Below are positions 1 to 64,000 of a DNA stretch of 64,000 bases, piece after piece. How positions within the stretch are numbered: position 1 is the first letter of the stretch; the number at the start of each line of letters is the position of its first letter. The notes beneath the pieces were generated by a model. That model did not search any database. It was not told where the DNA came from and worked only from the letters and a program-made list of their open reading frames with translations. The DNA is taken from the NCBI RefSeq assembly GCF_019212185.1, contig NZ_CP078138.1, positions 974,501-1,038,500 of the forward strand. Direction: 5' to 3'. A program made the position numbers and the translations under genes. Source of the stretch: Pseudomonas fluorescens. GTDB lineage: Bacteria > Pseudomonadota > Gammaproteobacteria > Pseudomonadales > Pseudomonadaceae.

Positions 1-179
1 CGCAGCTTGGTCAGGCCGGCGTTGAGCTGGGTGATGTCGCTCATCCAGTTGCTGCGGTCGATCAGCCCGCCCAGGCTGGTCCAGCCGGTGAGGGCGAGGA
101 TGCAGGTCAGGGCGAGGACCAGGCCAAAACCCAGGCCCAGCTTGAGGTTGACGCTGATATTGGCGAACCAGCTATTCAT
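1..179 (-). CDS. Methyl-accepting chemotaxis protein, N-terminal fragment (runs off the window)
   Basis: Only the first 59 codons are present, read from an ATG at 179 with a good GGAGGAA ribosome site upstream. The product starts MNSWFANISVNLKLGLGFG, followed by a hydrophobic segment and a polar stretch that would begin the periplasmic sensor domain. This short cytoplasmic tip followed by a first membrane helix is typical of chemoreceptors, which signal to CheA/CheW at the inner membrane. The ligand domain and the signalling hairpin lie outside the window, so the family call rests on the N-terminus alone. Confidence 0.6.
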   Translation of the reverse strand, partial: MNSWFANISVNLKLGLGFGLVLALTCILALTGWTSLGGLIDRSNWMSDITQLNAGLTKL

Positions 180-466
180 AAACAATTCCTCCAGGAACGT
201 TGCGCTTCTTGATCGTCGGTGGGCTGGAAGTTGTTGTTTTTCGTAGCCAGCAAGGGGGGTGTAGATCGCCTGTATCGGCAGCCTGGGCGATTGCTGAACC
301 GGTTTTTGTCACGAGCCGCCAGACGGTTGGCGGGGGCGATCGCCCGTCACGTTTTTTTTCACATTCATTTCACCGGCCTTCAACCTGCCTGTCGTTATTG
401 TCCGGCCACACTGGCGTTATAGGCATTGGCTGTTCAACGTGGCGCAGCGATAGAGGCGATAAGGGC

Positions 467-1159
467 GTGGCATCAAGAATCGAAGCGGTCAATGTTCGGC
501 CGAGTTTTGGGCTGGCGGACATCCGACGTTACAAAAACACCCTGATGACCCTGCTGCTGGCGCTGTGCGTGCTGGCGGCAACGGTCTATCTGACGCGCCC
601 GGCTGCGGTAGTCAACTTGGGCCAGGGCAATCCATCGGGGCTGGCGCAGTTGCACGCGGATTGGGCGGCGGGCGGGATGATCGTGCTGGTGCGGCATGTC
701 GAGCGTTGTGACCACTCCAAGGCGCCCTGCCTGAATGCCGCCGACGGCATCACCGACCGCGCGCGCAGCGTGGCCGTGGGCCTGGGCGCGCAATTCGAAC
801 GCCTGGGGCTGGCCCATACCGATATTTACAACAGCCCGGTGCTGCGTGCCGTGCAAACATCCAGCTACATGTTCAACTCGACCACCGCCAATCAGGACTG
901 GTTGTTCAACTGCAAGGGCACGCTGTTGCGTGATGCCCTGGCGCACAAGGTCGCCGGACGCAATCTGGTGCTGGTGACCCATAGCGAATGCATGGCCGAG
1001 CTGGAAAAACAATTGAAGGTGCCGAATTCGACCTTCGGTTACGGCTCGGCGCTATTCCTCTCCACGGCCAAGGGCAACACCCGGTCACAGTGGGTGGGCT
1101 ACCTCGACGCCTCGGACTGGCGCGCCGTGTTCAATCCATCATCCACCCCTCTCAAATGA
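467..1159 (+). CDS. Histidine phosphatase family protein, membrane anchored
   Basis: A 230-aa protein if the GTG at 467 is the start; the ATG at 545 is an alternative that would keep the membrane helix. A hydrophobic segment (about residues 27-44) anchors it in the inner membrane. The domain that follows has the histidine-phosphatase signature VLVRHVERC (Arg76-His77, phosphohistidine site) and a later LVTHSE motif carrying the second histidine. Its stop overlaps the start of the PAP2 phosphatase (ATGA), so the two are probably co-translated. The location suggests action on a phosphorylated envelope substrate; the actual substrate is unknown. Confidence 0.75.
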   Translation: MASRIEAVNVRPSFGLADIRRYKNTLMTLLLALCVLAATVYLTRPAAVVNLGQGNPSGLAQLHADWAAGGMIVLVRHVERCDHSKAPCLNAADGITDRARSVAVGLGAQFERLGLAHTDIYNSPVLRAVQTSSYMFNSTTANQDWLFNCKGTLLRDALAHKVAGRNLVLVTHSECMAELEKQLKVPNSTFGYGSALFLSTAKGNTRSQWVGYLDASDWRAVFNPSSTPLK

Positions 1160-1998
1160 GAAACTCGATGCAGATCTTTGCGCGCCAGCGATTCTATTGG
1201 GTGAATTTCGGTGTACCGCTGCTGTGTGCGGCGGCGGTGTTCATGCTGTTCGACATGACCCGTATCGACATTGCGTTCAGCAACCTGTTGTTCGATCCGC
1301 TGAGCCAGACATTCCCCATCGACCACATCCGCATTTTTGAGCAGTTCACCCACAAGTGGGCGCGGATCGTGCCGAACTGGACCGCGGAAATTGCCCTGAT
1401 CGGCGGGCTGTTGTCCTTCGTCTGGCCGCGCATCAAACCGCACAAGCACCCGCGCCTGGGTAACTTTCTGGAGCGCAGCAAGGCTGGCCCGTTGCTGCGT
1501 TTCACCCATGAACATCGTCGCGACTTCTGGTTCGTGGTGTTTGCCTTCGCCCTCTGCACCGGGGTGATCCACTTCCTCAAGGCCCACACCAGCGTCTATT
1601 GCCCGATTGAAACCACTCTGTACGGCGGCCAACTTCCGCATATCGAGTGGTACAACAACTTCCAGTTGTTCCACGAAGCCGGCGAAGGCCGCTGCTGGCC
1701 CGGCGGCCACGCCTCGGGCGGCTTTACCATGCTCGCCCTGTACTTCGTCGCCCGCCGTCATCAATGGCGCTTCGCCAAGGCGATCCTCTGGGGCTCACTG
1801 CTGCTGGGCTTCATCTATGGCACCACGCGGGTTCTGCAAGGCTGGCACTACATGTCCCACACCTTCTGGGCGGGGATCTTCGTCTGGCTGTCGTGCCTGC
1901 TGACGGCGCTGGCGTTTTATGGTCGGGCGCGGCTGGATGTGCCGGTGCGTGAGTCTGCCGAACGTGAAGCTGCAGAGCTTTACTGCCCTACGAAGTAA
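1156..1998 (+). CDS. PAP2-family membrane phosphatase
   Basis: A 280-aa multi-helix membrane protein starting at the ATG that overlaps the upstream stop codon. It carries the PAP2 pieces GGHASGG (PSGH-like) and TTRVLQGWHYMSH (the SRx(n)H catalytic segment), and a lysine-containing segment before them. PAP2 enzymes of this shape dephosphorylate lipid phosphates such as undecaprenyl pyrophosphate or lipid A. The gene is convergent with the ArnT-like transferase and their ends overlap by 19 nt. A role in lipid A or undecaprenyl-phosphate modification is an inference from this company. Confidence 0.8.
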   Translation: MRNSMQIFARQRFYWVNFGVPLLCAAAVFMLFDMTRIDIAFSNLLFDPLSQTFPIDHIRIFEQFTHKWARIVPNWTAEIALIGGLLSFVWPRIKPHKHPRLGNFLERSKAGPLLRFTHEHRRDFWFVVFAFALCTGVIHFLKAHTSVYCPIETTLYGGQLPHIEWYNNFQLFHEAGEGRCWPGGHASGGFTMLALYFVARRHQWRFAKAILWGSLLLGFIYGTTRVLQGWHYMSHTFWAGIFVWLSCLLTALAFYGRARLDVPVRESAEREAAELYCPTK

Positions 1999-3419
1999 TA
2001 CGCCTGACGCCCCACCATCATCTGCTTTAACACTTTAAGCGGCGGCGCCGGTTCGCTATCACTGGCAATCAGCGCCACGTGAATCGGCGAAGCGGCGAGG
2101 AAGCGGTTGAGCTCGTCGTCAGTCTGCAAATCCTTGAGCAGGCTGTGGGTGTAGAACACCGTCGCCCCGGCCGTGCGTTCGTTGGCCTGAAACAGTGCCA
2201 CCTCGTTACCTTTGGCTTGCAGTGTCTGGATCTGCTCGGTCAGTGGCAGGAACGACAGCTTGCGATCGGCCCGGGGCGCGGCCCATTGGGCGGCGGCCAG
2301 GTAGGCGAGGATGATCAGGCCGAGTAGACCGATGGCCAGATAACGACGCTGACGGGCGACTTTGCCGAGCAGCCCCGTACCCTGAGTGTGCTGGCGCAAG
2401 CGCTCATAGAGTACTGCGGCATATTCCGCGGCGATCACCGCCGCCGCAGGTGTCAGCGACATCAGGTACACCGTGCGCTTGCTCGACGCCAGCGACAGCA
2501 TGACGAACTCGGCCAGCAGCCACAGGCTGAAGAACAGCAGGTAGCGGTTGCTCGCCAGGCTTTTGCGAAAGTGCCACAGCCCCAGGTACACCAAAATGTT
2601 CCACGGCAGGAAGGCTTCCGGCAGTTTTGCCAGGTAGTAATAGAAGGGCTCGTAGTGCCCGGCCTCGACGAACGAACCGCTGAAACGTCCGACGCTGTTG
2701 GTCAGCAATACTTCGGCCACCGCCGCCGAGCCGCCGCGCTGATAGAGCATCAACAGCCAGATCAGCAAGGGAATCAGCCCCAGCAGCGTCAACAGTCCAG
2801 GACGCAGCCAGTCACCGGGCTTGAGGCGTTTGTCGAGCAGGCTTGTACACAGCAGATAGGCAAAGATCACCACCCCCGGCATCGCCAGGCCAAGTACGCC
2901 TTTGCTCAAGGTTGCGATGGCGATACCGCCGACAAACAGCGCAGCATTGCCCAGTGTCGCCCGGCGATGCCCTTGAAAAAACGCCAGCAGCGCCATGCTC
3001 ACACCCAGTGCCAGCAACGCGTCTTCACCGACGCTGCGCGAGTTGACCCAGTAACTGGCCATGGTCGCCAGCAGAATTGCGGCGGTCCAGGCGATCTCCC
3101 TGGGCCTGCCGAAGCGGCGCAACATGGCGTACAGCAGCATCACGCTGAACAGCCCGGCAAACGCCGAAGCCAGGCGCACCGCCCAAGGCGTGCCGCCGAA
3201 CGCCCGAATGGCGCCGGCATCAAGCCACAGGCTCAGCGGTGGTTTTTCCAGGAAAGGTTGGCCGAACAGGCGTGGGGTCACCCAGTCATTGTCCAGGTGC
3301 ATCTGCATGGCGATGCCGGCCACCCGTGCTTCGGTGGAGCCTTGCAGTTGGTGGTTGCCGAGGGCGAAGAAGAACAACAGGGCAGCGAGCAGAAACAGCA
3401 GCGGGGCAGGGCGCGTCAT
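1980..3419 (-). CDS. ArnT-like glycosyltransferase (GT family 39/83)
   Basis: A 479-aa inner-membrane protein with many hydrophobic helices. Near the N-terminus it has the STEARVAGIA acidic loop (Glu30) and FLEKPPL at about residues 56-62, both typical of PMT/ArnT glycosyltransferases that move a sugar from an undecaprenyl-phosphate donor to a lipid or protein. It is about 70 residues shorter than classical ArnT (about 550 aa), mainly in the C-terminal periplasmic part, and there is no arn operon around it. An orphan ArnT-like enzyme fits better than the true L-Ara4N transferase. The start codon lacks a clear ribosome site. Confidence 0.75.
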   Translation of the reverse strand: MTRPAPLLFLLAALLFFFALGNHQLQGSTEARVAGIAMQMHLDNDWVTPRLFGQPFLEKPPLSLWLDAGAIRAFGGTPWAVRLASAFAGLFSVMLLYAMLRRFGRPREIAWTAAILLATMASYWVNSRSVGEDALLALGVSMALLAFFQGHRRATLGNAALFVGGIAIATLSKGVLGLAMPGVVIFAYLLCTSLLDKRLKPGDWLRPGLLTLLGLIPLLIWLLMLYQRGGSAAVAEVLLTNSVGRFSGSFVEAGHYEPFYYYLAKLPEAFLPWNILVYLGLWHFRKSLASNRYLLFFSLWLLAEFVMLSLASSKRTVYLMSLTPAAAVIAAEYAAVLYERLRQHTQGTGLLGKVARQRRYLAIGLLGLIILAYLAAAQWAAPRADRKLSFLPLTEQIQTLQAKGNEVALFQANERTAGATVFYTHSLLKDLQTDDELNRFLAASPIHVALIASDSEPAPPLKVLKQMMVGRQAYYFVGQ

Positions 3420-3524
3420 GTGCTTTGGGCTACCGGAGGCGAGTGCGGGAGGGCTGGAAGTATAGGGCGGCGAATCTGAACAAATAGTGAACGCCCTGTG
3501 ACAGCTTGCGTTTCGTCGTCGGTA

Positions 3525-4934
3525 TCAGGGCAGATGGTCGGCGGCGAAATCGGCTTCCGAACGCGCCAGCAAACGGCCCGTGCGACAGGCGTGCTGGAAA
3601 CGCTCGAAATCCTGCTCGTTCTGGTCACTGTAGGCTTGGGCGTATTTGAACAGTGCGTCGGCGAGGGTGTCGCTTTTGCCGATGTAGCCGCTGATCAACG
3701 CGGCCTGCCCGGAGGCCTTGGCGTGGGCTCGGGCCAGTGCGCGGCCGCAGGTTCTGGCATAGGCGCAGAAGGTCTCGGCATCGAAGGTCTCCAGCTCCGC
3801 CGAGATTTTCATGTCGCGCAACTGGCGCAGGTAAAAGTGCCGACCGTGAGGGCCGCTGGTCCAACCGAGGAACAGGTCGCTGGCGGACTGCATCAAACGC
3901 TGCCCCTCCACCACCCGCTGCCCGTTGTGGCGCACCCGGGATTTGTTTTTGACGTAGTCGGCCAGCACCGAGCGCCGGGCCTCCTTGATTTGCAGAAACA
4001 GCGGACGCTCCTGATTGTCGGTCAGCAACGCCACCATGCAGCGGGTGCCGACACTGCCGACGCCGACCACTTTGAACGCCAGATCCTGCACCTCGAAACG
4101 CGCCAGCAACTCCCGGCGATCCCCGGCCAGCGTCCCGCGATAATCGCGCATCAGGGTGTCGTACAGCGGACGCCAATCGGCCAGGCGCAACCATTCATCC
4201 TCGGCATCGAGCAAGGTGGTGGTGTTATGCAGATGGAAAATCTCCGGCAGATCATCGCGGATCAACAACCGGCCCTGGGCATCGCGCTCGCAGATCTTCG
4301 GTAGCAACTCGGCATGGGTGCGCCGCGCTGCCTTATCGACTGCACGCTGCACATGCTGCAGGGTGGTCTCCGACTGCGCCCGCTGCAGCAGGTCTTCGTA
4401 ACTGATGGAGTCGTACCAGATCTCCAGCGCGCTTTGCTCGGCGCACGTCGCCATGCTGCGCTGATAGGCGCCAATTAACTCCCGACAGACCGCTTCCTCC
4501 ACCGTTGCGCCATGACGCAAATCGCGAGCGGCAATCAGAAAACTCGCCACCAGCCGTTTCAAATCCCACTCCCAGGGCCCGGGATGCACCTCGTCGAAAT
4601 CGTTGACGCTGAACAACAGATTGCGCTCCGGCGTGGCAAACCCGCCGAAATTCATCAAATGACAATCCCCACAAATAATCGAGCGCAACCCCATATCCGG
4701 CGTCTTCGACAAATCGTGGGCCTGCAACAGCGCATTGCCGCGATAAAAGGTGAAAGGCGACACCAGCATCCGCCCATACCGCAAAGCCACCAACGACTGC
4801 ACCCGCCCCTCACTCGACGCCTTGATCAACGGAATCGGATCGCGCTCGCTTTTTGCGTGCAGGGCCTGGGAACTGCGTGGGCAGTCTTTGCGTGCTTCCT
4901 TGCCTTGTTTCAGGCGATCTTTGAGGGTGGTCAT
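3525..4934 (-). CDS. DUF2252 domain protein
   Basis: A 469-aa soluble protein spanning the whole DUF2252 family. The core includes GDCHLMNFGG and, slightly later, VNDFDEV. This H-x-N...DFD spacing resembles the catalytic loop and metal-binding aspartate of aminoglycoside-phosphotransferase-like kinases, so a small-molecule kinase activity is plausible but undemonstrated. It stands alone between the glycosyltransferase (convergent side) and the McrB-like insertion, whose first gene is divergent. GC-rich codon use matches the backbone. Confidence 0.8.
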   Translation of the reverse strand: MTTLKDRLKQGKEARKDCPRSSQALHAKSERDPIPLIKASSEGRVQSLVALRYGRMLVSPFTFYRGNALLQAHDLSKTPDMGLRSIICGDCHLMNFGGFATPERNLLFSVNDFDEVHPGPWEWDLKRLVASFLIAARDLRHGATVEEAVCRELIGAYQRSMATCAEQSALEIWYDSISYEDLLQRAQSETTLQHVQRAVDKAARRTHAELLPKICERDAQGRLLIRDDLPEIFHLHNTTTLLDAEDEWLRLADWRPLYDTLMRDYRGTLAGDRRELLARFEVQDLAFKVVGVGSVGTRCMVALLTDNQERPLFLQIKEARRSVLADYVKNKSRVRHNGQRVVEGQRLMQSASDLFLGWTSGPHGRHFYLRQLRDMKISAELETFDAETFCAYARTCGRALARAHAKASGQAALISGYIGKSDTLADALFKYAQAYSDQNEQDFERFQHACRTGRLLARSEADFAADHLP

Positions 4935-5153
4935 GGCGGCCCTGCGTGGCGTGCTGGAGTGAGTGGAACGCTAGCAGGGATACGGGGGTTAGCCACCAGC
5001 CTCATCATAAAGAGAGCCTTAACCTTCACGAGCAGGATTACGCGACTCAGGTGTTGTGATATCAAATGGCTTTGTGCCCAATGAAAGTAACTACTGTGGG
5101 CAAAGGCGATTTGGGGCGCGATTGCTCTGACAAGACAAAAAGGGGCAAGGATT

Positions 5154-7418
5154 GTGGCAGCGGATCTAAAGGACAACGCAACTCTCAAGGCAGCCTGTGA
5201 CGCGGTATTGGCGCATCACCGTGAGCTGCCTTGGTACCAGAACTGGTTGGAACGGCTGGCGGAGTTTCTTCATAAAGTCCAGGAGGCTGACAAGGAGGAG
5301 TTTTGCAGTCCTGCGTTCCAAGAGTTGCTGTGGGAAAGTGACGTCATCACTACAACGGGTATGGGCACGGTCAACGTGTCGGAGGTGATCACCGATCCTG
5401 GCGTCGCCGAGTGTCTTTGGAATCTTCGTGCATCGCTAAAAACGCGTGACGTTTGCCTGCAGGATCAGGCGCTCCAGGAAAGCTGGCGCGAACTGAATCA
5501 ACGCGTCGCTCCACCCCTTGTGCGACGCAATCCCCGACTTAAAAAGTATCGGCTGTTCGCTGCGCTGTGCCCAACTGAAATGACCACGCTTGCCCACTAC
5601 CCGAAATTGCGTACGTTGGCGTCGTTGATTGGTGTGGGCAGCGCGGATCGAGAGCTTTCTCTGCATAAGGTCGTGCTTGAGCGTTTGGATGGTGTTTTGG
5701 CGGCGCCTGAGAATGGGTTGCCAACATCGGCGCTGGAGCGCATGACGCTGCCGTGGTTGCTTTACATGAAGTTCGTTCAGGAACAGGAGGTCGAAGCCAC
5801 GGAAATCGCTGACCCCGCAACGGGCCAGGAACGCTTGAATCCTCTGCCCGCTGAGCGCCGTCGTCGCGGCATGCTTGCCATAGGTGGTGGGGTCGCGACC
5901 ATCAGGGCGATCATCGAGTTCGCCAAAGAGGGTTGCAAGCGTGAAGATCTGATGGAGCACATGCGCTCGATCAACCCAAGCCACATGCCCTCGACTATCC
6001 GAACCCAGCTCAATTCGCTCATTGCTGAATGGGGCGTTCTACGGGCTCAAGGTGACGAGATTTATCTGACACCACGAGGTGAGGGGCTGCTGGATTCTGG
6101 CGAACCTGACGAAGTATCGGATTGGTTGCTGACTCGCGTGCTCGGGTTCGATCACATGCTTTATGCATTGCGCAACGGCGCAATATCGGTCAGTGCGTTG
6201 AATAATGCGTTGAGAAAGGTCAATCCTGGCTGGACCAGTGATCGAGCTTTGACCAGCCTGACCTTTTGGCTGCGCGCCCTGCAGTTGGTCGAAACCCGTG
6301 GAGACAAACTGCTGTATCTGACTGAGCTCGGTGAAACCTGGGCAGCGCAAATCTACTGGGAGCCCCAGTCACTGACTTCGGACGCAGGGGCTGTCACAAC
6401 CAGCGTGATTCCCTCCAGTGAGGAGCCCGCGTTTTTCGAGCGCCCCGCGCTGGAATCCATTCAGAAGAGTTTTTCCGCAGATATTGCGTTCCCGATCAGC
6501 CTGGTTGCCCGACTCGACGCCGGTTTGTGGAGTCACCCACGCCGTCACTTCGCAGTACTTACCGGCCTCAGCGGAGCCGGCAAAACGGTACTGGCTCGAG
6601 GATATGCGCTTGCGTTGCATGAAGGGCAAGCGCACCCGTCGGAGGGTCTGCTTACCGTTCCGGTTCAGCCTGGATGGCATGACCCCTCCTGCCTGCTGGG
6701 TTACGTCAATCCATTGAATAGCGATAGCTATGTACGCACAGCATTCGTCGATTTTCTGCTCAGAGCCAGTACAGACCCCGAACGGCCCTACACCGTCGTG
6801 CTCGACGAAATGAATCTTTCGCACCCGGAGCAATATCTGGCGCCCCTGCTTTCAGCCATGGAAACCGGCGGGGACATTGATCTGCACGCTCAGGATACCG
6901 ACATCAGTGGCGTGCCGGCGACCATCCCATACCCGAGTAACCTTGTGATCATTGGTACTGTGAACATGGATGAAACAACCCATGGTTTGAGTGACAAGGT
7001 CCTGGACCGGGCGGCAGTGATCGAATTCTGGGACATCGATGTCGAAGCCTTTCCCGGTTGGAAAACCAGTGTTTTGTCTGACGCGCAAATGACCAAAGTG
7101 CGCGACACGCTCAAGGGGTTAGTCAAGGCCTTGCGCTCGGCTCGCCTGCATTTCGGCTGGCGCACTATCCACGATGTCATTGGCTATATCGAGCAGGCCG
7201 AACGCGGTGGTGTGATTGACTTTGATGCGGCTCTGGATCAAGCCATCTATGCCAAAGTCCTGCCCAAACTTCGTGGTGAGGACACTCCTCGGGTTCAAGC
7301 TGCTTTTGCGGACAGCCGCACCCTGTTGCGTGACATGGGCCTCACAGAATCGGCAAACAAAGTCAGTGAGCTGCAGGACGACTTGCGCTCACTCGGTTCC
7401 GCCCGGTTCTGGCGCTGA
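5154..7418 (+). CDS. McrB-like AAA+ ATPase/GTPase with N-terminal winged-helix region
   Basis: A 754-aa protein from a GTG with AAGGGG upstream. Residues 1-430 contain helical and winged-helix-like segments (a region near 240-310 and another at 325-420) of the kind used for DNA or effector recognition. The AAA+ core starts near 464 with Walker A GLSGAGKT, followed by Walker B VVLDEMN at about 547 and a sensor-1/McrB-type region GTVNMDET at about 597. The motif that reads MNTADRS in McrB is diverged here. The next gene starts 3 nt after the stop and encodes the nuclease partner, as in McrBC type IV restriction. The pair probably cuts modified or foreign DNA. Confidence 0.8.
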   Translation: MAADLKDNATLKAACDAVLAHHRELPWYQNWLERLAEFLHKVQEADKEEFCSPAFQELLWESDVITTTGMGTVNVSEVITDPGVAECLWNLRASLKTRDVCLQDQALQESWRELNQRVAPPLVRRNPRLKKYRLFAALCPTEMTTLAHYPKLRTLASLIGVGSADRELSLHKVVLERLDGVLAAPENGLPTSALERMTLPWLLYMKFVQEQEVEATEIADPATGQERLNPLPAERRRRGMLAIGGGVATIRAIIEFAKEGCKREDLMEHMRSINPSHMPSTIRTQLNSLIAEWGVLRAQGDEIYLTPRGEGLLDSGEPDEVSDWLLTRVLGFDHMLYALRNGAISVSALNNALRKVNPGWTSDRALTSLTFWLRALQLVETRGDKLLYLTELGETWAAQIYWEPQSLTSDAGAVTTSVIPSSEEPAFFERPALESIQKSFSADIAFPISLVARLDAGLWSHPRRHFAVLTGLSGAGKTVLARGYALALHEGQAHPSEGLLTVPVQPGWHDPSCLLGYVNPLNSDSYVRTAFVDFLLRASTDPERPYTVVLDEMNLSHPEQYLAPLLSAMETGGDIDLHAQDTDISGVPATIPYPSNLVIIGTVNMDETTHGLSDKVLDRAAVIEFWDIDVEAFPGWKTSVLSDAQMTKVRDTLKGLVKALRSARLHFGWRTIHDVIGYIEQAERGGVIDFDAALDQAIYAKVLPKLRGEDTPRVQAAFADSRTLLRDMGLTESANKVSELQDDLRSLGSARFWR

Positions 7419-7421
7419 ATC

Positions 7422-9026
7422 ATGGCGATTATTCGATGCATTGATAAACAAGGCGGAACGTTCTCGGTCAGCCCTGAAGTATTGGTTTCGGGGTTCATGG
7501 AGCGCGGCACTTATTATTTCGAGATTGTTCCTGAGTCACGCCTGTTTGTTGATGATGAGCCGTTGGCGATCTCCCGACATGAGGCATTTGATGCATGGCG
7601 ATGGGAGCCGGGTTTTTATGCGGGCAAAGTCATCGCTGAATTGGTGAGTGCCGGCGGCAAACTATTGGCGACCTATCATTTCGATGTGGCGGCGGATCAA
7701 AACAAGCTTGGTGAACTTTCGTTTGCTGCGATGCTCGATGAGCTTCTTGCCTTTGATACACGTTTGTTGATGGGCAACGAATACGCTCAGTTGGAAGTAG
7801 GGCGTGAAGGTCGAACCAGCAACCCGCACCTGCAATATGCCCGCTTGAAGCGCTACGGTCCGGCATTGTTGTCGGCATTTGCTGAGGTTGTGCGCAAGCC
7901 GCTGACAAGACTGCACCGAGAGCGCACATTGCGGCCAGCGCACCAACTGCGTCGTATTGATCGCCAGACCTTGCGTCGAGCTTTGCAAGACCCTGCGGCA
8001 ACAGCGTTGCTCTACAAACCGGAACAGGACCGTACCAGTAGCGAGTTATTGCAATTCGATGTGCCGACCGTGTTCGAGAATCTGGATAATCCAGCCAATC
8101 AGGCGTTGGCCGTGGTCCTTGGCGAAACCCTGCGACGTAGCCGTCACGTCATCGCTGCCTTGCAAGCGATCATTGAAAAGGAACGCGACACGGGGGCTCG
8201 ATCCGCATTGGCCCCCAGGCTTGGCCGGCGGATAGAGTTCCTTGAAGGCTTGCACAGAGACCTTCGCAGAATTCAACGCATAGACCCGTTCCGCTCTCTG
8301 CGTCAGCCCCGGATTTCTGCTGCAGGGCTCAACGCAATTTCAGCTCATCCGACGTACGCCCGGGCCTATCGTCATGGTTGGTATGTGCTGCGCCCCGGTA
8401 TTGACGGTAGTAGCGAGGGAGAGCGCATGTGGATCAGCCCAACCTGGGAGATTTACGAGCGTTGGTGCTATCTCCAGGTGGTTGCCGTGATCAAGTCGAT
8501 TTATCCCAACCTGCAGTGGTGTGATCGTTGGCCAGGCTCGCGCATGGACGTTATACGGTGCGAAGGAAGGAGTGCTGACATTCGGGTCGACGTGCTGCTG
8601 CAGGTCCGTTGTCCAGCGTTTGACCAACCTGCCAGCCACGGTTTCTCCAGCATCTCAGGGGAGCGCTACCCCGATATTGTGGTCACAGTGGAGAGTCCTG
8701 CGGGGAACTCGTTCATCGTGATGGATGCCAAGTATCGGGTTGAACGTAAAGGTGTGTTGGAGAGCATGGTGTCTGCGCACGTGTATCGGGACTGTTTACG
8801 CTGGAAAGGTCTCAAGCCGGACTTATCGATATTGCTGGTGCCTCGGGCAGGCGGTGCGCCGTTGTTGGAAACGCCGACCTACCAGAAAACCAACGGTGTC
8901 GGCGTAGCGGTGCTGAGTGTTGGACAAAACCGGTTGCTGGGTGTGTTAAGTCCCTTCCTGATTGGCTGCACAGGTTCGAATACTGCGGGTCCGCATATGG
9001 CCGCTATGCCACAGGCACTGATCTGA
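7422..9026 (+). CDS. DUF2357-type McrC-like nuclease subunit
   Basis: A 534-aa protein. The N-terminal half matches the DUF2357 layout (beta-rich start, then long helices at about 140-290). The C-terminal part contains ISPTWEIYERWCY and a PD-(D/E)XK nuclease core: Asp418 in YPDIVV and Asp435-Ala-Lys437 in VMDAKYR, followed by a helix with Tyr/Arg. In McrBC systems the McrC partner supplies the endonuclease and stimulates the McrB motor; this gene's tight coupling to the AAA gene supports the same role. It is longer than E. coli McrC (about 350 aa), as DUF2357 versions usually are. Confidence 0.8.
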   Translation: MAIIRCIDKQGGTFSVSPEVLVSGFMERGTYYFEIVPESRLFVDDEPLAISRHEAFDAWRWEPGFYAGKVIAELVSAGGKLLATYHFDVAADQNKLGELSFAAMLDELLAFDTRLLMGNEYAQLEVGREGRTSNPHLQYARLKRYGPALLSAFAEVVRKPLTRLHRERTLRPAHQLRRIDRQTLRRALQDPAATALLYKPEQDRTSSELLQFDVPTVFENLDNPANQALAVVLGETLRRSRHVIAALQAIIEKERDTGARSALAPRLGRRIEFLEGLHRDLRRIQRIDPFRSLRQPRISAAGLNAISAHPTYARAYRHGWYVLRPGIDGSSEGERMWISPTWEIYERWCYLQVVAVIKSIYPNLQWCDRWPGSRMDVIRCEGRSADIRVDVLLQVRCPAFDQPASHGFSSISGERYPDIVVTVESPAGNSFIVMDAKYRVERKGVLESMVSAHVYRDCLRWKGLKPDLSILLVPRAGGAPLLETPTYQKTNGVGVAVLSVGQNRLLGVLSPFLIGCTGSNTAGPHMAAMPQALI

Positions 9027-9055
9027 AATCTACATAACCCTGAAAAGGAGGCGCG

Positions 9056-9235
9056 ATGACAACAATAATTACAAAGGCTCAAGCCGAGTTGGAACTTGCA
9101 CTCATGCAAGCCGAAAGTGACTCCTTGGCCAGTGGCGATATTTATATCTGGCTACGCGAATGCGGTCTCTCACCCGAGATTGCTGTACGTCTCAAAGAGT
9201 TGGTGAGCGTGACTCAGCGAACCTACCCACAATGA
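9056..9235 (+). CDS. Small 59-aa ORF, third gene of the McrB/DUF2357 unit
   Basis: The ORF starts at an ATG preceded by a strong AAAAGGAGG ribosome site, 29 nt after the DUF2357 stop. The product begins MTTIITKAQAELELALMQAE, is mostly helical in character and ends TYPQ. I do not recognise a family. The strong ribosome site and close spacing argue that it is translated with the two upstream genes. Against that, its last codons overlap the YgjP remnant in another frame, so it may be a read-through product of a deletion junction. Confidence 0.5.
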   Translation: MTTIITKAQAELELALMQAESDSLASGDIYIWLRECGLSPEIAVRLKELVSVTQRTYPQ

Positions 9236-9335
9236 GCGTTTTATCGCCATCCTCGGGGAGCATTTTCCAACCTGGCTTGAAGCTCGGGCCGAGTTGAATG
9301 AGTTGCCGCTGGCGGCTGAGATCTGGAAAGAGTGA
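9228..9335 (+). pseudogene. C-terminal stub of a YgjP-type M48 metallopeptidase
   Basis: An open frame with no start codon of its own encodes HNERFIAILGEHFP, a Trp/Arg-rich helix, LNELPLAAEIW and a stop. This is the usual ending of YgjP/DUF45 zinc metallopeptidases, which often follow type I restriction genes. The catalytic HExxH part is missing. The stub fuses out of frame to the end of the 59-aa ORF and probably marks where an earlier gene cluster was replaced by the McrB/DUF2357 insertion. Confidence 0.6.
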
Positions 9336-9757
9336 GGCAACGTCAGGAGAAACTGAGGAGAAAACGTTGTGTTTAATGGATTTCGGCCACACAGAAGACT
9401 TCTGTGGACATCTGATATTGATTCTTGAATGGGCTGGGCGGGGTGTATGGGGCTGGGTGGGGCGTTGTGATTTTATGATTAAAGTGCGCGCTGATGGCTT
9501 TTTGCCTTTATCTGCACAGTCAGTCTGGATAGTGTGACATACGGCACATAAATCGGCAGCGATGGGGCGGGCGGCAGGTATTGCCCCAACACAAAAAAAA
9601 TCTAAGCTGCCTCGTCACGAAGTTGGTATGGAAAGGGATTGGGAGTCGCTGCTGGATGAGCTGTGGGGGCATGGCTCATCGGATCCAGTTGAGCTTGAGA
9701 CGAGGATTCGTGCATGCCTCGTCACCACAAGCGCGCTATCACCGAATCATCTCATTC
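9336..9757. other. Intergenic stretch without a convincing gene
   Basis: The stretch lies between the YgjP stub and the end of the LacI-family gene. Short open frames exist at 9298-9537 and 9562-9774, but neither has a good ribosome site or a recognisable product, and the second overlaps the lacI 3' end. I see no clear terminator. It is probably the right-hand scar of the defence insertion. Confidence 0.4.
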
Positions 9758-10750
9758 TTATAGTGATGACCTGACCACCAATGGACAATCGACTGGCTGG
9801 CTTCCCGATACCTCAAGGGTCTCGATCAGGTGCCGGGCAGCCTGGCGACCGATCTCATAATATGGCAGTTGCACTGTGGTCAGCGGCGGGATGAACAGCT
9901 CGGCGATACCGATCATGTTGTCGTAGCCGAGCACGGCGACATCGTCGGGAATTTTCAGGCCACGGCCGAACAACAGCTGATAGGCACAAAAGGCAATGCG
10001 GTCGTTGCCGCAGATCAGAATGTCGAATTGCGGGCGACCGTCGATGAGGTGTCGGTCGAGGATGGCTGCGGTTTCACCATAGGCGTCATGATCGGAAAGG
10101 TCGTATTGCAGGAGTGCGTCAGGCGCCAGGCCGAATGCCTCACAGGCACGCTGCAGGCCTTTTTGTCGCAGGCCCCAGGCCAGGCTCTGTCTTGGAAGAT
10201 TGATACACAGGGGGCGCTTATAACCGAGGCTCAACGCGTGGTGTACTGCCCGATACTGCCCCATTTCGTCGTCTGGCACATAACTGACCAACTGACTGTC
10301 ATCCGCCATGCAATTGGCGAGTACCAGGGGTTTGCTCTTCAAGCGCTCGGGAATGCACACCTGGCGAAACCCCATGGCGCTGAAGATCAACCCGTCGGGA
10401 CGGTGCGACAACATCAGGTCGATGTTCTGGTCGGTGGGCGGGTTGCTCAACAGGTTGAGGATAAAGACGTTCCAGCCGGCTTGCTGTGCGGTCTGTTCGA
10501 TGGACAGCAGCAGCTCGACCGCGAACGGTGTGGTCGCGGTGTCCAGCGCGAACACACCAATGGTTCGGGACTGGAGATTGTCGCCGCGCATTTTGCGCGC
10601 CGACAGGCTCGGCACGAATTGCAGTTCATCAATCGCTTGGCGCACCCGCTGCAGGGTTTCGGGGCTCAACTTTTCCGGATTATTGAGCGCTCGAGAAACG
10701 GTCATCAGAGACACGCCGGCCAGCTGTGCAACGTCTTTCACTGAAGTCAT
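9758..10750 (-). CDS. LacI-family repressor of the sucrose locus
   Basis: A 330-aa protein with a LacI-type helix-turn-helix at residues 4-25 (VKDVAQLAGVSLMTVSRALN), a hinge helix, and a periplasmic-binding-protein-like sensor domain from about 60 to the end. It lies at the downstream end of the invertase/ABC transporter genes on the same strand, 75 nt after the GH32 gene. It most likely represses this locus and is released by sucrose, fructose or a derivative. A perfect 13-nt inverted repeat (AACCTG T CAGGTT) lies just upstream of its start at 10760-10772, and GTTAACGTTAAC at 16622-16633 is the better operator candidate. Confidence 0.85.
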   Translation of the reverse strand: MTSVKDVAQLAGVSLMTVSRALNNPEKLSPETLQRVRQAIDELQFVPSLSARKMRGDNLQSRTIGVFALDTATTPFAVELLLSIEQTAQQAGWNVFILNLLSNPPTDQNIDLMLSHRPDGLIFSAMGFRQVCIPERLKSKPLVLANCMADDSQLVSYVPDDEMGQYRAVHHALSLGYKRPLCINLPRQSLAWGLRQKGLQRACEAFGLAPDALLQYDLSDHDAYGETAAILDRHLIDGRPQFDILICGNDRIAFCAYQLLFGRGLKIPDDVAVLGYDNMIGIAELFIPPLTTVQLPYYEIGRQAARHLIETLEVSGSQPVDCPLVVRSSL

Positions 10751-10759
10751 GCGAGGCGA

Positions 10760-10772
10760 AACCTGTCAGGTT
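10760..10772. promoter_or_regulatory. Inverted repeat upstream of the lacI-type gene
   Basis: A perfect palindrome with 6-bp arms around one central base (AACCTG T CAGGTT), ending 10 bp before the repressor start. Its position would allow autoregulation, but the sequence differs from the GTTAACGTTAAC site, so it may bind another factor or be chance. Confidence 0.3.
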
Positions 10773-10825
10773 GACGCAGAATCATGCCACATGCCCCGCG
10801 CTTCTCGCGACCCGAATGACGCGCC

Positions 10826-12325
10826 TCACAACCAGCCCGAGGCAAGAGGCCATGCCTTGGGAATGGAGACGCGCCCGCCACTTCCACTGGCAAGCAGCTT
10901 CACGCCCAGACTGTCTGGCCGCGGATAAAGGCGACTGCTGAGGGTGAAGTGCCCGTTTTCGTCGAACACCTCGATGGACGAGCGATCGAGGAACACATGC
11001 AACTCCAGGCGCTCCTGTGCAGGGTCTATCGCCACGCTGCGCTGACCGCTGACTTGGGCACCCGAGCGGCTGCGGTCAAGCACCAGTCGATGCAGGGCCG
11101 CATCGTAGTAGAGCAGCGTCTCCTCCTGGCCGTCCTCACTGCAACGCAAGGCGACGCCCAAGTGCCCGGTGCAGTCGAGCAGATCCAGATGCACATGGAT
11201 TTCGAGCATGTCGCCATTCACCTCCGGCACCCAGCGGGTTCCCGATTCATCCCACCACGGCGTACCCGGCAATGGCGCTTTGCGCAGAGCGGTGAGCTCC
11301 CGTGCCGGATACATGTAAAGGCGATCGGCGCACAGTTCCAGTTCGCGCGGCAAACCGAGCATGCCACACCAGTGATGGGCCTGGCTCGGCATCGGGCTTT
11401 CCCACATGTCGAGCCACGCCCACACCAGGCGCCGACCGTCGGCGGCGATTAGGGTTTGCGCGGCATAGAAATCATGGCCGTTATCCAGCTCGATAAAAGG
11501 TCCGCCCGTGAAGTGCCATTCGCTGTCGAGTCGGCCCACTCGATAACCGGTCTGGTACTTGTTGAGCCGGTCGAAACCTTCGGATTGCATGCCCTGGGGA
11601 GAGTACAGCAGCACATCGCGTCCGTTCAGTCGGAACAGATCCGGGCACTCCCACATATAGCCATCACCCTCGCTGCCGCTGGACACATAGTCGAGGAACT
11701 CCCAGGTATGCAGATCCGTGGAGCGGTACAGCGGGAGCAACGGCACATCGCCCAGGCGGGCGCCGGCAATCAGGTACCAGGCGTCATTCTCCTGCCATAC
11801 CTTGGGGTCACGAAAATGCATGATAGCGTCTTGCGGCGCGCGCTCGATAACGACGCCATGCTTGACGAACCGGATGCCGTCGCTGCTGGTGGCCAGGCAC
11901 TGGACTTGACGGATGAAACGCTCGTCACCGACTTCCCCCAGCCAGGTGTGCCCGGTGTAGATCAGCGCCAGGGTATCGCCACAGACCACCGCGCTACCGG
12001 AAAAACAGCCGTCACGGTCGAAGTCATCGCCGGGTGCCAATGCAATGGGCAGATGCTGCCAATGGACCAGATCGGCACTCTTTGCATGCCCCCAATACAT
12101 CGGGCCCCATTTCGCGTCGAACGGGTAATGCTGATAGAAAACGTGATATTCGCCACGAAAGTACACGACCCCGTTAGGGTCGTTCATCCAGCCCACTGGA
12201 GGGGCAATGTGATAACCGGGTCGATAATCGTGGATGACGCGAGACAGGCCGTCACGCAGCGCATGCTGCGCAAGCTCAAGGGCACCAGACATGGGAACGC
12301 TCATGGGATTCAAGGACTCAGTCAT
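10826..12325 (-). CDS. scrB: Glycoside hydrolase family 32, sucrose(-6-phosphate) hydrolase
   Basis: A 499-aa enzyme with all three GH32 signatures: WMNDPNG (residues 46-52, Asp49 nucleophile), FRDP (171-174) and WECP (225-228, Glu226 acid/base), followed by a C-terminal beta-sandwich. There is no signal peptide, so it acts in the cytoplasm, splitting sucrose brought in by the adjacent ABC importer into glucose and fructose. Because import is by ABC transporter rather than PTS, free sucrose is the likely substrate (inference). The ATG overlaps the stop of the ATPase gene (ATGA), showing co-translation. Confidence 0.88.
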   Translation of the reverse strand: MTESLNPMSVPMSGALELAQHALRDGLSRVIHDYRPGYHIAPPVGWMNDPNGVVYFRGEYHVFYQHYPFDAKWGPMYWGHAKSADLVHWQHLPIALAPGDDFDRDGCFSGSAVVCGDTLALIYTGHTWLGEVGDERFIRQVQCLATSSDGIRFVKHGVVIERAPQDAIMHFRDPKVWQENDAWYLIAGARLGDVPLLPLYRSTDLHTWEFLDYVSSGSEGDGYMWECPDLFRLNGRDVLLYSPQGMQSEGFDRLNKYQTGYRVGRLDSEWHFTGGPFIELDNGHDFYAAQTLIAADGRRLVWAWLDMWESPMPSQAHHWCGMLGLPRELELCADRLYMYPARELTALRKAPLPGTPWWDESGTRWVPEVNGDMLEIHVHLDLLDCTGHLGVALRCSEDGQEETLLYYDAALHRLVLDRSRSGAQVSGQRSVAIDPAQERLELHVFLDRSSIEVFDENGHFTLSSRLYPRPDSLGVKLLASGSGGRVSIPKAWPLASGWL

Positions 12326-13467
12326 AGGACGCCTGCTCTTGCCGAGCGCAGAGGGGCGCCATCTGATGGGGTTTCAATCGTCTGTGGGTGGCGCTTCAAG
12401 GCCGTGCCGTCGGCGTCGAACAGGTGCAGATGGGCGATCTCCAGTTGCAGCTCGACCCGGTCGCCGACTTGCCATCCGGCGCTGACCTCGCAACGACAAA
12501 CCAGCGGTTCGTCCTGCGCTGTCTTGAGGTGCACATAGGTTTCGCTGCCCAGGTATTCGACCCCGGTCACGGCGATGCCAGCGCTGCCCGTGGCCGCCTT
12601 GAGTGACATGTGCTCCGGGCGAATCCCCAGGCTCAGCGGCGTGCTCGGCGCCAGATGCGAGCTGTCGAAGGGCAGGGACGTGATGCCCCATACAAGGGTA
12701 TCGACCAGGCTGTTTTCGCCGGGTGCCAGCAGGAGGGCTGGCAGAAAATTCATCGTGGGAGAACCCAGGAAGCCTGCGACAAAGCGGCTGGCCGGGCGCT
12801 CATAGAGTTCGCGCGGTGAGCCGACCTGTTCGACGCGACCACCATTGAGCACGACAATTTTGTCGGCCAGGGTCATCGCTTCAACCTGATCGTGGGTGAC
12901 ATAGATCATGGTCGAGCCCAGCCGATCATGCAGCCGGGCGATTTCGTTGCGCATTTGTACGCGCAAGGATGCATCCAGGTTGGAGAGCGGCTCATCGAAC
13001 AACAAAATGTCCGGTTCCCGCGCCATGGCCCTGCCCATGGCCACACGCTGACGTTGTCCTCCAGACAGCTCCCTTGGCTTGCGTTGCAGCAGTTTGTCCA
13101 ATTGCAGGATTTGCGCAGTTTTCAGCACGCGTTCGCGCAGGCTGCTCTTTTCCGTCTTGGCCAGTTTGAGACCAAAACTGATGTTGTCGTAGACGCTCAT
13201 GTGCGGGTACAGCGCATAAGACTGAAACACCATGCCGACGCGACGTTCGCGTGGCTCCAGGTCGTTGACACGCCGCCCGTCGATCAGCAGGTCGCCGCCG
13301 CAGATCGAATCCAGTCCGGCGATCAGTCGCAGCAGGGTCGACTTTCCGCAGCCCGAAGGACCGACGAACACCACGAATTCACCCGCCGCGATTTCGAGGC
13401 TGACGTCGCGCAGAATCCGCGCGCCGCCCAATTGTTTGTTCACGTTGTCTAGCTTCAATTTGATCAC
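12322..13467 (-). CDS. ABC transporter ATP-binding protein, MalK/UgpC type
   Basis: A 381-aa ATPase with Walker A GPSGCGKST (about 37-45), Q-loop, signature LSGGQRQRVAMGRA, Walker B ILLFDEPLSNLD and H-loop YVTHDQVEAM. The C-terminal 130 residues form the TOBE regulatory domain of sugar importers. It powers uptake through the two permeases encoded upstream. It overlaps the GH32 gene downstream and follows the permease by 27 nt, inside one operon. Confidence 0.9.
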   Translation of the reverse strand: MIKLKLDNVNKQLGGARILRDVSLEIAAGEFVVFVGPSGCGKSTLLRLIAGLDSICGGDLLIDGRRVNDLEPRERRVGMVFQSYALYPHMSVYDNISFGLKLAKTEKSSLRERVLKTAQILQLDKLLQRKPRELSGGQRQRVAMGRAMAREPDILLFDEPLSNLDASLRVQMRNEIARLHDRLGSTMIYVTHDQVEAMTLADKIVVLNGGRVEQVGSPRELYERPASRFVAGFLGSPTMNFLPALLLAPGENSLVDTLVWGITSLPFDSSHLAPSTPLSLGIRPEHMSLKAATGSAGIAVTGVEYLGSETYVHLKTAQDEPLVCRCEVSAGWQVGDRVELQLEIAHLHLFDADGTALKRHPQTIETPSDGAPLRSARAGVL

Positions 13468-13494
13468 GATGCTGTTCCTTGTCTTTGTTGGGCA

Positions 13495-14337
13495 TCAACC
13501 CTTTAACGCGCCGGCAGTGAGACCGGAAACGATTCGGCGCTGGAAGATCAACACCAGAATCACCAGTGGGACGGTGACCAGCACCGAGGCGGCCATCAAC
13601 AACCCCCAAGGCAACTCGTGGGGGCTGCCGCCGGAAATCAGGGCAATGGCGACCGGCACTGTGCGTTGCGTGTCGGTGAGGGTGAAGGTCAGGGCAAACA
13701 GGAACTCGTTCCACGCGGCGATGAACGCCAATAAGCCAGTGGTGACCAGTGCGGGCCAGAGCAGCGGCAACAGCACCCGGGTCAACGTGACCCAGGGGGA
13801 CGCGCCATCCATGATTGCCGCTTCCTCCAGTTCATGGGGCAGTTGTCCCATGAACGTAGTCAGCACCCAGACGGTGAAGGGCAGGGTGAAAATCGTGTAG
13901 CTCAGGATCAATGCCCAGGACGTGTTGTACAGGCCCAGCGCGCGAATCACCTCGAACAGCCCCGACAGCACCGCGACCTGGGGAAACATCGACACGCCCA
14001 GGACCATCATCAAGACCACGCCGCGGCCACGGAACTTCACCCGGCCCAAGGCATAGGCGGCGGTCAGGCTGAGGAATAGCGCCAGCATCACCACGGACAG
14101 AGCAACCACCAGCGAGTTACCGATTGCCTGCAGGAACGAGGCTTGATGCAGCACTGCAGCGTAATTGGAGAAGTCGGGGTTTTTGATCCAGTAGCTCACC
14201 TCGAACAAGGCGCTGGACGGCTTCAGCGACGTCACGATGGCGTAGTAGAAAGGGAAGACCGCATACAGCAGCAATACCCCGATCAGGCACCAGAAACCGA
14301 GGCGCAACAGTGCTTTTTTCAGTAGACGCGGGCTCAT
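13495..14337 (-). CDS. Sugar ABC transporter permease, MalG type
   Basis: A 280-aa inner-membrane protein. The start is set at the ATG (14337) that overlaps the stop of the other permease; a longer open frame upstream is unlikely to be used. Six hydrophobic helices are visible, and the EAA loop reads EEAAIMDGASPWVTLTRVLLPLLWPAL, the contact site for the ATPase. Together with the MalF-type permease it forms the membrane channel of the probable sucrose importer. Confidence 0.9.
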   Translation of the reverse strand: MSPRLLKKALLRLGFWCLIGVLLLYAVFPFYYAIVTSLKPSSALFEVSYWIKNPDFSNYAAVLHQASFLQAIGNSLVVALSVVMLALFLSLTAAYALGRVKFRGRGVVLMMVLGVSMFPQVAVLSGLFEVIRALGLYNTSWALILSYTIFTLPFTVWVLTTFMGQLPHELEEAAIMDGASPWVTLTRVLLPLLWPALVTTGLLAFIAAWNEFLFALTFTLTDTQRTVPVAIALISGGSPHELPWGLLMAASVLVTVPLVILVLIFQRRIVSGLTAGALKG

Positions 14338-15296
14338 GAGCGCACCTCCAATTGACGACGTCCGAGGTAGAGGTAAAGCAGGGCGATGACCGCAACCACC
14401 AGGAACAGCAGCGTCGAGGCCGCGCTGCCGTAGCCGACGTCCTGAAACTCCACCAGATGCTGGCGGGCGTAGACCGACATACTCATGGTGCTCGATGAGT
14501 TCGAGGTCAGCACGTAGATAACGTCGAATACCCGCAGCGAGTCGAGGATGCGGAAGATCGCCGCCACCAGCAGGGCGGGCATCAGCAGGGGAAGCGTGAC
14601 ACGCCAGAACACCCTCAGCGGGTGAATGCCATCGACCCTGGCGGCCTCGTAGCAATCGCTCGGTAACATCTGCAAGGCCGCCAGCATCAGCAGCGTGACA
14701 AAAGGCACGGTCTTCCAGACATCGACGATAATCACCGCCCACATCGACAGATCCGCATCGGCCGTCCAGGCCAGGGGCGCATCAATCAGGCCGAGGCTGA
14801 GCATCATGTGATTGATGATGCCGAACTGGTCGTTCAGCATCCATGACCAGATTTTCGCCGAGACAATGGTTGGAATTGCCCAGGGAATCAGAATCAACGC
14901 ACGCACCAGAGAGCGTCCGGTGAACTTGACGTTGAGCAGCAACGCCACCAGCAATCCCAGGACGATTTCCAGGCCCACCGACACCACGGTGAAATGCAAG
15001 GTGTTGCGCACCGCGTTCCACCATTGAGGATCAACCAGGATGCCCGACCAGGAGGAACCGTTGTGGAACAGGTAATTGCTCAAGCCGACGAAGGATCCGC
15101 CATTGGTGTCCGCCAGGTTGGCGTCGGTCAGGCTGAACCAGAATGTGCGCAGTAGCGGCCAGGCTGCCACCAGGGCCAGACACAGCAGCATGGGTGTCAG
15201 AAACAACCAGGCAGCGCGCACTCGGCGACGTTGTACGGGCGTTTCCCGGGTGAGCAGGAGCTCGTCACCGGGGGCATGGGTAGCGGAGACAGACAT
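14334..15296 (-). CDS. Sugar ABC transporter permease, MalF type
   Basis: A 320-aa membrane protein with a polar N-terminus of about 28 residues, six helices, and an EAA motif YEAARVDGIHPLRVFWRVTLPLL in the second half. It lies 20 nt after the binding-protein gene and overlaps the second permease by 4 nt, an arrangement standard for carbohydrate ABC importers of the CUT1 class. Confidence 0.9.
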   Translation of the reverse strand: MSVSATHAPGDELLLTRETPVQRRRVRAAWLFLTPMLLCLALVAAWPLLRTFWFSLTDANLADTNGGSFVGLSNYLFHNGSSWSGILVDPQWWNAVRNTLHFTVVSVGLEIVLGLLVALLLNVKFTGRSLVRALILIPWAIPTIVSAKIWSWMLNDQFGIINHMMLSLGLIDAPLAWTADADLSMWAVIIVDVWKTVPFVTLLMLAALQMLPSDCYEAARVDGIHPLRVFWRVTLPLLMPALLVAAIFRILDSLRVFDVIYVLTSNSSSTMSMSVYARQHLVEFQDVGYGSAASTLLFLVVAVIALLYLYLGRRQLEVRS

Positions 15297-15316
15297 GGTG
15301 GTTTCCTTCCTTTGAC

Positions 15317-16591
15317 TTACCAGTTCCGGCGTTTGATGCGTGTGAGTTCGCTTTCCAGGTCTGCCAGCGCCTGATCAACAGGCAGCTCGCCCGCCAGCAC
15401 GCCATGCACTCGATCGAAGAACGCATTGGAAACCCGTGGATAGCGATCGGCAGTGACTGAGGCGGGGCGCATGACTCCAGCGTTGAGAATGCTGTGCAGT
15501 TGGCTGTAGTAAGGCATTGCCGCGAGCAATTCGGGGTCCTGGTAGAGCGACTCGACAACCGGGTTATAGGCGCCTATCAGGGCACGACGTTTTTGCTCTT
15601 GGGCACTGCTCAGGTAGCTCACCAACTCGGCGGCAAGTTTTGGCTGGGCGCTGTAACGCGATACCGCCAGGCCCCAGCCACCGAGGGTTGATGCATGGCT
15701 GCCAGCGTCGCCGCCGCGGGGCAGGGGCGCGACGCCGACCTTGTCTTTTACGGCGCTGTCCTGGCTTTGCACCAAGGCCCAGACATACGGCCAGTTACGC
15801 ATGAACAGCGCATTTCCCGACTGGAATACGCCACGGCCTTCTTCCTCGGTGTAATTGAGCACGCCCCGTGGGGAGATGTCGCCGACCCAGCTTTTCGCCA
15901 AGGTCAGCGCCGTTCTCGAGGCCTGACTGTTGACCACGATATCGCCTCGTGAATTGACCAGCCCGCCTTCCGGTTGGCTGCTGATCCACTCCAGCGCATT
16001 GCAGGTCAGGCCTTCGTAGGCGCGCCCTTGAAAGATGTAACCCCACGCATTGGGGTTCCCGGCCGTGCGCTCGGCCTGTTGAATACTCCTGGCGGTAGCG
16101 GTCATTTCCTCCCACGTCTGGGGAACCGGCAGGTTGTACTTCTCGAGCAAGTCCTTGCGGTAATACAGCAGACCCGAGTCGGTAAACCACGGCATCGTCA
16201 CCAGCCGTCCGTTCACCGTGGCGTTATCCACCTGTGCCTGGAAATAGCCTTGGGTTGCATTGGCTGGCAGCACCTCGCGCAGATCCATCAGGTGTTTGGC
16301 GAGCATCCCAGGCCAGACCATATCGATTTGAATGATGTCGATGTCGGCGGACTGCGCACTGAGGATCTGCTGGTAGAACGACAACCTCTCGGTCGCCGAA
16401 TTCGGCGTGGAAACCACCTCGACGTGGTGACCGGTCTGTTTTGACCATGCCTCGACAGCCTCCTTGCACAGTTGCAATTCCGCACCCACCGCACCGCAGG
16501 AGATCGTCAGATCGGCTGCGTTCGAGAGGGAGGGAAGCCCGGCACAGAGGGTGAGCAGTGCTGCTGGAAAGAGAGATTTGAGCAGTTTCAT
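15317..16591 (-). CDS. Periplasmic sugar-binding protein of the ABC importer
   Basis: A 424-aa CUT1-type solute-binding protein. The start is set at the ATG at 16591, which has AAAGGGG upstream and opens a classic signal peptide (MKLLKSLFPAALLTL, cleavage near SNA-AD). The mature protein has the two-lobe pattern of family 1 binding proteins, including IQIDMVWPG and a DSGLLYYRKDLL segment. It captures the sugar, most likely sucrose given the adjacent GH32 enzyme and ScrY-like porin, and delivers it to the two permeases. It is the first gene of the leftward operon. Confidence 0.88.
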   Translation of the reverse strand: MKLLKSLFPAALLTLCAGLPSLSNAADLTISCGAVGAELQLCKEAVEAWSKQTGHHVEVVSTPNSATERLSFYQQILSAQSADIDIIQIDMVWPGMLAKHLMDLREVLPANATQGYFQAQVDNATVNGRLVTMPWFTDSGLLYYRKDLLEKYNLPVPQTWEEMTATARSIQQAERTAGNPNAWGYIFQGRAYEGLTCNALEWISSQPEGGLVNSRGDIVVNSQASRTALTLAKSWVGDISPRGVLNYTEEEGRGVFQSGNALFMRNWPYVWALVQSQDSAVKDKVGVAPLPRGGDAGSHASTLGGWGLAVSRYSAQPKLAAELVSYLSSAQEQKRRALIGAYNPVVESLYQDPELLAAMPYYSQLHSILNAGVMRPASVTADRYPRVSNAFFDRVHGVLAGELPVDQALADLESELTRIKRRNW

Positions 16592-16621
16592 AAAGGCCCC
16601 TTTATTTTTGTTTTTATAAAA

Positions 16622-16633
16622 GTTAACGTTAAC
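16622..16633. promoter_or_regulatory. Likely LacI-family operator (perfect 12-bp palindrome)
   Basis: GTTAACGTTAAC lies in the 168-bp divergent region between the binding-protein gene (leftward) and the porin (rightward), 30 bp upstream of the binding-protein start. It has the central CG and symmetric arms usual for LacI-family sites. Its position would let one repressor control both the importer operon and the porin/fructokinase side. Confidence 0.55.
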
Positions 16634-16690
16634 ATCGCCAAATGTAGCAGCGTATTTGCGATGAGGCATCCTTTTTTTCGTGGTTTCTGA

Positions 16691-18325
<1,635 letters not shown>

Positions 18326-18437
18326 TAGTTGAACGCGTCCGGCCAACACCAAGACGCCAAGGCGTATTGAGTCAGTGATTACCGGTCGAAGCTGATTAGC
18401 CAGCAGTTACCTACGATAAAGTATTGAGGAAATGACG

Positions 18438-19346
18438 ATGGTATTGCCGCGCGCATTAGTATTTGGCGAAGCTCTGACCGACCTTGTCCAAGGCACTCCT
18501 GGACAGTGGAAGGGCTACCCAGGTGGTGCTCCATGGAACGTTGCACGAGCGCTAAGTCGCTTGGGTGTTGGCTGCGCTTTTGCTGGGTCGGTGAGCATGG
18601 ACTCACTGGGTGACGAGATAGTTTTGCAGTCGGAAGCGGCAGCGTTGGATATGAGGTTTATCCAACGGGTAGACCGAACTCCTTTGGTCGCCATCGTTCC
18701 ATCAAGCAGCCCTCCAAAATACTTTTTTGCTGGAGATGCCGATCTGTTTTTTGATCCCGATCTAATGCCCGAGGGATGGATCAACCAAGCAGAGCTGTGT
18801 CATTTCAGCTGCATCAGTTTGGCTCGACAGCCACTCGCAGACAGGCTGGTCAACATTGCTCAGCAGGCAAAAGAAGCGGGTAAACGGATTAGTTATGATC
18901 CGAACTGGCGCAATTTAATGGATGGCCATTATCGGGAGCATACCTTCCCTACGATGACGACCCTTGCTGACATGATTAAGCTTTCCGACGAAGACCTTCG
19001 GCACATTTATCCAGGGCTGACCGAACACCAGGCAATGGATGAGCTTCGCGCTCTCAACCCTCAGGCGCATATCTTGTTTACCCGAGGGGAGCACGGGATG
19101 ATTCTCCACACCCCGGACAGCCAACTCGAGCAGCCGGCTATTGCCGTGAAAGTGCAAGACACGGTGGGAGCAGGAGACGCTTGTATGGCGGGTTGGTTGG
19201 CGGCGGACTTGCTGGGGATCTCAGACTTGAGCGCGCGCCTGCGATTTTCAGCGGCTTGCGCCTCCATCTCTTGCCGCTATCCCGGAGCCCATGCTCCAGC
19301 GCTAACTGATGTGGAAGGTTTGCTGCGGGTGATAGCAGGTACCTGA
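18438..19346 (+). CDS. scrK: Fructokinase, PfkB family
   Basis: A 302-aa kinase. The start is placed at the second ATG (18438), because GAGGAA lies 6 nt before it and touches the first ATG. It shows the PfkB N-terminal sugar-binding GG motif (YPGGAPWNVARAL) and the C-terminal signature DTVGAGDACMAGW, with Asp247 as the catalytic base. It would phosphorylate the fructose released by the GH32 enzyme, so the locus covers uptake, cleavage and first phosphorylation. It lies 112 nt after the porin, and its third-position GC looks lower than that of the ABC genes. Confidence 0.85.
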   Translation: MVLPRALVFGEALTDLVQGTPGQWKGYPGGAPWNVARALSRLGVGCAFAGSVSMDSLGDEIVLQSEAAALDMRFIQRVDRTPLVAIVPSSSPPKYFFAGDADLFFDPDLMPEGWINQAELCHFSCISLARQPLADRLVNIAQQAKEAGKRISYDPNWRNLMDGHYREHTFPTMTTLADMIKLSDEDLRHIYPGLTEHQAMDELRALNPQAHILFTRGEHGMILHTPDSQLEQPAIAVKVQDTVGAGDACMAGWLAADLLGISDLSARLRFSAACASISCRYPGAHAPALTDVEGLLRVIAGT

Positions 19347-19425
19347 TCATGGTTGTCGGCGCCGGGGAATTGTCTGGGTACGCGGGAATTCAAAAGCCCC
19401 TGGCAGCGCTGAGATCCGTGTATTT

Positions 19426-19467
19426 ACTGGATTTCAGGCACAAAAAAAGACGTCCGTGGACGTCTTT
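19426..19467. repeat. Left island boundary (att repeat, copy of the ssrA terminator)
   Basis: A 42-bp sequence identical to 44046-44087. It contains the hairpin AAAGACGTCC GT GGACGTCTTT and a run of seven A that together form the ssrA terminator on the minus strand. The next 33 bp inward (19468-19500) are a decayed copy of the ssrA 3' end (GGTGG-GCCGGGG...TTGAA against GGTGGAGCCGGGG...TTGAA). This is what is left when an element integrates into the 3' end of a tmRNA gene. Confidence 0.9.
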
Positions 19468-20121
19468 GTTTGATCATTTGGTGGGCCGGGGTAAGTTGAA
19501 TTCGTTAGGTAGCATATTGATTTATATGAATAATTCTTAGTTTTTCTTTTGGCAGGAATACCAATTGGAATACGATGCGAAATCGCCCGCCACTTGACCA
19601 CCCGTTTGAATTCGATCTGACTACCGATTGGAGCTGTGTTGACCAGCTCGCTTCGTAATCATAATTGGTAAACAACTGACCACAGCGGCGAGCCATCCCG
19701 TCTACGAAACAATGGACGACTCAATCAGGCCTATGCGCCTCCCTCGTTGAACCGAATCGCCAGAGGGCGGAGTCTACGGTTGTTGGGCCATATCCTACAT
19801 TTCGGTTTCTAGGTGCTTTTGACGTTGCCTCTTGTCCGTTGCACCGACGCACATACGTCGCTCCAGCACAGATGGGAGCTTACTCAGCTTGCTCGCGCTA
19901 ACGCTTGGCGGATACATTCGCGTGTAGGCATCTGGGAATGGCGTGACCCTGACGGCACGCCCACTCCAGGCAGGGCATCTCAGAATTAGCACCGGGGAAA
20001 TGAGCACGTTTCATTCAGGCATCAGCTGTGATCTGCTGTGAGGCAGGCGAGCTCTACCGGCTCAGCGCCAGGGTTCAACGATGTTCAACTTTCATAATTA
20101 CCAAGCCAGCTAGGACGCATC
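19468..20121. other. Left end of the island, non-coding
   Basis: No convincing gene. It holds the decayed ssrA 3' copy (19468-19500), a tandem GGAATACCAAT/TGGAATACGAT motif at 19555-19573 shared with the right end of the island, and a stretch at 19591-19655 with repeated TTGACCA-type units resembling IS21-family termini. A 70-codon open frame at 19795-20007 (minus strand) is not recognised and has no good ribosome site. Confidence 0.5.
19555..19573 (+). repeat. Putative integrase arm-type sites, left end
   Basis: GGAATACCAATTGGAATAC consists of two units with a 12-bp period. The same GGAATACCAAT unit occurs three times near the integrase start at the other end of the island. Short direct repeats shared by both ends, just inside the att repeats, are what tyrosine integrase arm sites look like. 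Confidence 0.5.
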
Positions 20122-21594
20122 GTGACTACCGTATACACCAAGATTCTTTCAAATACTCGATTCCGAACCTCCGAAGTTTCCGATCGTCATATTTTATTGG
20201 AGGCTGAAAGCGACAGGGGACGGCTTTTGTTCTGTCCGGCTTTCAGGAGGCTCCAGCAAAAGGCACAAGTCTTTTCGATGGAGTCCAACGCTTCGGTAAG
20301 GAGCCGGTTGACGCACTCCTTAGAAGTTGCTCAGGTTGGCCGTTACATTGCTGATCAGATTTCCATACAACTCATGGAGAAGAAGCTTGCCGAGAAAGAG
20401 GAATGTGCTGCTTTGACAACATTCGTCGAGACGGCGTGCTTGATGCATGACATTGGAAATCCACCATTTGGCCATTTCGGTGAGTTTGCAATTTCTGAGT
20501 GGTTCAAGATTAATGGTGTAGATGCGCTGAAATGCGCGTTTGAAGCGTCAGGTGTAGCGGGGGCTGAGACATATAAAAACCAAGCGCTTGCTGATTTTAT
20601 TGAGTTTGACGGCAATCCCCAAGGGATAAGGATTGTCACTAAGCTCCAGCGGAATAATGATGAGTTTGGTTTGAATCTAACCAAAACCACGTTAGCAGCC
20701 TACCTGAAATACGTGCGTACCAGCGGCATTAAGCCGGAAGAAGTTGAATCTCCATTTGTTAAAAAGTGTGGTTACTTCTCGACGGAGGTAGACATCGTCG
20801 AGAGTGTGTGGCGAGAGTTCGGCTACAATATCCCGCAGCGGTATCCTCTTGCATATATCATGGAGGCTGCTGATGATATCGCTTACTGTATCAGTGATCT
20901 CGAAGACTCGATTGAAAAGGGGTTATTGAACCAGTCTTCTGCATTGTCTGATATCGACAGCCAATGGCGGAGTGCTGGTTACGATAAATTAGAGTTCTCA
21001 AGTATCATCACAGCGGCGCTTACTAACGCCGCCAATGGTGAGAAACCAGATGGGAAGCCATATACGTTCACGGATTTTCGCACAAACCTGAATCGGGCGT
21101 TGGTTAATCATGCTGCGGAACAGTACATCATCCATCATGACGAGGTGCTGAGCGGGGCGATGTCTTCGTTAATTTCTGCGGAGTCGGCTTACGGAAAGAT
21201 TCTCGAGCTGTTGAAAGATTATTGCCGGGACCGGGTCTACTGCCACGAGAGCGTCCAGAAAATTGAGCTGGCTGGCTATAAGGCAATATCTGGCTTGCTT
21301 GAGCAATTCTCGTGCCTCCTTAAAATTGGTGAGGAGCGTTTTGCTCTGGCTTTGGATGGTCAAAAGAAAGATGAGCAAGGTCATAAGATTGTTATCGAAT
21401 CTAAATTGTTATCACTCTTTCCAAAAAGATATATTCAGGCTTATCGCGATGATCTGGCCAGGCTCTCTAGAGACGAAAGCTTCCATGTAAAAGAATGGGT
21501 GCTGAGGGCTCATCTGGTTACTGATTTCATTTCCGGTATGACAGATGACTTCTCGATTGATACCTATCAAACTCTGTCTGGAATCAAATTGTGA
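20122..21594 (+). CDS. Deoxyguanosinetriphosphate triphosphohydrolase (dGTPase) family protein
   Basis: A 490-aa HD-domain enzyme from a GTG start (TAGGA upstream). Metal ligands are visible: His65 in RLTHSLEVAQVGR, His109-Asp110 in CLMHDIGNPPFGHFGE, and the distal Asp in ADDIAYC. Length and motif order match the E. coli Dgt class, which hydrolyses dGTP to deoxyguanosine and triphosphate. Its place at the front of a defence island fits the known antiphage dGTPases that starve phages of nucleotides. The stop overlaps the next start (GTGA), so expression with the 191-aa partner is coupled. Confidence 0.85.
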   Translation: MTTVYTKILSNTRFRTSEVSDRHILLEAESDRGRLLFCPAFRRLQQKAQVFSMESNASVRSRLTHSLEVAQVGRYIADQISIQLMEKKLAEKEECAALTTFVETACLMHDIGNPPFGHFGEFAISEWFKINGVDALKCAFEASGVAGAETYKNQALADFIEFDGNPQGIRIVTKLQRNNDEFGLNLTKTTLAAYLKYVRTSGIKPEEVESPFVKKCGYFSTEVDIVESVWREFGYNIPQRYPLAYIMEAADDIAYCISDLEDSIEKGLLNQSSALSDIDSQWRSAGYDKLEFSSIITAALTNAANGEKPDGKPYTFTDFRTNLNRALVNHAAEQYIIHHDEVLSGAMSSLISAESAYGKILELLKDYCRDRVYCHESVQKIELAGYKAISGLLEQFSCLLKIGEERFALALDGQKKDEQGHKIVIESKLLSLFPKRYIQAYRDDLARLSRDESFHVKEWVLRAHLVTDFISGMTDDFSIDTYQTLSGIKL

Positions 21595-22166
21595 TATTAC
21601 GCTCCAAGGAACATCCCTACTGGCATGTGGCGGCTATGGTTGTCTTAAATGCCCAGCCAGTTGAGGCGGTAGAGTTAAGCTTCTATCACTACCTACCTCA
21701 ATCATTGACCGATACAAGGCATGTGGTGACCGTTGGGGTAGAGAATTTTTTGGACTTGATTTATATGGAGAGGTTAATAAAAAGCTGTCCGGCAGGAGCG
21801 GAGGTAGCGATTCATTCCAGAGTAAAAATGCTGAATGGCGAAATCAAGCATATTCCAATGATTGATCTGTCAACGGCGGCAGTGGCTCACCTTTCCAAAC
21901 TCAGGCCGTTCCTCGATGAGGATTTCGAAGGATTTGCATGGTTCAAAAGCGGTCGGTCATATCATGGTTACGGGGGTAGGTTCATCAACTCCGAAGAGCT
22001 CATAGACTTAATGGGACGGCTGCTCTTGGCTAACCAGATTGGAATGCCGCCAACGGTAGATCCGCGATGGGTCGGCCATCGTCTAATCGCTGGATATGCC
22101 GCTCTTCGATGGACGAAGAATACCTCCCAATACACCGACATCCCTCGCCGAGTTTTTCCGGTGTAG
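21591..22166 (+). CDS. Unrecognised 191-aa protein coupled to the dGTPase
   Basis: It begins at a GTG overlapping the dGTPase stop. The protein is soluble, with an alpha/beta pattern in the first 110 residues and a conserved-looking second half: WFKSGRSYHGYGGRF (about 122-136), then DPRWVGHRLIAGYAALRWT (about 157-175). The SGRSYHxY element and the DPxWxGH segment are reminiscent of the nucleotide-binding part of archaeo-eukaryotic-type primases, but the resemblance is weak and I would not name a function. The coupling suggests it is a regulator or partner of the dGTPase. Confidence 0.6.
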   Translation: MILRSKEHPYWHVAAMVVLNAQPVEAVELSFYHYLPQSLTDTRHVVTVGVENFLDLIYMERLIKSCPAGAEVAIHSRVKMLNGEIKHIPMIDLSTAAVAHLSKLRPFLDEDFEGFAWFKSGRSYHGYGGRFINSEELIDLMGRLLLANQIGMPPTVDPRWVGHRLIAGYAALRWTKNTSQYTDIPRRVFPV

Positions 22167-22428
22167 AAGTGATCTAGGCCGCCCGGCTTGCTCCCGTCAC
22201 CGCTTAAGGCGAGGCGAGCCAGCCGAGGTCACCAATCCAACAGCCTAATTCCTCCCGCTTTCCAATCAAAGTATGGTGGGTGAGCATCTGTAGCGGTCGT
22301 CTTGTGTGGTCTCCCCCTAGTACTTGGCGTTGGTGGCTATAAGGGCCAGTTTCAGGCCTGTGCGAGTGCAGCTCGCACTGGTAGACTTCAGCCGATTTAA
22401 AACGACTATGAGAGTGTTAGGCTGAGCT

Positions 22429-22635
22429 ATGAGTACCGAGCCTTGGGTCACTGCTGAGCAGGTCGCCCTCCATTTGGGGGTTGCCAAAGATACGGTCTAT
22501 CGCTGGCGTGAGCGGCGGGGCATACCGGCTCATCGCATTGGCAGACTCTGGAAATTCCAGCTCTCCGAGGTGGATGAATGGGTCCGGGCTGGTGGCGCGG
22601 ATGATGCCTCTGACACCGTGGCGCAACATAACTAG
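22429..22635 (+). CDS. Excisionase-like helix-turn-helix protein before hsdR
   Basis: A 68-aa MerR-like/excisionase-type HTH: WVTAEQVALHLGVAKDTVYRW is the helix-turn-helix, followed by the GRLWKFQLSEVDEW wing usual in this family. The gene lies 28 nt upstream of hsdR on the same strand. Small HTH genes of this kind often precede type I restriction operons and may control their expression, so a regulatory role is more likely than a role in island excision. Confidence 0.75.
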   Translation: MSTEPWVTAEQVALHLGVAKDTVYRWRERRGIPAHRIGRLWKFQLSEVDEWVRAGGADDASDTVAQHN

Positions 22636-22663
22636 CGTATTGCATTAAGGATGAGCACACCTG

Positions 22664-25600
22664 ATGGTTTTCAGTGAAGATTCGCGCGTCAAGATTCCCT
22701 GCATCTTGCACCTGGTTCGCCTGGGTTACAGCTACCTATCCCTGAAGGGTGCTTCCTGGGATCAGCAAACCAATATCTTTCCGGCGCTTTTTTGTTCTTC
22801 GCTGGCCAGGATCAACCCTGGCGTGGAAACCGATGACATCGACCGCCTGCTGGCGGAAGTCAAGCTCTTGCTGGACAACGAAGACCTCGGCAAGGCTTTC
22901 TACGACAAGCTCACCGAGCGCTCTGGCATCCGCCTGATCGACTTCGAGAATTTCGACAACAACAGTTTCCACGTTGTGACCGAGCTGCCATGCCGAAATG
23001 GTGATGATGAGTTCCGGCCCGACATCACCCTGCTTATCAATGGCATGCCGCTGGCCTTCATTGAGGTCAAGAAGCCCAACAACCGCGAAGGCGTGTTGGC
23101 TGAACGCAACCGCATCATCATGCGCTGTCGCAATCAGCGCTTCCGTCGTTTCATCAACATCACGCAGTTGATGGTCTTCTCCAACAACATGGAGTATGAA
23201 GACGGCTCGCCGCAGCCAATCGAAGGTGCCTTCTATGCCAGCCCTTCGTATGATTTGCCAATCTTCAACTACTTCCGTGAAGAGGAAGCATTGAATCTGG
23301 CCAAGCTGCTGGTTGCCGAAAATGACGACGTCGAGAACGCGGTTCTGCGCGACAACAATCTCAACGTCATCAAGCACAGCCCTGAATTTCTCAGTAACAA
23401 AGATCCTGATGCACCGACCAACCGCATATGCACGTCATTGTTCAGCCGACAACGGCTGGCGTTTCTACTGCGTTTTGCACTTGTCTATGTCAACGAGGCT
23501 GATGGGCTGCAAAAGCACGTCATGCGCTACCCGCAGCTTTTCGCCACTAAGGCAATTGAGAAGAAACTCGATGCTGGCGTACGCAAAGGCATCATCTGGC
23601 ACACCCAGGGCAGCGGTAAAACCGCGCTTGCCTATTACAATGCTCGCTTTCTGACGGACTACTTCCAGCGCAAAGGCATCATCCCCAAGTTCTATTTCAT
23701 CGTCGATCGGCTCGATCTGCTCACCCAGGCCCAACGCGAATTTGTTGGTAGGGGGCTGATTGTACACAGCATTGACACTCGTGAAGCCTTCGCTCGCGAC
23801 ATCAAGGCCACCCAGGTGCTGCACAACCACAGCGGCAGGTCAGAGATCACCGTGGTCAACATCCAGAAGTTCCAGGATGACCCGGACGTGGTGCGTACTG
23901 AGGATTACGACGTCAACATCCAGCGTGTTTACTTCCTTGATGAGGTGCATCGCAGTTACAACCCGCAGGGCAGTTTTCTCGCCAACCTCAGCCAGTCAGA
24001 CCGTAATGCCATCAAGATTGGTCTTACCGGCACCCCATTGTTAGGTGACGATCGTAACTCCCGGGCTTTGTTCGGTGACTACATCCACAAGTACTACTAC
24101 AACGCATCCATCGCCGACGGCTACACCCTGCGACTGATCCGTGAAGAAATTGCCACCAACTACAAGCTGGTCCTTCAGGAGGCGCTGGCCGCTGTCGAAC
24201 TGCAACAGGGTGACATTGACCGCAAGCTTGTCTACTCCCACCCAAAGTTCGTCGAGCCTATGCTCGAATACATCGTGCGTGATTTCGAAAAGAGCCGCGG
24301 TGCGCTGGCCGACGCCAGCATCGGCGGTATGGTGATCTGCGACAGCGCCGAGCAGGCCCGGCAGATGTTCGAGATATTCAACGACGCTCATGCCAGGCAG
24401 GGCCAGCCTACCCCCAAGCTCCAGAACTCCTCTCAAGTCTTGATCGCCGCCGAGCAGCGAGGCAGCTACGTCGCCCGTAGCCTACAGGAAAATCGCGTCA
24501 AGTCTGCCGCTCTGATCCTGCACGACATAGGCAGTAAGGAAGAGCGCAAGCAATGGGTGGAAGACTTCAAGGCGGGCAAGATCGACTTGCTGTTCGTCTA
24601 CAACATGCTGCTCACCGGCTTCGATGCCAAGCGCCTAAAAAAGCTTTACCTCGGTCGGGTGATTCGTTCGCACAACCTGTTACAGGCACTCACCCGCGTC
24701 AATCGTACCTACAAGGATTTCCGTTACGGCTATGTGGTCGATTTCGCCGATATCCGTAAGGAGTTCGACGCCACCAACAAGGCCTATTTCGACGAGCTTC
24801 AGGCCGAGCTAGGCGACGAGGTCGAGCACTACTCCAATTTGTTCAAATCTGCTGAAGAAATCGCCGAGGAAATCGAAGCGATCAAGGACATCCTATTCAG
24901 TTTCAACGTCGAAAACGCCGAAGAGTTTTCACGGCAAATCACCCAAATTCAAGATCGCGCCACGGTGCTGGCGCTCAAGAAGGCCCTGGCCGACGCCCGC
25001 AGCCTCTACAACCTAATTCGTCTACAGGGTGACTACACGCTCCTGCAACAGCTTGATTTTCAGAAGCTAAACCAGCTCTACCGCGAAACCTGCAACCACC
25101 TTGACCTGCTCAACCTGAAAGAGAGTATCGAATCCAGCACCGATACCGGTAACCTGCTCAACGTCGCATTGGAAGACGTGCTGTTCATGTTCAGAAAGGT
25201 CCGAGAAGAAGAGCTGGTACTGGCTGACAAGCTCAAGAACACTCTGCGCCAGACCCGCGAGGCCTTGGCTGATAACTTCGACCAGCAAGACCCCAAGTTC
25301 ATTACTCTCAGGGAAGAACTGGAGCGACTGTTCAAGAAAAAGAAACTCAACGAAGTCACCCAAGACGAAATGACTGCCAACATCGGCGCGCTCAACGCGA
25401 TTCACGATCAGGTCAAAGAACTCAATCGGCAGAATAATCAGCTGCGCGCCAAGTACCAGGGTGACGCGAAATACACCCGCATCCACAAACGTCTGCAAGA
25501 GCGCGGCGGTCTCACCCAAACCGAACGCCGCCTGTTTGAGGCACTCTCCGGTGTCAAACAGGCCGCCGACGAGCAGGTACTGCAGAACACCCAGTTAGTG

Positions 25601-25774
25601 AATAACGAAAGCTACTTCGAAGGGATGATGATGCCGCTTGTAATTGGCGAGTTCCAAATTCGCCAGAGAATCCAGCTCACTCCAGACGCTTCCCGCGCCA
25701 TTAACCAGTTGGTGGTGGCCGAATACATCAATGAATTTGCCTCCGGCACTCGAACAGGAACACGTACGTGGTAA
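22664..25774 (+). CDS. hsdR: Type I restriction enzyme, endonuclease/motor subunit HsdR
   Basis: A 1036-aa protein with the HSDR_N nuclease domain first (Asp120 and Glu134-Val-Lys136 of the PD-(D/E)XK site in RPDITLL...AFIEVKK), then a superfamily 2 translocase with Walker A TQGSGKT at about 315-321 and DEVH at about 425. Motif VI-like segments and a long helical C-terminus for binding the methylase follow. It cuts DNA after translocation when the recognition site is unmethylated. The end overlaps hsdM by 7 nt. No frameshift is visible. Confidence 0.92.
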   Translation: MVFSEDSRVKIPCILHLVRLGYSYLSLKGASWDQQTNIFPALFCSSLARINPGVETDDIDRLLAEVKLLLDNEDLGKAFYDKLTERSGIRLIDFENFDNNSFHVVTELPCRNGDDEFRPDITLLINGMPLAFIEVKKPNNREGVLAERNRIIMRCRNQRFRRFINITQLMVFSNNMEYEDGSPQPIEGAFYASPSYDLPIFNYFREEEALNLAKLLVAENDDVENAVLRDNNLNVIKHSPEFLSNKDPDAPTNRICTSLFSRQRLAFLLRFALVYVNEADGLQKHVMRYPQLFATKAIEKKLDAGVRKGIIWHTQGSGKTALAYYNARFLTDYFQRKGIIPKFYFIVDRLDLLTQAQREFVGRGLIVHSIDTREAFARDIKATQVLHNHSGRSEITVVNIQKFQDDPDVVRTEDYDVNIQRVYFLDEVHRSYNPQGSFLANLSQSDRNAIKIGLTGTPLLGDDRNSRALFGDYIHKYYYNASIADGYTLRLIREEIATNYKLVLQEALAAVELQQGDIDRKLVYSHPKFVEPMLEYIVRDFEKSRGALADASIGGMVICDSAEQARQMFEIFNDAHARQGQPTPKLQNSSQVLIAAEQRGSYVARSLQENRVKSAALILHDIGSKEERKQWVEDFKAGKIDLLFVYNMLLTGFDAKRLKKLYLGRVIRSHNLLQALTRVNRTYKDFRYGYVVDFADIRKEFDATNKAYFDELQAELGDEVEHYSNLFKSAEEIAEEIEAIKDILFSFNVENAEEFSRQITQIQDRATVLALKKALADARSLYNLIRLQGDYTLLQQLDFQKLNQLYRETCNHLDLLNLKESIESSTDTGNLLNVALEDVLFMFRKVREEELVLADKLKNTLRQTREALADNFDQQDPKFITLREELERLFKKKKLNEVTQDEMTANIGALNAIHDQVKELNRQNNQLRAKYQGDAKYTRIHKRLQERGGLTQTERRLFEALSGVKQAADEQVLQNTQLVNNESYFEGMMMPLVIGEFQIRQRIQLTPDASRAINQLVVAEYINEFASGTRTGTRTW

Positions 25775-27402
25775 CGCAAGAGTTTGAGCAACGCACCCGC
25801 CAACTGATCGACAGTCTCAAGGGCATCTGCGCTGCCTATGGCCTGGGCAACGATGGCAACGAATTCAAGATCATCACCCAGGTCTTTCTCTATAAGTTTC
25901 TCAACGATAAATTCACCTTCGAAGCCAAGAGAATCCGCCCCGAGCTAGGCCAGGCCCTCACTTGGGAGCAGGCTATGGCTAGTCTTAGCATTGATGAGTT
26001 GGAGATGCTGCAACTGCAGATGGGTCCGGATACGGCCCGCCTGAAGCCTGAACACTTTCTAGCCCATCTGTTCGGTCGGCAGAATGCTCCCGAGTTTGCC
26101 AAGCTGTTTGACGACACTCTGCAAGATATTGCCTTTACCAATAACGATATCTTTGCAGTGAAAACCGACGGCGGCGAGAAGATCAGGCTTTTTGATCGAG
26201 TCAGCGAATTCATCTCCGATCCGTCCAAGCGCGACAACTTTTGCCGCGCACTGATCAACAAACTGGTGGAGTTCAGCTTTGAGCGCATCTTCACCCAGAA
26301 GTACGACTTCTACGCAGCGCTTTTCGAATACCTGATCAAGGATTACAACAAGGACAGTGGTGGCAAATACGCCGAGTATTACACCCCGCACGCCGTGGCC
26401 AAGATCATGGCGGCCATCCTGGTGCCGGAGACTGCGCGCGGCAAAATCAGGAACGTGAGCTGCTATGACCCCTCCGCCGGCTCCGGCACCCTGTTGATGA
26501 ACATCGCCCACGCCATCGGGGAGCAGCGTTGCAGCATCTATTCGCAGGACATCTCACAAAAGTCCTCCAGCCTGTTGCGCCTGAACCTGATTCTCAACAA
26601 CCTGGTGCACTCCATCCCTAACATTATCCAGGGCAACACCATGCTCCACCCCTACCATCGGGAGGGCAAGGCGCTTAAAAAATTCGACTATATCGTCAGT
26701 AATCCACCGTTCAAGATGGATTTCAGCGATTTCCGTAACGAACTGGACAGCAAGGAGCATCTGGAACGCTTCTTCGCCGGAGTGCCGAGCATTCCCAAGC
26801 AGGCCGTCGACAAAATGGCCATCTACCAGCTGTTCCTGCAGCACATCATCCATTCACTTAAACCCGGCGGTAAAGCGGCTGTGGTAGTCCCCAGCGGCTT
26901 TATCACCGCGCAAAGCGGTATCGACAAAGCTATCAGGCAGCACCTGGTGGATAACAGAATGCTGGCAGGCGTAGTCTCAATGCCCAGCAACATCTTCGCT
27001 ACGACCGGAACCAACGTATCCATCCTGTTCATTGATGCCGCCAACAAAGAAAATGTGGTTCTAATCGACGCATCCGGCCTCGGCACCAAGGTCAAGGACG
27101 GCAAGAACCAAAAAACCTTGCTCTCAGACGCCGAGGAAGACCGGATCATTGCCGCCTTCAATGGCAAGCAAGCGGTGGAGCATTTCTCGGTAGTGGTGAG
27201 TTATGACGATATTAGCGCCAAAAATTACAGCCTGAGTGCCGGGCAGTATTTTGAGGTGAAGATCGAATACGTCGACCTGACGCCTGCACAGTTCGCCGCA
27301 AAGTTGCATGGATTTACTCACAATTTGGATAAATTGTTCAACGAATCAGCCGGGCTGGAACAGGATATCCGAAAAAAATTGGCGGGGTTGCGATATGAAT
27401 AA
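25768..27402 (+). CDS. hsdM: Type I restriction-modification, methylase subunit HsdM
   Basis: A 544-aa N6-adenine methyltransferase from a GTG start that overlaps the end of hsdR. It has an N-terminal helical HsdM_N domain, SAM-binding motif I YDPSAGSGTLL at about 232, and catalytic motif IV SNPPF at about 311. It methylates the target of the complex and with HsdS protects host DNA. It ends in a helix that would contact HsdS; hsdS begins 8 nt before its stop. Confidence 0.93.
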   Translation: MVTQEFEQRTRQLIDSLKGICAAYGLGNDGNEFKIITQVFLYKFLNDKFTFEAKRIRPELGQALTWEQAMASLSIDELEMLQLQMGPDTARLKPEHFLAHLFGRQNAPEFAKLFDDTLQDIAFTNNDIFAVKTDGGEKIRLFDRVSEFISDPSKRDNFCRALINKLVEFSFERIFTQKYDFYAALFEYLIKDYNKDSGGKYAEYYTPHAVAKIMAAILVPETARGKIRNVSCYDPSAGSGTLLMNIAHAIGEQRCSIYSQDISQKSSSLLRLNLILNNLVHSIPNIIQGNTMLHPYHREGKALKKFDYIVSNPPFKMDFSDFRNELDSKEHLERFFAGVPSIPKQAVDKMAIYQLFLQHIIHSLKPGGKAAVVVPSGFITAQSGIDKAIRQHLVDNRMLAGVVSMPSNIFATTGTNVSILFIDAANKENVVLIDASGLGTKVKDGKNQKTLLSDAEEDRIIAAFNGKQAVEHFSVVVSYDDISAKNYSLSAGQYFEVKIEYVDLTPAQFAAKLHGFTHNLDKLFNESAGLEQDIRKKLAGLRYE

Positions 27403-28582
27403 TTGGCAACCAATGACCATTGGTCATTTTTTATCGCTGCAGCGGGGATATGATCTAACTGGAGATGAACGAGAAGTTGGCAATATTCCCGTAGTGGGTG
27501 CCGCCGGTCAGAATGGCTTTCACAATAAAGCGCTTGCGTCAGCGCCGGGCATTGTTGTGGGTCGATGCGGGGGATCATTTGGTCAGGTGTACTTTTCAAA
27601 GGAAGACTTCTGGCCGCACAACACCGCAATGTTCGTTACGGACTTCAAGGGCAATGATCCGTATTTTGCTTATTACCTCCTGAAGAACATTGACTTTAGC
27701 AAGCTGAATTCAGGTAGCGCGCAGCCTTCCCTGAATCGAAATTATGTCTACCCAATAAAAATTACTGTTCCCAAACCGCCTGAACAAAGAAGAATCGCCG
27801 CCGTCCTTTCCGCTTTGGATGCCAAGATCGACTGCAACAATCGTATCAACGCCGAACTGGAGATGATGGCTAAGACGCTGTACGACTACTGGTTCGTGCA
27901 GTTCGACTTCCCTGATGCCGATGGCAAACCCTACAAGTCCTCTGGCGGCAAGATGAGCTATAACGCCACCCTGAAGCGCGCGATCCCCGAGGGCTGGATG
28001 GATGGCACCTTGAATGATCTCGGACAGATTGTCGGCGGTAGCACGCCGTCAACGAAAAAGCCGGATAACTTCACTACCAATGGTACGCCGTGGATCACTC
28101 CTAACGACCTGTCCGATAATCAGGGCAACAAGTTCATCACCCGAGGCGCACAAGACGTTTCCTTCAATGGAATTAAGGACGCATCGCTGAAAAAATACCC
28201 TCCAGGAACAGTTTTGCTCAGTTCCCGTGCACCTATTGGTTATATGGCTATCGCCCGAGCTGAGCTGACCACAAATCAGGGCTTCAAATCTTTTATTCCC
28301 AGCAATGGCTACTCTTCCGCATTCATTTACTACACCGTCATGAACTCCTTGAAAGCCATTACTCAGTACGCATCTGGATCAACCTTCAAAGAGGTATCTG
28401 GGGCTGTCTTGAAAACAGTGAAAATCACGCGGCCAGAGCGGAGTCCTGTCGAGGAATTCACTAAGCGTGTAGAGCCGTTTTTTCGGCGGCAAGATTTGCT
28501 CGAACAGGAAAACCAGCAACTCACCCAGCTTCGCGACTGGCTGTTGCCCATGCTGATGAACGGCCAAGTCACGGTGGCTTAA
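27395..28582 (+). CDS. hsdS: Type I restriction-modification, specificity subunit HsdS
   Basis: A 395-aa protein; the start is set at the ATG at 27395 overlapping hsdM. Two target-recognition domains are visible, each followed by a conserved helix: PPEQRRIAAVLSALDAKIDC with its spacer helix in the middle, and a second at the C-terminus (EFTKRVEPFFRRQDLLEQENQ...LRDWLLPMLMNGQV). The two domains read the two halves of a bipartite target, which cannot be deduced here. The gene appears intact. Confidence 0.9.
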   Translation: MNNWQPMTIGHFLSLQRGYDLTGDEREVGNIPVVGAAGQNGFHNKALASAPGIVVGRCGGSFGQVYFSKEDFWPHNTAMFVTDFKGNDPYFAYYLLKNIDFSKLNSGSAQPSLNRNYVYPIKITVPKPPEQRRIAAVLSALDAKIDCNNRINAELEMMAKTLYDYWFVQFDFPDADGKPYKSSGGKMSYNATLKRAIPEGWMDGTLNDLGQIVGGSTPSTKKPDNFTTNGTPWITPNDLSDNQGNKFITRGAQDVSFNGIKDASLKKYPPGTVLLSSRAPIGYMAIARAELTTNQGFKSFIPSNGYSSAFIYYTVMNSLKAITQYASGSTFKEVSGAVLKTVKITRPERSPVEEFTKRVEPFFRRQDLLEQENQQLTQLRDWLLPMLMNGQVTVA

Positions 28583-28729
28583 TGTAGTCTGCCGTGACTG
28601 AGAACCACAGAAACTCATTCGCAACCTTGCTGCGAAGCTTCTGATATTCATTGGTAAGGCGTGTTTACCGGGCACTCACGGAGCGGTTCGCACATTGGTA
28701 TCTGCTACGGGCATCGAATGTGTGATCAA

Positions 28730-28763
28730 GAGCCATGTGACGGGAGATTGTCACGTACGGTTC
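28730..28763 (+). mobile_element. Group II intron domain V remnant (plus strand)
   Basis: The 34 nt begin GAGCC and end CGGTTC, with complementary arms ATGTGAC/GTCACGT around GGGAGATT, matching the size and closing pattern of group II intron domain V. No reverse-transcriptase gene is present, so this is a 3' fragment. Confidence 0.55.
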
Positions 28764-28822
28764 TGTGAGCAGCCGAGAGGTGAAACTCCCTTTGGCCCGG
28801 CTCGCTACGCAGCGATCAACGT

Positions 28823-28975
28823 GCATCGGCGCTGATGAGCCTGATCCAGTCGGCCAAGCTCAACGGGCATGATGCACATGCTTATTTGAAGGACGTCCTC
28901 ACTCGCCTGCCGACGCAAAGGGCGAGTGAAATCGGAGAGTTGTTGCCGCATCGTTGGCCACCGGCTTCGTTACGC
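28823..28975 (+). pseudogene. IS66-family transposase, C-terminal fragment
   Basis: Encodes ALMSLIQSAKLNGHDAHAYL, then KDVLTRLPTQRASEI and ELLPHRWPP, the classic IS66 TnpC ending. There is no upstream transposase sequence; the fragment starts where the intron remnant ends. It is about 70% similar to the inverted fragment at 29441-29590. Confidence 0.75.
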
Positions 28976-29064
28976 AACACGGGATGCCCGACCGCTTACC
29001 GAGCGCCCAAGGTTGTATCTGGTTGTCAGGTAGTCAGACGCGGTTGCCAGCGCCTAACCCTTGA

Positions 29065-29098
29065 GAACCGTGCATGTGAGTTTCCTAGCACACGGCTC
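29065..29098 (-). mobile_element. Group II intron domain V remnant (minus strand)
   Basis: On the minus strand the 34 nt begin GAGCCGTGTG and end CACGGTTC, with a central AGGAAACT, a close match to bacterial group II domain V. It is a different intron from the one at 28730, as the stems differ. No RT gene is nearby. Confidence 0.6.
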
Positions 29099-29440
29099 AA
29101 GCCTCTGCTAAGGCGCCACTTTTCGTTTACCGATTCGGGCATCAGTTGCGTAACGCAGAAAATCGTTGTGGGCGGACGATTGAACCAAAGTTGCCACGAA
29201 GTTCGGCTTTGGCACGGGCGGCGGCTATTTCAAGCATCTGACGGTCAGCCGCATAGACAGCGTCCACCTGACGGTCACGTGAGCTGCTTTTAGGGTCTTC
29301 ATCTCCACTACCCATAAGGGTGGAAATTAAGCTTGGTTTTGAGATTAGCACGCTCAGCCGGGGCATTTGCAGCTGAAGAGCTTTGATCGCAAGGCTTTAC
29401 CCGACGAGAGTAAGCATACGGCCAACTCACCTTGCGTAAG

Positions 29441-29590
29441 TCAGGCCGGCACCCACTGATGCGGCAGCAGTTGCTCGATCTCACTTGCTCGCTGCTTCGG
29501 CAGCCGCGATAGCACATCTTTGAGAGAGGCATACGGGTCGTGCCCATTCATGCGTGCCGACTGGATCAAACTCATGATCGCCGCCGCCCG
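29441..29590 (-). pseudogene. IS66-family transposase, C-terminal fragment (inverted copy)
   Basis: Read on the minus strand it encodes RAAAIMSLIQSARMNGHDPY, then KDVLSRLPKQRASEIEQLLP and HQWVPA with an intact stop at 29441. It is homologous to, but not identical with, the fragment at 28823-28975, so two distinct IS66 elements have decayed here. Confidence 0.75.
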
Positions 29591-29656
29591 TTTGCCGCGC
29601 CTCGTGACTACGGCACGATAAGCTGTCCTTCGTCTGAATCGTAAAATGGCCTACGA

Positions 29657-30490
29657 TCAAACAAGATGGGTACTGCTCTTTCTTTTTGCTTTCAATTCTT
29701 CGAGCTGCGTTTTGGAACCTGAAATAACAACTTCTACTGCTTTTTTCTCAATTAGTTCATTAATAGCGTCAATATTGATTTTTTCTATATCTTTGTCCGA
29801 GCCAAGTAGTAGAAGCTCTTTTGAAAACGGAAAACAAAATGATTGAAAAGAAAAAAGTTTTTCAAGATTGTCGTATATGACAGGTCTGTCAGAAGAGAAA
29901 AACATTCTGCTTTGAGGGGCTACATATAATTTGAAATTAAGCGCGATTTTGGATAGATCAAACGATAATAGTGGCAATAATAAAAACTGAATCACTTTTA
30001 TTGAGTCATCTTTTTGGGCACGCTTACTCATGAATTTAATGAATTTTCGGTCGAAGCCAAGCAGCTCTTTGATCTCGGTTTCCGAGCGATCATAAAGCTC
30101 TAAGAGCCTAGTAGAGTACTCCATAGCAAGGTTTTTTTTACAGGGTGTTCGCCAAAATTGGATTGCAATGATGAGTTTTGCAATTCTGAAAAAATTATCA
30201 TCTTGGCTAAGTGTGACTGCAAAGTTAGAGCTATTTATATTGTTTTTTAGTAGGTCTATGTATTTTGAAAATTGTCCCTCGATCTGGGAGTAAAAAGTTT
30301 CAATAGCTAGTGTTTTCTCTTTTCCTAGCGTTATTGTATGCAAATTATCTTTGTACAAGATTTGCGCTGGGCTCCACTCTTTTAGCCCACCAAAGGTTTT
30401 TTTGTAAGCATAGAGGTTTCCTTCGTCGGAGCAAAATCCTTTCTGATAGAACTCTGGAACAAAGTGATGCCGCTTGGGTGGGTTTGTCAT
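29657..30490 (-). CDS. DUF4238 domain protein
   Basis: A 277-aa protein; the ATG at 30490 is chosen because the family signature follows at once (PPKRHHFVPEFYQKGF, residues 3-18). A longer frame reaches upstream without a better start. The rest is helical, with SSDRPVI near the middle of the C-terminal half. DUF4238 proteins have no established activity but often occur in islands. The gene is markedly AT-rich, with many AAA, ATT and TTT codons, unlike all its neighbours, which points to separate acquisition. Confidence 0.75.
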   Translation of the reverse strand: MTNPPKRHHFVPEFYQKGFCSDEGNLYAYKKTFGGLKEWSPAQILYKDNLHTITLGKEKTLAIETFYSQIEGQFSKYIDLLKNNINSSNFAVTLSQDDNFFRIAKLIIAIQFWRTPCKKNLAMEYSTRLLELYDRSETEIKELLGFDRKFIKFMSKRAQKDDSIKVIQFLLLPLLSFDLSKIALNFKLYVAPQSRMFFSSDRPVIYDNLEKLFSFQSFCFPFSKELLLLGSDKDIEKINIDAINELIEKKAVEVVISGSKTQLEELKAKRKSSTHLV

Positions 30491-30736
30491 GAAGGGGCTC
30501 TGAATTCGATTGTATTTAATGTTATAACTGTTCGCGCACTTTGCTATTTCGGAGGTTTGCATAAATAGCCGTGCCGTTTTTATTTGGGGTTCTGAAAAAC
30601 ATGTAGGTAATTGGCTTTCCGATCTAGATGATGGGTGGGAGGCGACCAAGCGCCTCCATCTATTGTTTTCGTTGGAGGTTTATCCAGAGGGCGAGCGGAT
30701 GGCTCCGTTTCAGTGTGGTTCGGGCGCTTAGCCAAA

Positions 30737-33100
30737 TCAGGACTTGTCGGGAAGCGCTTCCTCCTTCGGTATCGAGGTGTTAATCATCCTGTTCCACCAT
30801 TCACCGAGGATCTGATCCATACGGAATGCAACGTCACTAATTTGCGAGTCTGTAGAAGTTTTTACGATTGACGCCACTGTCTTCAAGCGCCAGGCGAGGA
30901 AGACCAGCTCTTCATCTAACGCATACCCTACAAGCTGCTCGAACTCTTTCGGACGCCATGATGCATGGGAGTACATCGCTTGCATTATGGGCTCGACAAT
31001 TCCGCTTGACGGACATAATAGCGAGCCAATGCCGGGAACCTCATGGGAGTGTAGGCCAGGAAACTCAGCGAAGTTGCTTGGCGACGGCCTGTAGATAAGA
31101 TCTTCATGGTTGCCGAGTTTGGCAAAAATTTTCATGTTCACTGACGCGCCATCGTCACCAAAGTCCGCGGGAAATGCGGAAAGATGGCTCAGAACAAGCC
31201 ATGGTTGCATATCCCCAGGGATTCGTTCATTCATACCCTCTCCGAAATGAAGGCGAATACCCTTTTTATCCTTGGCCAACAGTTCGATCACTGCGCCTTC
31301 TCTCAGCCAAGACTCTTCTGGTAGGTACTCAGTGAGAGCTTCAAATATCAAGGCGAGACGTTGGTCATTGTCGATACGGATTATCGCGGCAGCAGCGCAG
31401 AGGTCACCATAGGGCACAATATGCGAATGCTGAAGAATCCGATTGAGTACTACCAAAATCATTTCATCATCTGCGCTACGCAACGCAGTTGTCCAGTGTA
31501 AAGACACGTGATGTGCCAAGAGTTCTGGAAAGCGCAGCACCAGTCTAGGGCCCAGTGTTCGCGTATCGGACCAATGAATCATGCCTTGCTTGGAAAGTCG
31601 CTCAATTCGTTGCTCCCCAAGGGCTCGCTCCAAAATATCGGGATCGACTGAGGGCACGCCATAGGTTTCCACCATACGATTCTTGTCTGAACCGTTCTCT
31701 TCAACATCAGTCAGGAATGCGGATGCCAGCCGCGACAAGTCATGCTTCAGTTTTGCATCGGCACCAAAAAGCATGCTTGCTCTTTCCAGCATCTTTACGC
31801 CAGGTATCGGGGGGAGAGCGTTGCTGGTTATGTACTCATCTCCAGACTCTGTTTTACGTATCTGGCGGGGGGCATTTGGCGGAACCTGCGAGGCCACGAT
31901 TCGCAGATGACGAGGACTGCGCAAGTCGGGAACAAGCTCAGCGCCGGGTAGAAAGACCGCATTGGATGAGTTAAACAGGAGTTTGCAAGCGATTTCGAAT
32001 TCACCTGCCGATAACTCTGTTAGCACCACTTCTTCGGCCAAACGACCTAGAGTGGTTTCTTCGGCTCGCCCAGGCAGCATGCGTAGGGACTCAAAGCTCC
32101 AGCTATCCATGCCAAATACTAGATGTAGCGAATTGGCTTCTGCCAGTTGAAGCAATTCCTCAAGCCCGCTGGAGGGGGCACTATCAATTAGCAGCGTCAA
32201 TCCAGATAGAGACTGGCCAGTGATAAGCCATTGCCTCACGTCGTCTCTGGAAATTCCTATGGATAACTCGCGGCTAAGGCGGCCGGCGATAAACTGCAGA
32301 ATATCTCCGGCGTTTCTACTATCGATGTAGATGCAGCCAGCAAATGTGAGCGCCTCCACCATTTGAGCCATGGCGCAAGTCACCCCCGAAAGTGGAGGCC
32401 CATGCAGAACGACAACCTTTGCTCCCTTGTTGAGCATACCGTTGACTACACCAACAGCTTCGCGCGGAATCTGAAAATTCTCAGCAATTGCACGACGGAA
32501 ATCACCCAACGCTCCTTTGCGTCTACTGATTTCTTCCAGATTCCATTTGTTTATTATTTCTTTCCATACTGCCGGTTCGCTTCCCAGCAAGCCTCGAATA
32601 GCGCTGTCTACTGAACTGGCTGCCAAAGCAGATGCAGCGGAAAGGATCTTGTTAAGACCATCTGAATCAGTGCGATCATGTGACAGCAACGATCCGTCAT
32701 AAGTCAGGACCAGCCGAGTGCTCTCCTGGTCTCCATTTGTCACCAACACCAACGGAACCATCGGTTGATGTAGGCGAGCGTAGGAAAGCCCTTGAGCTAC
32801 GTCCTCGTCGGTGATCGGTACATTGGGAGCTTTCAGCTCAGCCAATAACAGCGGCTTGTCATCTCGGAAGACAACTACATCAGATCTCCCTTTAAGGCCT
32901 TTTTTCTGTTCACTGAGACCATTCACTGTGACTTCATGATGCCCCAGCTTCAGGTGTAGGTATCGCTCCGCACGAATATCTGATGGCAGTAAAGGCAACG
33001 CCTCGCGAAGACGGGTGATAATAGATGCTTGGAAATCTGCTTCATTAATCGCCGGTTTTGGGGGGCGCTGCTTCGAGGAGTCTGTCTTTTTCCCTGCCAT
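30737..33100 (-). CDS. HsdR-N-type nuclease fused to a large P-loop-like (STAND-like) protein
   Basis: A 787-aa protein; the start at 33100 has AAGGA 6 nt upstream. Residues about 20-135 form a restriction-type nuclease domain with Asp74 (GRSDVVVF) and Glu88-Leu-Lys90 (LLLAELKAPN). A linker leads to a nucleotide-binding-like fold: GPPLSGVTC at 234-242 occupies the Walker A position but has Val where the catalytic Lys should be, and LTLLIDSAPSSG at about 302-313 would be Walker B. The C-terminal 450 residues are helical with no family I recognise. The architecture recalls nuclease-effector STAND (Avs-like) defence proteins. It is monocistronic. Confidence 0.65.
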   Translation of the reverse strand: MAGKKTDSSKQRPPKPAINEADFQASIITRLREALPLLPSDIRAERYLHLKLGHHEVTVNGLSEQKKGLKGRSDVVVFRDDKPLLLAELKAPNVPITDEDVAQGLSYARLHQPMVPLVLVTNGDQESTRLVLTYDGSLLSHDRTDSDGLNKILSAASALAASSVDSAIRGLLGSEPAVWKEIINKWNLEEISRRKGALGDFRRAIAENFQIPREAVGVVNGMLNKGAKVVVLHGPPLSGVTCAMAQMVEALTFAGCIYIDSRNAGDILQFIAGRLSRELSIGISRDDVRQWLITGQSLSGLTLLIDSAPSSGLEELLQLAEANSLHLVFGMDSWSFESLRMLPGRAEETTLGRLAEEVVLTELSAGEFEIACKLLFNSSNAVFLPGAELVPDLRSPRHLRIVASQVPPNAPRQIRKTESGDEYITSNALPPIPGVKMLERASMLFGADAKLKHDLSRLASAFLTDVEENGSDKNRMVETYGVPSVDPDILERALGEQRIERLSKQGMIHWSDTRTLGPRLVLRFPELLAHHVSLHWTTALRSADDEMILVVLNRILQHSHIVPYGDLCAAAAIIRIDNDQRLALIFEALTEYLPEESWLREGAVIELLAKDKKGIRLHFGEGMNERIPGDMQPWLVLSHLSAFPADFGDDGASVNMKIFAKLGNHEDLIYRPSPSNFAEFPGLHSHEVPGIGSLLCPSSGIVEPIMQAMYSHASWRPKEFEQLVGYALDEELVFLAWRLKTVASIVKTSTDSQISDVAFRMDQILGEWWNRMINTSIPKEEALPDKS

Positions 33101-33266
33101 ATCGTCCTTCACAAACTGCATTGAGTTGGCCGAAGCTCAGTCGGGGCCCGGTCGATTGTCCTGCTCTGTTAGTAGCATACCTGTAGACAGAGCGGCTGGA
33201 ACTGGCCTAGACCAGATTGATTGACAGTCGGCCAGTCACTATGGATTCTCAGTCTGCTTCTGATCC

Positions 33267-33444
33267 GATTCTGTTGAATAAGTCGGGCATGGTTTGCGCG
33301 TCGGAAAAGTACGCGTCCGAGATTGAAATATTTACTTTTGGCAGAGGCTTCCAGGCGCGGATTTCACGTAGCAGCGTGCAAAAAAGGCGTTTTCACCCGT
33401 CAATGGTCAGGCAGTTTGTGCAGACCGACTTTTTCAACAGAATC
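33267..33444. mobile_element. MITE, copy 1 (178 bp)
   Basis: Bounded by imperfect 20-bp terminal inverted repeats, GATTCTGTTGAATAAGTCGG and CCGACTTTTTCAACAGAATC (one mismatch). There is no transposase inside. It shares the TIRs and an internal block (AGTACGCGTC[C/G]GAGATTGAAAT) with 37628-37805 in the same orientation; both copies are 178 bp long. Confidence 0.75.
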
Positions 33445-33731
33445 GATCCGAAAGCAACCTTTCAAGCTGGCTGCCATTCATCCAAGCGATCAACAGAATT
33501 AGCACCCTGAGGCCAATCTCAAAAGCACTCAATTGCTGGCGCGAAAATTGAGCACCTTGGACACCTCGTAGCTTACGACGCGTGCCTTGATGCCCGTCCT
33601 TCTCTACTGGCCGTTTTTTGCCATTGCGGCGGTGTGCTTCGAGCAGGTTCATTCAGCAAGAGAATGTCCACGCTGAGATAGATGAAGGTGGACAAGCGAG
33701 CCTGGAGGGTTGCCTATCCATGATTCGAGCG

Positions 33732-34007
33732 TTAGATCAGCATTTCTCCGTCATTCCCTAATCGCTTCCAGATCAGTAGAGCGGTGAGTCGATAGTAATA
33801 TTGGGTGGCGTCGGAATGGTCTTTCAGGTGCTGATTGAGAAACCAGCGCACATGCTTGAGCTGCCAGGTCCAAGGATTATCTCGCTGCCATCGCTGTTGA
33901 ATGGCCGCTTGCATGACTCGTGCTTGGCGTAGGTGACGTTGCTGCGTGGCCTTCGATCCGGTCAGTACGCCACTCAGGAACAGCGCCATATTGAAGGGTT
34001 TGGTCAT
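33732..34007 (-). CDS. Small 91-aa protein following the recombinase
   Basis: Its ATG overlaps the recombinase stop (ATGA), so it is co-translated. The product is basic and Gln/Arg/Trp-rich (RHLRQARVMQAAIQQRW; WTWQLKHVRWFLNQHL), suggesting a nucleic-acid-associated helper. No family is recognised. Its association with the preceding integrase-domain gene suggests a partner in recombination or in controlling the module. Confidence 0.6.
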   Translation of the reverse strand: MTKPFNMALFLSGVLTGSKATQQRHLRQARVMQAAIQQRWQRDNPWTWQLKHVRWFLNQHLKDHSDATQYYYRLTALLIWKRLGNDGEMLI

Positions 34008-34990
34008 GCTCTGCCTCCAATGTAGGCCGACACTACATCAATCCGGTTATGCCCGAGCTCAAGGCTGATTTGTTGGCGTGCCTGTTGATCAAGGTCGCGG
34101 TCAATGCGATAGCAGTGGCCGCCATTGATCGGTGCGGCGTGGCCAGTGAGCTGTTCGTAACGCTCGCAGGCGTAGGCTGCGCGCAGTTCATGAAAACCCT
34201 TCAGCCCGTGTTCATGTAGCGTTTCGCGGGCGGGAAGCACTGTCCGTTGCAGGAGCGCGGCGTAGCTTTCGTCTTGGGCCAGCAAGTTGCGGCTGCCGGG
34301 CGGCGATGCCTGACGAGCCAACTGCAGCGTCGCTTTCACTGCTTTATTAGCCTCGATCCATCGCGGCGCTGATGCCCCTGAACGGCCGCCTTTGGTGCCG
34401 TCCTGGATGTTGATGCGGCCTAAGTGTTCGGCTTCGCGTTGCAGTCGTGGCAGGTCAGCCAGGATCGCTTCGCGCAGGCGCATACCGGTTGTTCGGGCCA
34501 AAAGGACAATCGCTGCCAACCGCTCGTGTTGCTGTTCGACAAGCGCCTCAATCACTCGCCGCACCTGTTGGTGGTCTTGGCCATCTGGCGCGCGGGTGCG
34601 TACGGTCGAACGCTTCTGTCCCAACGCCTGACTCGGGCTGGCGATCCTCACGTCCTGATCACCGCGCAGCGCCGCGAGGGTGCGGTTGACGCTGCTCAGG
34701 CGGTTCTGCGCGGTAGCGATGCAGAGTTCACCTTGCTGGATCTGCTGGCGCAGATACGCGGCATAGTCTTGCAGCGTCTGTCGATCGATCTGACGCGCAT
34801 CGTTGTAACCGGGGCCGTCTTCTGACCGACACCAACGCACGAACGCTTGCCAGCGATCGCTATGCGCTTTAACCGTGGCGAAGTGGCCACCGGCAAACAA
34901 ATCCTTGAGAGCTTGCGGGCCGGCGTAGCTCAGCTGGCGGCCATAGCCAAAGTTGCGACCATCACGCCGACCGACCAGAGCCATCGTCAT
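34004..34990 (-). CDS. Tyrosine-recombinase (integrase-domain) protein
   Basis: About 328 aa. The N-terminal half is a SAM-like core-binding domain (KAHSDRWQAFVRWC...), the C-terminal half a tyrosine recombinase catalytic domain: RTTGMRLREA (first Arg), GTKGGRSG (Lys region), HELRAAYACERY (HxxR) and ELGHNRIDVVSAYIGG with His and a candidate Tyr nucleophile. It is distant from both island ends and differs from the P4-type integrase at 42.7 kb, so it probably serves the inner module of three or four genes. The start is uncertain (GTG 34993, ATG 34990 or 34984). Confidence 0.75.
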   Translation of the reverse strand: MTMALVGRRDGRNFGYGRQLSYAGPQALKDLFAGGHFATVKAHSDRWQAFVRWCRSEDGPGYNDARQIDRQTLQDYAAYLRQQIQQGELCIATAQNRLSSVNRTLAALRGDQDVRIASPSQALGQKRSTVRTRAPDGQDHQQVRRVIEALVEQQHERLAAIVLLARTTGMRLREAILADLPRLQREAEHLGRINIQDGTKGGRSGASAPRWIEANKAVKATLQLARQASPPGSRNLLAQDESYAALLQRTVLPARETLHEHGLKGFHELRAAYACERYEQLTGHAAPINGGHCYRIDRDLDQQARQQISLELGHNRIDVVSAYIGGRA

Positions 34991-35321
34991 CACCGTGTTC
35001 GTTTGTTTGCAGAAAGAGCAGCAGGGCTTTCCAGTGAGGGCTGAGCCGGTCCACCTGCTGCCAGTGTGTCGGGCGGATCAGGAGGGCGTTCTCCTGATGT
35101 TGCAGTAGTGCTCCTTCCTCACGCAGTTGCTCGATCAGCAGGGCGAGGTGGGCAGGCTCCAGGTGTGGTGTGGCGACAGCGGCGACAGTGGCGACAACCT
35201 GCGTCGTTTCTGGCCTGGCACGTGGCGACAGGGTGGCTACAGTGGCGGCGACACGCCGCGATGCTGGTTGCGATTGATGTTGCGCCTGATAGCGGCGCAC
35301 CGCGTCATTGAGGCGAAACAT
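34962..35321 (-). CDS. Hypothetical 119-aa protein containing a GGCGACA repeat
   Basis: The start at 35321 is chosen because GAGG lies 6 nt upstream; a longer frame has no ribosome site. It overlaps the end of the DUF3987 gene by 17 nt and the start of the recombinase by about 29 nt. Residues in the middle read VVATVAAVATP because the DNA there holds three 9-bp units (35172-35198). No known family; the C-terminal half (LALLIEQLREEGALLQHQENALLIRPTHW) looks like a winged-helix fragment. Confidence 0.55.
   Translation of the reverse strand: MFRLNDAVRRYQAQHQSQPASRRVAATVATLSPRARPETTQVVATVAAVATPHLEPAHLALLIEQLREEGALLQHQENALLIRPTHWQQVDRLSPHWKALLLFLQTNEHGDDDGSGRSA
35172..35198 (+). repeat. Triple 9-bp GGCGACAnn repeat, copy inside the 119-aa gene
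   Basis: Three consecutive units: GGCGACAGC, GGCGACAGT, GGCGACAAC. More GGCGAC-type units follow to about 35255. The same 27-nt pattern occurs with two differences on the opposite strand at 42567-42593, in non-coding DNA beside the island integrase. Confidence 0.7.
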
Positions 35322-36705
35322 GGTGGACCTCGAAAGTTTTTCCATCACGGCTGCTCAGCCAGCGATGAGTGATCAGCACGACCAATAAAGAGGCGGTATG
35401 GCTCGCGCTCTTGCGGGCAAAACGAGGACCGTTGCGATTGACGTCGCGGATGGTGAAGTGGGTCCAGTCTTTCTGCACCAACCAGCGCAGCAGTCGATCC
35501 GCCTCTTCGCGTCGGTTATTGACCGGCTCCTGTTCGGTCAAGCGCTGGATCTCGGCCAGGTAGTAATCCATCAGCGTGGAGGCGCGCTGGATGTGTGCCT
35601 CCTCCAACGAACTGGCCTCTTCCACCATGGCCAGCACGCCCGCGATACGCAGTACATTCGCCGCCGCTTTGCCCGCGACAGGCTGGATGCCGGCCAGTTC
35701 GCCGAACTCCCCAGACTGACATTCGATGGTGTCGTGAATATCAATCCAGGCCCAACGGGCACGGGCAGTCAGCTCCAGGGTGGTGGGATTGAGTGAGCCA
35801 TCCCTGTGAAGCGACCAGGGCTGTTGCAGCAGGGCGGTGATCCGCTTTTGGTAATGCTGGACTTTGGCATCCCGGCTCAGGTCGATCGCCTTGTAAAGCC
35901 GCTGGCCGACCAGGCGCTCGGGCCAACTAATCAGGCAACGACCGAGGATGCCTTGGCCATTGATCACCGGGTCTTTGAACAGCTGGTTGGCCAGGTAGGG
36001 CTGCAGCATCAGGTGCAGGCTGAGGCGGCGATCATAGGCACGTAAGCTTTCCCCTGCCATGGAGCGCGCCCGGTCGATCGGGCTGCCATCCCAGAGTGTC
36101 GACAAGGTGGTGATCGCCTTGAGCAGGTTCTCTTTACTCATGGTGCTGCTGCCCAGAAACTGGCCCCCTTCATCATTGAACAAGCCCATGCTGGGCAAGC
36201 CATGGCACAGGCTTTTGACCAGGGCCTCGATGGTGGGCTCGGCAATGATCAGTCTTGGCGGTACCGGTTCGGATAACTCACCGCCTTCCTCCTCCGCGCG
36301 TTTCTTTGAGGTTTTGGGTTTGGCCATGATGCTGGTAGTGGCGCGATAGGCTTTGAGCTTTTCCGCATACAGGGTCCACTGCTGTCGTTCCCAGTCGCGC
36401 GCCGCTTTCAATGCCAGTTGATCCACCGCGCTTTTGCGATCACCCGAGGACGCCACCGTCAGGAGGTAGAGGGACAGCGGATAAGTTCGACCGTCGAGTC
36501 GGACATTGGCATGACCCTGGCTCACCAAGGCAGTGGTAGCCAGCACCGATTGCGCTGCCATGGCGCAGGGCACGCCGATCACTTCGGCCAGTCGTTGGAC
36601 CGTAGGGCCCAACAGTTCTCCCAGTGCTTCGACGGGGTAGGGCAGTGGCACCTGCTGGTATTCCAGCAATGGTTGTGGTGGCTCGAACGCTTCGCACAGT
36701 TGCAT
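35305..36705 (-). CDS. DUF3987 / YfjI-family protein (phage- or plasmid-type helicase-like)
   Basis: A 466-aa protein. The start at 36705 has a strong AGGAG 7 nt upstream; the ATG at 36744 lacks one. DUF3987 proteins carry a helicase-like ATPase fold: a Walker A-like LLTVASSGDRKSAV region is visible at about 80-93, and FNDEGGQFLG at about 175-185 resembles the acidic motif. They are common in phage satellites and integrative elements, often next to primases and integrases. It is the first gene of the leftward module with the 119-aa ORF and the recombinase. Confidence 0.75.
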   Translation of the reverse strand: MQLCEAFEPPQPLLEYQQVPLPYPVEALGELLGPTVQRLAEVIGVPCAMAAQSVLATTALVSQGHANVRLDGRTYPLSLYLLTVASSGDRKSAVDQLALKAARDWERQQWTLYAEKLKAYRATTSIMAKPKTSKKRAEEEGGELSEPVPPRLIIAEPTIEALVKSLCHGLPSMGLFNDEGGQFLGSSTMSKENLLKAITTLSTLWDGSPIDRARSMAGESLRAYDRRLSLHLMLQPYLANQLFKDPVINGQGILGRCLISWPERLVGQRLYKAIDLSRDAKVQHYQKRITALLQQPWSLHRDGSLNPTTLELTARARWAWIDIHDTIECQSGEFGELAGIQPVAGKAAANVLRIAGVLAMVEEASSLEEAHIQRASTLMDYYLAEIQRLTEQEPVNNRREEADRLLRWLVQKDWTHFTIRDVNRNGPRFARKSASHTASLLVVLITHRWLSSRDGKTFEVHHVSPQ

Positions 36706-37126
36706 CGCTATTCTCCTCAGATTATCGACTTCGTCCTCACTCATCCCGCCACGGTTGTTGAGTGTTATCAGGGATCAAGGCCCCTGCGACCTGTGAGGGT
36801 TGTCCTCTCACGCGGGACTGACGGCTCCTTACGACCGGGAGCTTGGGCATCTCATGATCTGGCTTCCTGAACACTTCCGAAGAAGTGGGCGGGTGGAGGC
36901 TGCACTGGCTGACGAGACCGGCCGCGAGATCCTGAGTCAGGTGAAGGCAGTGAGGCGATGACTGGGGCATGCCTGACTGTCAGTCAGGTGCAGTCCATTC
37001 CTTGGGTTGCGGCACCATCATCGGCATCGCTGTGGCGAGTGAGCATTCGGTGTTTGTCACGCCGATTGTCACGAGGGGGAAAGCCGCAAAGGCCCGTGTG
37101 AGCAGGGCTGCAGCAGTGTTAGGAGC

Positions 37127-37157
37127 GCCCGTCTCTTTAGGGGGCAAAGAGACGGGC
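37127..37157. repeat. Strong 12-bp inverted repeat
   Basis: GCCCGTCTCTTT and AAAGAGACGGGC are perfect complements around a 7-nt loop. No U-tract follows on either strand, so a terminator is not obvious. The hairpin sits alone about 420 bp upstream of the DUF3987 start. Confidence 0.6.
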
Positions 37158-37521
37158 AACAGGTTGGCGCAAGGAAATGGCCAAGCGGATAGGTTGCTGC
37201 AGGGCAGCTATAAAGGGGTATGAGTTGCCGCAGTGGCACTCTGGTAGAAGTAGGCATCCATCACATCACTGTGAGCGTGCGAGCCGCCGGACGCTAATCG
37301 CACTTGGGGAGAACCACCACGATGTGGCGTAGCCTCAAAGGTTCTGGCTACCTGGGTGCTGTCGAGGACAGCGCTGGTACAGTTCTGGTTTAGCGCTCGT
37401 TCTGCTCGCGGTCAACCGTATTTTGGGGGTGGCTGTTGCGCCAATCGGTAGCGCTGGAAGACCTAGGAGGCCGGTGGCTTTCCATGGCCGGGGTAGTCGT
37501 TCATCGGGATTTAATATGAGC

Positions 37522-37597
37522 CTGCGTAATTGCATGGACTTGGCCACCCATTTACATCGTCACTGACCATTCAATTGCATTCGACCTGACCAGCACA
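37522..37597 (+). mobile_element. IS21-like terminus (remnant)
   Basis: Begins GCGTAATTGCAT and has three units of about 22 bp, each pairing a TTGCAT/TTACAT motif with a TGACCA/TGGCCA motif. The same arrangement, also opening GCGTAATTGCAT, lies inverted at 42332-42436. No istA or istB gene lies between them. Confidence 0.5.
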
Positions 37598-37627
37598 CGC
37601 CGTAGTGACGACTGGCGGAGAACGGCC

Positions 37628-37805
37628 GATTGTGTTGAAAAAATCGGCCATGGTTTTTAAGGCAGAAAAGTACGCGTCGGAGATTGAAATCCTGAATGTC
37701 CGCAGAGCCTTTCAGGCTGAGATTTCACGAAGAAGCGTGCTGAAGAGGCGCTTTTACCTACCCATCCTGCGGCATCCTGAGAAACCCGACTTTTTCAACA
37801 GAATC
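37628..37805. mobile_element. MITE, copy 2 (178 bp)
   Basis: Terminal inverted repeats GATTGTGTTGAAAAAATCGG and CCGACTTTTTCAACAGAATC, two mismatches. The layout and internal block match the copy at 33267-33444. Its right end lies inside the reading frame of the PD-(D/E)XK gene and supplies that gene's last 15 codons or so and its stop. Confidence 0.75.
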
Positions 37806-38408
37806 GACCAAAAGCAGACCTTCACGTTTTACTCTGGTACGAGAATGCGCCCGCTGACCCAATTGTTTTTTCTCGCACCGCTCAAGCCAGTCGAGGATGT
37901 GCTCCCGGTACGACAGTCGACGGTAGCTCGCGTCGCAATGACTGGTTGCGTGCGCCTCCGTGCCTTTCTTTGTCAGGTACCACAACTGCCAATTCTTGCC
38001 TGAGGCCTTGCCAATATCGTCATAACGCTTCAGTTGTTGGTTGCCGTCGAGGGCGTCGATCTTGTTTTCAATAAGGATGAGGTGATCCCTCAGGTGAATC
38101 ACCACATCAACACGACCATACCCCGCGAACGTCTGCTCCTTTTGCACCCTAGCCTCGCTGAGGCTGCATTCATGCGCAAACCCCATTGTCGACAAGAACA
38201 GTTCGAGGAAGTGCACGCCTTGACCGTGACGGCCCTCGGGGCTTAATAGTTCTGCGATCATCGCCGAATGAGTGTTGACCTCGGCCCGCTCGATTCGGGT
38301 GATGCTGAAGAGGTTGAACAGCTCACCGCTTGCTGCGAGCTTGGTCTTCGCCTCCCTCACCAGGCCGCCGGCCTGATCCAACAACAACTGTACTTTCTCC
38401 ATGCTCAC
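37758..38408 (-). CDS. PD-(D/E)XK nuclease family protein, 3' end replaced by a MITE
   Basis: A 216-aa product from a GTG with GGAG 5 nt upstream (ATG 38402 is possible). The nuclease core is complete: Asp101 in GRVDVVIHL, Glu114-Asn-Lys116 in LILIENKID and the following QQLKRYD helix, as in the PDDEXK_4 family whose members often sit in defence islands. Family members are usually longer. From residue 202 the coding sequence is MITE DNA, so the natural C-terminus has been lost. Whether it still works is unknown. Confidence 0.7.
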   Translation of the reverse strand: MSMEKVQLLLDQAGGLVREAKTKLAASGELFNLFSITRIERAEVNTHSAMIAELLSPEGRHGQGVHFLELFLSTMGFAHECSLSEARVQKEQTFAGYGRVDVVIHLRDHLILIENKIDALDGNQQLKRYDDIGKASGKNWQLWYLTKKGTEAHATSHCDASYRRLSYREHILDWLERCEKKQLGQRAHSRTRVKREGLLLVDSVEKVGFLRMPQDG

Positions 38409-38465
38409 TTACACTCCGTTGTGCTGATGGATGGCGTAGCTGGGGGCAAGCATGTCACTCCAGGG

Positions 38466-38612
38466 TGGTCAATGACTAGACGCCACTAGAGGTCCTGTGC
38501 CAAGTCTGGCTGACGAGGTCTTTTCCAAAGCTGTGACCAACTGAAAACCGGCCTTCTGATACAGCTTGCGGGCCTCGCGAAGCACGTCGTTTGACCAAAC
38601 GCGCCGCAGTGA
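38466..38612 (-). pseudogene. GNAT acetyltransferase remnant (C-terminus)
   Basis: On the minus strand VWSNDVLREARKLYQKAGFQ is followed, after a frame change, by SFGKDLVSQTWHR. This is the usual ending of the acetyltransferase domain in MarR-GNAT fusion regulators. The first 200-odd residues are missing and the frame is broken, so it is inactive. Confidence 0.6.
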
Positions 38613-38901
38613 CGACCGACAGAGATCGGCCAAAAGCAGGCGATTGATAAAGGGCTCCTTCAAGCCAGAGGCGGCCTGAAAGATGTGGTTAGAAACCCGC
38701 AAGCTAACTAGGACTCGCAACTATATTTGGTCGCACGAGCATCATCGACCAAGCCAACGCTCTTGCTTCTGTCTCGGGATTCAGTGAGGAATGATTTTCA
38801 TTGAGTTTGTGCGAACAAAGCTTTCCAATAGCAACGAGATGGCTAGTTGCCAGACATCGCTAAGGACTGCCCTTTGACTGACCAGGAACCAAAGACCCGC
38901 C

Positions 38902-41097
38902 ATGTACCATGACGATCGCGAAATAACTGCCGAGAAGCAGATCGAAACGCTTGAAGCACAGGTGATGAAACTTACGGATATTCCGGATGAAGCGCGGCTC
39001 ATGCTAATGCTGATTCTCATCGCAAGATTCGCAAAAAATTCCTATAAGTTGCAGGAGTTGTCCGATAAGTTGTTGCTTGAGAACCCTGTCCTTGCTTCGA
39101 TCACCGGCAACACATTCGACCAGCTTCTGTTTGAAAGCCAGCGCATCGTCGGATTTAGTGATGACGCCAACTACTTGCTCACCCATTTAGCTGCGAAATC
39201 GATTTCATCCGAATTGGGCATCGACTATCGTCACCCCAAACTAGTCGCTGCATTCGTCGGGACAGTGCAATCGACATTATCGACCCCTCTATTCGAGGCC
39301 ATGCCAAACACCGGGGAGCTTTCGCTTGGGCTTCTCGGTGCCTATTCAAAAGATTCTTTTCTGATGTTTGGCGGCATTCCAGAGCGCCAGCGTGATCTAA
39401 TCAGCATCCGTCTGGAAGCGATCGACGTTAGAGCTAACTTTACGTCCATTAACTACCGTCAAATTCCTCAATCAACTGTGCTGTTGGACGCGCCCTACAC
39501 TAATTTCTCGCTTGCGATTGAGGAGGTGCTGAAAAACCACGTGCAAGGTCGATTGGTGCTCATTCAAAACTGGGCCCGCGCAGAAACCGGTGAGATCTGG
39601 CAAAAGTTGATGGCAATGATCAAACACCGCGGTGTAGAGACAATCATCAATTTTAGTAGTTTGCCCACAACTTCAGACCAGTGCACGGCAATCATTATCA
39701 ATACCAGCCCCGTCCATCGCGAAACCCTGTACATCGATGTTTCCATGTCAAACAAATCGTTGCCTCCACTGGATGGTATCGAGCGCATGCTTCTGGCCGG
39801 GTGTATCTATAACCTGTGGCAAGGACGTCTTGCCCACAGTAATACCGATTATCTTTCCGACAACGTTTCGCGCTTTCTCAACAGTTATTTCAGCGAAGGT
39901 TTCAGGCCGATCTCAGGACTGTGCAACACCGTAGACAAACGGCCTAAGACTATCTCGAAAACGCGTTTGGTCAGCCGCGCATTTCTTAAGGCGGCGCCAG
40001 GCGAATCCTCTCGGCCAACGCAGACTAATAACAGCAGCATGATTCGAGAGACGCTGAAGCGGCGCGGAGATCGTTGCTGTGTTTATGTCATTGGCAACAA
40101 TGGCGAAGGCAAAAGCTTCTTGCTCAGAGATATCGTGTATCAGCTAGAAGAGGCCCAAAAACGTAGCATTGGTCTTCCAATGTCTCACGCTGACCGCTTC
40201 CCAATTACGGACAAGTCAATCAATCGCTTCTTCGAGTACAAAGGTGCGCGTAAGACCCAGATCGTGAAAGAAGTAGGAATGATTTCGTCCCAGCCGCGCA
40301 AAATTGGTTTGCTGAGCGAATGCCTGGAGTTGATCGGATTCGGTGTGCAAATTTACCTAACCTTGAAATCGGAACTGAGTCATGACCGTTTCGGCGAGCC
40401 GAGGAAAAATACGCTCGACCTGGGTAACGAAGGCGATATGCGGTATCTCAACAGGGATAAAGCCTCGATCAGCAAATATGAAGTCAACTTCATCCGCAAA
40501 GGGCACCGTACTGTCCTTTTCGATAATCTCAGTTCCGGGGAGCAAAGCATCCTTAGCTTGCTGATCAAAATCATCGCCTCGGACGCCGAACACGCGACCT
40601 TTTTGATCGATGAGCCGGAAATCAGCCTGCACGTCAGTTGGCAGCAAACGCTCCCACGGATCCTCAGCCTCCTGAGCAGTCGCCTGAATGCATCCTTCGT
40701 AGTCGCTACTCACTCGCCAATCCTAATCGCCAACGCTGCGGACGACGATGTCTGCTACGTGTCGAGGATAGGCAGATTGGCTGAAATCCCCATCGCTGAA
40801 CGCCATTCAGTGGAAACACTGCTGATGGACGGTTTTGAGACCTATACCCCACATAACCGGGAGGTGCACGAGCGTTGCGCGAAGCTGGTAGCGTATCTTA
40901 TCTCGGCTTCCAACAAATCCGATTCAGTTGGACAGGCTAACGAGGCAATCGCAAAACTCGAAACATTCAAAGCAACCATCGAGAAAAACAGATTTGATGT
41001 AAACAACAAGCGCAAAGCCAGCGATCTTGATCTCGTCGAAAAGACCATCGGAGCGATCTCGATGCTACGTGATGAAAGCAGGCCGCGTAATGGCTGA
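38902..41097 (+). CDS. ABC-type ATPase (PtuA/Septu-like) with a degenerate methyltransferase-like N-terminal domain
   Basis: A 731-aa protein. Residues 1-340 follow the plan of an HsdM-type N6-adenine methyltransferase with broken motifs: FEAMPNTGEL (131-140) in place of motif I, then IRLEAIDV, DAPY (196-199) in place of NPPY, and GRLVLIQNWA...ETIINFSSLPTT aligning with the HsdM segment after motif IV. Residues 390-640 are an SMC/ABC-like ATPase: Walker A GNNGEGKS (398-405), signature SSGEQS (544-549), Walker B FLIDEPE (Asp570-Glu571) and H-loop VATHSP (about 603). A helical tail follows. Overlap with the HNH gene makes this a Septu-like pair. The start is uncertain. Confidence 0.7.
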   Translation: MYHDDREITAEKQIETLEAQVMKLTDIPDEARLMLMLILIARFAKNSYKLQELSDKLLLENPVLASITGNTFDQLLFESQRIVGFSDDANYLLTHLAAKSISSELGIDYRHPKLVAAFVGTVQSTLSTPLFEAMPNTGELSLGLLGAYSKDSFLMFGGIPERQRDLISIRLEAIDVRANFTSINYRQIPQSTVLLDAPYTNFSLAIEEVLKNHVQGRLVLIQNWARAETGEIWQKLMAMIKHRGVETIINFSSLPTTSDQCTAIIINTSPVHRETLYIDVSMSNKSLPPLDGIERMLLAGCIYNLWQGRLAHSNTDYLSDNVSRFLNSYFSEGFRPISGLCNTVDKRPKTISKTRLVSRAFLKAAPGESSRPTQTNNSSMIRETLKRRGDRCCVYVIGNNGEGKSFLLRDIVYQLEEAQKRSIGLPMSHADRFPITDKSINRFFEYKGARKTQIVKEVGMISSQPRKIGLLSECLELIGFGVQIYLTLKSELSHDRFGEPRKNTLDLGNEGDMRYLNRDKASISKYEVNFIRKGHRTVLFDNLSSGEQSILSLLIKIIASDAEHATFLIDEPEISLHVSWQQTLPRILSLLSSRLNASFVVATHSPILIANAADDDVCYVSRIGRLAEIPIAERHSVETLLMDGFETYTPHNREVHERCAKLVAYLISASNKSDSVGQANEAIAKLETFKATIEKNRFDVNNKRKASDLDLVEKTIGAISMLRDESRPRNG

Positions 41098-41890
41098 ACT
41101 TACCCAGGAAGCCATGGCATCCGTGCTCGTGCGGTATAAAAACGAGTGCCATGAGCGCAAAGCACATCGCGAAAACACGTTGTTGCATTTTGCGGCCCAG
41201 AATGCTCGGGCAATTGATGAGTTCAAACGGCGCCAAAGAAGATTACCTGCCTCCAACACAGATCTGTGGGCTGAGTTAACCAGGTACGAGAAGGATAAAA
41301 AATCAGGCGTGACAGGCCCGCTGATCCGCAAAGCCCTGCGCGCATTCCTTGAGAAAGAACAGAACAGTCTGTGCTGCTATTGCCAACGTCCACTGGTCAA
41401 TATCGCCCATGCTAAACCTATCGAGCACATTCTCCCGCGCGTAGATTTTGTCCAATACACCTTCCACTTTTGGAACCTGGCGGTTGCCTGTTTCGACTGC
41501 AACCAGATCAAGCTTGACGATGTCTGGGTCAATGACGATAAACGTGACTTGGAGACCTACCCGGCCCCGGCTACATTCACCGAGATGTACCATCCCAGGT
41601 TCCACACGTTCGCCGAGCATGTACGGTTCATTCGGGTACAGACCAATGAGCAAATTATATCGATCTACGTTGGCATCACGGTCCAAGGTCAGCAGTTGTG
41701 TCTTAAGCTGCTCAAGGATCTCTCGGCCCGCGAGATAGTGCTCAATAGCAATCCGGAACTCAAAGCGGCGCTGGAAGTAATAAACATCCACGCGTCCACG
41801 AATGAGGGCTCACTGCCCCCGGAACTGGAGGCCTTCCACAAGGCGCTAGCGGAATCAACGTCGCAGTTGATTAAAACCAGCACCAGATAG
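41090..41890 (+). CDS. HNH nuclease (PtuB-like), partner of the ATPase
   Basis: A 266-aa protein starting at an ATG that overlaps the ATPase stop by 8 nt (ATG 41072 is an alternative). The HNH/zinc site is clear: LCCYCQR (Cys95/98), IEHILPR (Glu112-His113), FWNLAVAC (Asn129) and CFDCNQ (Cys134, Cys137, Asn138), as in McrA/PtuB-type nucleases. In Septu systems an ATPase PtuA activates the PtuB nuclease against phage. The same division of labour is inferred here from coupling and motifs. A strong terminator follows at 42009-42034. Confidence 0.8.
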   Translation: MAELTQEAMASVLVRYKNECHERKAHRENTLLHFAAQNARAIDEFKRRQRRLPASNTDLWAELTRYEKDKKSGVTGPLIRKALRAFLEKEQNSLCCYCQRPLVNIAHAKPIEHILPRVDFVQYTFHFWNLAVACFDCNQIKLDDVWVNDDKRDLETYPAPATFTEMYHPRFHTFAEHVRFIRVQTNEQIISIYVGITVQGQQLCLKLLKDLSAREIVLNSNPELKAALEVINIHASTNEGSLPPELEAFHKALAESTSQLIKTSTR

Positions 41891-42008
41891 CGCGGTTTTT
41901 TATGAATCGCAAAGGGTTTGTTGCCTCGTTGGGAGTGATATCTGGTTTTGTAGTCAATCCGGAAGTCCAGTTGGAGGGAGCTCGCTAACCACGAGACATG
42001 CCCCATCA

Positions 42009-42034
42009 AAAGGGGCTCACTCAGCCCCTTTTTT
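42009..42034 (+). terminator. Rho-independent terminator after the HNH gene
   Basis: AAGGGGCT, a short loop CACTC and AGCCCCTT form an 8-bp stem followed by a run of T, about 120 nt after the HNH stop. It closes the ATPase-HNH transcription unit. Confidence 0.8.
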
Positions 42035-42100
42035 ATCACGCGTTTGCCAACATCTGAATCGCTCCTGATTTCGTAGACGTCAAATGGCCGCTTTTGACCG

Positions 42101-42261
42101 AGGCTGTGTAAAAACGTTTTCGATCGGTAGGCCTAAGCGGAATCACTCGAAAAATCGTGTTCCTTCGCAAATTTCAGGTCTGCGGAGCGGAGCCGCCGAT
42201 CGTCAGTAGATTTGCATAGGAACGCATGCATCAACACCGGCAGCGCGTTTTTTCACAACCT
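42101..42261. mobile_element. MITE-like unit (161 bp)
   Basis: The ends AGGCTGTGTAAAAACG and CGTTTTTTCACAACCT are inverted repeats with three mismatches out of 16. No transposase fits within 161 bp. It is unrelated to the two GATTCTGTTGAA-type MITEs. Confidence 0.5.
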
Positions 42262-42331
42262 CGGCCGGTTGCAGTCCTTCAGTGCTTGGCTGACGCACTC
42301 GCGCTGAGTGGCACCCGCTGACACCCATCAA

Positions 42332-42436
42332 CTGCAAGCGGCTGGTCAGCGCGAATGCAAATGACTGGTCAAGTCGGATGCAAACGACTGGTCAATGGCA
42401 ATGCAATTAGGTGGTCAAGTGAGATGCAATTACGCA
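42332..42436 (-). mobile_element. IS21-like terminus (inverted relative to 37522)
   Basis: On the minus strand it opens GCGTAATTGCATC and repeats TTGCAT...TTGACCA units at 22-24 bp spacing, four in all. It faces the terminus at 37522-37597 across the PD-(D/E)XK and ATPase-HNH genes. Confidence 0.5.
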
Positions 42437-42566
42437 GAGCCCATGCGAGTGGGAATGCGGAGCCTTCCCGCTCGCGTGGGCTTGGCCGAGAAAGCCCAAA
42501 GAGCGAGGCTTGCAGCGGCGACAGTCGCCACTTCTGTCGCCATGCTGCAGACCAGGTATTACGCGG

Positions 42567-42593
42567 GTTGTCGCCGGTGTCGCCGCTGTCGCC
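42567..42593 (-). repeat. Triple 9-bp GGCGACAnn repeat, copy beside the integrase
   Basis: On the minus strand it reads GGCGACAGC, GGCGACACC, GGCGACAAC, differing at two positions from 35172-35198. Further GGCGACA units lie at 42512-42541. It sits 62 bp beyond the integrase stop. Confidence 0.7.
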
Positions 42594-42654
42594 AAATCAT
42601 CCATCACTCCATCTGGGGAGTCATTTTCGGTTACCGGCGGCGTCCGGTGAACGC

Positions 42655-43911
42655 TCACCGTATCGGCACGACGTTGTGGTCCCTGGTTTGATTGATCGCA
42701 GATGCCGACAGGTTTCCAGTGGCCGCTTTTTGGATGTGCTCACTCCACCAAGCCATCATCGGACGCCGGCGTTCGATGTAGTCAGCTCGGTTGTAAGCGC
42801 TTCGGACTTCGTCCTTGTCGACATGCGCCAGTGCGACTTCGATCAGCTCCGGATCCCACCCATGCTCGTTCAGGATGGTGCTGGCCATGGAGCGCATGCC
42901 GTGGCTGACCAAGCGGTCCTGGAAGCCCATGCGTTTCAACGCCATGTTGGCGGTCTGGCTGTTGGCGTGGGTGCGCGGATTTCTATCTGCCGGGAACACG
43001 TATTCCCTGTGGCCGCTGAGGGGCTTGAGCGCCTCCAGTAACGCGAGTGCCTGTTCGGTCAGCGGGATGGTGTGCGGACGACGCTTTTTCATGCGCTCCG
43101 GCGGGATGGTCCAGATGCGTTTGTCAAAGTCGATGTCTACCCATCGGGTGGTAGCCGCCTCGGCAGGACGGGTCATCGTGTGCAGTTGCCATTCGATCAG
43201 GCAGCGAGTGATCCGCTTGATGCTGGCATTCGCGATTTCCAGAATGAGCTCCGGAAGCTCATCAGGTGCAAGCGCAGCCATATTCTCTTTCTTCGGCTTC
43301 TTGAATACCGCCCGGATACCGCTGAGGGGATTCGCGAAGATCATTCCTGAGTTGACCCCGTAGGTCATGATCTCGTTGAGCCGTTGGCTCAGCCGTTTCA
43401 CTGTTTCCAGGCTGCCTTTGGCTTCGATTGGACGAAGGAGCTTGACCACCATCGGTGCGCTGACTTCCGAGATCGGTGTCGATTTCATGCTCGGAAAAAC
43501 GTGCAGTGTGAGTGAGCGCCAGATGTCTTCAGCATACGCCGGCGTGACCGAGTCCTTCTTCAGCTCGAACCAGGCGGTGGCCACATTCTCGAACGTGTGT
43601 TCTGTCTCCGCTCGTTTGGCTTGCACCAGCTCGTTGCGTTGAGCTTTGGGGTCGATGCCTTGCGCCAACAGCTCTCTGGCCTCAACCGCTTTCTTCCGGG
43701 CTTGCGCCAGAGAAACCTCGGGATAGGAGCCGAGCGCCATGTTGATTCGATTCTTGGTAACGGGATGCCGGTAGTTGAAGTTCCACTGCATCGAGCGATT
43801 GACTCGGACGCGGAGCTGAAGCCCGTCACCATCGGTGAGGACGTAGTCCTTGTCTTTGGGTTTGACAGCCTTGAGCTGACGGTCCGAGAGGCGGGCGGTT
43901 TGAGCGCGCAT
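42655..43911 (-). CDS. P4-type tyrosine integrase of the island
   Basis: A 418-aa integrase: an N-terminal DUF4102 arm-binding domain (LSDRQLKAVKPKDKDYVLTD; GDGLQLRVR), a SAM-like core-binding domain at about 105-190, and a catalytic domain with TRPAEAA (Arg), HGMRS (HxxR), LAHVDKDEVRSAYNRADY (His and Tyr nucleophile). It lies between 135 and 176 bp from the att repeat and reads away from ssrA, as is usual for integrases of islands at tRNA or tmRNA genes. Repeated GGAATACCAAT motifs just upstream of its start are probably its arm sites and may also control it. Confidence 0.9.
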   Translation of the reverse strand: MRAQTARLSDRQLKAVKPKDKDYVLTDGDGLQLRVRVNRSMQWNFNYRHPVTKNRINMALGSYPEVSLAQARKKAVEARELLAQGIDPKAQRNELVQAKRAETEHTFENVATAWFELKKDSVTPAYAEDIWRSLTLHVFPSMKSTPISEVSAPMVVKLLRPIEAKGSLETVKRLSQRLNEIMTYGVNSGMIFANPLSGIRAVFKKPKKENMAALAPDELPELILEIANASIKRITRCLIEWQLHTMTRPAEAATTRWVDIDFDKRIWTIPPERMKKRRPHTIPLTEQALALLEALKPLSGHREYVFPADRNPRTHANSQTANMALKRMGFQDRLVSHGMRSMASTILNEHGWDPELIEVALAHVDKDEVRSAYNRADYIERRRPMMAWWSEHIQKAATGNLSASAINQTRDHNVVPIR

Positions 43912-43933
43912 GAGGAGTACTCCATGTCACCTT

Positions 43934-43988
43934 TTGGTATTCCCAAGATTAGCGCTGGGTAGCCGGGAATACCAATGGGAATACCAAT
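43934..43988. repeat. Putative integrase arm-type sites, right end
   Basis: TTGGTATTCCC at 43934-43944 (inverted) and two adjacent GGGAATACCAAT units at 43965-43976 and 43977-43988. The tandem pair has the same 12-bp period as the pair at the left end (19555-19573). Confidence 0.55.
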
Positions 43989-44045
43989 GTGGCTGGAACT
44001 CAAAAACCCTCTGCGGAGCCCAGTAGCGCTTAACCCTTTGATTTC

Positions 44046-44087
44046 ACTGGATTTCAGGCACAAAAAAAGACGTCCGTGGACGTCTTT
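44046..44087. repeat. Right island boundary (att repeat over the ssrA terminator)
   Basis: Identical over 42 bp to 19426-19467. It is the native rho-independent terminator of ssrA (minus strand: 10-bp stem, 2-nt loop, seven T) and ends 11 bp from the ssrA CCA. Confidence 0.9.
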
Positions 44088-44098
44088 AGATGATTAAG

Positions 44099-44496
44099 TG
44101 GTGGAGCCGGGGGGATTTGAACCCCCGTCCGCCAGTACTCCGCTGTCGGTACTACATGCGTAGCCGTGTCTATTAAGTTAACCCTCAGCGACCCGACGGG
44201 CAGGGTGCTTTGGGCGAGTTGTGTAAGTTTTAGCCGCTTCGTCCACAACGTACTGCACGGCGATTCTGTTCTATATGACAATCACTTTGGGTTTACAGAC
44301 ATCCCCTGGTGATTGCTGGACCCGAAGGTACCAGAAGCTCAGGATCTAAGGCTGCTTACGCAGCGATAGCGAATTCCTGGCCGTAGTTTTCGTCATTGGC
44401 AACTATAAGAAGTTGCAACAGTGGATTTACGAGTTCTGTTACCAACTCGGCATGCACCTAAAGTTTCGCAACCAGCGTCGAATCCAAAACGGCCCC
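44099..44496 (-). ncRNA. ssrA: Transfer-messenger RNA (tmRNA)
   Basis: On the minus strand the RNA runs from GGGGCCGTTTTGGATTCGACG at 44496 to a terminal CCA at 44099, about 398 nt. The 3' end contains the tRNA-like T-arm GTTCAAATCCCC (GGGGGTTCAAATCCCCCC). The reading frame resumes at GCC and encodes the tag ANDENYGQEFAIAA followed by TAA. With SmpB (53.8 kb) it frees stalled ribosomes and tags the peptides for proteolysis. The gene is intact despite the island at its 3' side. Confidence 0.95.
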
Positions 44497-44593
44497 GAGC
44501 CTGCTGCTCTGCGAAACATTTTGAGCAGCAAGCCTGCGTAGTGTACGCCAACGCGGGGGATAAGGCCAACCCGAAGGTTGGCCTGCGCATGCA

Positions 44594-44866
44594 TCAGCCT
44601 TTGCTAGGTTCGCGGAGCTGGATTTTTTCCAGCATGCCGGTGGAGATGGCGATGCAGTCCTTGTCGTTGCCGGCAGCCTGGGCTGCTTTGGCTTTGTCCA
44701 ATGCAGCTTTGACGTTGTCGAGGGAGTTTTCACCGACAGCCATCCCGGCGTCGACGGTATTCTGGAGTTTCTGGATGTTGGTGGCGCACAGATCTTCCGC
44801 AGCAAACACCGGTGAGGCCAACAGTGCCGCGGTGATGAACATTCCAGCCAATGCAGAGTGCTTCAT
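44594..44866 (-). CDS. Small exported protein of unknown function
   Basis: A 90-aa protein from an ATG at 44866 with AAGGAGAT upstream. It has a signal peptide (MKHSALAGMFITAALLASPVFA, cleaved before AED). The mature part has two cysteines (Cys in EDLCATN and DKDCIAI) that could form a disulphide, and an Ala/Lys-rich helix between them. It probably resides in the periplasm. I do not recognise a functional family. Confidence 0.75.
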   Translation of the reverse strand: MKHSALAGMFITAALLASPVFAAEDLCATNIQKLQNTVDAGMAVGENSLDNVKAALDKAKAAQAAGNDKDCIAISTGMLEKIQLREPSKG

Positions 44867-45019
44867 GGGTATCTCCTTGTGCATGAGGGCTCGGTGCGGC
44901 CGGTCGATGGGGCTGCTGGCCGAGGGGGGCTTTAAGCTCTTTGGCAGGGCTTAGCTAAATGACTATAGCCGGGCGTAGGAATTCGGTTTTTTTTTGCTTG
45001 GTTGATGGGGGGAGGGGTG

Positions 45020-45081
45020 GGCTTGCTGGCGAAGGGCGTCAACGGAGGCGCGTTATCGTTGACGTTTTTCGCTGGCAAGCC
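45020..45081. repeat. REPIN-like inverted REP pair
   Basis: GGCTTGCTGGCGAA...GTCAACG and CGTTGAC...TTCGCTGGCAAGCC are inverted copies around a GC-rich centre, of the kind that occurs in many copies between genes in fluorescens-group genomes. It lies just after the dld stop and may act as a terminator or mRNA stabiliser. Confidence 0.5.
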
Positions 45082-45086
45082 AGCTC

Positions 45087-47893
<2,807 letters not shown>

Positions 47894-47897
<4 letters not shown>

Positions 47898-48565
47898 TGG
47901 TCCTCCAGGATCAGCACCACCAGGTCTTTCGGGCCATGGGCGCCGTAAGCCAGGACTTGTTCGATGTCAGCGGTTTTCGACGGGCCGGACACCAGCAAGG
48001 CGTTGGTCGGCATGCCCTGGGCCCAGTTGAACTCCTGCTGCACCTGATAGAAGTTGTCGCGGATTTCGCTGGCCTTGAGCAGGGCGAAATGCACCGGAGG
48101 CACCAGGCTCATCAGGCGCGGTTCTTCGCGAGTCGGCCAGATAATCAGGCTACCGGTGGCGGCGATGGCGCCGAGGGTAGTGGTGAGGCTGGCCGGGGTG
48201 TCGTTGAACAGTTCGGCTTTCCACTCTTCCACGGGACGGTCGTAGGCTTTCAGTGTTGGCAGTGCAGGTTGGTTCGCCCAACATTGTACGACACGTTGTC
48301 CATGGGCCGTACTCGGTGCGATCAACAGGCTGGGAATCTGCCGATCCAGCAGCAATTGCCCGAGCAGTTGTGGCCAATTGGCGCCTGAGGTCAGGTGGAT
48401 TTCGGTGTGCACCGCTTCCATCAGCTTGCGCAGCTGTGGGATGCGTTGCTCAGCGGTGTAGGTGTAAGGCTCGGTCACCAGCGCTTCGTCGAAATTGTCG
48501 ACGACCGGCGTAGTCCCGCTGAGGCTGTTGCGCAGCTTGGCGAGGATGTTTTGTTTGGCGCTCAT
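47894..48565 (-). CDS. lutC: L-lactate utilisation protein LutC/LldG
   Basis: A 223-aa LutC-family protein; the start is set at the ATG sharing a base with the lutB stop (TGATG). It has the typical open alpha/beta fold with IAATGSLIIWP and ALLVSGPSKTADIEQVLAYGAHGPKDLVVLILE motifs. LutC is required with LutA and LutB for oxidation of L-lactate to pyruvate. The three-gene overlap series shows translation as one unit. Confidence 0.88.
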
Positions 48566-50019
48566 CAACGATCTCCCTGTTTGGCCAAATGCTCGCGGGC
48601 CATGTCGTGCAGCGAGCGAGCGGCCGGTTTCGGCGCGCTGTGGTTTTGCGTCCAGGGGCCGACATTGTTCGGCGCGAGGGCGCGCAGGCGGGTGGCGAGC
48701 ACGGTGAACAGGCGATACAGCTTCGGCGAGCTGTTGAGCTGCGCCCAGGCGTTCCAGATCAGGCGTTCCTTGTGCGAATATTTGCTGCCCTGGCCGCGCA
48801 TCACTTGGTGCGGGCTGTCCGGAGCCTTGACGTTTTCTTCGCGCAGGCGCCGCAGCAGGGCCGGTATCGGAATTTTTACCGGGCACACTTCGCCGCAGGC
48901 GCCGCATAGCGACGAGGCGCTCGGATGGTCCGGGACTTTTGCCAGGCCGACCATGTGCGGGGTGATGATCTTACCGATCGGTCCCGGGTAGACCTCGCCA
49001 TAGGCGTGACCGCCGATGCGGGTGTAGACCGGGCAGTGGTTCATGCAGGCGCCGCAGCGGATGCAGTTGAGGGTCTGGCGCAGTTCGCTGTCGGCAAACG
49101 CCTGGCTGCGGCCGTTGTCCAGCAGCACCAGGTGCACTTCTTGCGGGCCGTCGAGTTCCTCGGCCTTGCGCGGGCCGGAGATCATGTTGACGTAAGTAGT
49201 GATCGGCTGGCCGAGGGCCGAGCGGGTCAGCAACGACAGCAGCGGCACCACGTCACGCAGGTTTTCCACGACTTTTTCAATGCCGGTGACCGCGATGTGC
49301 ACCGGCGGCACGGTGGTCGACATGCGGCCGTTGCCTTCGTTTTCCACCAGCAGCAGGGTGCCGGTTTCGGCCACCGCGAAGTTGACGCCGGAGACGCCGA
49401 TGTCGGCTTCGAAGAATTTCTGCCGCAAGACTTTGCGACCGATCTGAATGAGTTGGTCAACGTCCTTGGTGTATTCCACGCCAAGTTTGTCGTGGAACAA
49501 GGACGCGACCTGACCGGCATTCTTGTGGATCGCCGGCATAATAATGTGTGAAGGCTTCTCGTGGTCGAGCTGGACGATGAACTCGCCCATGTCCGATTCC
49601 AGGCATTCAATGCCCTGTTCAGCGAGGACATGGTTCATTTCCATCTCTTCGCTGACCATCGATTTGCCCTTGATCACTTGCCGCGCCTCGTGAGCGCGGA
49701 TGATCGAAAGGACGATGCCATTGGCCTCGTCCACCGTTTCCGCCCAGTGCACGGTCACACCGTTGCGGGTCAGGTTCTGTTCCAGTTGCTCGAGCAGGTC
49801 GGGCAATTTGGAGAGCGCGCGGGCTCTTACTGCATTGCCCAGGACGCGCAGGTGTTCTCTTTCATGGGCATCGCTGAACGACGTTGCCCGCTTGGTCATC
49901 AGTGAATCCATGGCACTGCGAAAGTTATTTCGCAGTTGCTGGTCACCCAGGGCGGTATGGGCCCGGGTGCGAAAATCTTCCTCGACGGCGACCGTCGGGA
50001 TCAAGGTCGGGGCGCTCAT
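48565..50019 (-). CDS. lutB: L-lactate utilisation iron-sulphur protein LutB/LldF
   Basis: A 484-aa protein from the ATG that overlaps the lutA stop. The N-terminal 290 residues are a LutC-like domain (ETGTLLLVENEGNGR). Two 4Fe-4S clusters follow, CIRCGACMNHCPVY at about 310 and CGACGEVCPVKIP at about 360, and the C-terminal part is helical (DUF3390). It carries electrons from lactate oxidation in the LutABC complex. Confidence 0.9.
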   Translation of the reverse strand: MSAPTLIPTVAVEEDFRTRAHTALGDQQLRNNFRSAMDSLMTKRATSFSDAHEREHLRVLGNAVRARALSKLPDLLEQLEQNLTRNGVTVHWAETVDEANGIVLSIIRAHEARQVIKGKSMVSEEMEMNHVLAEQGIECLESDMGEFIVQLDHEKPSHIIMPAIHKNAGQVASLFHDKLGVEYTKDVDQLIQIGRKVLRQKFFEADIGVSGVNFAVAETGTLLLVENEGNGRMSTTVPPVHIAVTGIEKVVENLRDVVPLLSLLTRSALGQPITTYVNMISGPRKAEELDGPQEVHLVLLDNGRSQAFADSELRQTLNCIRCGACMNHCPVYTRIGGHAYGEVYPGPIGKIITPHMVGLAKVPDHPSASSLCGACGEVCPVKIPIPALLRRLREENVKAPDSPHQVMRGQGSKYSHKERLIWNAWAQLNSSPKLYRLFTVLATRLRALAPNNVGPWTQNHSAPKPAARSLHDMAREHLAKQGDR

Positions 50020-50840
50020 CGGGCACCTCCGGTACGTTGCCAGATGAAACTGGCCAGGTGTTGGCCGCGCAACGCTTGCTGCTGTTTTTCCAAGGCGCCA
50101 TTGATATTCATCAGGCAGCCGCAATCGGCACTCAGCACCTGGTGTGCGCCGGATTCCCTCAGGGCGCGGGTCTTATCGGCGACCATCGCTCCGGAAATGT
50201 CTGGCATACGGACGCTGAAAGTCCCACCGAAGCCACAGCATTCGCTTTCATGGCTGTGTTCGACTCGCTCCACGTTGCCCAATTGCGCCAACAACTCGCG
50301 ACCGTGCAGGTGGGTGTTCATTTCCCGGCGCGCCGAGCACGAGGTGTGCAGGGCCACCTTGACCGGCTCACCGCTGTCCTTGAGCTGCACCTTACAGACA
50401 AACAGCAGGAATTCCGCCAGTTCATAGGTCCGGGCCGCCAGGGCCTGGACTTGTTGCAATGTCTGCGGCTCGTCCTTGAACAAGTCGGCGTAATGTTCGC
50501 GCAGCATGCCGGCGCAGGAACCGGACGGCACCACCACCGGGTAGTCGCCGGCAAACAACGCCAGTTGCGAGCGCGCCACGGTCCTCGCCTGCTCGGTGTA
50601 ACCCGAGGTGTAGGCCGGTTGGCCGCAGCAGCTTTGCCCTTGCGGGTACTCCACGCGAATGCCTTCGCGTTCCAGCAGGTGAATCGCGTCCATCCCGGCT
50701 TCGGGATAGAACAAGTCGACCACGCAGGTGCCGAACAGGTAGACCCTCTGCGGTTTTTCGCTGGGGTACTGACGCGGTTCGCGCAGGGGCGGGGCGACAC
50801 GGGTCGCATTGGGCACGGCGTTGTAGAAAAGCTCGCTCAT
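50016..50840 (-). CDS. lutA: L-lactate utilisation protein LutA/LldE
   Basis: A 274-aa protein with two CCG domains that hold an unusual Fe-S centre: SCCGQPAYTSGY with the preceding Cys, and ECCGFGGTFSV with CGCLMN. These match LutA/LldE and the GlcF/HdrB cysteine-rich family. It opens the lut genes 148 nt after the lactate permease and overlaps lutB by 4 nt. Confidence 0.9.
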   Translation of the reverse strand: MSELFYNAVPNATRVAPPLREPRQYPSEKPQRVYLFGTCVVDLFYPEAGMDAIHLLEREGIRVEYPQGQSCCGQPAYTSGYTEQARTVARSQLALFAGDYPVVVPSGSCAGMLREHYADLFKDEPQTLQQVQALAARTYELAEFLLFVCKVQLKDSGEPVKVALHTSCSARREMNTHLHGRELLAQLGNVERVEHSHESECCGFGGTFSVRMPDISGAMVADKTRALRESGAHQVLSADCGCLMNINGALEKQQQALRGQHLASFIWQRTGGAR

Positions 50841-50988
50841 CAGGCGTGTCTCCGGGTGGTCCCGGTTATCCGTCGGCGGCGGTTGCTGACACTAAAGCAA
50901 CAAGCTTTCAGCAACCTTGCAGACCGGGTGGTGAGTCGCAGACGCCGGGAACGTGGCCCGGCGTCGGTTCTTTCGTGTTGCGTGCTGC

Positions 50989-52683
50989 TTAGTGCACCAG
51001 CATGCCAGTGAACCAGTAAGCCTGGGCCAGGGTGATCAGGCCGACAATGGTTGCAAAGAATAGGCTGTGCTTGAGGGTGAAGCGGAACAGATCCGATTCC
51101 TTGCCCACCAGACCGGTCGCGGCGCAGGCCACGGCGATCGATTGTGGCGAGATCATTTTGCCGGTCACGCCACCGCTGGTGTTGGCGGCGACCAGCAAGG
51201 TGTCGTTGACGCCGATCTGGTGCGCGGTGGTGGCTTGCAGCGAGCTGAACAGGGCGTTGGACGAGGTGTCCGAGCCGGTCAGGAACACGCCCAGCCAGCC
51301 AAGGAATGGCGAGAAGAACGGAAAGGCCGCACCGGTGCCGGCCAGTACCAGGGCCATGGTCGAAGACATGCCCGAGTAGTTGGTGACGAAGGCGAAGGCC
51401 AGCACCATGCCGATCGACAGGATTGGCCAGCGCAGTTCGTAGAAGGTCTCTTTCAAAGTGGTAAGACCAGTTCTGATGTTGATCTTCAGGACCAGCATCG
51501 AGATCAGCGCGGAGAAGAAAATCGCCGTGCCAGTGGCCGAGATCGGGTCCAGCTTGAATACGGCCGGGATCGCGGTCGGGTTGGTGACGATTGGCGCGAC
51601 CTTGATCACCATTTGATCGAGGTGCGGGATCGCAAAGTTGAACACCCAGCTGTACATCGAGCCGCCGGCGGCGAACATCGCCTTGAACGGCTTGAGGGTC
51701 CAGATGGTCACCAGCACGGTGAGGATCAGGAATGGCGACCAGGCCTTGATGATTTCACCCAGGCTGTAGGGCGAAACCAGGGTCGCGCGTTTCAGGCCGA
51801 AACCACCGGCACTGGCGGTGACCACGGCATCCGAGGTCACACCGGCGATCTGTGCGCCAGCGGTACGCTGTGGCTGCCAAACTTTCAGGAACAGAGTCAG
51901 GGAGATCAGGCTGGCCAGGGCCGAGGTGATGTCCGGCAGTTCAGGGCCGATGAAGTTCGAGGTGAAATACTGGGTGATGGCAAAGCTCAGGCCGGCCACC
52001 AGGGCTGCAGGCCAGGTTTCACGCACGCCGCGCAGGCCGTCCATCATGAACACCAGCCAGAACGGTACGAACAGCGACAGCAACGGCAGTTGGCGGCCGG
52101 TCATGGCGCCGATCTTGAAGGCGTCGATGCCGGTGACCTGGCCCGCGACGATGATCGGGATGCCCAGCGCGCCGAACGCGACTGGCGCGGTGTTGGCAAT
52201 CAGGCACAGGCCGGCGGCGTACAGCGGGTTGAAGCCCAGGCCCACCAGCAGCGCGGCGGTGATCGCGACCGGCGCGCCGAAGCCGGCGGCACCTTCCAGG
52301 AATGCACCGAAGCAGAAGCCGATCAGCAGGACTTGCAGGCGCTGGTCGTCGGTAATCGACAGCACCGAGCTGCGGATCACTTCAAACTGGCCGCTTTTGA
52401 CCGTCAATTTGTACAGGAACACGGCGGCGACGATGATCCAAGCGATCGGCCAAAGTCCGTAGGCAAATCCATAGCCCGCGGCGGCGAAGGCCATGTCGAC
52501 CGGCATCTGGAAGGCGAAGATCGCAACCAGGATCGACAGCGCCAGGGTAATGCTCCCGGCGACGTGACCCTTGAGGCGGAACACGGCCAAGGCCAGGAAG
52601 AAAAATACGATGGGGATGACGGCTGCGAGAGCGGACAAGCCGAGACTGCCGAGCGGGCTGTAGAGCTGTTGCCAGGTTTGCAT
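50989..52683 (-). CDS. lldP: L-lactate permease
   Basis: A 564-aa inner-membrane protein with about 12-14 helices, the LctP family throughout ([20 protein letters not shown] at the start; [31 protein letters not shown]). It imports L- and D-lactate with protons. It is the first gene of the leftward lactate operon, and the LldR-type palindrome lies 53 bp upstream of its start. Confidence 0.93.
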
Positions 52684-52735
52684 ATGGGGTGGCCCCTAAT
52701 TGTTGTTGGTCAGGCACTGCATAGCGGTCTTGGAT

Positions 52736-52752
52736 AATTGGTAAGACCAATT
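52736..52752. promoter_or_regulatory. LldR operator
   Basis: AATTGGTAAGACCAATT is a perfect palindrome with 7-bp arms around AAG, the TNGTNNNACNA form used by LldR/PdhR-type FadR-family regulators. It lies between lldP (leftward) and lldR (rightward), so it can repress both. Confidence 0.8.
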
Positions 52753-52944
52753 TACAATCGCTGTGGGCTAGGTTAAAAGCCTTGTGGGCGGTGTGTCAAT
52801 TTGCCGCCCTAAAACTTTTGTCGAATGAGCGGTGCAGAGATCATCTGATCCGCTCGATCAATTGCGTCCTGATAGGTGCTGGCGCGGCGCCAATGGGCCA
52901 GAATAGAGAGCCCGGCGAGGTGTCGGGATGGTGGAGAACGAGTG

Positions 52945-53712
52945 ATGGGTTTTGATCAGGTGCGGCAGCGCCGTTTGTCCGACGATATTGTCGAGCAGCT
53001 TGAAGGCATGATCCTTGAGGGCACGCTGAAGTCCGGCGAGCGCTTGCCGGCAGAGCGCGCCCTGGCCGAGCAGTTCGGTGTGTCACGGCCGTCTTTGCGC
53101 GAGGCGATCCAGAAATTGACCGCCAAAGGGCTTCTGGTCAGTCGTCAGGGCGGCGGTAACTATGTGGTCGAATCCCTCGGATCGACCTTCAGCGATCCGC
53201 TGCTGCACTTGCTGGAAAGCAATCCCGAAGCGCAGCGCGATCTGCTGGAGTTCCGGCACACCCTGGAAGCGTCCTGTGCCTATTACGCGGCATTGCGCGC
53301 CACGGATGTCGATCGCGAGCGTCTAAGCGCGGCATTCAATGAGCTGCAGGATTGCTACACCCGCCACGATGAAGTGAGTCGTGCAGAAGAGGGCGCGGCG
53401 GACGCGAAGTTTCACCTGGCAATTGCCGAGGCCAGTCATAACGCGGTATTGCTGCACACCATTCGCGGGCTGTTCGATCTGCTCAAGCGCAACGTGGTGA
53501 CCAACATCGGCGGCATGTACAAGCAGCGCACGGAAACCCGCGACATGCTGATTACCCAGCACCGGGAACTGTATCAGGCGATTATCGAAGGGCGCGCCGA
53601 GCAGGCACGCGAGGTTTCCAGCCGGCATATCCTGTATGTGCAGGAAGTACTGGAAGAGGTGCGTCAGGAAGTACAGCGCATGGCTCGGGCGGAGCGGCGC
53701 AAGGGGATTTAA
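52945..53712 (+). CDS. lldR: FadR-type lactate-responsive regulator LldR
   Basis: A 255-aa GntR/FadR-family protein; the ATG at 52945 follows GGAGA. A winged helix-turn-helix occupies residues 8-75 (LPAERALAEQFGVSRPSLREAIQKL). The FCD sensor domain (about 90-235) shows the metal-ligand residues Asp in EFRHTLE...AADAKFHLAI and two histidines (THRE-type QHRELYQAI; SRHILYV). It is divergent from the lactate operon and most likely represses it in the absence of lactate. Confidence 0.88.
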   Translation: MGFDQVRQRRLSDDIVEQLEGMILEGTLKSGERLPAERALAEQFGVSRPSLREAIQKLTAKGLLVSRQGGGNYVVESLGSTFSDPLLHLLESNPEAQRDLLEFRHTLEASCAYYAALRATDVDRERLSAAFNELQDCYTRHDEVSRAEEGAADAKFHLAIAEASHNAVLLHTIRGLFDLLKRNVVTNIGGMYKQRTETRDMLITQHRELYQAIIEGRAEQAREVSSRHILYVQEVLEEVRQEVQRMARAERRKGI

Positions 53713-53719
53713 CCTTTGT

Positions 53720-53757
53720 TGACGAAGGTTCCCACGCCTAAGTGGGAGCCTTCGTCA
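53720..53757. terminator. Hairpin between convergent lldR and smpB
   Basis: TGACGAAGG and CCTTCGTCA enclose a second stem CCCAC/GTGGG. No T-run follows on either strand, but the position between two convergent genes supports a bidirectional terminator. Confidence 0.5.
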
Positions 53758-53766
53758 GCGGGCAAG

Positions 53767-54249
53767 TCAGTCTTCCTTGCCTTTGTTGCGGACTGCGCGC
53801 TGCAGTTCGCGACCGGCGTCGCGTTCGCGCTCGGTGTCACGCTTGTCGTATTCCTTCTTGCCCTTGCCCAGGGCGATCTCGCACTTGACCATGTGCTTGC
53901 TCCAGTACCAGGACAGGCAGACGCAGGCATAGCCTTTCTGCTGTACGGCAGCGGAGAGTTTTTCCAGCTCGCGCCGGTTGAGCAGCAGTTTGCGGGTGCG
54001 CACCGGGTCGGCAATGACGTGGGTGCTGGCGGTGGTTAACGGCGTGATGTGACTGCCGAGCAGCCAGGCCTCGCCATCTTTGAGCAGCACGTAACTGTCG
54101 ACCAGTTGCAGCTTGCTCGCCCGCAGACTTTTTACTTCCCAGCCGGCCAGGACCAGACCAGCCTCGAACCGATGTTCGATGAAGTAATCGTGTCGCGCCT
54201 TTTTATTCTGCGCGATGGTCCCTGTTGGGTGTTTCTTCTGTTTAGCCAT
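53767..54249 (-). CDS. smpB: SsrA-binding protein SmpB
   Basis: A 160-aa SmpB: the OB-fold core begins [20 protein letters not shown] and continues [19 protein letters not shown], and a basic C-terminal tail ([26 protein letters not shown]) enters the decoding centre. It binds tmRNA, encoded 9.3 kb away in this window, and carries it to stalled ribosomes. The gene is convergent with lldR. Confidence 0.95.
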
Positions 54250-54366
54250 AGGGGCGGCATTATAGGCAGTTGCGCGTCAGTCGGCTACGGGGTTGCTGCG
54301 TGCTTGAGCGCTTTGGTTGAATCCCGGACAATGCGCGCACTTTTTTCTGGGTTGGACGTGGTAACG

Positions 54367-55770
54367 ATGTCGTCAGACAAGGTTTCAGTCCACGGCAGTT
54401 GGGCCAGTCGCTGGGTATTTATCTTCGCGGCGACCGGTTCAGCCGTGGGCCTGGGGAGCATCTGGAAATTCCCCTATATGGTCGGCGTCTACGGCGGCGG
54501 TGCGTTTGTCCTGGTGTTTCTGGCGTGTATTGCGCTGATCGGCTTGCCGGTGATGCTCGCCGAAACCCTGATTGGCCGGCGCGCCCGTCAGGCTCCGGCG
54601 AATGCCTTGAAGGTCCTGGCGCTGGAGGCCGGGCATTCGGCTAAATGGTCCTGGGGTGCCTTTGCCGGAATGATCACGGCATTGCTGATTCTGTCTTTCT
54701 ATAGTGTGGTCGGCGGCTGGTCGCTGGACTACATCATCAGCATGGGGAGTGGTCAGTTTCAGGGGGTGGCGGCCGATCAGGTCGGTGCCTGGTTCGAACG
54801 AGTGATTGCCGATCCCTGGCGCCTGACGCTTTGGCATACCTTGTTCATGCTGCTGTCGGCAGCGGTGATCGCCAAAGGCGTGGTGGCGGGGCTGGAGCGC
54901 AGCTTGCGGATCATGATGCCGTTGTTGTTCGTGATGTTGCTGGTGCTGCTGGGCTACAGCATGACCACCGGGCACTTTATGGAGGGCGTGCATTTCATGT
55001 TCGACTTTGACTCGGCCAAGGTACTCGGCGGGTTGTTGCCCGCCATGGGCCATGCGTTCTTTTCTTTGAGCGTGGGTGTCGGTTCCATCATGATTTATGG
55101 CGCTTACATGCCTAAGGATTCATCGATTTCCGGCACTGTGGTCGGCGTTGCTTTGCTGGACACCTTCGTTTCGTTGCTGGCGGGTCTGGCATTGTTTCCA
55201 ATTGTGTTTGCGGGCGGTTTGAACCCCAGCGAAGGGCCTGGCCTGATGTTTGTCAGCCTGCCTTTTGCCTTTGGTAATGTGGCCTTCGGCCAGTTGATGG
55301 GCGTAGTGTTTTTCGTGTTGGTGGCGATTGCCGCCTGGAGTTCGGCGATTTCCTTGCTTGAGCCGATGGTGGCGTATCTGGTCGAACGGACCCGTGTCAG
55401 CCGGGGTTGGGTGACGTTCTGGCTGGCCTTCAGCTGCTGGTTCGTTGGCTTGGGCACGGTGTTTTCCTTCAATATCTGGAAGCAGGCCAGGTTTTTTGTG
55501 AACGATGGTGCCGGGTTTCACCTCTATCAATGGGGGGCGAACAGCGGGCTGGACTTCTTTGGCGTGATCGATTTCTTCACCTCGCGGATCATGTTGCCGC
55601 TCGGTGGTTTGTGTTTTGTGGTGTTTGCGGGTTGGGTGATGAACCGGGAAGCGGTGCGCGACGAGCTGTCGATTCGCAGCCCAGTACTGTTCGGCCTGAC
55701 CTTGTTTTTGATGCGCTATGTGGCGCCCCTCGGCATTCTCGTAGTGTTTGCCGCCCAGTTTTGGAAGTGA
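54367..55770 (+). CDS. Sodium-dependent transporter, SNF/NSS family
   Basis: A 467-aa inner-membrane protein with about 11-12 helices. The start is set at ATG 54367. The unwound first helix carries the family signature ATGSAVGLGSIWKFPYMVG (residues about 19-37), which binds sodium and substrate, and EEMF-like positions are replaced as usual in bacterial members. It imports an amino acid or similar solute with sodium; the substrate is not predictable. Confidence 0.88.
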   Translation: MSSDKVSVHGSWASRWVFIFAATGSAVGLGSIWKFPYMVGVYGGGAFVLVFLACIALIGLPVMLAETLIGRRARQAPANALKVLALEAGHSAKWSWGAFAGMITALLILSFYSVVGGWSLDYIISMGSGQFQGVAADQVGAWFERVIADPWRLTLWHTLFMLLSAAVIAKGVVAGLERSLRIMMPLLFVMLLVLLGYSMTTGHFMEGVHFMFDFDSAKVLGGLLPAMGHAFFSLSVGVGSIMIYGAYMPKDSSISGTVVGVALLDTFVSLLAGLALFPIVFAGGLNPSEGPGLMFVSLPFAFGNVAFGQLMGVVFFVLVAIAAWSSAISLLEPMVAYLVERTRVSRGWVTFWLAFSCWFVGLGTVFSFNIWKQARFFVNDGAGFHLYQWGANSGLDFFGVIDFFTSRIMLPLGGLCFVVFAGWVMNREAVRDELSIRSPVLFGLTLFLMRYVAPLGILVVFAAQFWK

Positions 55771-55777
55771 CGCTGAC

Positions 55778-56212
55778 ATGACGACACACATTCAACGTTC
55801 GGCCCTGTTGCCGTATCCGGCTCAAGCGCTTTACGACCTGGTCAACGACGTGGCGCGCTATCCGGAATTCCTGCCCTGGTGTTCCGATGCCAAGGTCATT
55901 GAAAGCTCAGCCGAGCACATGCGCGCCAGCGTCGGAGTGGCCAAGGGCGGGTTGAGCCAGCATTTCGTCACGCGCAACACTCTGGTGCCGGGGCATTCGA
56001 TCGAGATGAATCTCGAGGAAGGGCCATTCACTCAGTTGCATGGCGTCTGGGTGTTCAAGCCGTTGGGCGAGAAGGCCTGCAAGATCAGCCTGGACCTGAC
56101 CTTTGATTACGCCGGGCCGATTATTCGCGCGACCCTGGGGCCATTGTTCAACCAGGCGGCCAATACCCTGGTCGATGCGTTCTGCCAGCGCGCCAAGCAA
56201 CTGCATGTCTGA
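55778..56212 (+). CDS. ratA: RatA-family START-like protein (ubiquinone-binding Coq10/RatA)
   Basis: A 144-aa START/polyketide-cyclase-like protein (ALLPYPAQALYDLVNDVARYPEFLPWC at the start, LDLTFDYAGPIIRATLGPLF near the end). In E. coli RatA interferes with ribosome subunit joining; in many bacteria the family is Coq10-like and binds quinones. It overlaps rnfH by 8 nt, the conserved ratA-rnfH order usually seen beside smpB. Confidence 0.85.
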   Translation: MTTHIQRSALLPYPAQALYDLVNDVARYPEFLPWCSDAKVIESSAEHMRASVGVAKGGLSQHFVTRNTLVPGHSIEMNLEEGPFTQLHGVWVFKPLGEKACKISLDLTFDYAGPIIRATLGPLFNQAANTLVDAFCQRAKQLHV

Positions 56213-56519
56213 GTCAATGATCGAGGTCGAGGTGGTGCATGCCGCCGTTGCTCGTCAGGTGCTGCTAAAGGTACTTGTGCCCAAGGGGGCCACTGTTCGT
56301 GGGGCCTTGTTGCGTTCAGGGATCGCCGAGCAGTTCCCGGAACTCGATCTGACGAACTGCGCTATCGGGATCTTTGCCAAGGCTGTGGCGGATCCGGATA
56401 GCTATGAGGTTCAGGCCGGTGATCGCATCGAAATTTACCGCCCCTTGTTGGCCGACCCCAAGGAAGTTCGGCGGTTGCGCGCGGCGAAGGCGGCCCAGGC
56501 CAAAGCCCGGGAGCAGTAG
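56205..56519 (+). CDS. rnfH: RnfH family ubiquitin-like protein
   Basis: A 104-aa beta-grasp protein (IEVEVVHAAVARQVLLKVLV; AIGIFAKAVADPDSYEV; GDRIEIYRPLLADPKEVRR). RnfH is the usual partner gene of ratA; its exact function is not settled. A strong terminator follows within 25 nt. Confidence 0.9.
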   Translation: MSESMIEVEVVHAAVARQVLLKVLVPKGATVRGALLRSGIAEQFPELDLTNCAIGIFAKAVADPDSYEVQAGDRIEIYRPLLADPKEVRRLRAAKAAQAKAREQ

Positions 56520-56540
56520 TTTTCTCGGAGCGCAGACAAG

Positions 56541-56566
56541 AAAAAGCCCGGCGTGCCGGGCTTTTT
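56541..56566. terminator. Bidirectional rho-independent terminator
   Basis: A 12-bp perfect stem AAAAAGCCCGGC/GCCGGGCTTTTT with a GT loop lies between convergent rnfH and bamE; A and T runs on both sides serve both genes. Confidence 0.9.
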
Positions 56567-56582
56567 CTTGTGTCGCAAAAAA

Positions 56583-57107
56583 TTATTGCGTGGTGTCCAG
56601 CGGTTCTGGTGTTGGCACCGGAACGGTCTCTACGCCGTCGACGTCTTTCTGGATCTGGTCCAGTAGCGAACCCGGCTTGACCGGTTTCTCCGGCTTCGGC
56701 GGCTCGACGTTTTCCACTGGCGCGGAGACAGGCGTGGCGCTGTCCTTGCCCATCAGCGCTTCGTCACGGCTTACACCGGGCATGAAGTCGCCCGACAGGC
56801 CGATCAGTTGGTCGTCAGGGCTGAAGGTTACGCTGATGCGTTCCTGCTGGCGTTCACCGCCACCTGGCTGCAAGCTGTACAGGTAATCCCAGCGATTGGC
56901 ATGGAATGTGTCGGTCAGCAGAGGGTTACCCATGATAAACCGTACTTGCCGACGGGTCATTCCGGGGCGTAACTGGTCTATCATGTCCTGCGTGACGACA
57001 TTGCCCTGTTGGATGTCGATTTTGTAAACCCCGGGGAATGAACAACCGGCGAGTGCGAGCAGTCCCACGAAGGTGAAACTGGTTAGCAAGAGCTTGGTGT
57101 TTTGCAT
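56583..57107 (-). CDS. bamE: Outer-membrane assembly lipoprotein BamE (OmlA/SmpA)
   Basis: A 174-aa lipoprotein: signal peptide with lipobox LALAGC (Cys22), then the BamE fold ([43 protein letters not shown]). The C-terminal 60 residues are Pro/Glu/Val-rich and probably disordered, longer than in E. coli BamE (113 aa) but usual for Pseudomonas OmlA. It belongs to the BAM complex that inserts beta-barrels. It is divergent from fur, as in other pseudomonads. Confidence 0.93.
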
Positions 57108-57204
57108 CGGTGGGCGACTTCCACTATCTTGGCTGGGACAACGTAAACGCCGATCATACCCGCATTAAGAGAAGCTGCGAAGCAGCATCGCGAGAAAGCT
57201 GACC

Positions 57205-57609
57205 ATGGTTGAAAATAGCGAACTACGCAAAGCCGGCCTCAAAGTGACCCTGCCACGGGTCAAGATTCTGCAAATGCTGGACTCCGCCGAGCAGCGTCAC
57301 ATGAGCGCCGAGGACGTCTACAAGGCCCTTATGGAAGCTGGCGAGGATGTCGGTCTGGCCACGGTATACCGTGTCCTGACCCAATTCGAAGCGGCTGGTC
57401 TGGTGGTCCGTCATAACTTCGATGGCGGCCATGCAGTCTTCGAATTGGCTGACGGCGGTCACCACGACCATATGGTCAACGTGGATTCCGGTGAAGTGAT
57501 CGAATTCTTCGACGAAGAAATCGAAAAACTTCAGAAGGCGATCGTCGAAAAGCATGGCTTCGAGTTGGTGGATCACAACTTGGTGCTATACGTACGCACT
57601 AAAAAGTAA
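57205..57609 (+). CDS. fur: Ferric uptake regulator Fur
   Basis: A 134-aa Fur: winged-helix N-terminal domain (ELRKAGLKVTLPRVKILQML; VGLATVYRVLTQF recognition helix) and a dimer/metal domain with HHDHMVNVDSGEVIEF and a second site (Glu/His near EKHGFELVDH). As in other Pseudomonas Fur proteins the C-terminal CxxC zinc motif of E. coli Fur is absent. It represses iron-uptake genes when iron is plentiful. Confidence 0.96.
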   Translation: MVENSELRKAGLKVTLPRVKILQMLDSAEQRHMSAEDVYKALMEAGEDVGLATVYRVLTQFEAAGLVVRHNFDGGHAVFELADGGHHDHMVNVDSGEVIEFFDEEIEKLQKAIVEKHGFELVDHNLVLYVRTKK

Positions 57610-57642
57610 GCATGTCGCGCGGATCCAGGTCCGCGAAACGAA

Positions 57643-57668
57643 CGAAGGCGACCCAAGGGTCGCCTTCG
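57643..57668. terminator. Hairpin between convergent fur and recN
   Basis: A perfect 12-bp stem CGAAGGCGACCC/GGGTCGCCTTCG with a 2-nt AA loop, placed 33 nt after the fur stop. No long T-run follows, but position and stem strength support a terminator. Confidence 0.6.
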
Positions 57669-57684
57669 TGCTGTCTGCTGCCTT

Positions 57685-59358
57685 TTAAGCTTTTGCAGTG
57701 ACGACCATTTTCTTCGCGTGCGCCAGGGATTCCTTGGTCAGGTCGATCCCGCCCAGCATCCGTGCCACCTCTTCTATACGTTCGTTCTTGCTCAGTTTGG
57801 ACACCGCGGTGCGAGTCGCTTCCTCATCGCGGACCTTGTGCACAAACAGATGCTGATGCCCTTGGGAGGCCACTTGCGGCAAGTGGGTGACGGTCAGTAC
57901 CTGGCCGCGCTCGCCCAAGCGACGCAAGAGTTGGCCGACAATCTCCGCTGTTGGCCCACCGATGCCCACATCCACCTCATCGAAGACCAGGGTTGGAATG
58001 CGCGAGGTTTGCGCGGTGATCACCTGAATAGCCAGGCTGATACGTGACAACTCGCCACCGGAAGCCACTTTGGCCAGCGCCTTGAGCGGTTGGCCGGGGT
58101 TGGCGCTGACCAGCAGTTCTACCTGTTCCAGGCCGTTGGGCAATAGCTCGGCGCTGGTGTTGGGGCGCAATTCGATGGTGAAGCGTCCGCCTGGCATGCC
58201 CAAGCGCTGGATTTCCTGCTCGACGGCGTGGGCCAGGTCGGTAGAGGCCTGGTGTCGCAAGTCGCTCAGTTCGCGGGCTTTTTCCTGGTAATGACGGGCG
58301 AACGCCCCCAGTTCTTCGCTGAGGCGCTCGATGGATTCGTCGTTGGCATTCAGGGTTTCGATCTCGTCCAGCAGTCGTTGCTGCAACTCGGTAACCTCGG
58401 TGGGCTGGATCCGGTGTTTGCGCGCCAGGGTATAGATAGTGTCCAGGCGCTCCTCGAGTTGCTGCAGGCGTGCAGGGTCGGCGTCGAAGTGGTCGAGGAA
58501 GCGATTCAGTTCGCCGACGGCTTCTTCAACCTGGATCTGTGCGCTGGTCAGCAGATTGGTAGCCTCGCCCAGAGCATTCGACGAGCCATTGACGCTGGAC
58601 AGGCGATTGAGGCTGGCGGTCAGGGCATTCAGGACGTTGCCCGAATCGCTCTCGCTGCACTGCTCGACGACCTGGCGGCAAATACCCAGCAGGGTTTCGG
58701 CGTTGGTCAGGTTCTTATGCTCTTGCTCAAGCTGTTCCAGTTCGTTATCGCCGAGGGCGAGGTTTTCCAGCTCTTCGAGCTGATAGCTGAGCAATTGGTG
58801 GCGGGCGCGCTGCTCGTCACCGGAGTTGGACAGGCGCTCCAGCTCCTGGCGGGTCTGCCGCCAGCGCTGGGCGGCCAGTTGCACCTGGCGGGCGAGGTCG
58901 GTGGCGCCGGCATATTCATCCAGCAGTCGGCGATGAGTCTCGGTCTTCAGCAGTGACTGGTGTTCATGCTGGCTGTGAATGTCGATCAGCAGCTCGCCGA
59001 GGGCCTTGAGATCACCCAGCGGACAGGTGGTGCCATTGATGTAGCCGCGCGAACGGCCCTCGGCGGTAATCACCCGGCGCAGGATGCATGGGCCGTCGCT
59101 GTCGAGGTCGCGTTCGGCCAGCCAGGCGCGGGCTTCGGGGATGTCTACCAGATCGAAGGTGGCGAGGATGTCGGCCTTTTCGGCGCCTGGACGAACCACG
59201 CCGCTGTCGGCTCGATCGCCCAGGGTCAGGCCCAGGGCGTCAAGCATGATCGACTTGCCGGCGCCGGTTTCCCCTGTGATCACGCTCATCCCGCGATCCA
59301 GTTCCAGATCGAGATGTTCAACGATGGCGTAGTTGTGTACGGACAGGTGCACCAGCAT
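57685..59358 (-). CDS. recN: DNA repair protein RecN
   Basis: A 557-aa SMC-like ATPase; start at ATG 59358 (LVHLSVHNYAIVEHLDLEL). Walker A GETGAGKS lies at about 30-37. Two long coiled coils flank the middle, and the C-terminal half has the signature VASGGELSRISLA and Walker B LVFDEVDVGIGG. RecN holds broken DNA ends during double-strand-break repair and is normally under LexA control; I did not find a clear LexA box in the short region upstream. Confidence 0.95.
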   Translation of the reverse strand: MLVHLSVHNYAIVEHLDLELDRGMSVITGETGAGKSIMLDALGLTLGDRADSGVVRPGAEKADILATFDLVDIPEARAWLAERDLDSDGPCILRRVITAEGRSRGYINGTTCPLGDLKALGELLIDIHSQHEHQSLLKTETHRRLLDEYAGATDLARQVQLAAQRWRQTRQELERLSNSGDEQRARHQLLSYQLEELENLALGDNELEQLEQEHKNLTNAETLLGICRQVVEQCSESDSGNVLNALTASLNRLSSVNGSSNALGEATNLLTSAQIQVEEAVGELNRFLDHFDADPARLQQLEERLDTIYTLARKHRIQPTEVTELQQRLLDEIETLNANDESIERLSEELGAFARHYQEKARELSDLRHQASTDLAHAVEQEIQRLGMPGGRFTIELRPNTSAELLPNGLEQVELLVSANPGQPLKALAKVASGGELSRISLAIQVITAQTSRIPTLVFDEVDVGIGGPTAEIVGQLLRRLGERGQVLTVTHLPQVASQGHQHLFVHKVRDEEATRTAVSKLSKNERIEEVARMLGGIDLTKESLAHAKKMVVTAKA

Positions 59359-59525
59359 AAAGGCCGCTCCCAAGCAAAATGTCTGGTTATTTATACAGTA
59401 GTTTATTTGCGCCTGACAATGCCTGCGTTTAGCTCGATTTGCTTGGTTCCGAGGTTTTTTTAAAACCTGCCCCGGGCAAAACAGGTCTTTTTATGTGGGT
59501 AATGCAATTGCTCGCATAGCGAGCC

Positions 59526-59553
59526 CTTGAACCGGCGAATTGCGACCCCATAT
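59526..59553 (+). promoter_or_regulatory. Sigma-32 heat-shock promoter of grpE
   Basis: CTTGAA at 59526-59531 and CCCCATAT at 59546-59553, separated by 14 bp, match the sigma-32 consensus (CTTGAAA / CCCCATNT). It lies about 50 bp upstream of the grpE start. Confidence 0.9.
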
Positions 59554-59606
59554 ACCGGGGCAGAAGCGCGAGTCGAGATCGCGCACGATTTTGAAAGGAG
59601 AAATCT

Positions 59607-60173
59607 ATGGCTGACGAACAGACTCTGGATACGCAAAACCCAGACGCCAATCAGGCTTCCCAAGCATCGGGTGAAGACCTGGTGGCTCGTGTACAAGTGC
59701 TCGAAGAGCAACTGGCTGGCGCTCAGGATCAAGCTTTGCGTGTTGCGGCTGATCTGCAGAACGTCCGCCGTCGCGCCGAGCAGGATGTAGAAAAAGCGCA
59801 CAAATTCGCCCTGGAAAAATTTGCTGGCGACCTGCTGCCGATCATCGACAGCCTGGAGCGCGGCCTGGAGTTGTCCAACCCGGACGACGAAAGCATTCGC
59901 CCAATGCGCGAAGGGATCGAACTGACCCTGAAAATGTTCCAGGACACCCTGAAGCGTTATCAGTTGGAAGCGATCGATCCTGAAGGTGAGCCCTTCAATG
60001 CCGAGCACCATCAGGCGATGGCCATGCAGGAAAGCGCCGACATGGAACCCAACAGCGTGCTGAAGGTGTTCCAAAAGGGCTACGTGCTCAACGGCCGCCT
60101 GCTGCGCCCGGCCATGGTTGTGGTCAGCAAGGCGCCTGCGCCGGTTTCGCCTTCGATTGACGAGCAGGCTTGA
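59607..60173 (+). CDS. grpE: Nucleotide exchange factor GrpE
   Basis: A 188-aa GrpE: acidic N-terminus, long helix (about 30-90, coiled-coil dimer stalk, with [21 protein letters not shown]) and a beta-rich C-terminal head ([37 protein letters not shown]). It releases ADP from DnaK. A strong AAAGGAGAAAT ribosome site precedes the ATG. It is the first gene of the heat-shock cluster. Confidence 0.97.
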
Positions 60174-60275
60174 AATCCGCCGCAAGGCCCCCATTTATAA
60201 GTCAAGCGTTTAAGTATTACCGCAGTTAGCCACCACTGCTGCGGCAACCAAATCCAAAGTTTCGGGAGAGTGAAC

Positions 60276-62192
<1,917 letters not shown>

Positions 62193-62510
62193 GTTGTTGG
62201 TCGGCCGGTTGACTGCCTTTGTGCGGTGACTGGTAGGATGTCGCCGCGCGGGAGCTTGCTCCCGCGTTGGCGTGTCTGGAGTAGAGGAATTTTTACAGCA
62301 TGCGACGATGTTCGGGTGCTGGCGGTGCGCTCGGGGATGCTCCTGCTTCCCGGCTCATGAGTACCGCATCTGCAGGGCGCTGATCCTGCAGCCATCAAAG
62401 ACCAGGATCGTTGAATTGACGTGAGTTGGGTCCGGGCCTGTATTGGGGCTCAACGAGTTTGGCAAGGCTCAGGAGGGGTTTGCCGAACGTCCTTAAGAGT
62501 GCAAAGACTT
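62193..62510. other. Spacer between dnaK and dnaJ
   Basis: A 318-bp spacer with no gene. It contains a 9-bp perfect hairpin CGCGGGAGC TT GCTCCCGCG at 62247-62266 of the REP type common between Pseudomonas genes. No T-run follows, so dnaJ may be reached by read-through from dnaK. Confidence 0.6.

Positions 62511-64000
<1,490 letters not shown>

Follow-up and report, generated by a model that had tools for sequence, protein, structure and literature searches.

Closest described systems

Septu type I is formed by an ABC ATPase, PtuA, and an HNH nuclease, PtuB, and to our knowledge the nature of the Septu trigger is still open. In Septu type II, or retron type I-A, the PtuA–PtuB effector pair is accompanied by a reverse transcriptase (RT) and msDNA, and PADLOC's authors give the RT as the defining component of this type (PMC8565338). 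Another PtuAB pair is reported to target nicked DNA (PMC11555353). In PARIS, a related ABC ATPase, AriA, controls the TOPRIM nuclease AriB, and PrrC, an RNA nuclease of the ABC ATPase type, is coupled to the methylase complex of the type I restriction-modification (R-M) system EcoprrI, which guards it (PMC2610378). Pairs of OLD-ABC ATPases and HNH proteins are mentioned in a 2026 survey of BREX, which cites earlier ABC-anchored R-M-like systems (PMC12839542).

The locus described here shares with Septu type I an ABC ATPase gene and an HNH gene that are adjacent and co-directional, the motifs of both proteins and the best PADLOC matches, and PtuA is also found among the structural matches of its ATPase. 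It differs in that the ATPase, with 731 aa, carries about 365 additional N-terminal residues with a predicted HsdM fold, whereas solved PtuA has 465 aa and the solved AriA chains have 464 residues. The effector pair is also common to Septu type II, and the nuclease partner is HNH and not TOPRIM as in PARIS. With HsdM of type I R-M systems the N-terminal region shares the fold over the whole length, but motifs I and IV are lost, the domain is fused to an ATPase, and the genes flanking the pair encode a PDDEXK_4 nuclease and an integrase instead of HsdS. The R-M enzyme that guards PrrC is a separate complex, whereas in the present case a single M-like domain is covalently joined to the ATPase. 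The initial annotation had suggested a new Septu variant, and among the titles and abstract beginnings of the matches listed in a literature search we found neither an HsdM–PtuA fusion nor a named Septu subtype with the same domain order.

The ATPase and HNH nuclease genes

The pair is located in the window, which is the whole 64-kb stretch of DNA that was analyzed. The first gene (38902..41097, plus strand, ATG start) encodes the Septu-like ABC ATPase with the N-terminal pseudo-HsdM domain, and the second (41090..41890, plus strand) encodes a PtuB-like HNH nuclease of 266 aa, with the ATG at 41090 and the stop codon at 41888–41890. The stop codon of the ATPase gene ends at 41097, which confirms the 8-nt overlap noted earlier. 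The complete set of ABC motifs reported for the ATPase was located in its PtuA-like half (residues 376–731; 40027..41094), all on the plus strand: Walker A GNNGEGKS (residues 398–405; 40093..40116), the ABC signature LSSGE (residues 543–547; 40528..40542), Walker B LIDEPE (residues 568–573; 40603..40620) and ATHSP (residues 602–606; 40705..40719). A promoter scan returned no promoters, with 2.7 expected.

The Pfam match of the ATPase is AAA_21 (E 1.6e-15). Its best PADLOC family is PtuA1 (PDLC00273; E 7.8e-34), and that of the HNH protein is PtuB1 (PDLC00325; E 6.2e-25). The NCBIfam models gave scores far below their cut-offs (28.4 bits versus 500 for PtuA and 38.9 bits versus 150 for PtuB), which are those of retron Ec78 equivalogs, so that these models describe the retron form. 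The best sequence match of the ATPase in the PDB is AriA of PARIS, followed by PtuA. When the chains ranked highest by Foldseek were re-aligned to the ATPase model, the matches included PtuA of retrons Ec83 and Ec78, but the PtuA entries tie with other ABC ATPases (two of the latter, for instance, score 13.3), and PtuA is therefore not distinguished by fold alone. The Walker A strand of ABC heads is usually preceded by strands; in the present model a helix stands immediately before it, which is a further difference from Septu type I. The profile of the restriction-associated ATPase TIGR04435 matched 2 of 143 genomes, one of them above the cut-off.

Pfam HNH gives 18 bits for the HNH protein, under the cut-off of 21.4, and the PtuB chains in the PDB match it at E 0.13 or worse. 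Its CCYC (residues 95–98; 41372..41383, plus strand), IEH (residues 111–113; 41420..41428, plus strand), N129 (41474..41476, plus strand), CxxCN and K141 are invariant in all 14 aligned sequences; by comparison with HNH proteins, the His of IEH and N129 are the likely catalytic residues. The assignment as a Septu-like ATPase–HNH pair is thus borne out by the PADLOC matches, the invariant HNH motifs and the gene pairing in relatives (see below), and by homology the pair should be an ATPase-controlled nuclease.

The upstream neighbor of the pair is the PDDEXK_4 gene, on the other strand, and the downstream neighbor is the integrase gene, as identified with Pfam. A retron was rejected because no RT stands beside the pair; a Pfam scan of 19 proteins of the window found no RT, and no retron RNA matched in the window at the gathering thresholds of Rfam, a collection that may not cover msr-msd RNAs. 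PARIS was rejected because the partner is an HNH protein and not a TOPRIM AriB.

Homology of the N-terminal domain to HsdM

The pseudo-HsdM region (residues 1–365; 38902..39996, plus strand) comprises a helical N-terminal part (residues 1–105) and a core with a methyltransferase fold (residues 106–345), followed by an HsdM-like C-terminal end. N6_Mtase was not found by Pfam in the window protein. It is above the Pfam cut-off in 4 of the 17 relatives that were scanned individually (P0031, P0034, P0042 and P0043) and matches 8 of the 38 members of alignment A3 with E values of 1 or below. Comparison of 45 N-terminal sequences with 32 aligned HsdM-type sequences by hhalign gave a probability of 97.4 (E 1.3e-11), with a match of 260 columns that starts ahead of motif X and runs as far as the C-terminal end of HsdM. 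The 45-sequence profile was built without L103 and L104 (no match to the Walker pattern), P0023 and P0024 (partial), L003, L100 and L108, and frames containing X were left out of both the N-terminal sequence collection and the tree. The 22 distant members alone reached HsdM with a probability of 98.3, whereas the clade of the window protein alone (23 sequences) gave 2.2, with a score of 26.5 compared with a maximum of 21.2 for shuffled profiles. In the controls, the probability did not exceed 0.2 in 40 column shuffles (0.8 when the clade was shuffled) and was 0.1 for the reversed profile. The clade has therefore diverged past sequence recognition, and its link to HsdM is made through its relatives.

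The predicted fold of the N-terminal region corresponds to HsdM over its whole length, including the helical N-terminal part and the C-terminal end, and is not an unrelated fold. The closest structure entries include complexes with Ocr or ArdA (7bto, 7bst, 7eew, 7btr and 2y7c), which mirrors what has been solved and carries no weight for binding here. The predicted fold and the link through remoter relatives show the N-terminal domain to be homologous to HsdM, as the initial annotation had proposed, and the homologue search returned relatives with an identical domain order.

Loss of methylase motifs and conservation of the domain

The positions of the HsdM motifs are occupied by GIDYRHPKLVA at motif X (39217..39249), AMPNTGEL, which is without GxG, at motif I (residues 133–140; 39298..39321) and DAPY at motif IV (residues 196–199; 39487..39498), all on the plus strand. 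Within the 23 clade sequences, the G of NTGEL is A in 20, G in 2 and S in 1, and motif IV drifts (DALY, DAPD, DAAV, DSIH, DAIS, DATS and DWPL), so that only its D is constant. The likeness of the window protein to methylase motifs is therefore partly luck. The segments that had been read as HsdM motifs are present as described.

In a pattern search of 50 proteins (the window protein included; L103, P0023 and P0024 left out), canonical motif I (DPxxGxG) was found in none, and DPPF at motif IV was found in four, all from one subfamily. An active methylase was rejected on this ground, and the description of the domain as degenerate, with its catalytic motifs absent, agrees with the data. An SPPH in P0026 that matched [NDS]PP[YFWH] was discarded as it lies away from the motif IV position of that protein. 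The subfamily in question (P0034 and P0041–P0043) has (D/N/E)P-T-x-G at motif I in addition to DPPF, and perhaps represents a less decayed stage.

The mean share of the majority residue in the clade is 0.93 at the motif X position, 0.86 at the motif I position and 0.74 at motif IV, compared with 0.72 for the core and 0.76 for the ATPase. The former cofactor side is thus still one of the best conserved parts of the domain, and may retain some use, though apparently not in SAM chemistry. Similar conservation is seen in a block behind the last strand (residues 283–305; 0.94), and the conserved blocks outside motifs I and IV are residues 289–306 and 333–341.

Relatives and gene neighborhoods

Protein searches returned at least 44 related sequences, two of them partial, and one additional search gave nothing new; where organism names were given, 11 were Pseudomonas and one was Cupriavidus (P0039). 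In the genome searches, no more than two candidates were scored for each genome, so that the counts are lower bounds and do not imply absence elsewhere: the family profile matched at least 14 of 398 Pseudomonas genomes at E 1e-40 (12 with fused proteins, one of them with an in-frame stop, and two with compact ones, which have no N-terminal domain), and at E 1e-25 at least 1 of 369 genomes in the class sample (the genome of the window itself) and at least 2 of 398 in the phylum sample (the same genome and an ATPase-only match from the same genus). The PtuA1 profile matched 10 of 149 genomes of the genus. No match was obtained in plasmids (E limit 1e-20) or phages (E limit 1e-10). From viral contigs, 80 of 96 loci were kept, all of which match the ATPase half, from which alone the scan patterns had been drawn.

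In a tree of ATPase halves (21 fused and 11 compact sequences, with compact L112 and L152 being one protein), all fused proteins are located on one side of a branch with support of 97/93. Compact L111 and L112 adjoin the fused group; some of the compact sequences have long branches, and the tree program warned of long branches meeting there. The fused group spans down to 21–29% identity to the window protein. In three of four pairs, dN is higher for the N-terminal half than for the ATPase. The exception, L003–L100, is the sole unsaturated pair, and there only dN/dS is higher for the N-terminal half (0.21, compared with 0.13 for the ATPase; 0.19 for the HNH protein).

The HNH gene directly follows the ATPase gene in 12 of the 14 fused loci (the window, L003, L100, L101 and L103–L110); of the other two, L102 runs into a contig edge, and L004 is fragmentary. 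The same gene order is found for compact L111 and L112, with an HNH gene 3′ of the ATPase gene. In L108 (genome G279), the ATPase gene is broken by the in-frame stop, and the HNH gene is still present 3′ of it. No third gene recurring in most loci was seen among the neighbors of the fused loci, 20 of whose proteins were scanned. These 20 are mostly transporters, receptors, oxidoreductases and regulators, with defense-like genes beside L104, L106 and L110. Neither Methylase_S nor HsdS was found among them, in a sample in which a rarer association could be missed. The unit looks self-contained.

Possible role of the pseudo-HsdM domain

The fusion, the predicted fold, the motif loss, the conservation and the gene pairing are computational results; from them we infer a defense role, gating of the nuclease and the nature of the cue. 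On balance, the dead HsdM domain probably acts, without catalysis, as a sensor or docking domain within a Septu-like nuclease unit. The two genes would form an anti-phage unit of the Septu kind in which the ABC ATPase, of PtuA type, governs the PtuB-type HNH nuclease. HsdM, with its helical N-terminal part, methyltransferase core and C-terminal end, would have been fused ahead of a compact PtuA, apparently in a single event, and its catalytic motifs would have been lost while selection maintained the domain. The domain would signal to the ATPase when the nuclease is to be released or activated, and the nuclease would then cut tRNA or DNA, as do characterized PtuAB systems. The most probable cue would be a ligand of an HsdM surface, either DNA or a phage protein directed against HsdM, rather than SAM or a methyl mark. 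Such a unit would be a Septu lineage with a recognizable sensor-like domain on PtuA, which would make the Septu trigger directly testable, and would show a restriction methylase reused, without enzymatic function, within a different immune system. Several observations argue against this explanation. The slightly negative net charge of the N-terminal half (about −3) does not suggest a strong DNA-binding surface, the clade of the window protein fails to reach HsdM on its own, the NCBIfam cut-offs and the PDB chains of PtuB are distant, PtuA comes after AriA among the solved sequence relatives and is not singled out by fold, 1 of the 12 fused genomes has the in-frame stop in the ATPase gene, and the domain could be merely structural.

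One alternative, which we consider rather unlikely, is that the domain mimics the methylase that is attacked by phage anti-restriction proteins such as Ocr, ArdA or Stp, and that their binding trips the ATPase and frees the nuclease. Such a decoy needs the fold without catalysis, as is observed. Ocr binds to the DNA groove of the methyltransferase core of type I enzymes (PMC3874165). AriA, the closest solved sequence relative of the ATPase, senses Ocr, which it probably binds by positively charged residues (PMC11455837). PrrC is kept silent by a type I R-M enzyme, and a phage anti-restriction factor activates it (PMC2610378). However, the pseudo-HsdM domain is slightly acidic, unlike these AriA residues, and type I HsdM is not more frequent in genomes with the family: HsdM_N (PF12161), a marker that misses the window's own HsdM, was found in 5 of 12 carriers, compared with 30 of 48 non-carriers (taken as the first 48 of 384), so no association with type I R-M was found. 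If this reading were correct, the domain would be an integrated decoy and would define a Septu type by its sensor; the system would be a covalent counterpart of PARIS and PrrC–EcoprrI, in which the anti-restriction attempt of the phage itself triggers the HNH nuclease. DNA docking or scaffolding fits about as well.

It is unlikely that the domain senses nothing and serves assembly alone, for example through dimerization of the ATPase or docking of the HNH protein. The conserved blocks outside motifs I and IV and a fixed fusion that is kept over deep divergence speak for a scaffold, but compact L111 and L112, the neighbors of the fused group in the tree, lack the domain and yet share the gene order, and the higher dN of the N-terminal half in three of the four pairs is a weak hint of a sensor. 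Sensing of methylation state or SAM with gating of the nuclease, the role put forward in the initial annotation, is very doubtful and not supported by our data, since the predicted fold, the conserved motif X and motif I positions, which suggest that the cofactor side may still matter, and the DPPF of one subfamily are set against the absence of GxG from motif I in the pattern search of 50 proteins, the drift of motif IV in the clade, and cofactor-side sequences that read RHPK and PNTAEL in the clade.

The genomic island and other features of the window

The pair belongs to a 24.6-kb island that adjoins tmRNA (44099–44496), has the integrase gene (42655–43911) at one end and lies between direct repeats (19405–19491 and 44025–44111) that are 79% identical over 87 nt and have a long identical core. 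The island contains a type I R-M set of hsdR, hsdM and hsdS (22664–28582) with normal family matches, of which HsdM is missed by PF12161, and a dGTPase gene (20122–21594), beside which a small protein with an AEP-like primase fold is encoded (21591–22166, plus strand). The PDDEXK_4 nuclease gene (37758–38408, minus strand) matches the PADLOC candidate PDC-S26; it covers about half of the profile length and is thus possibly truncated, and a PDDEXK_4 gene also adjoins relative L106. A 197-nt direct repeat is present inside the island (33265–33461 and 37626–37822; 74% identical), as is a radC RNA motif (37254–37385, minus strand; Rfam RF01754, 73.8 bits). A group II intron fragment is matched at 29025–29100 (minus strand; RF00029, 43.4 bits versus a cut-off of 40), near a C-terminal remnant of IS66. 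A 794-aa protein (30737–33121, minus strand) has HSDR_N_2 as its sole Pfam match, and its gene adjoins a DUF4238 gene.
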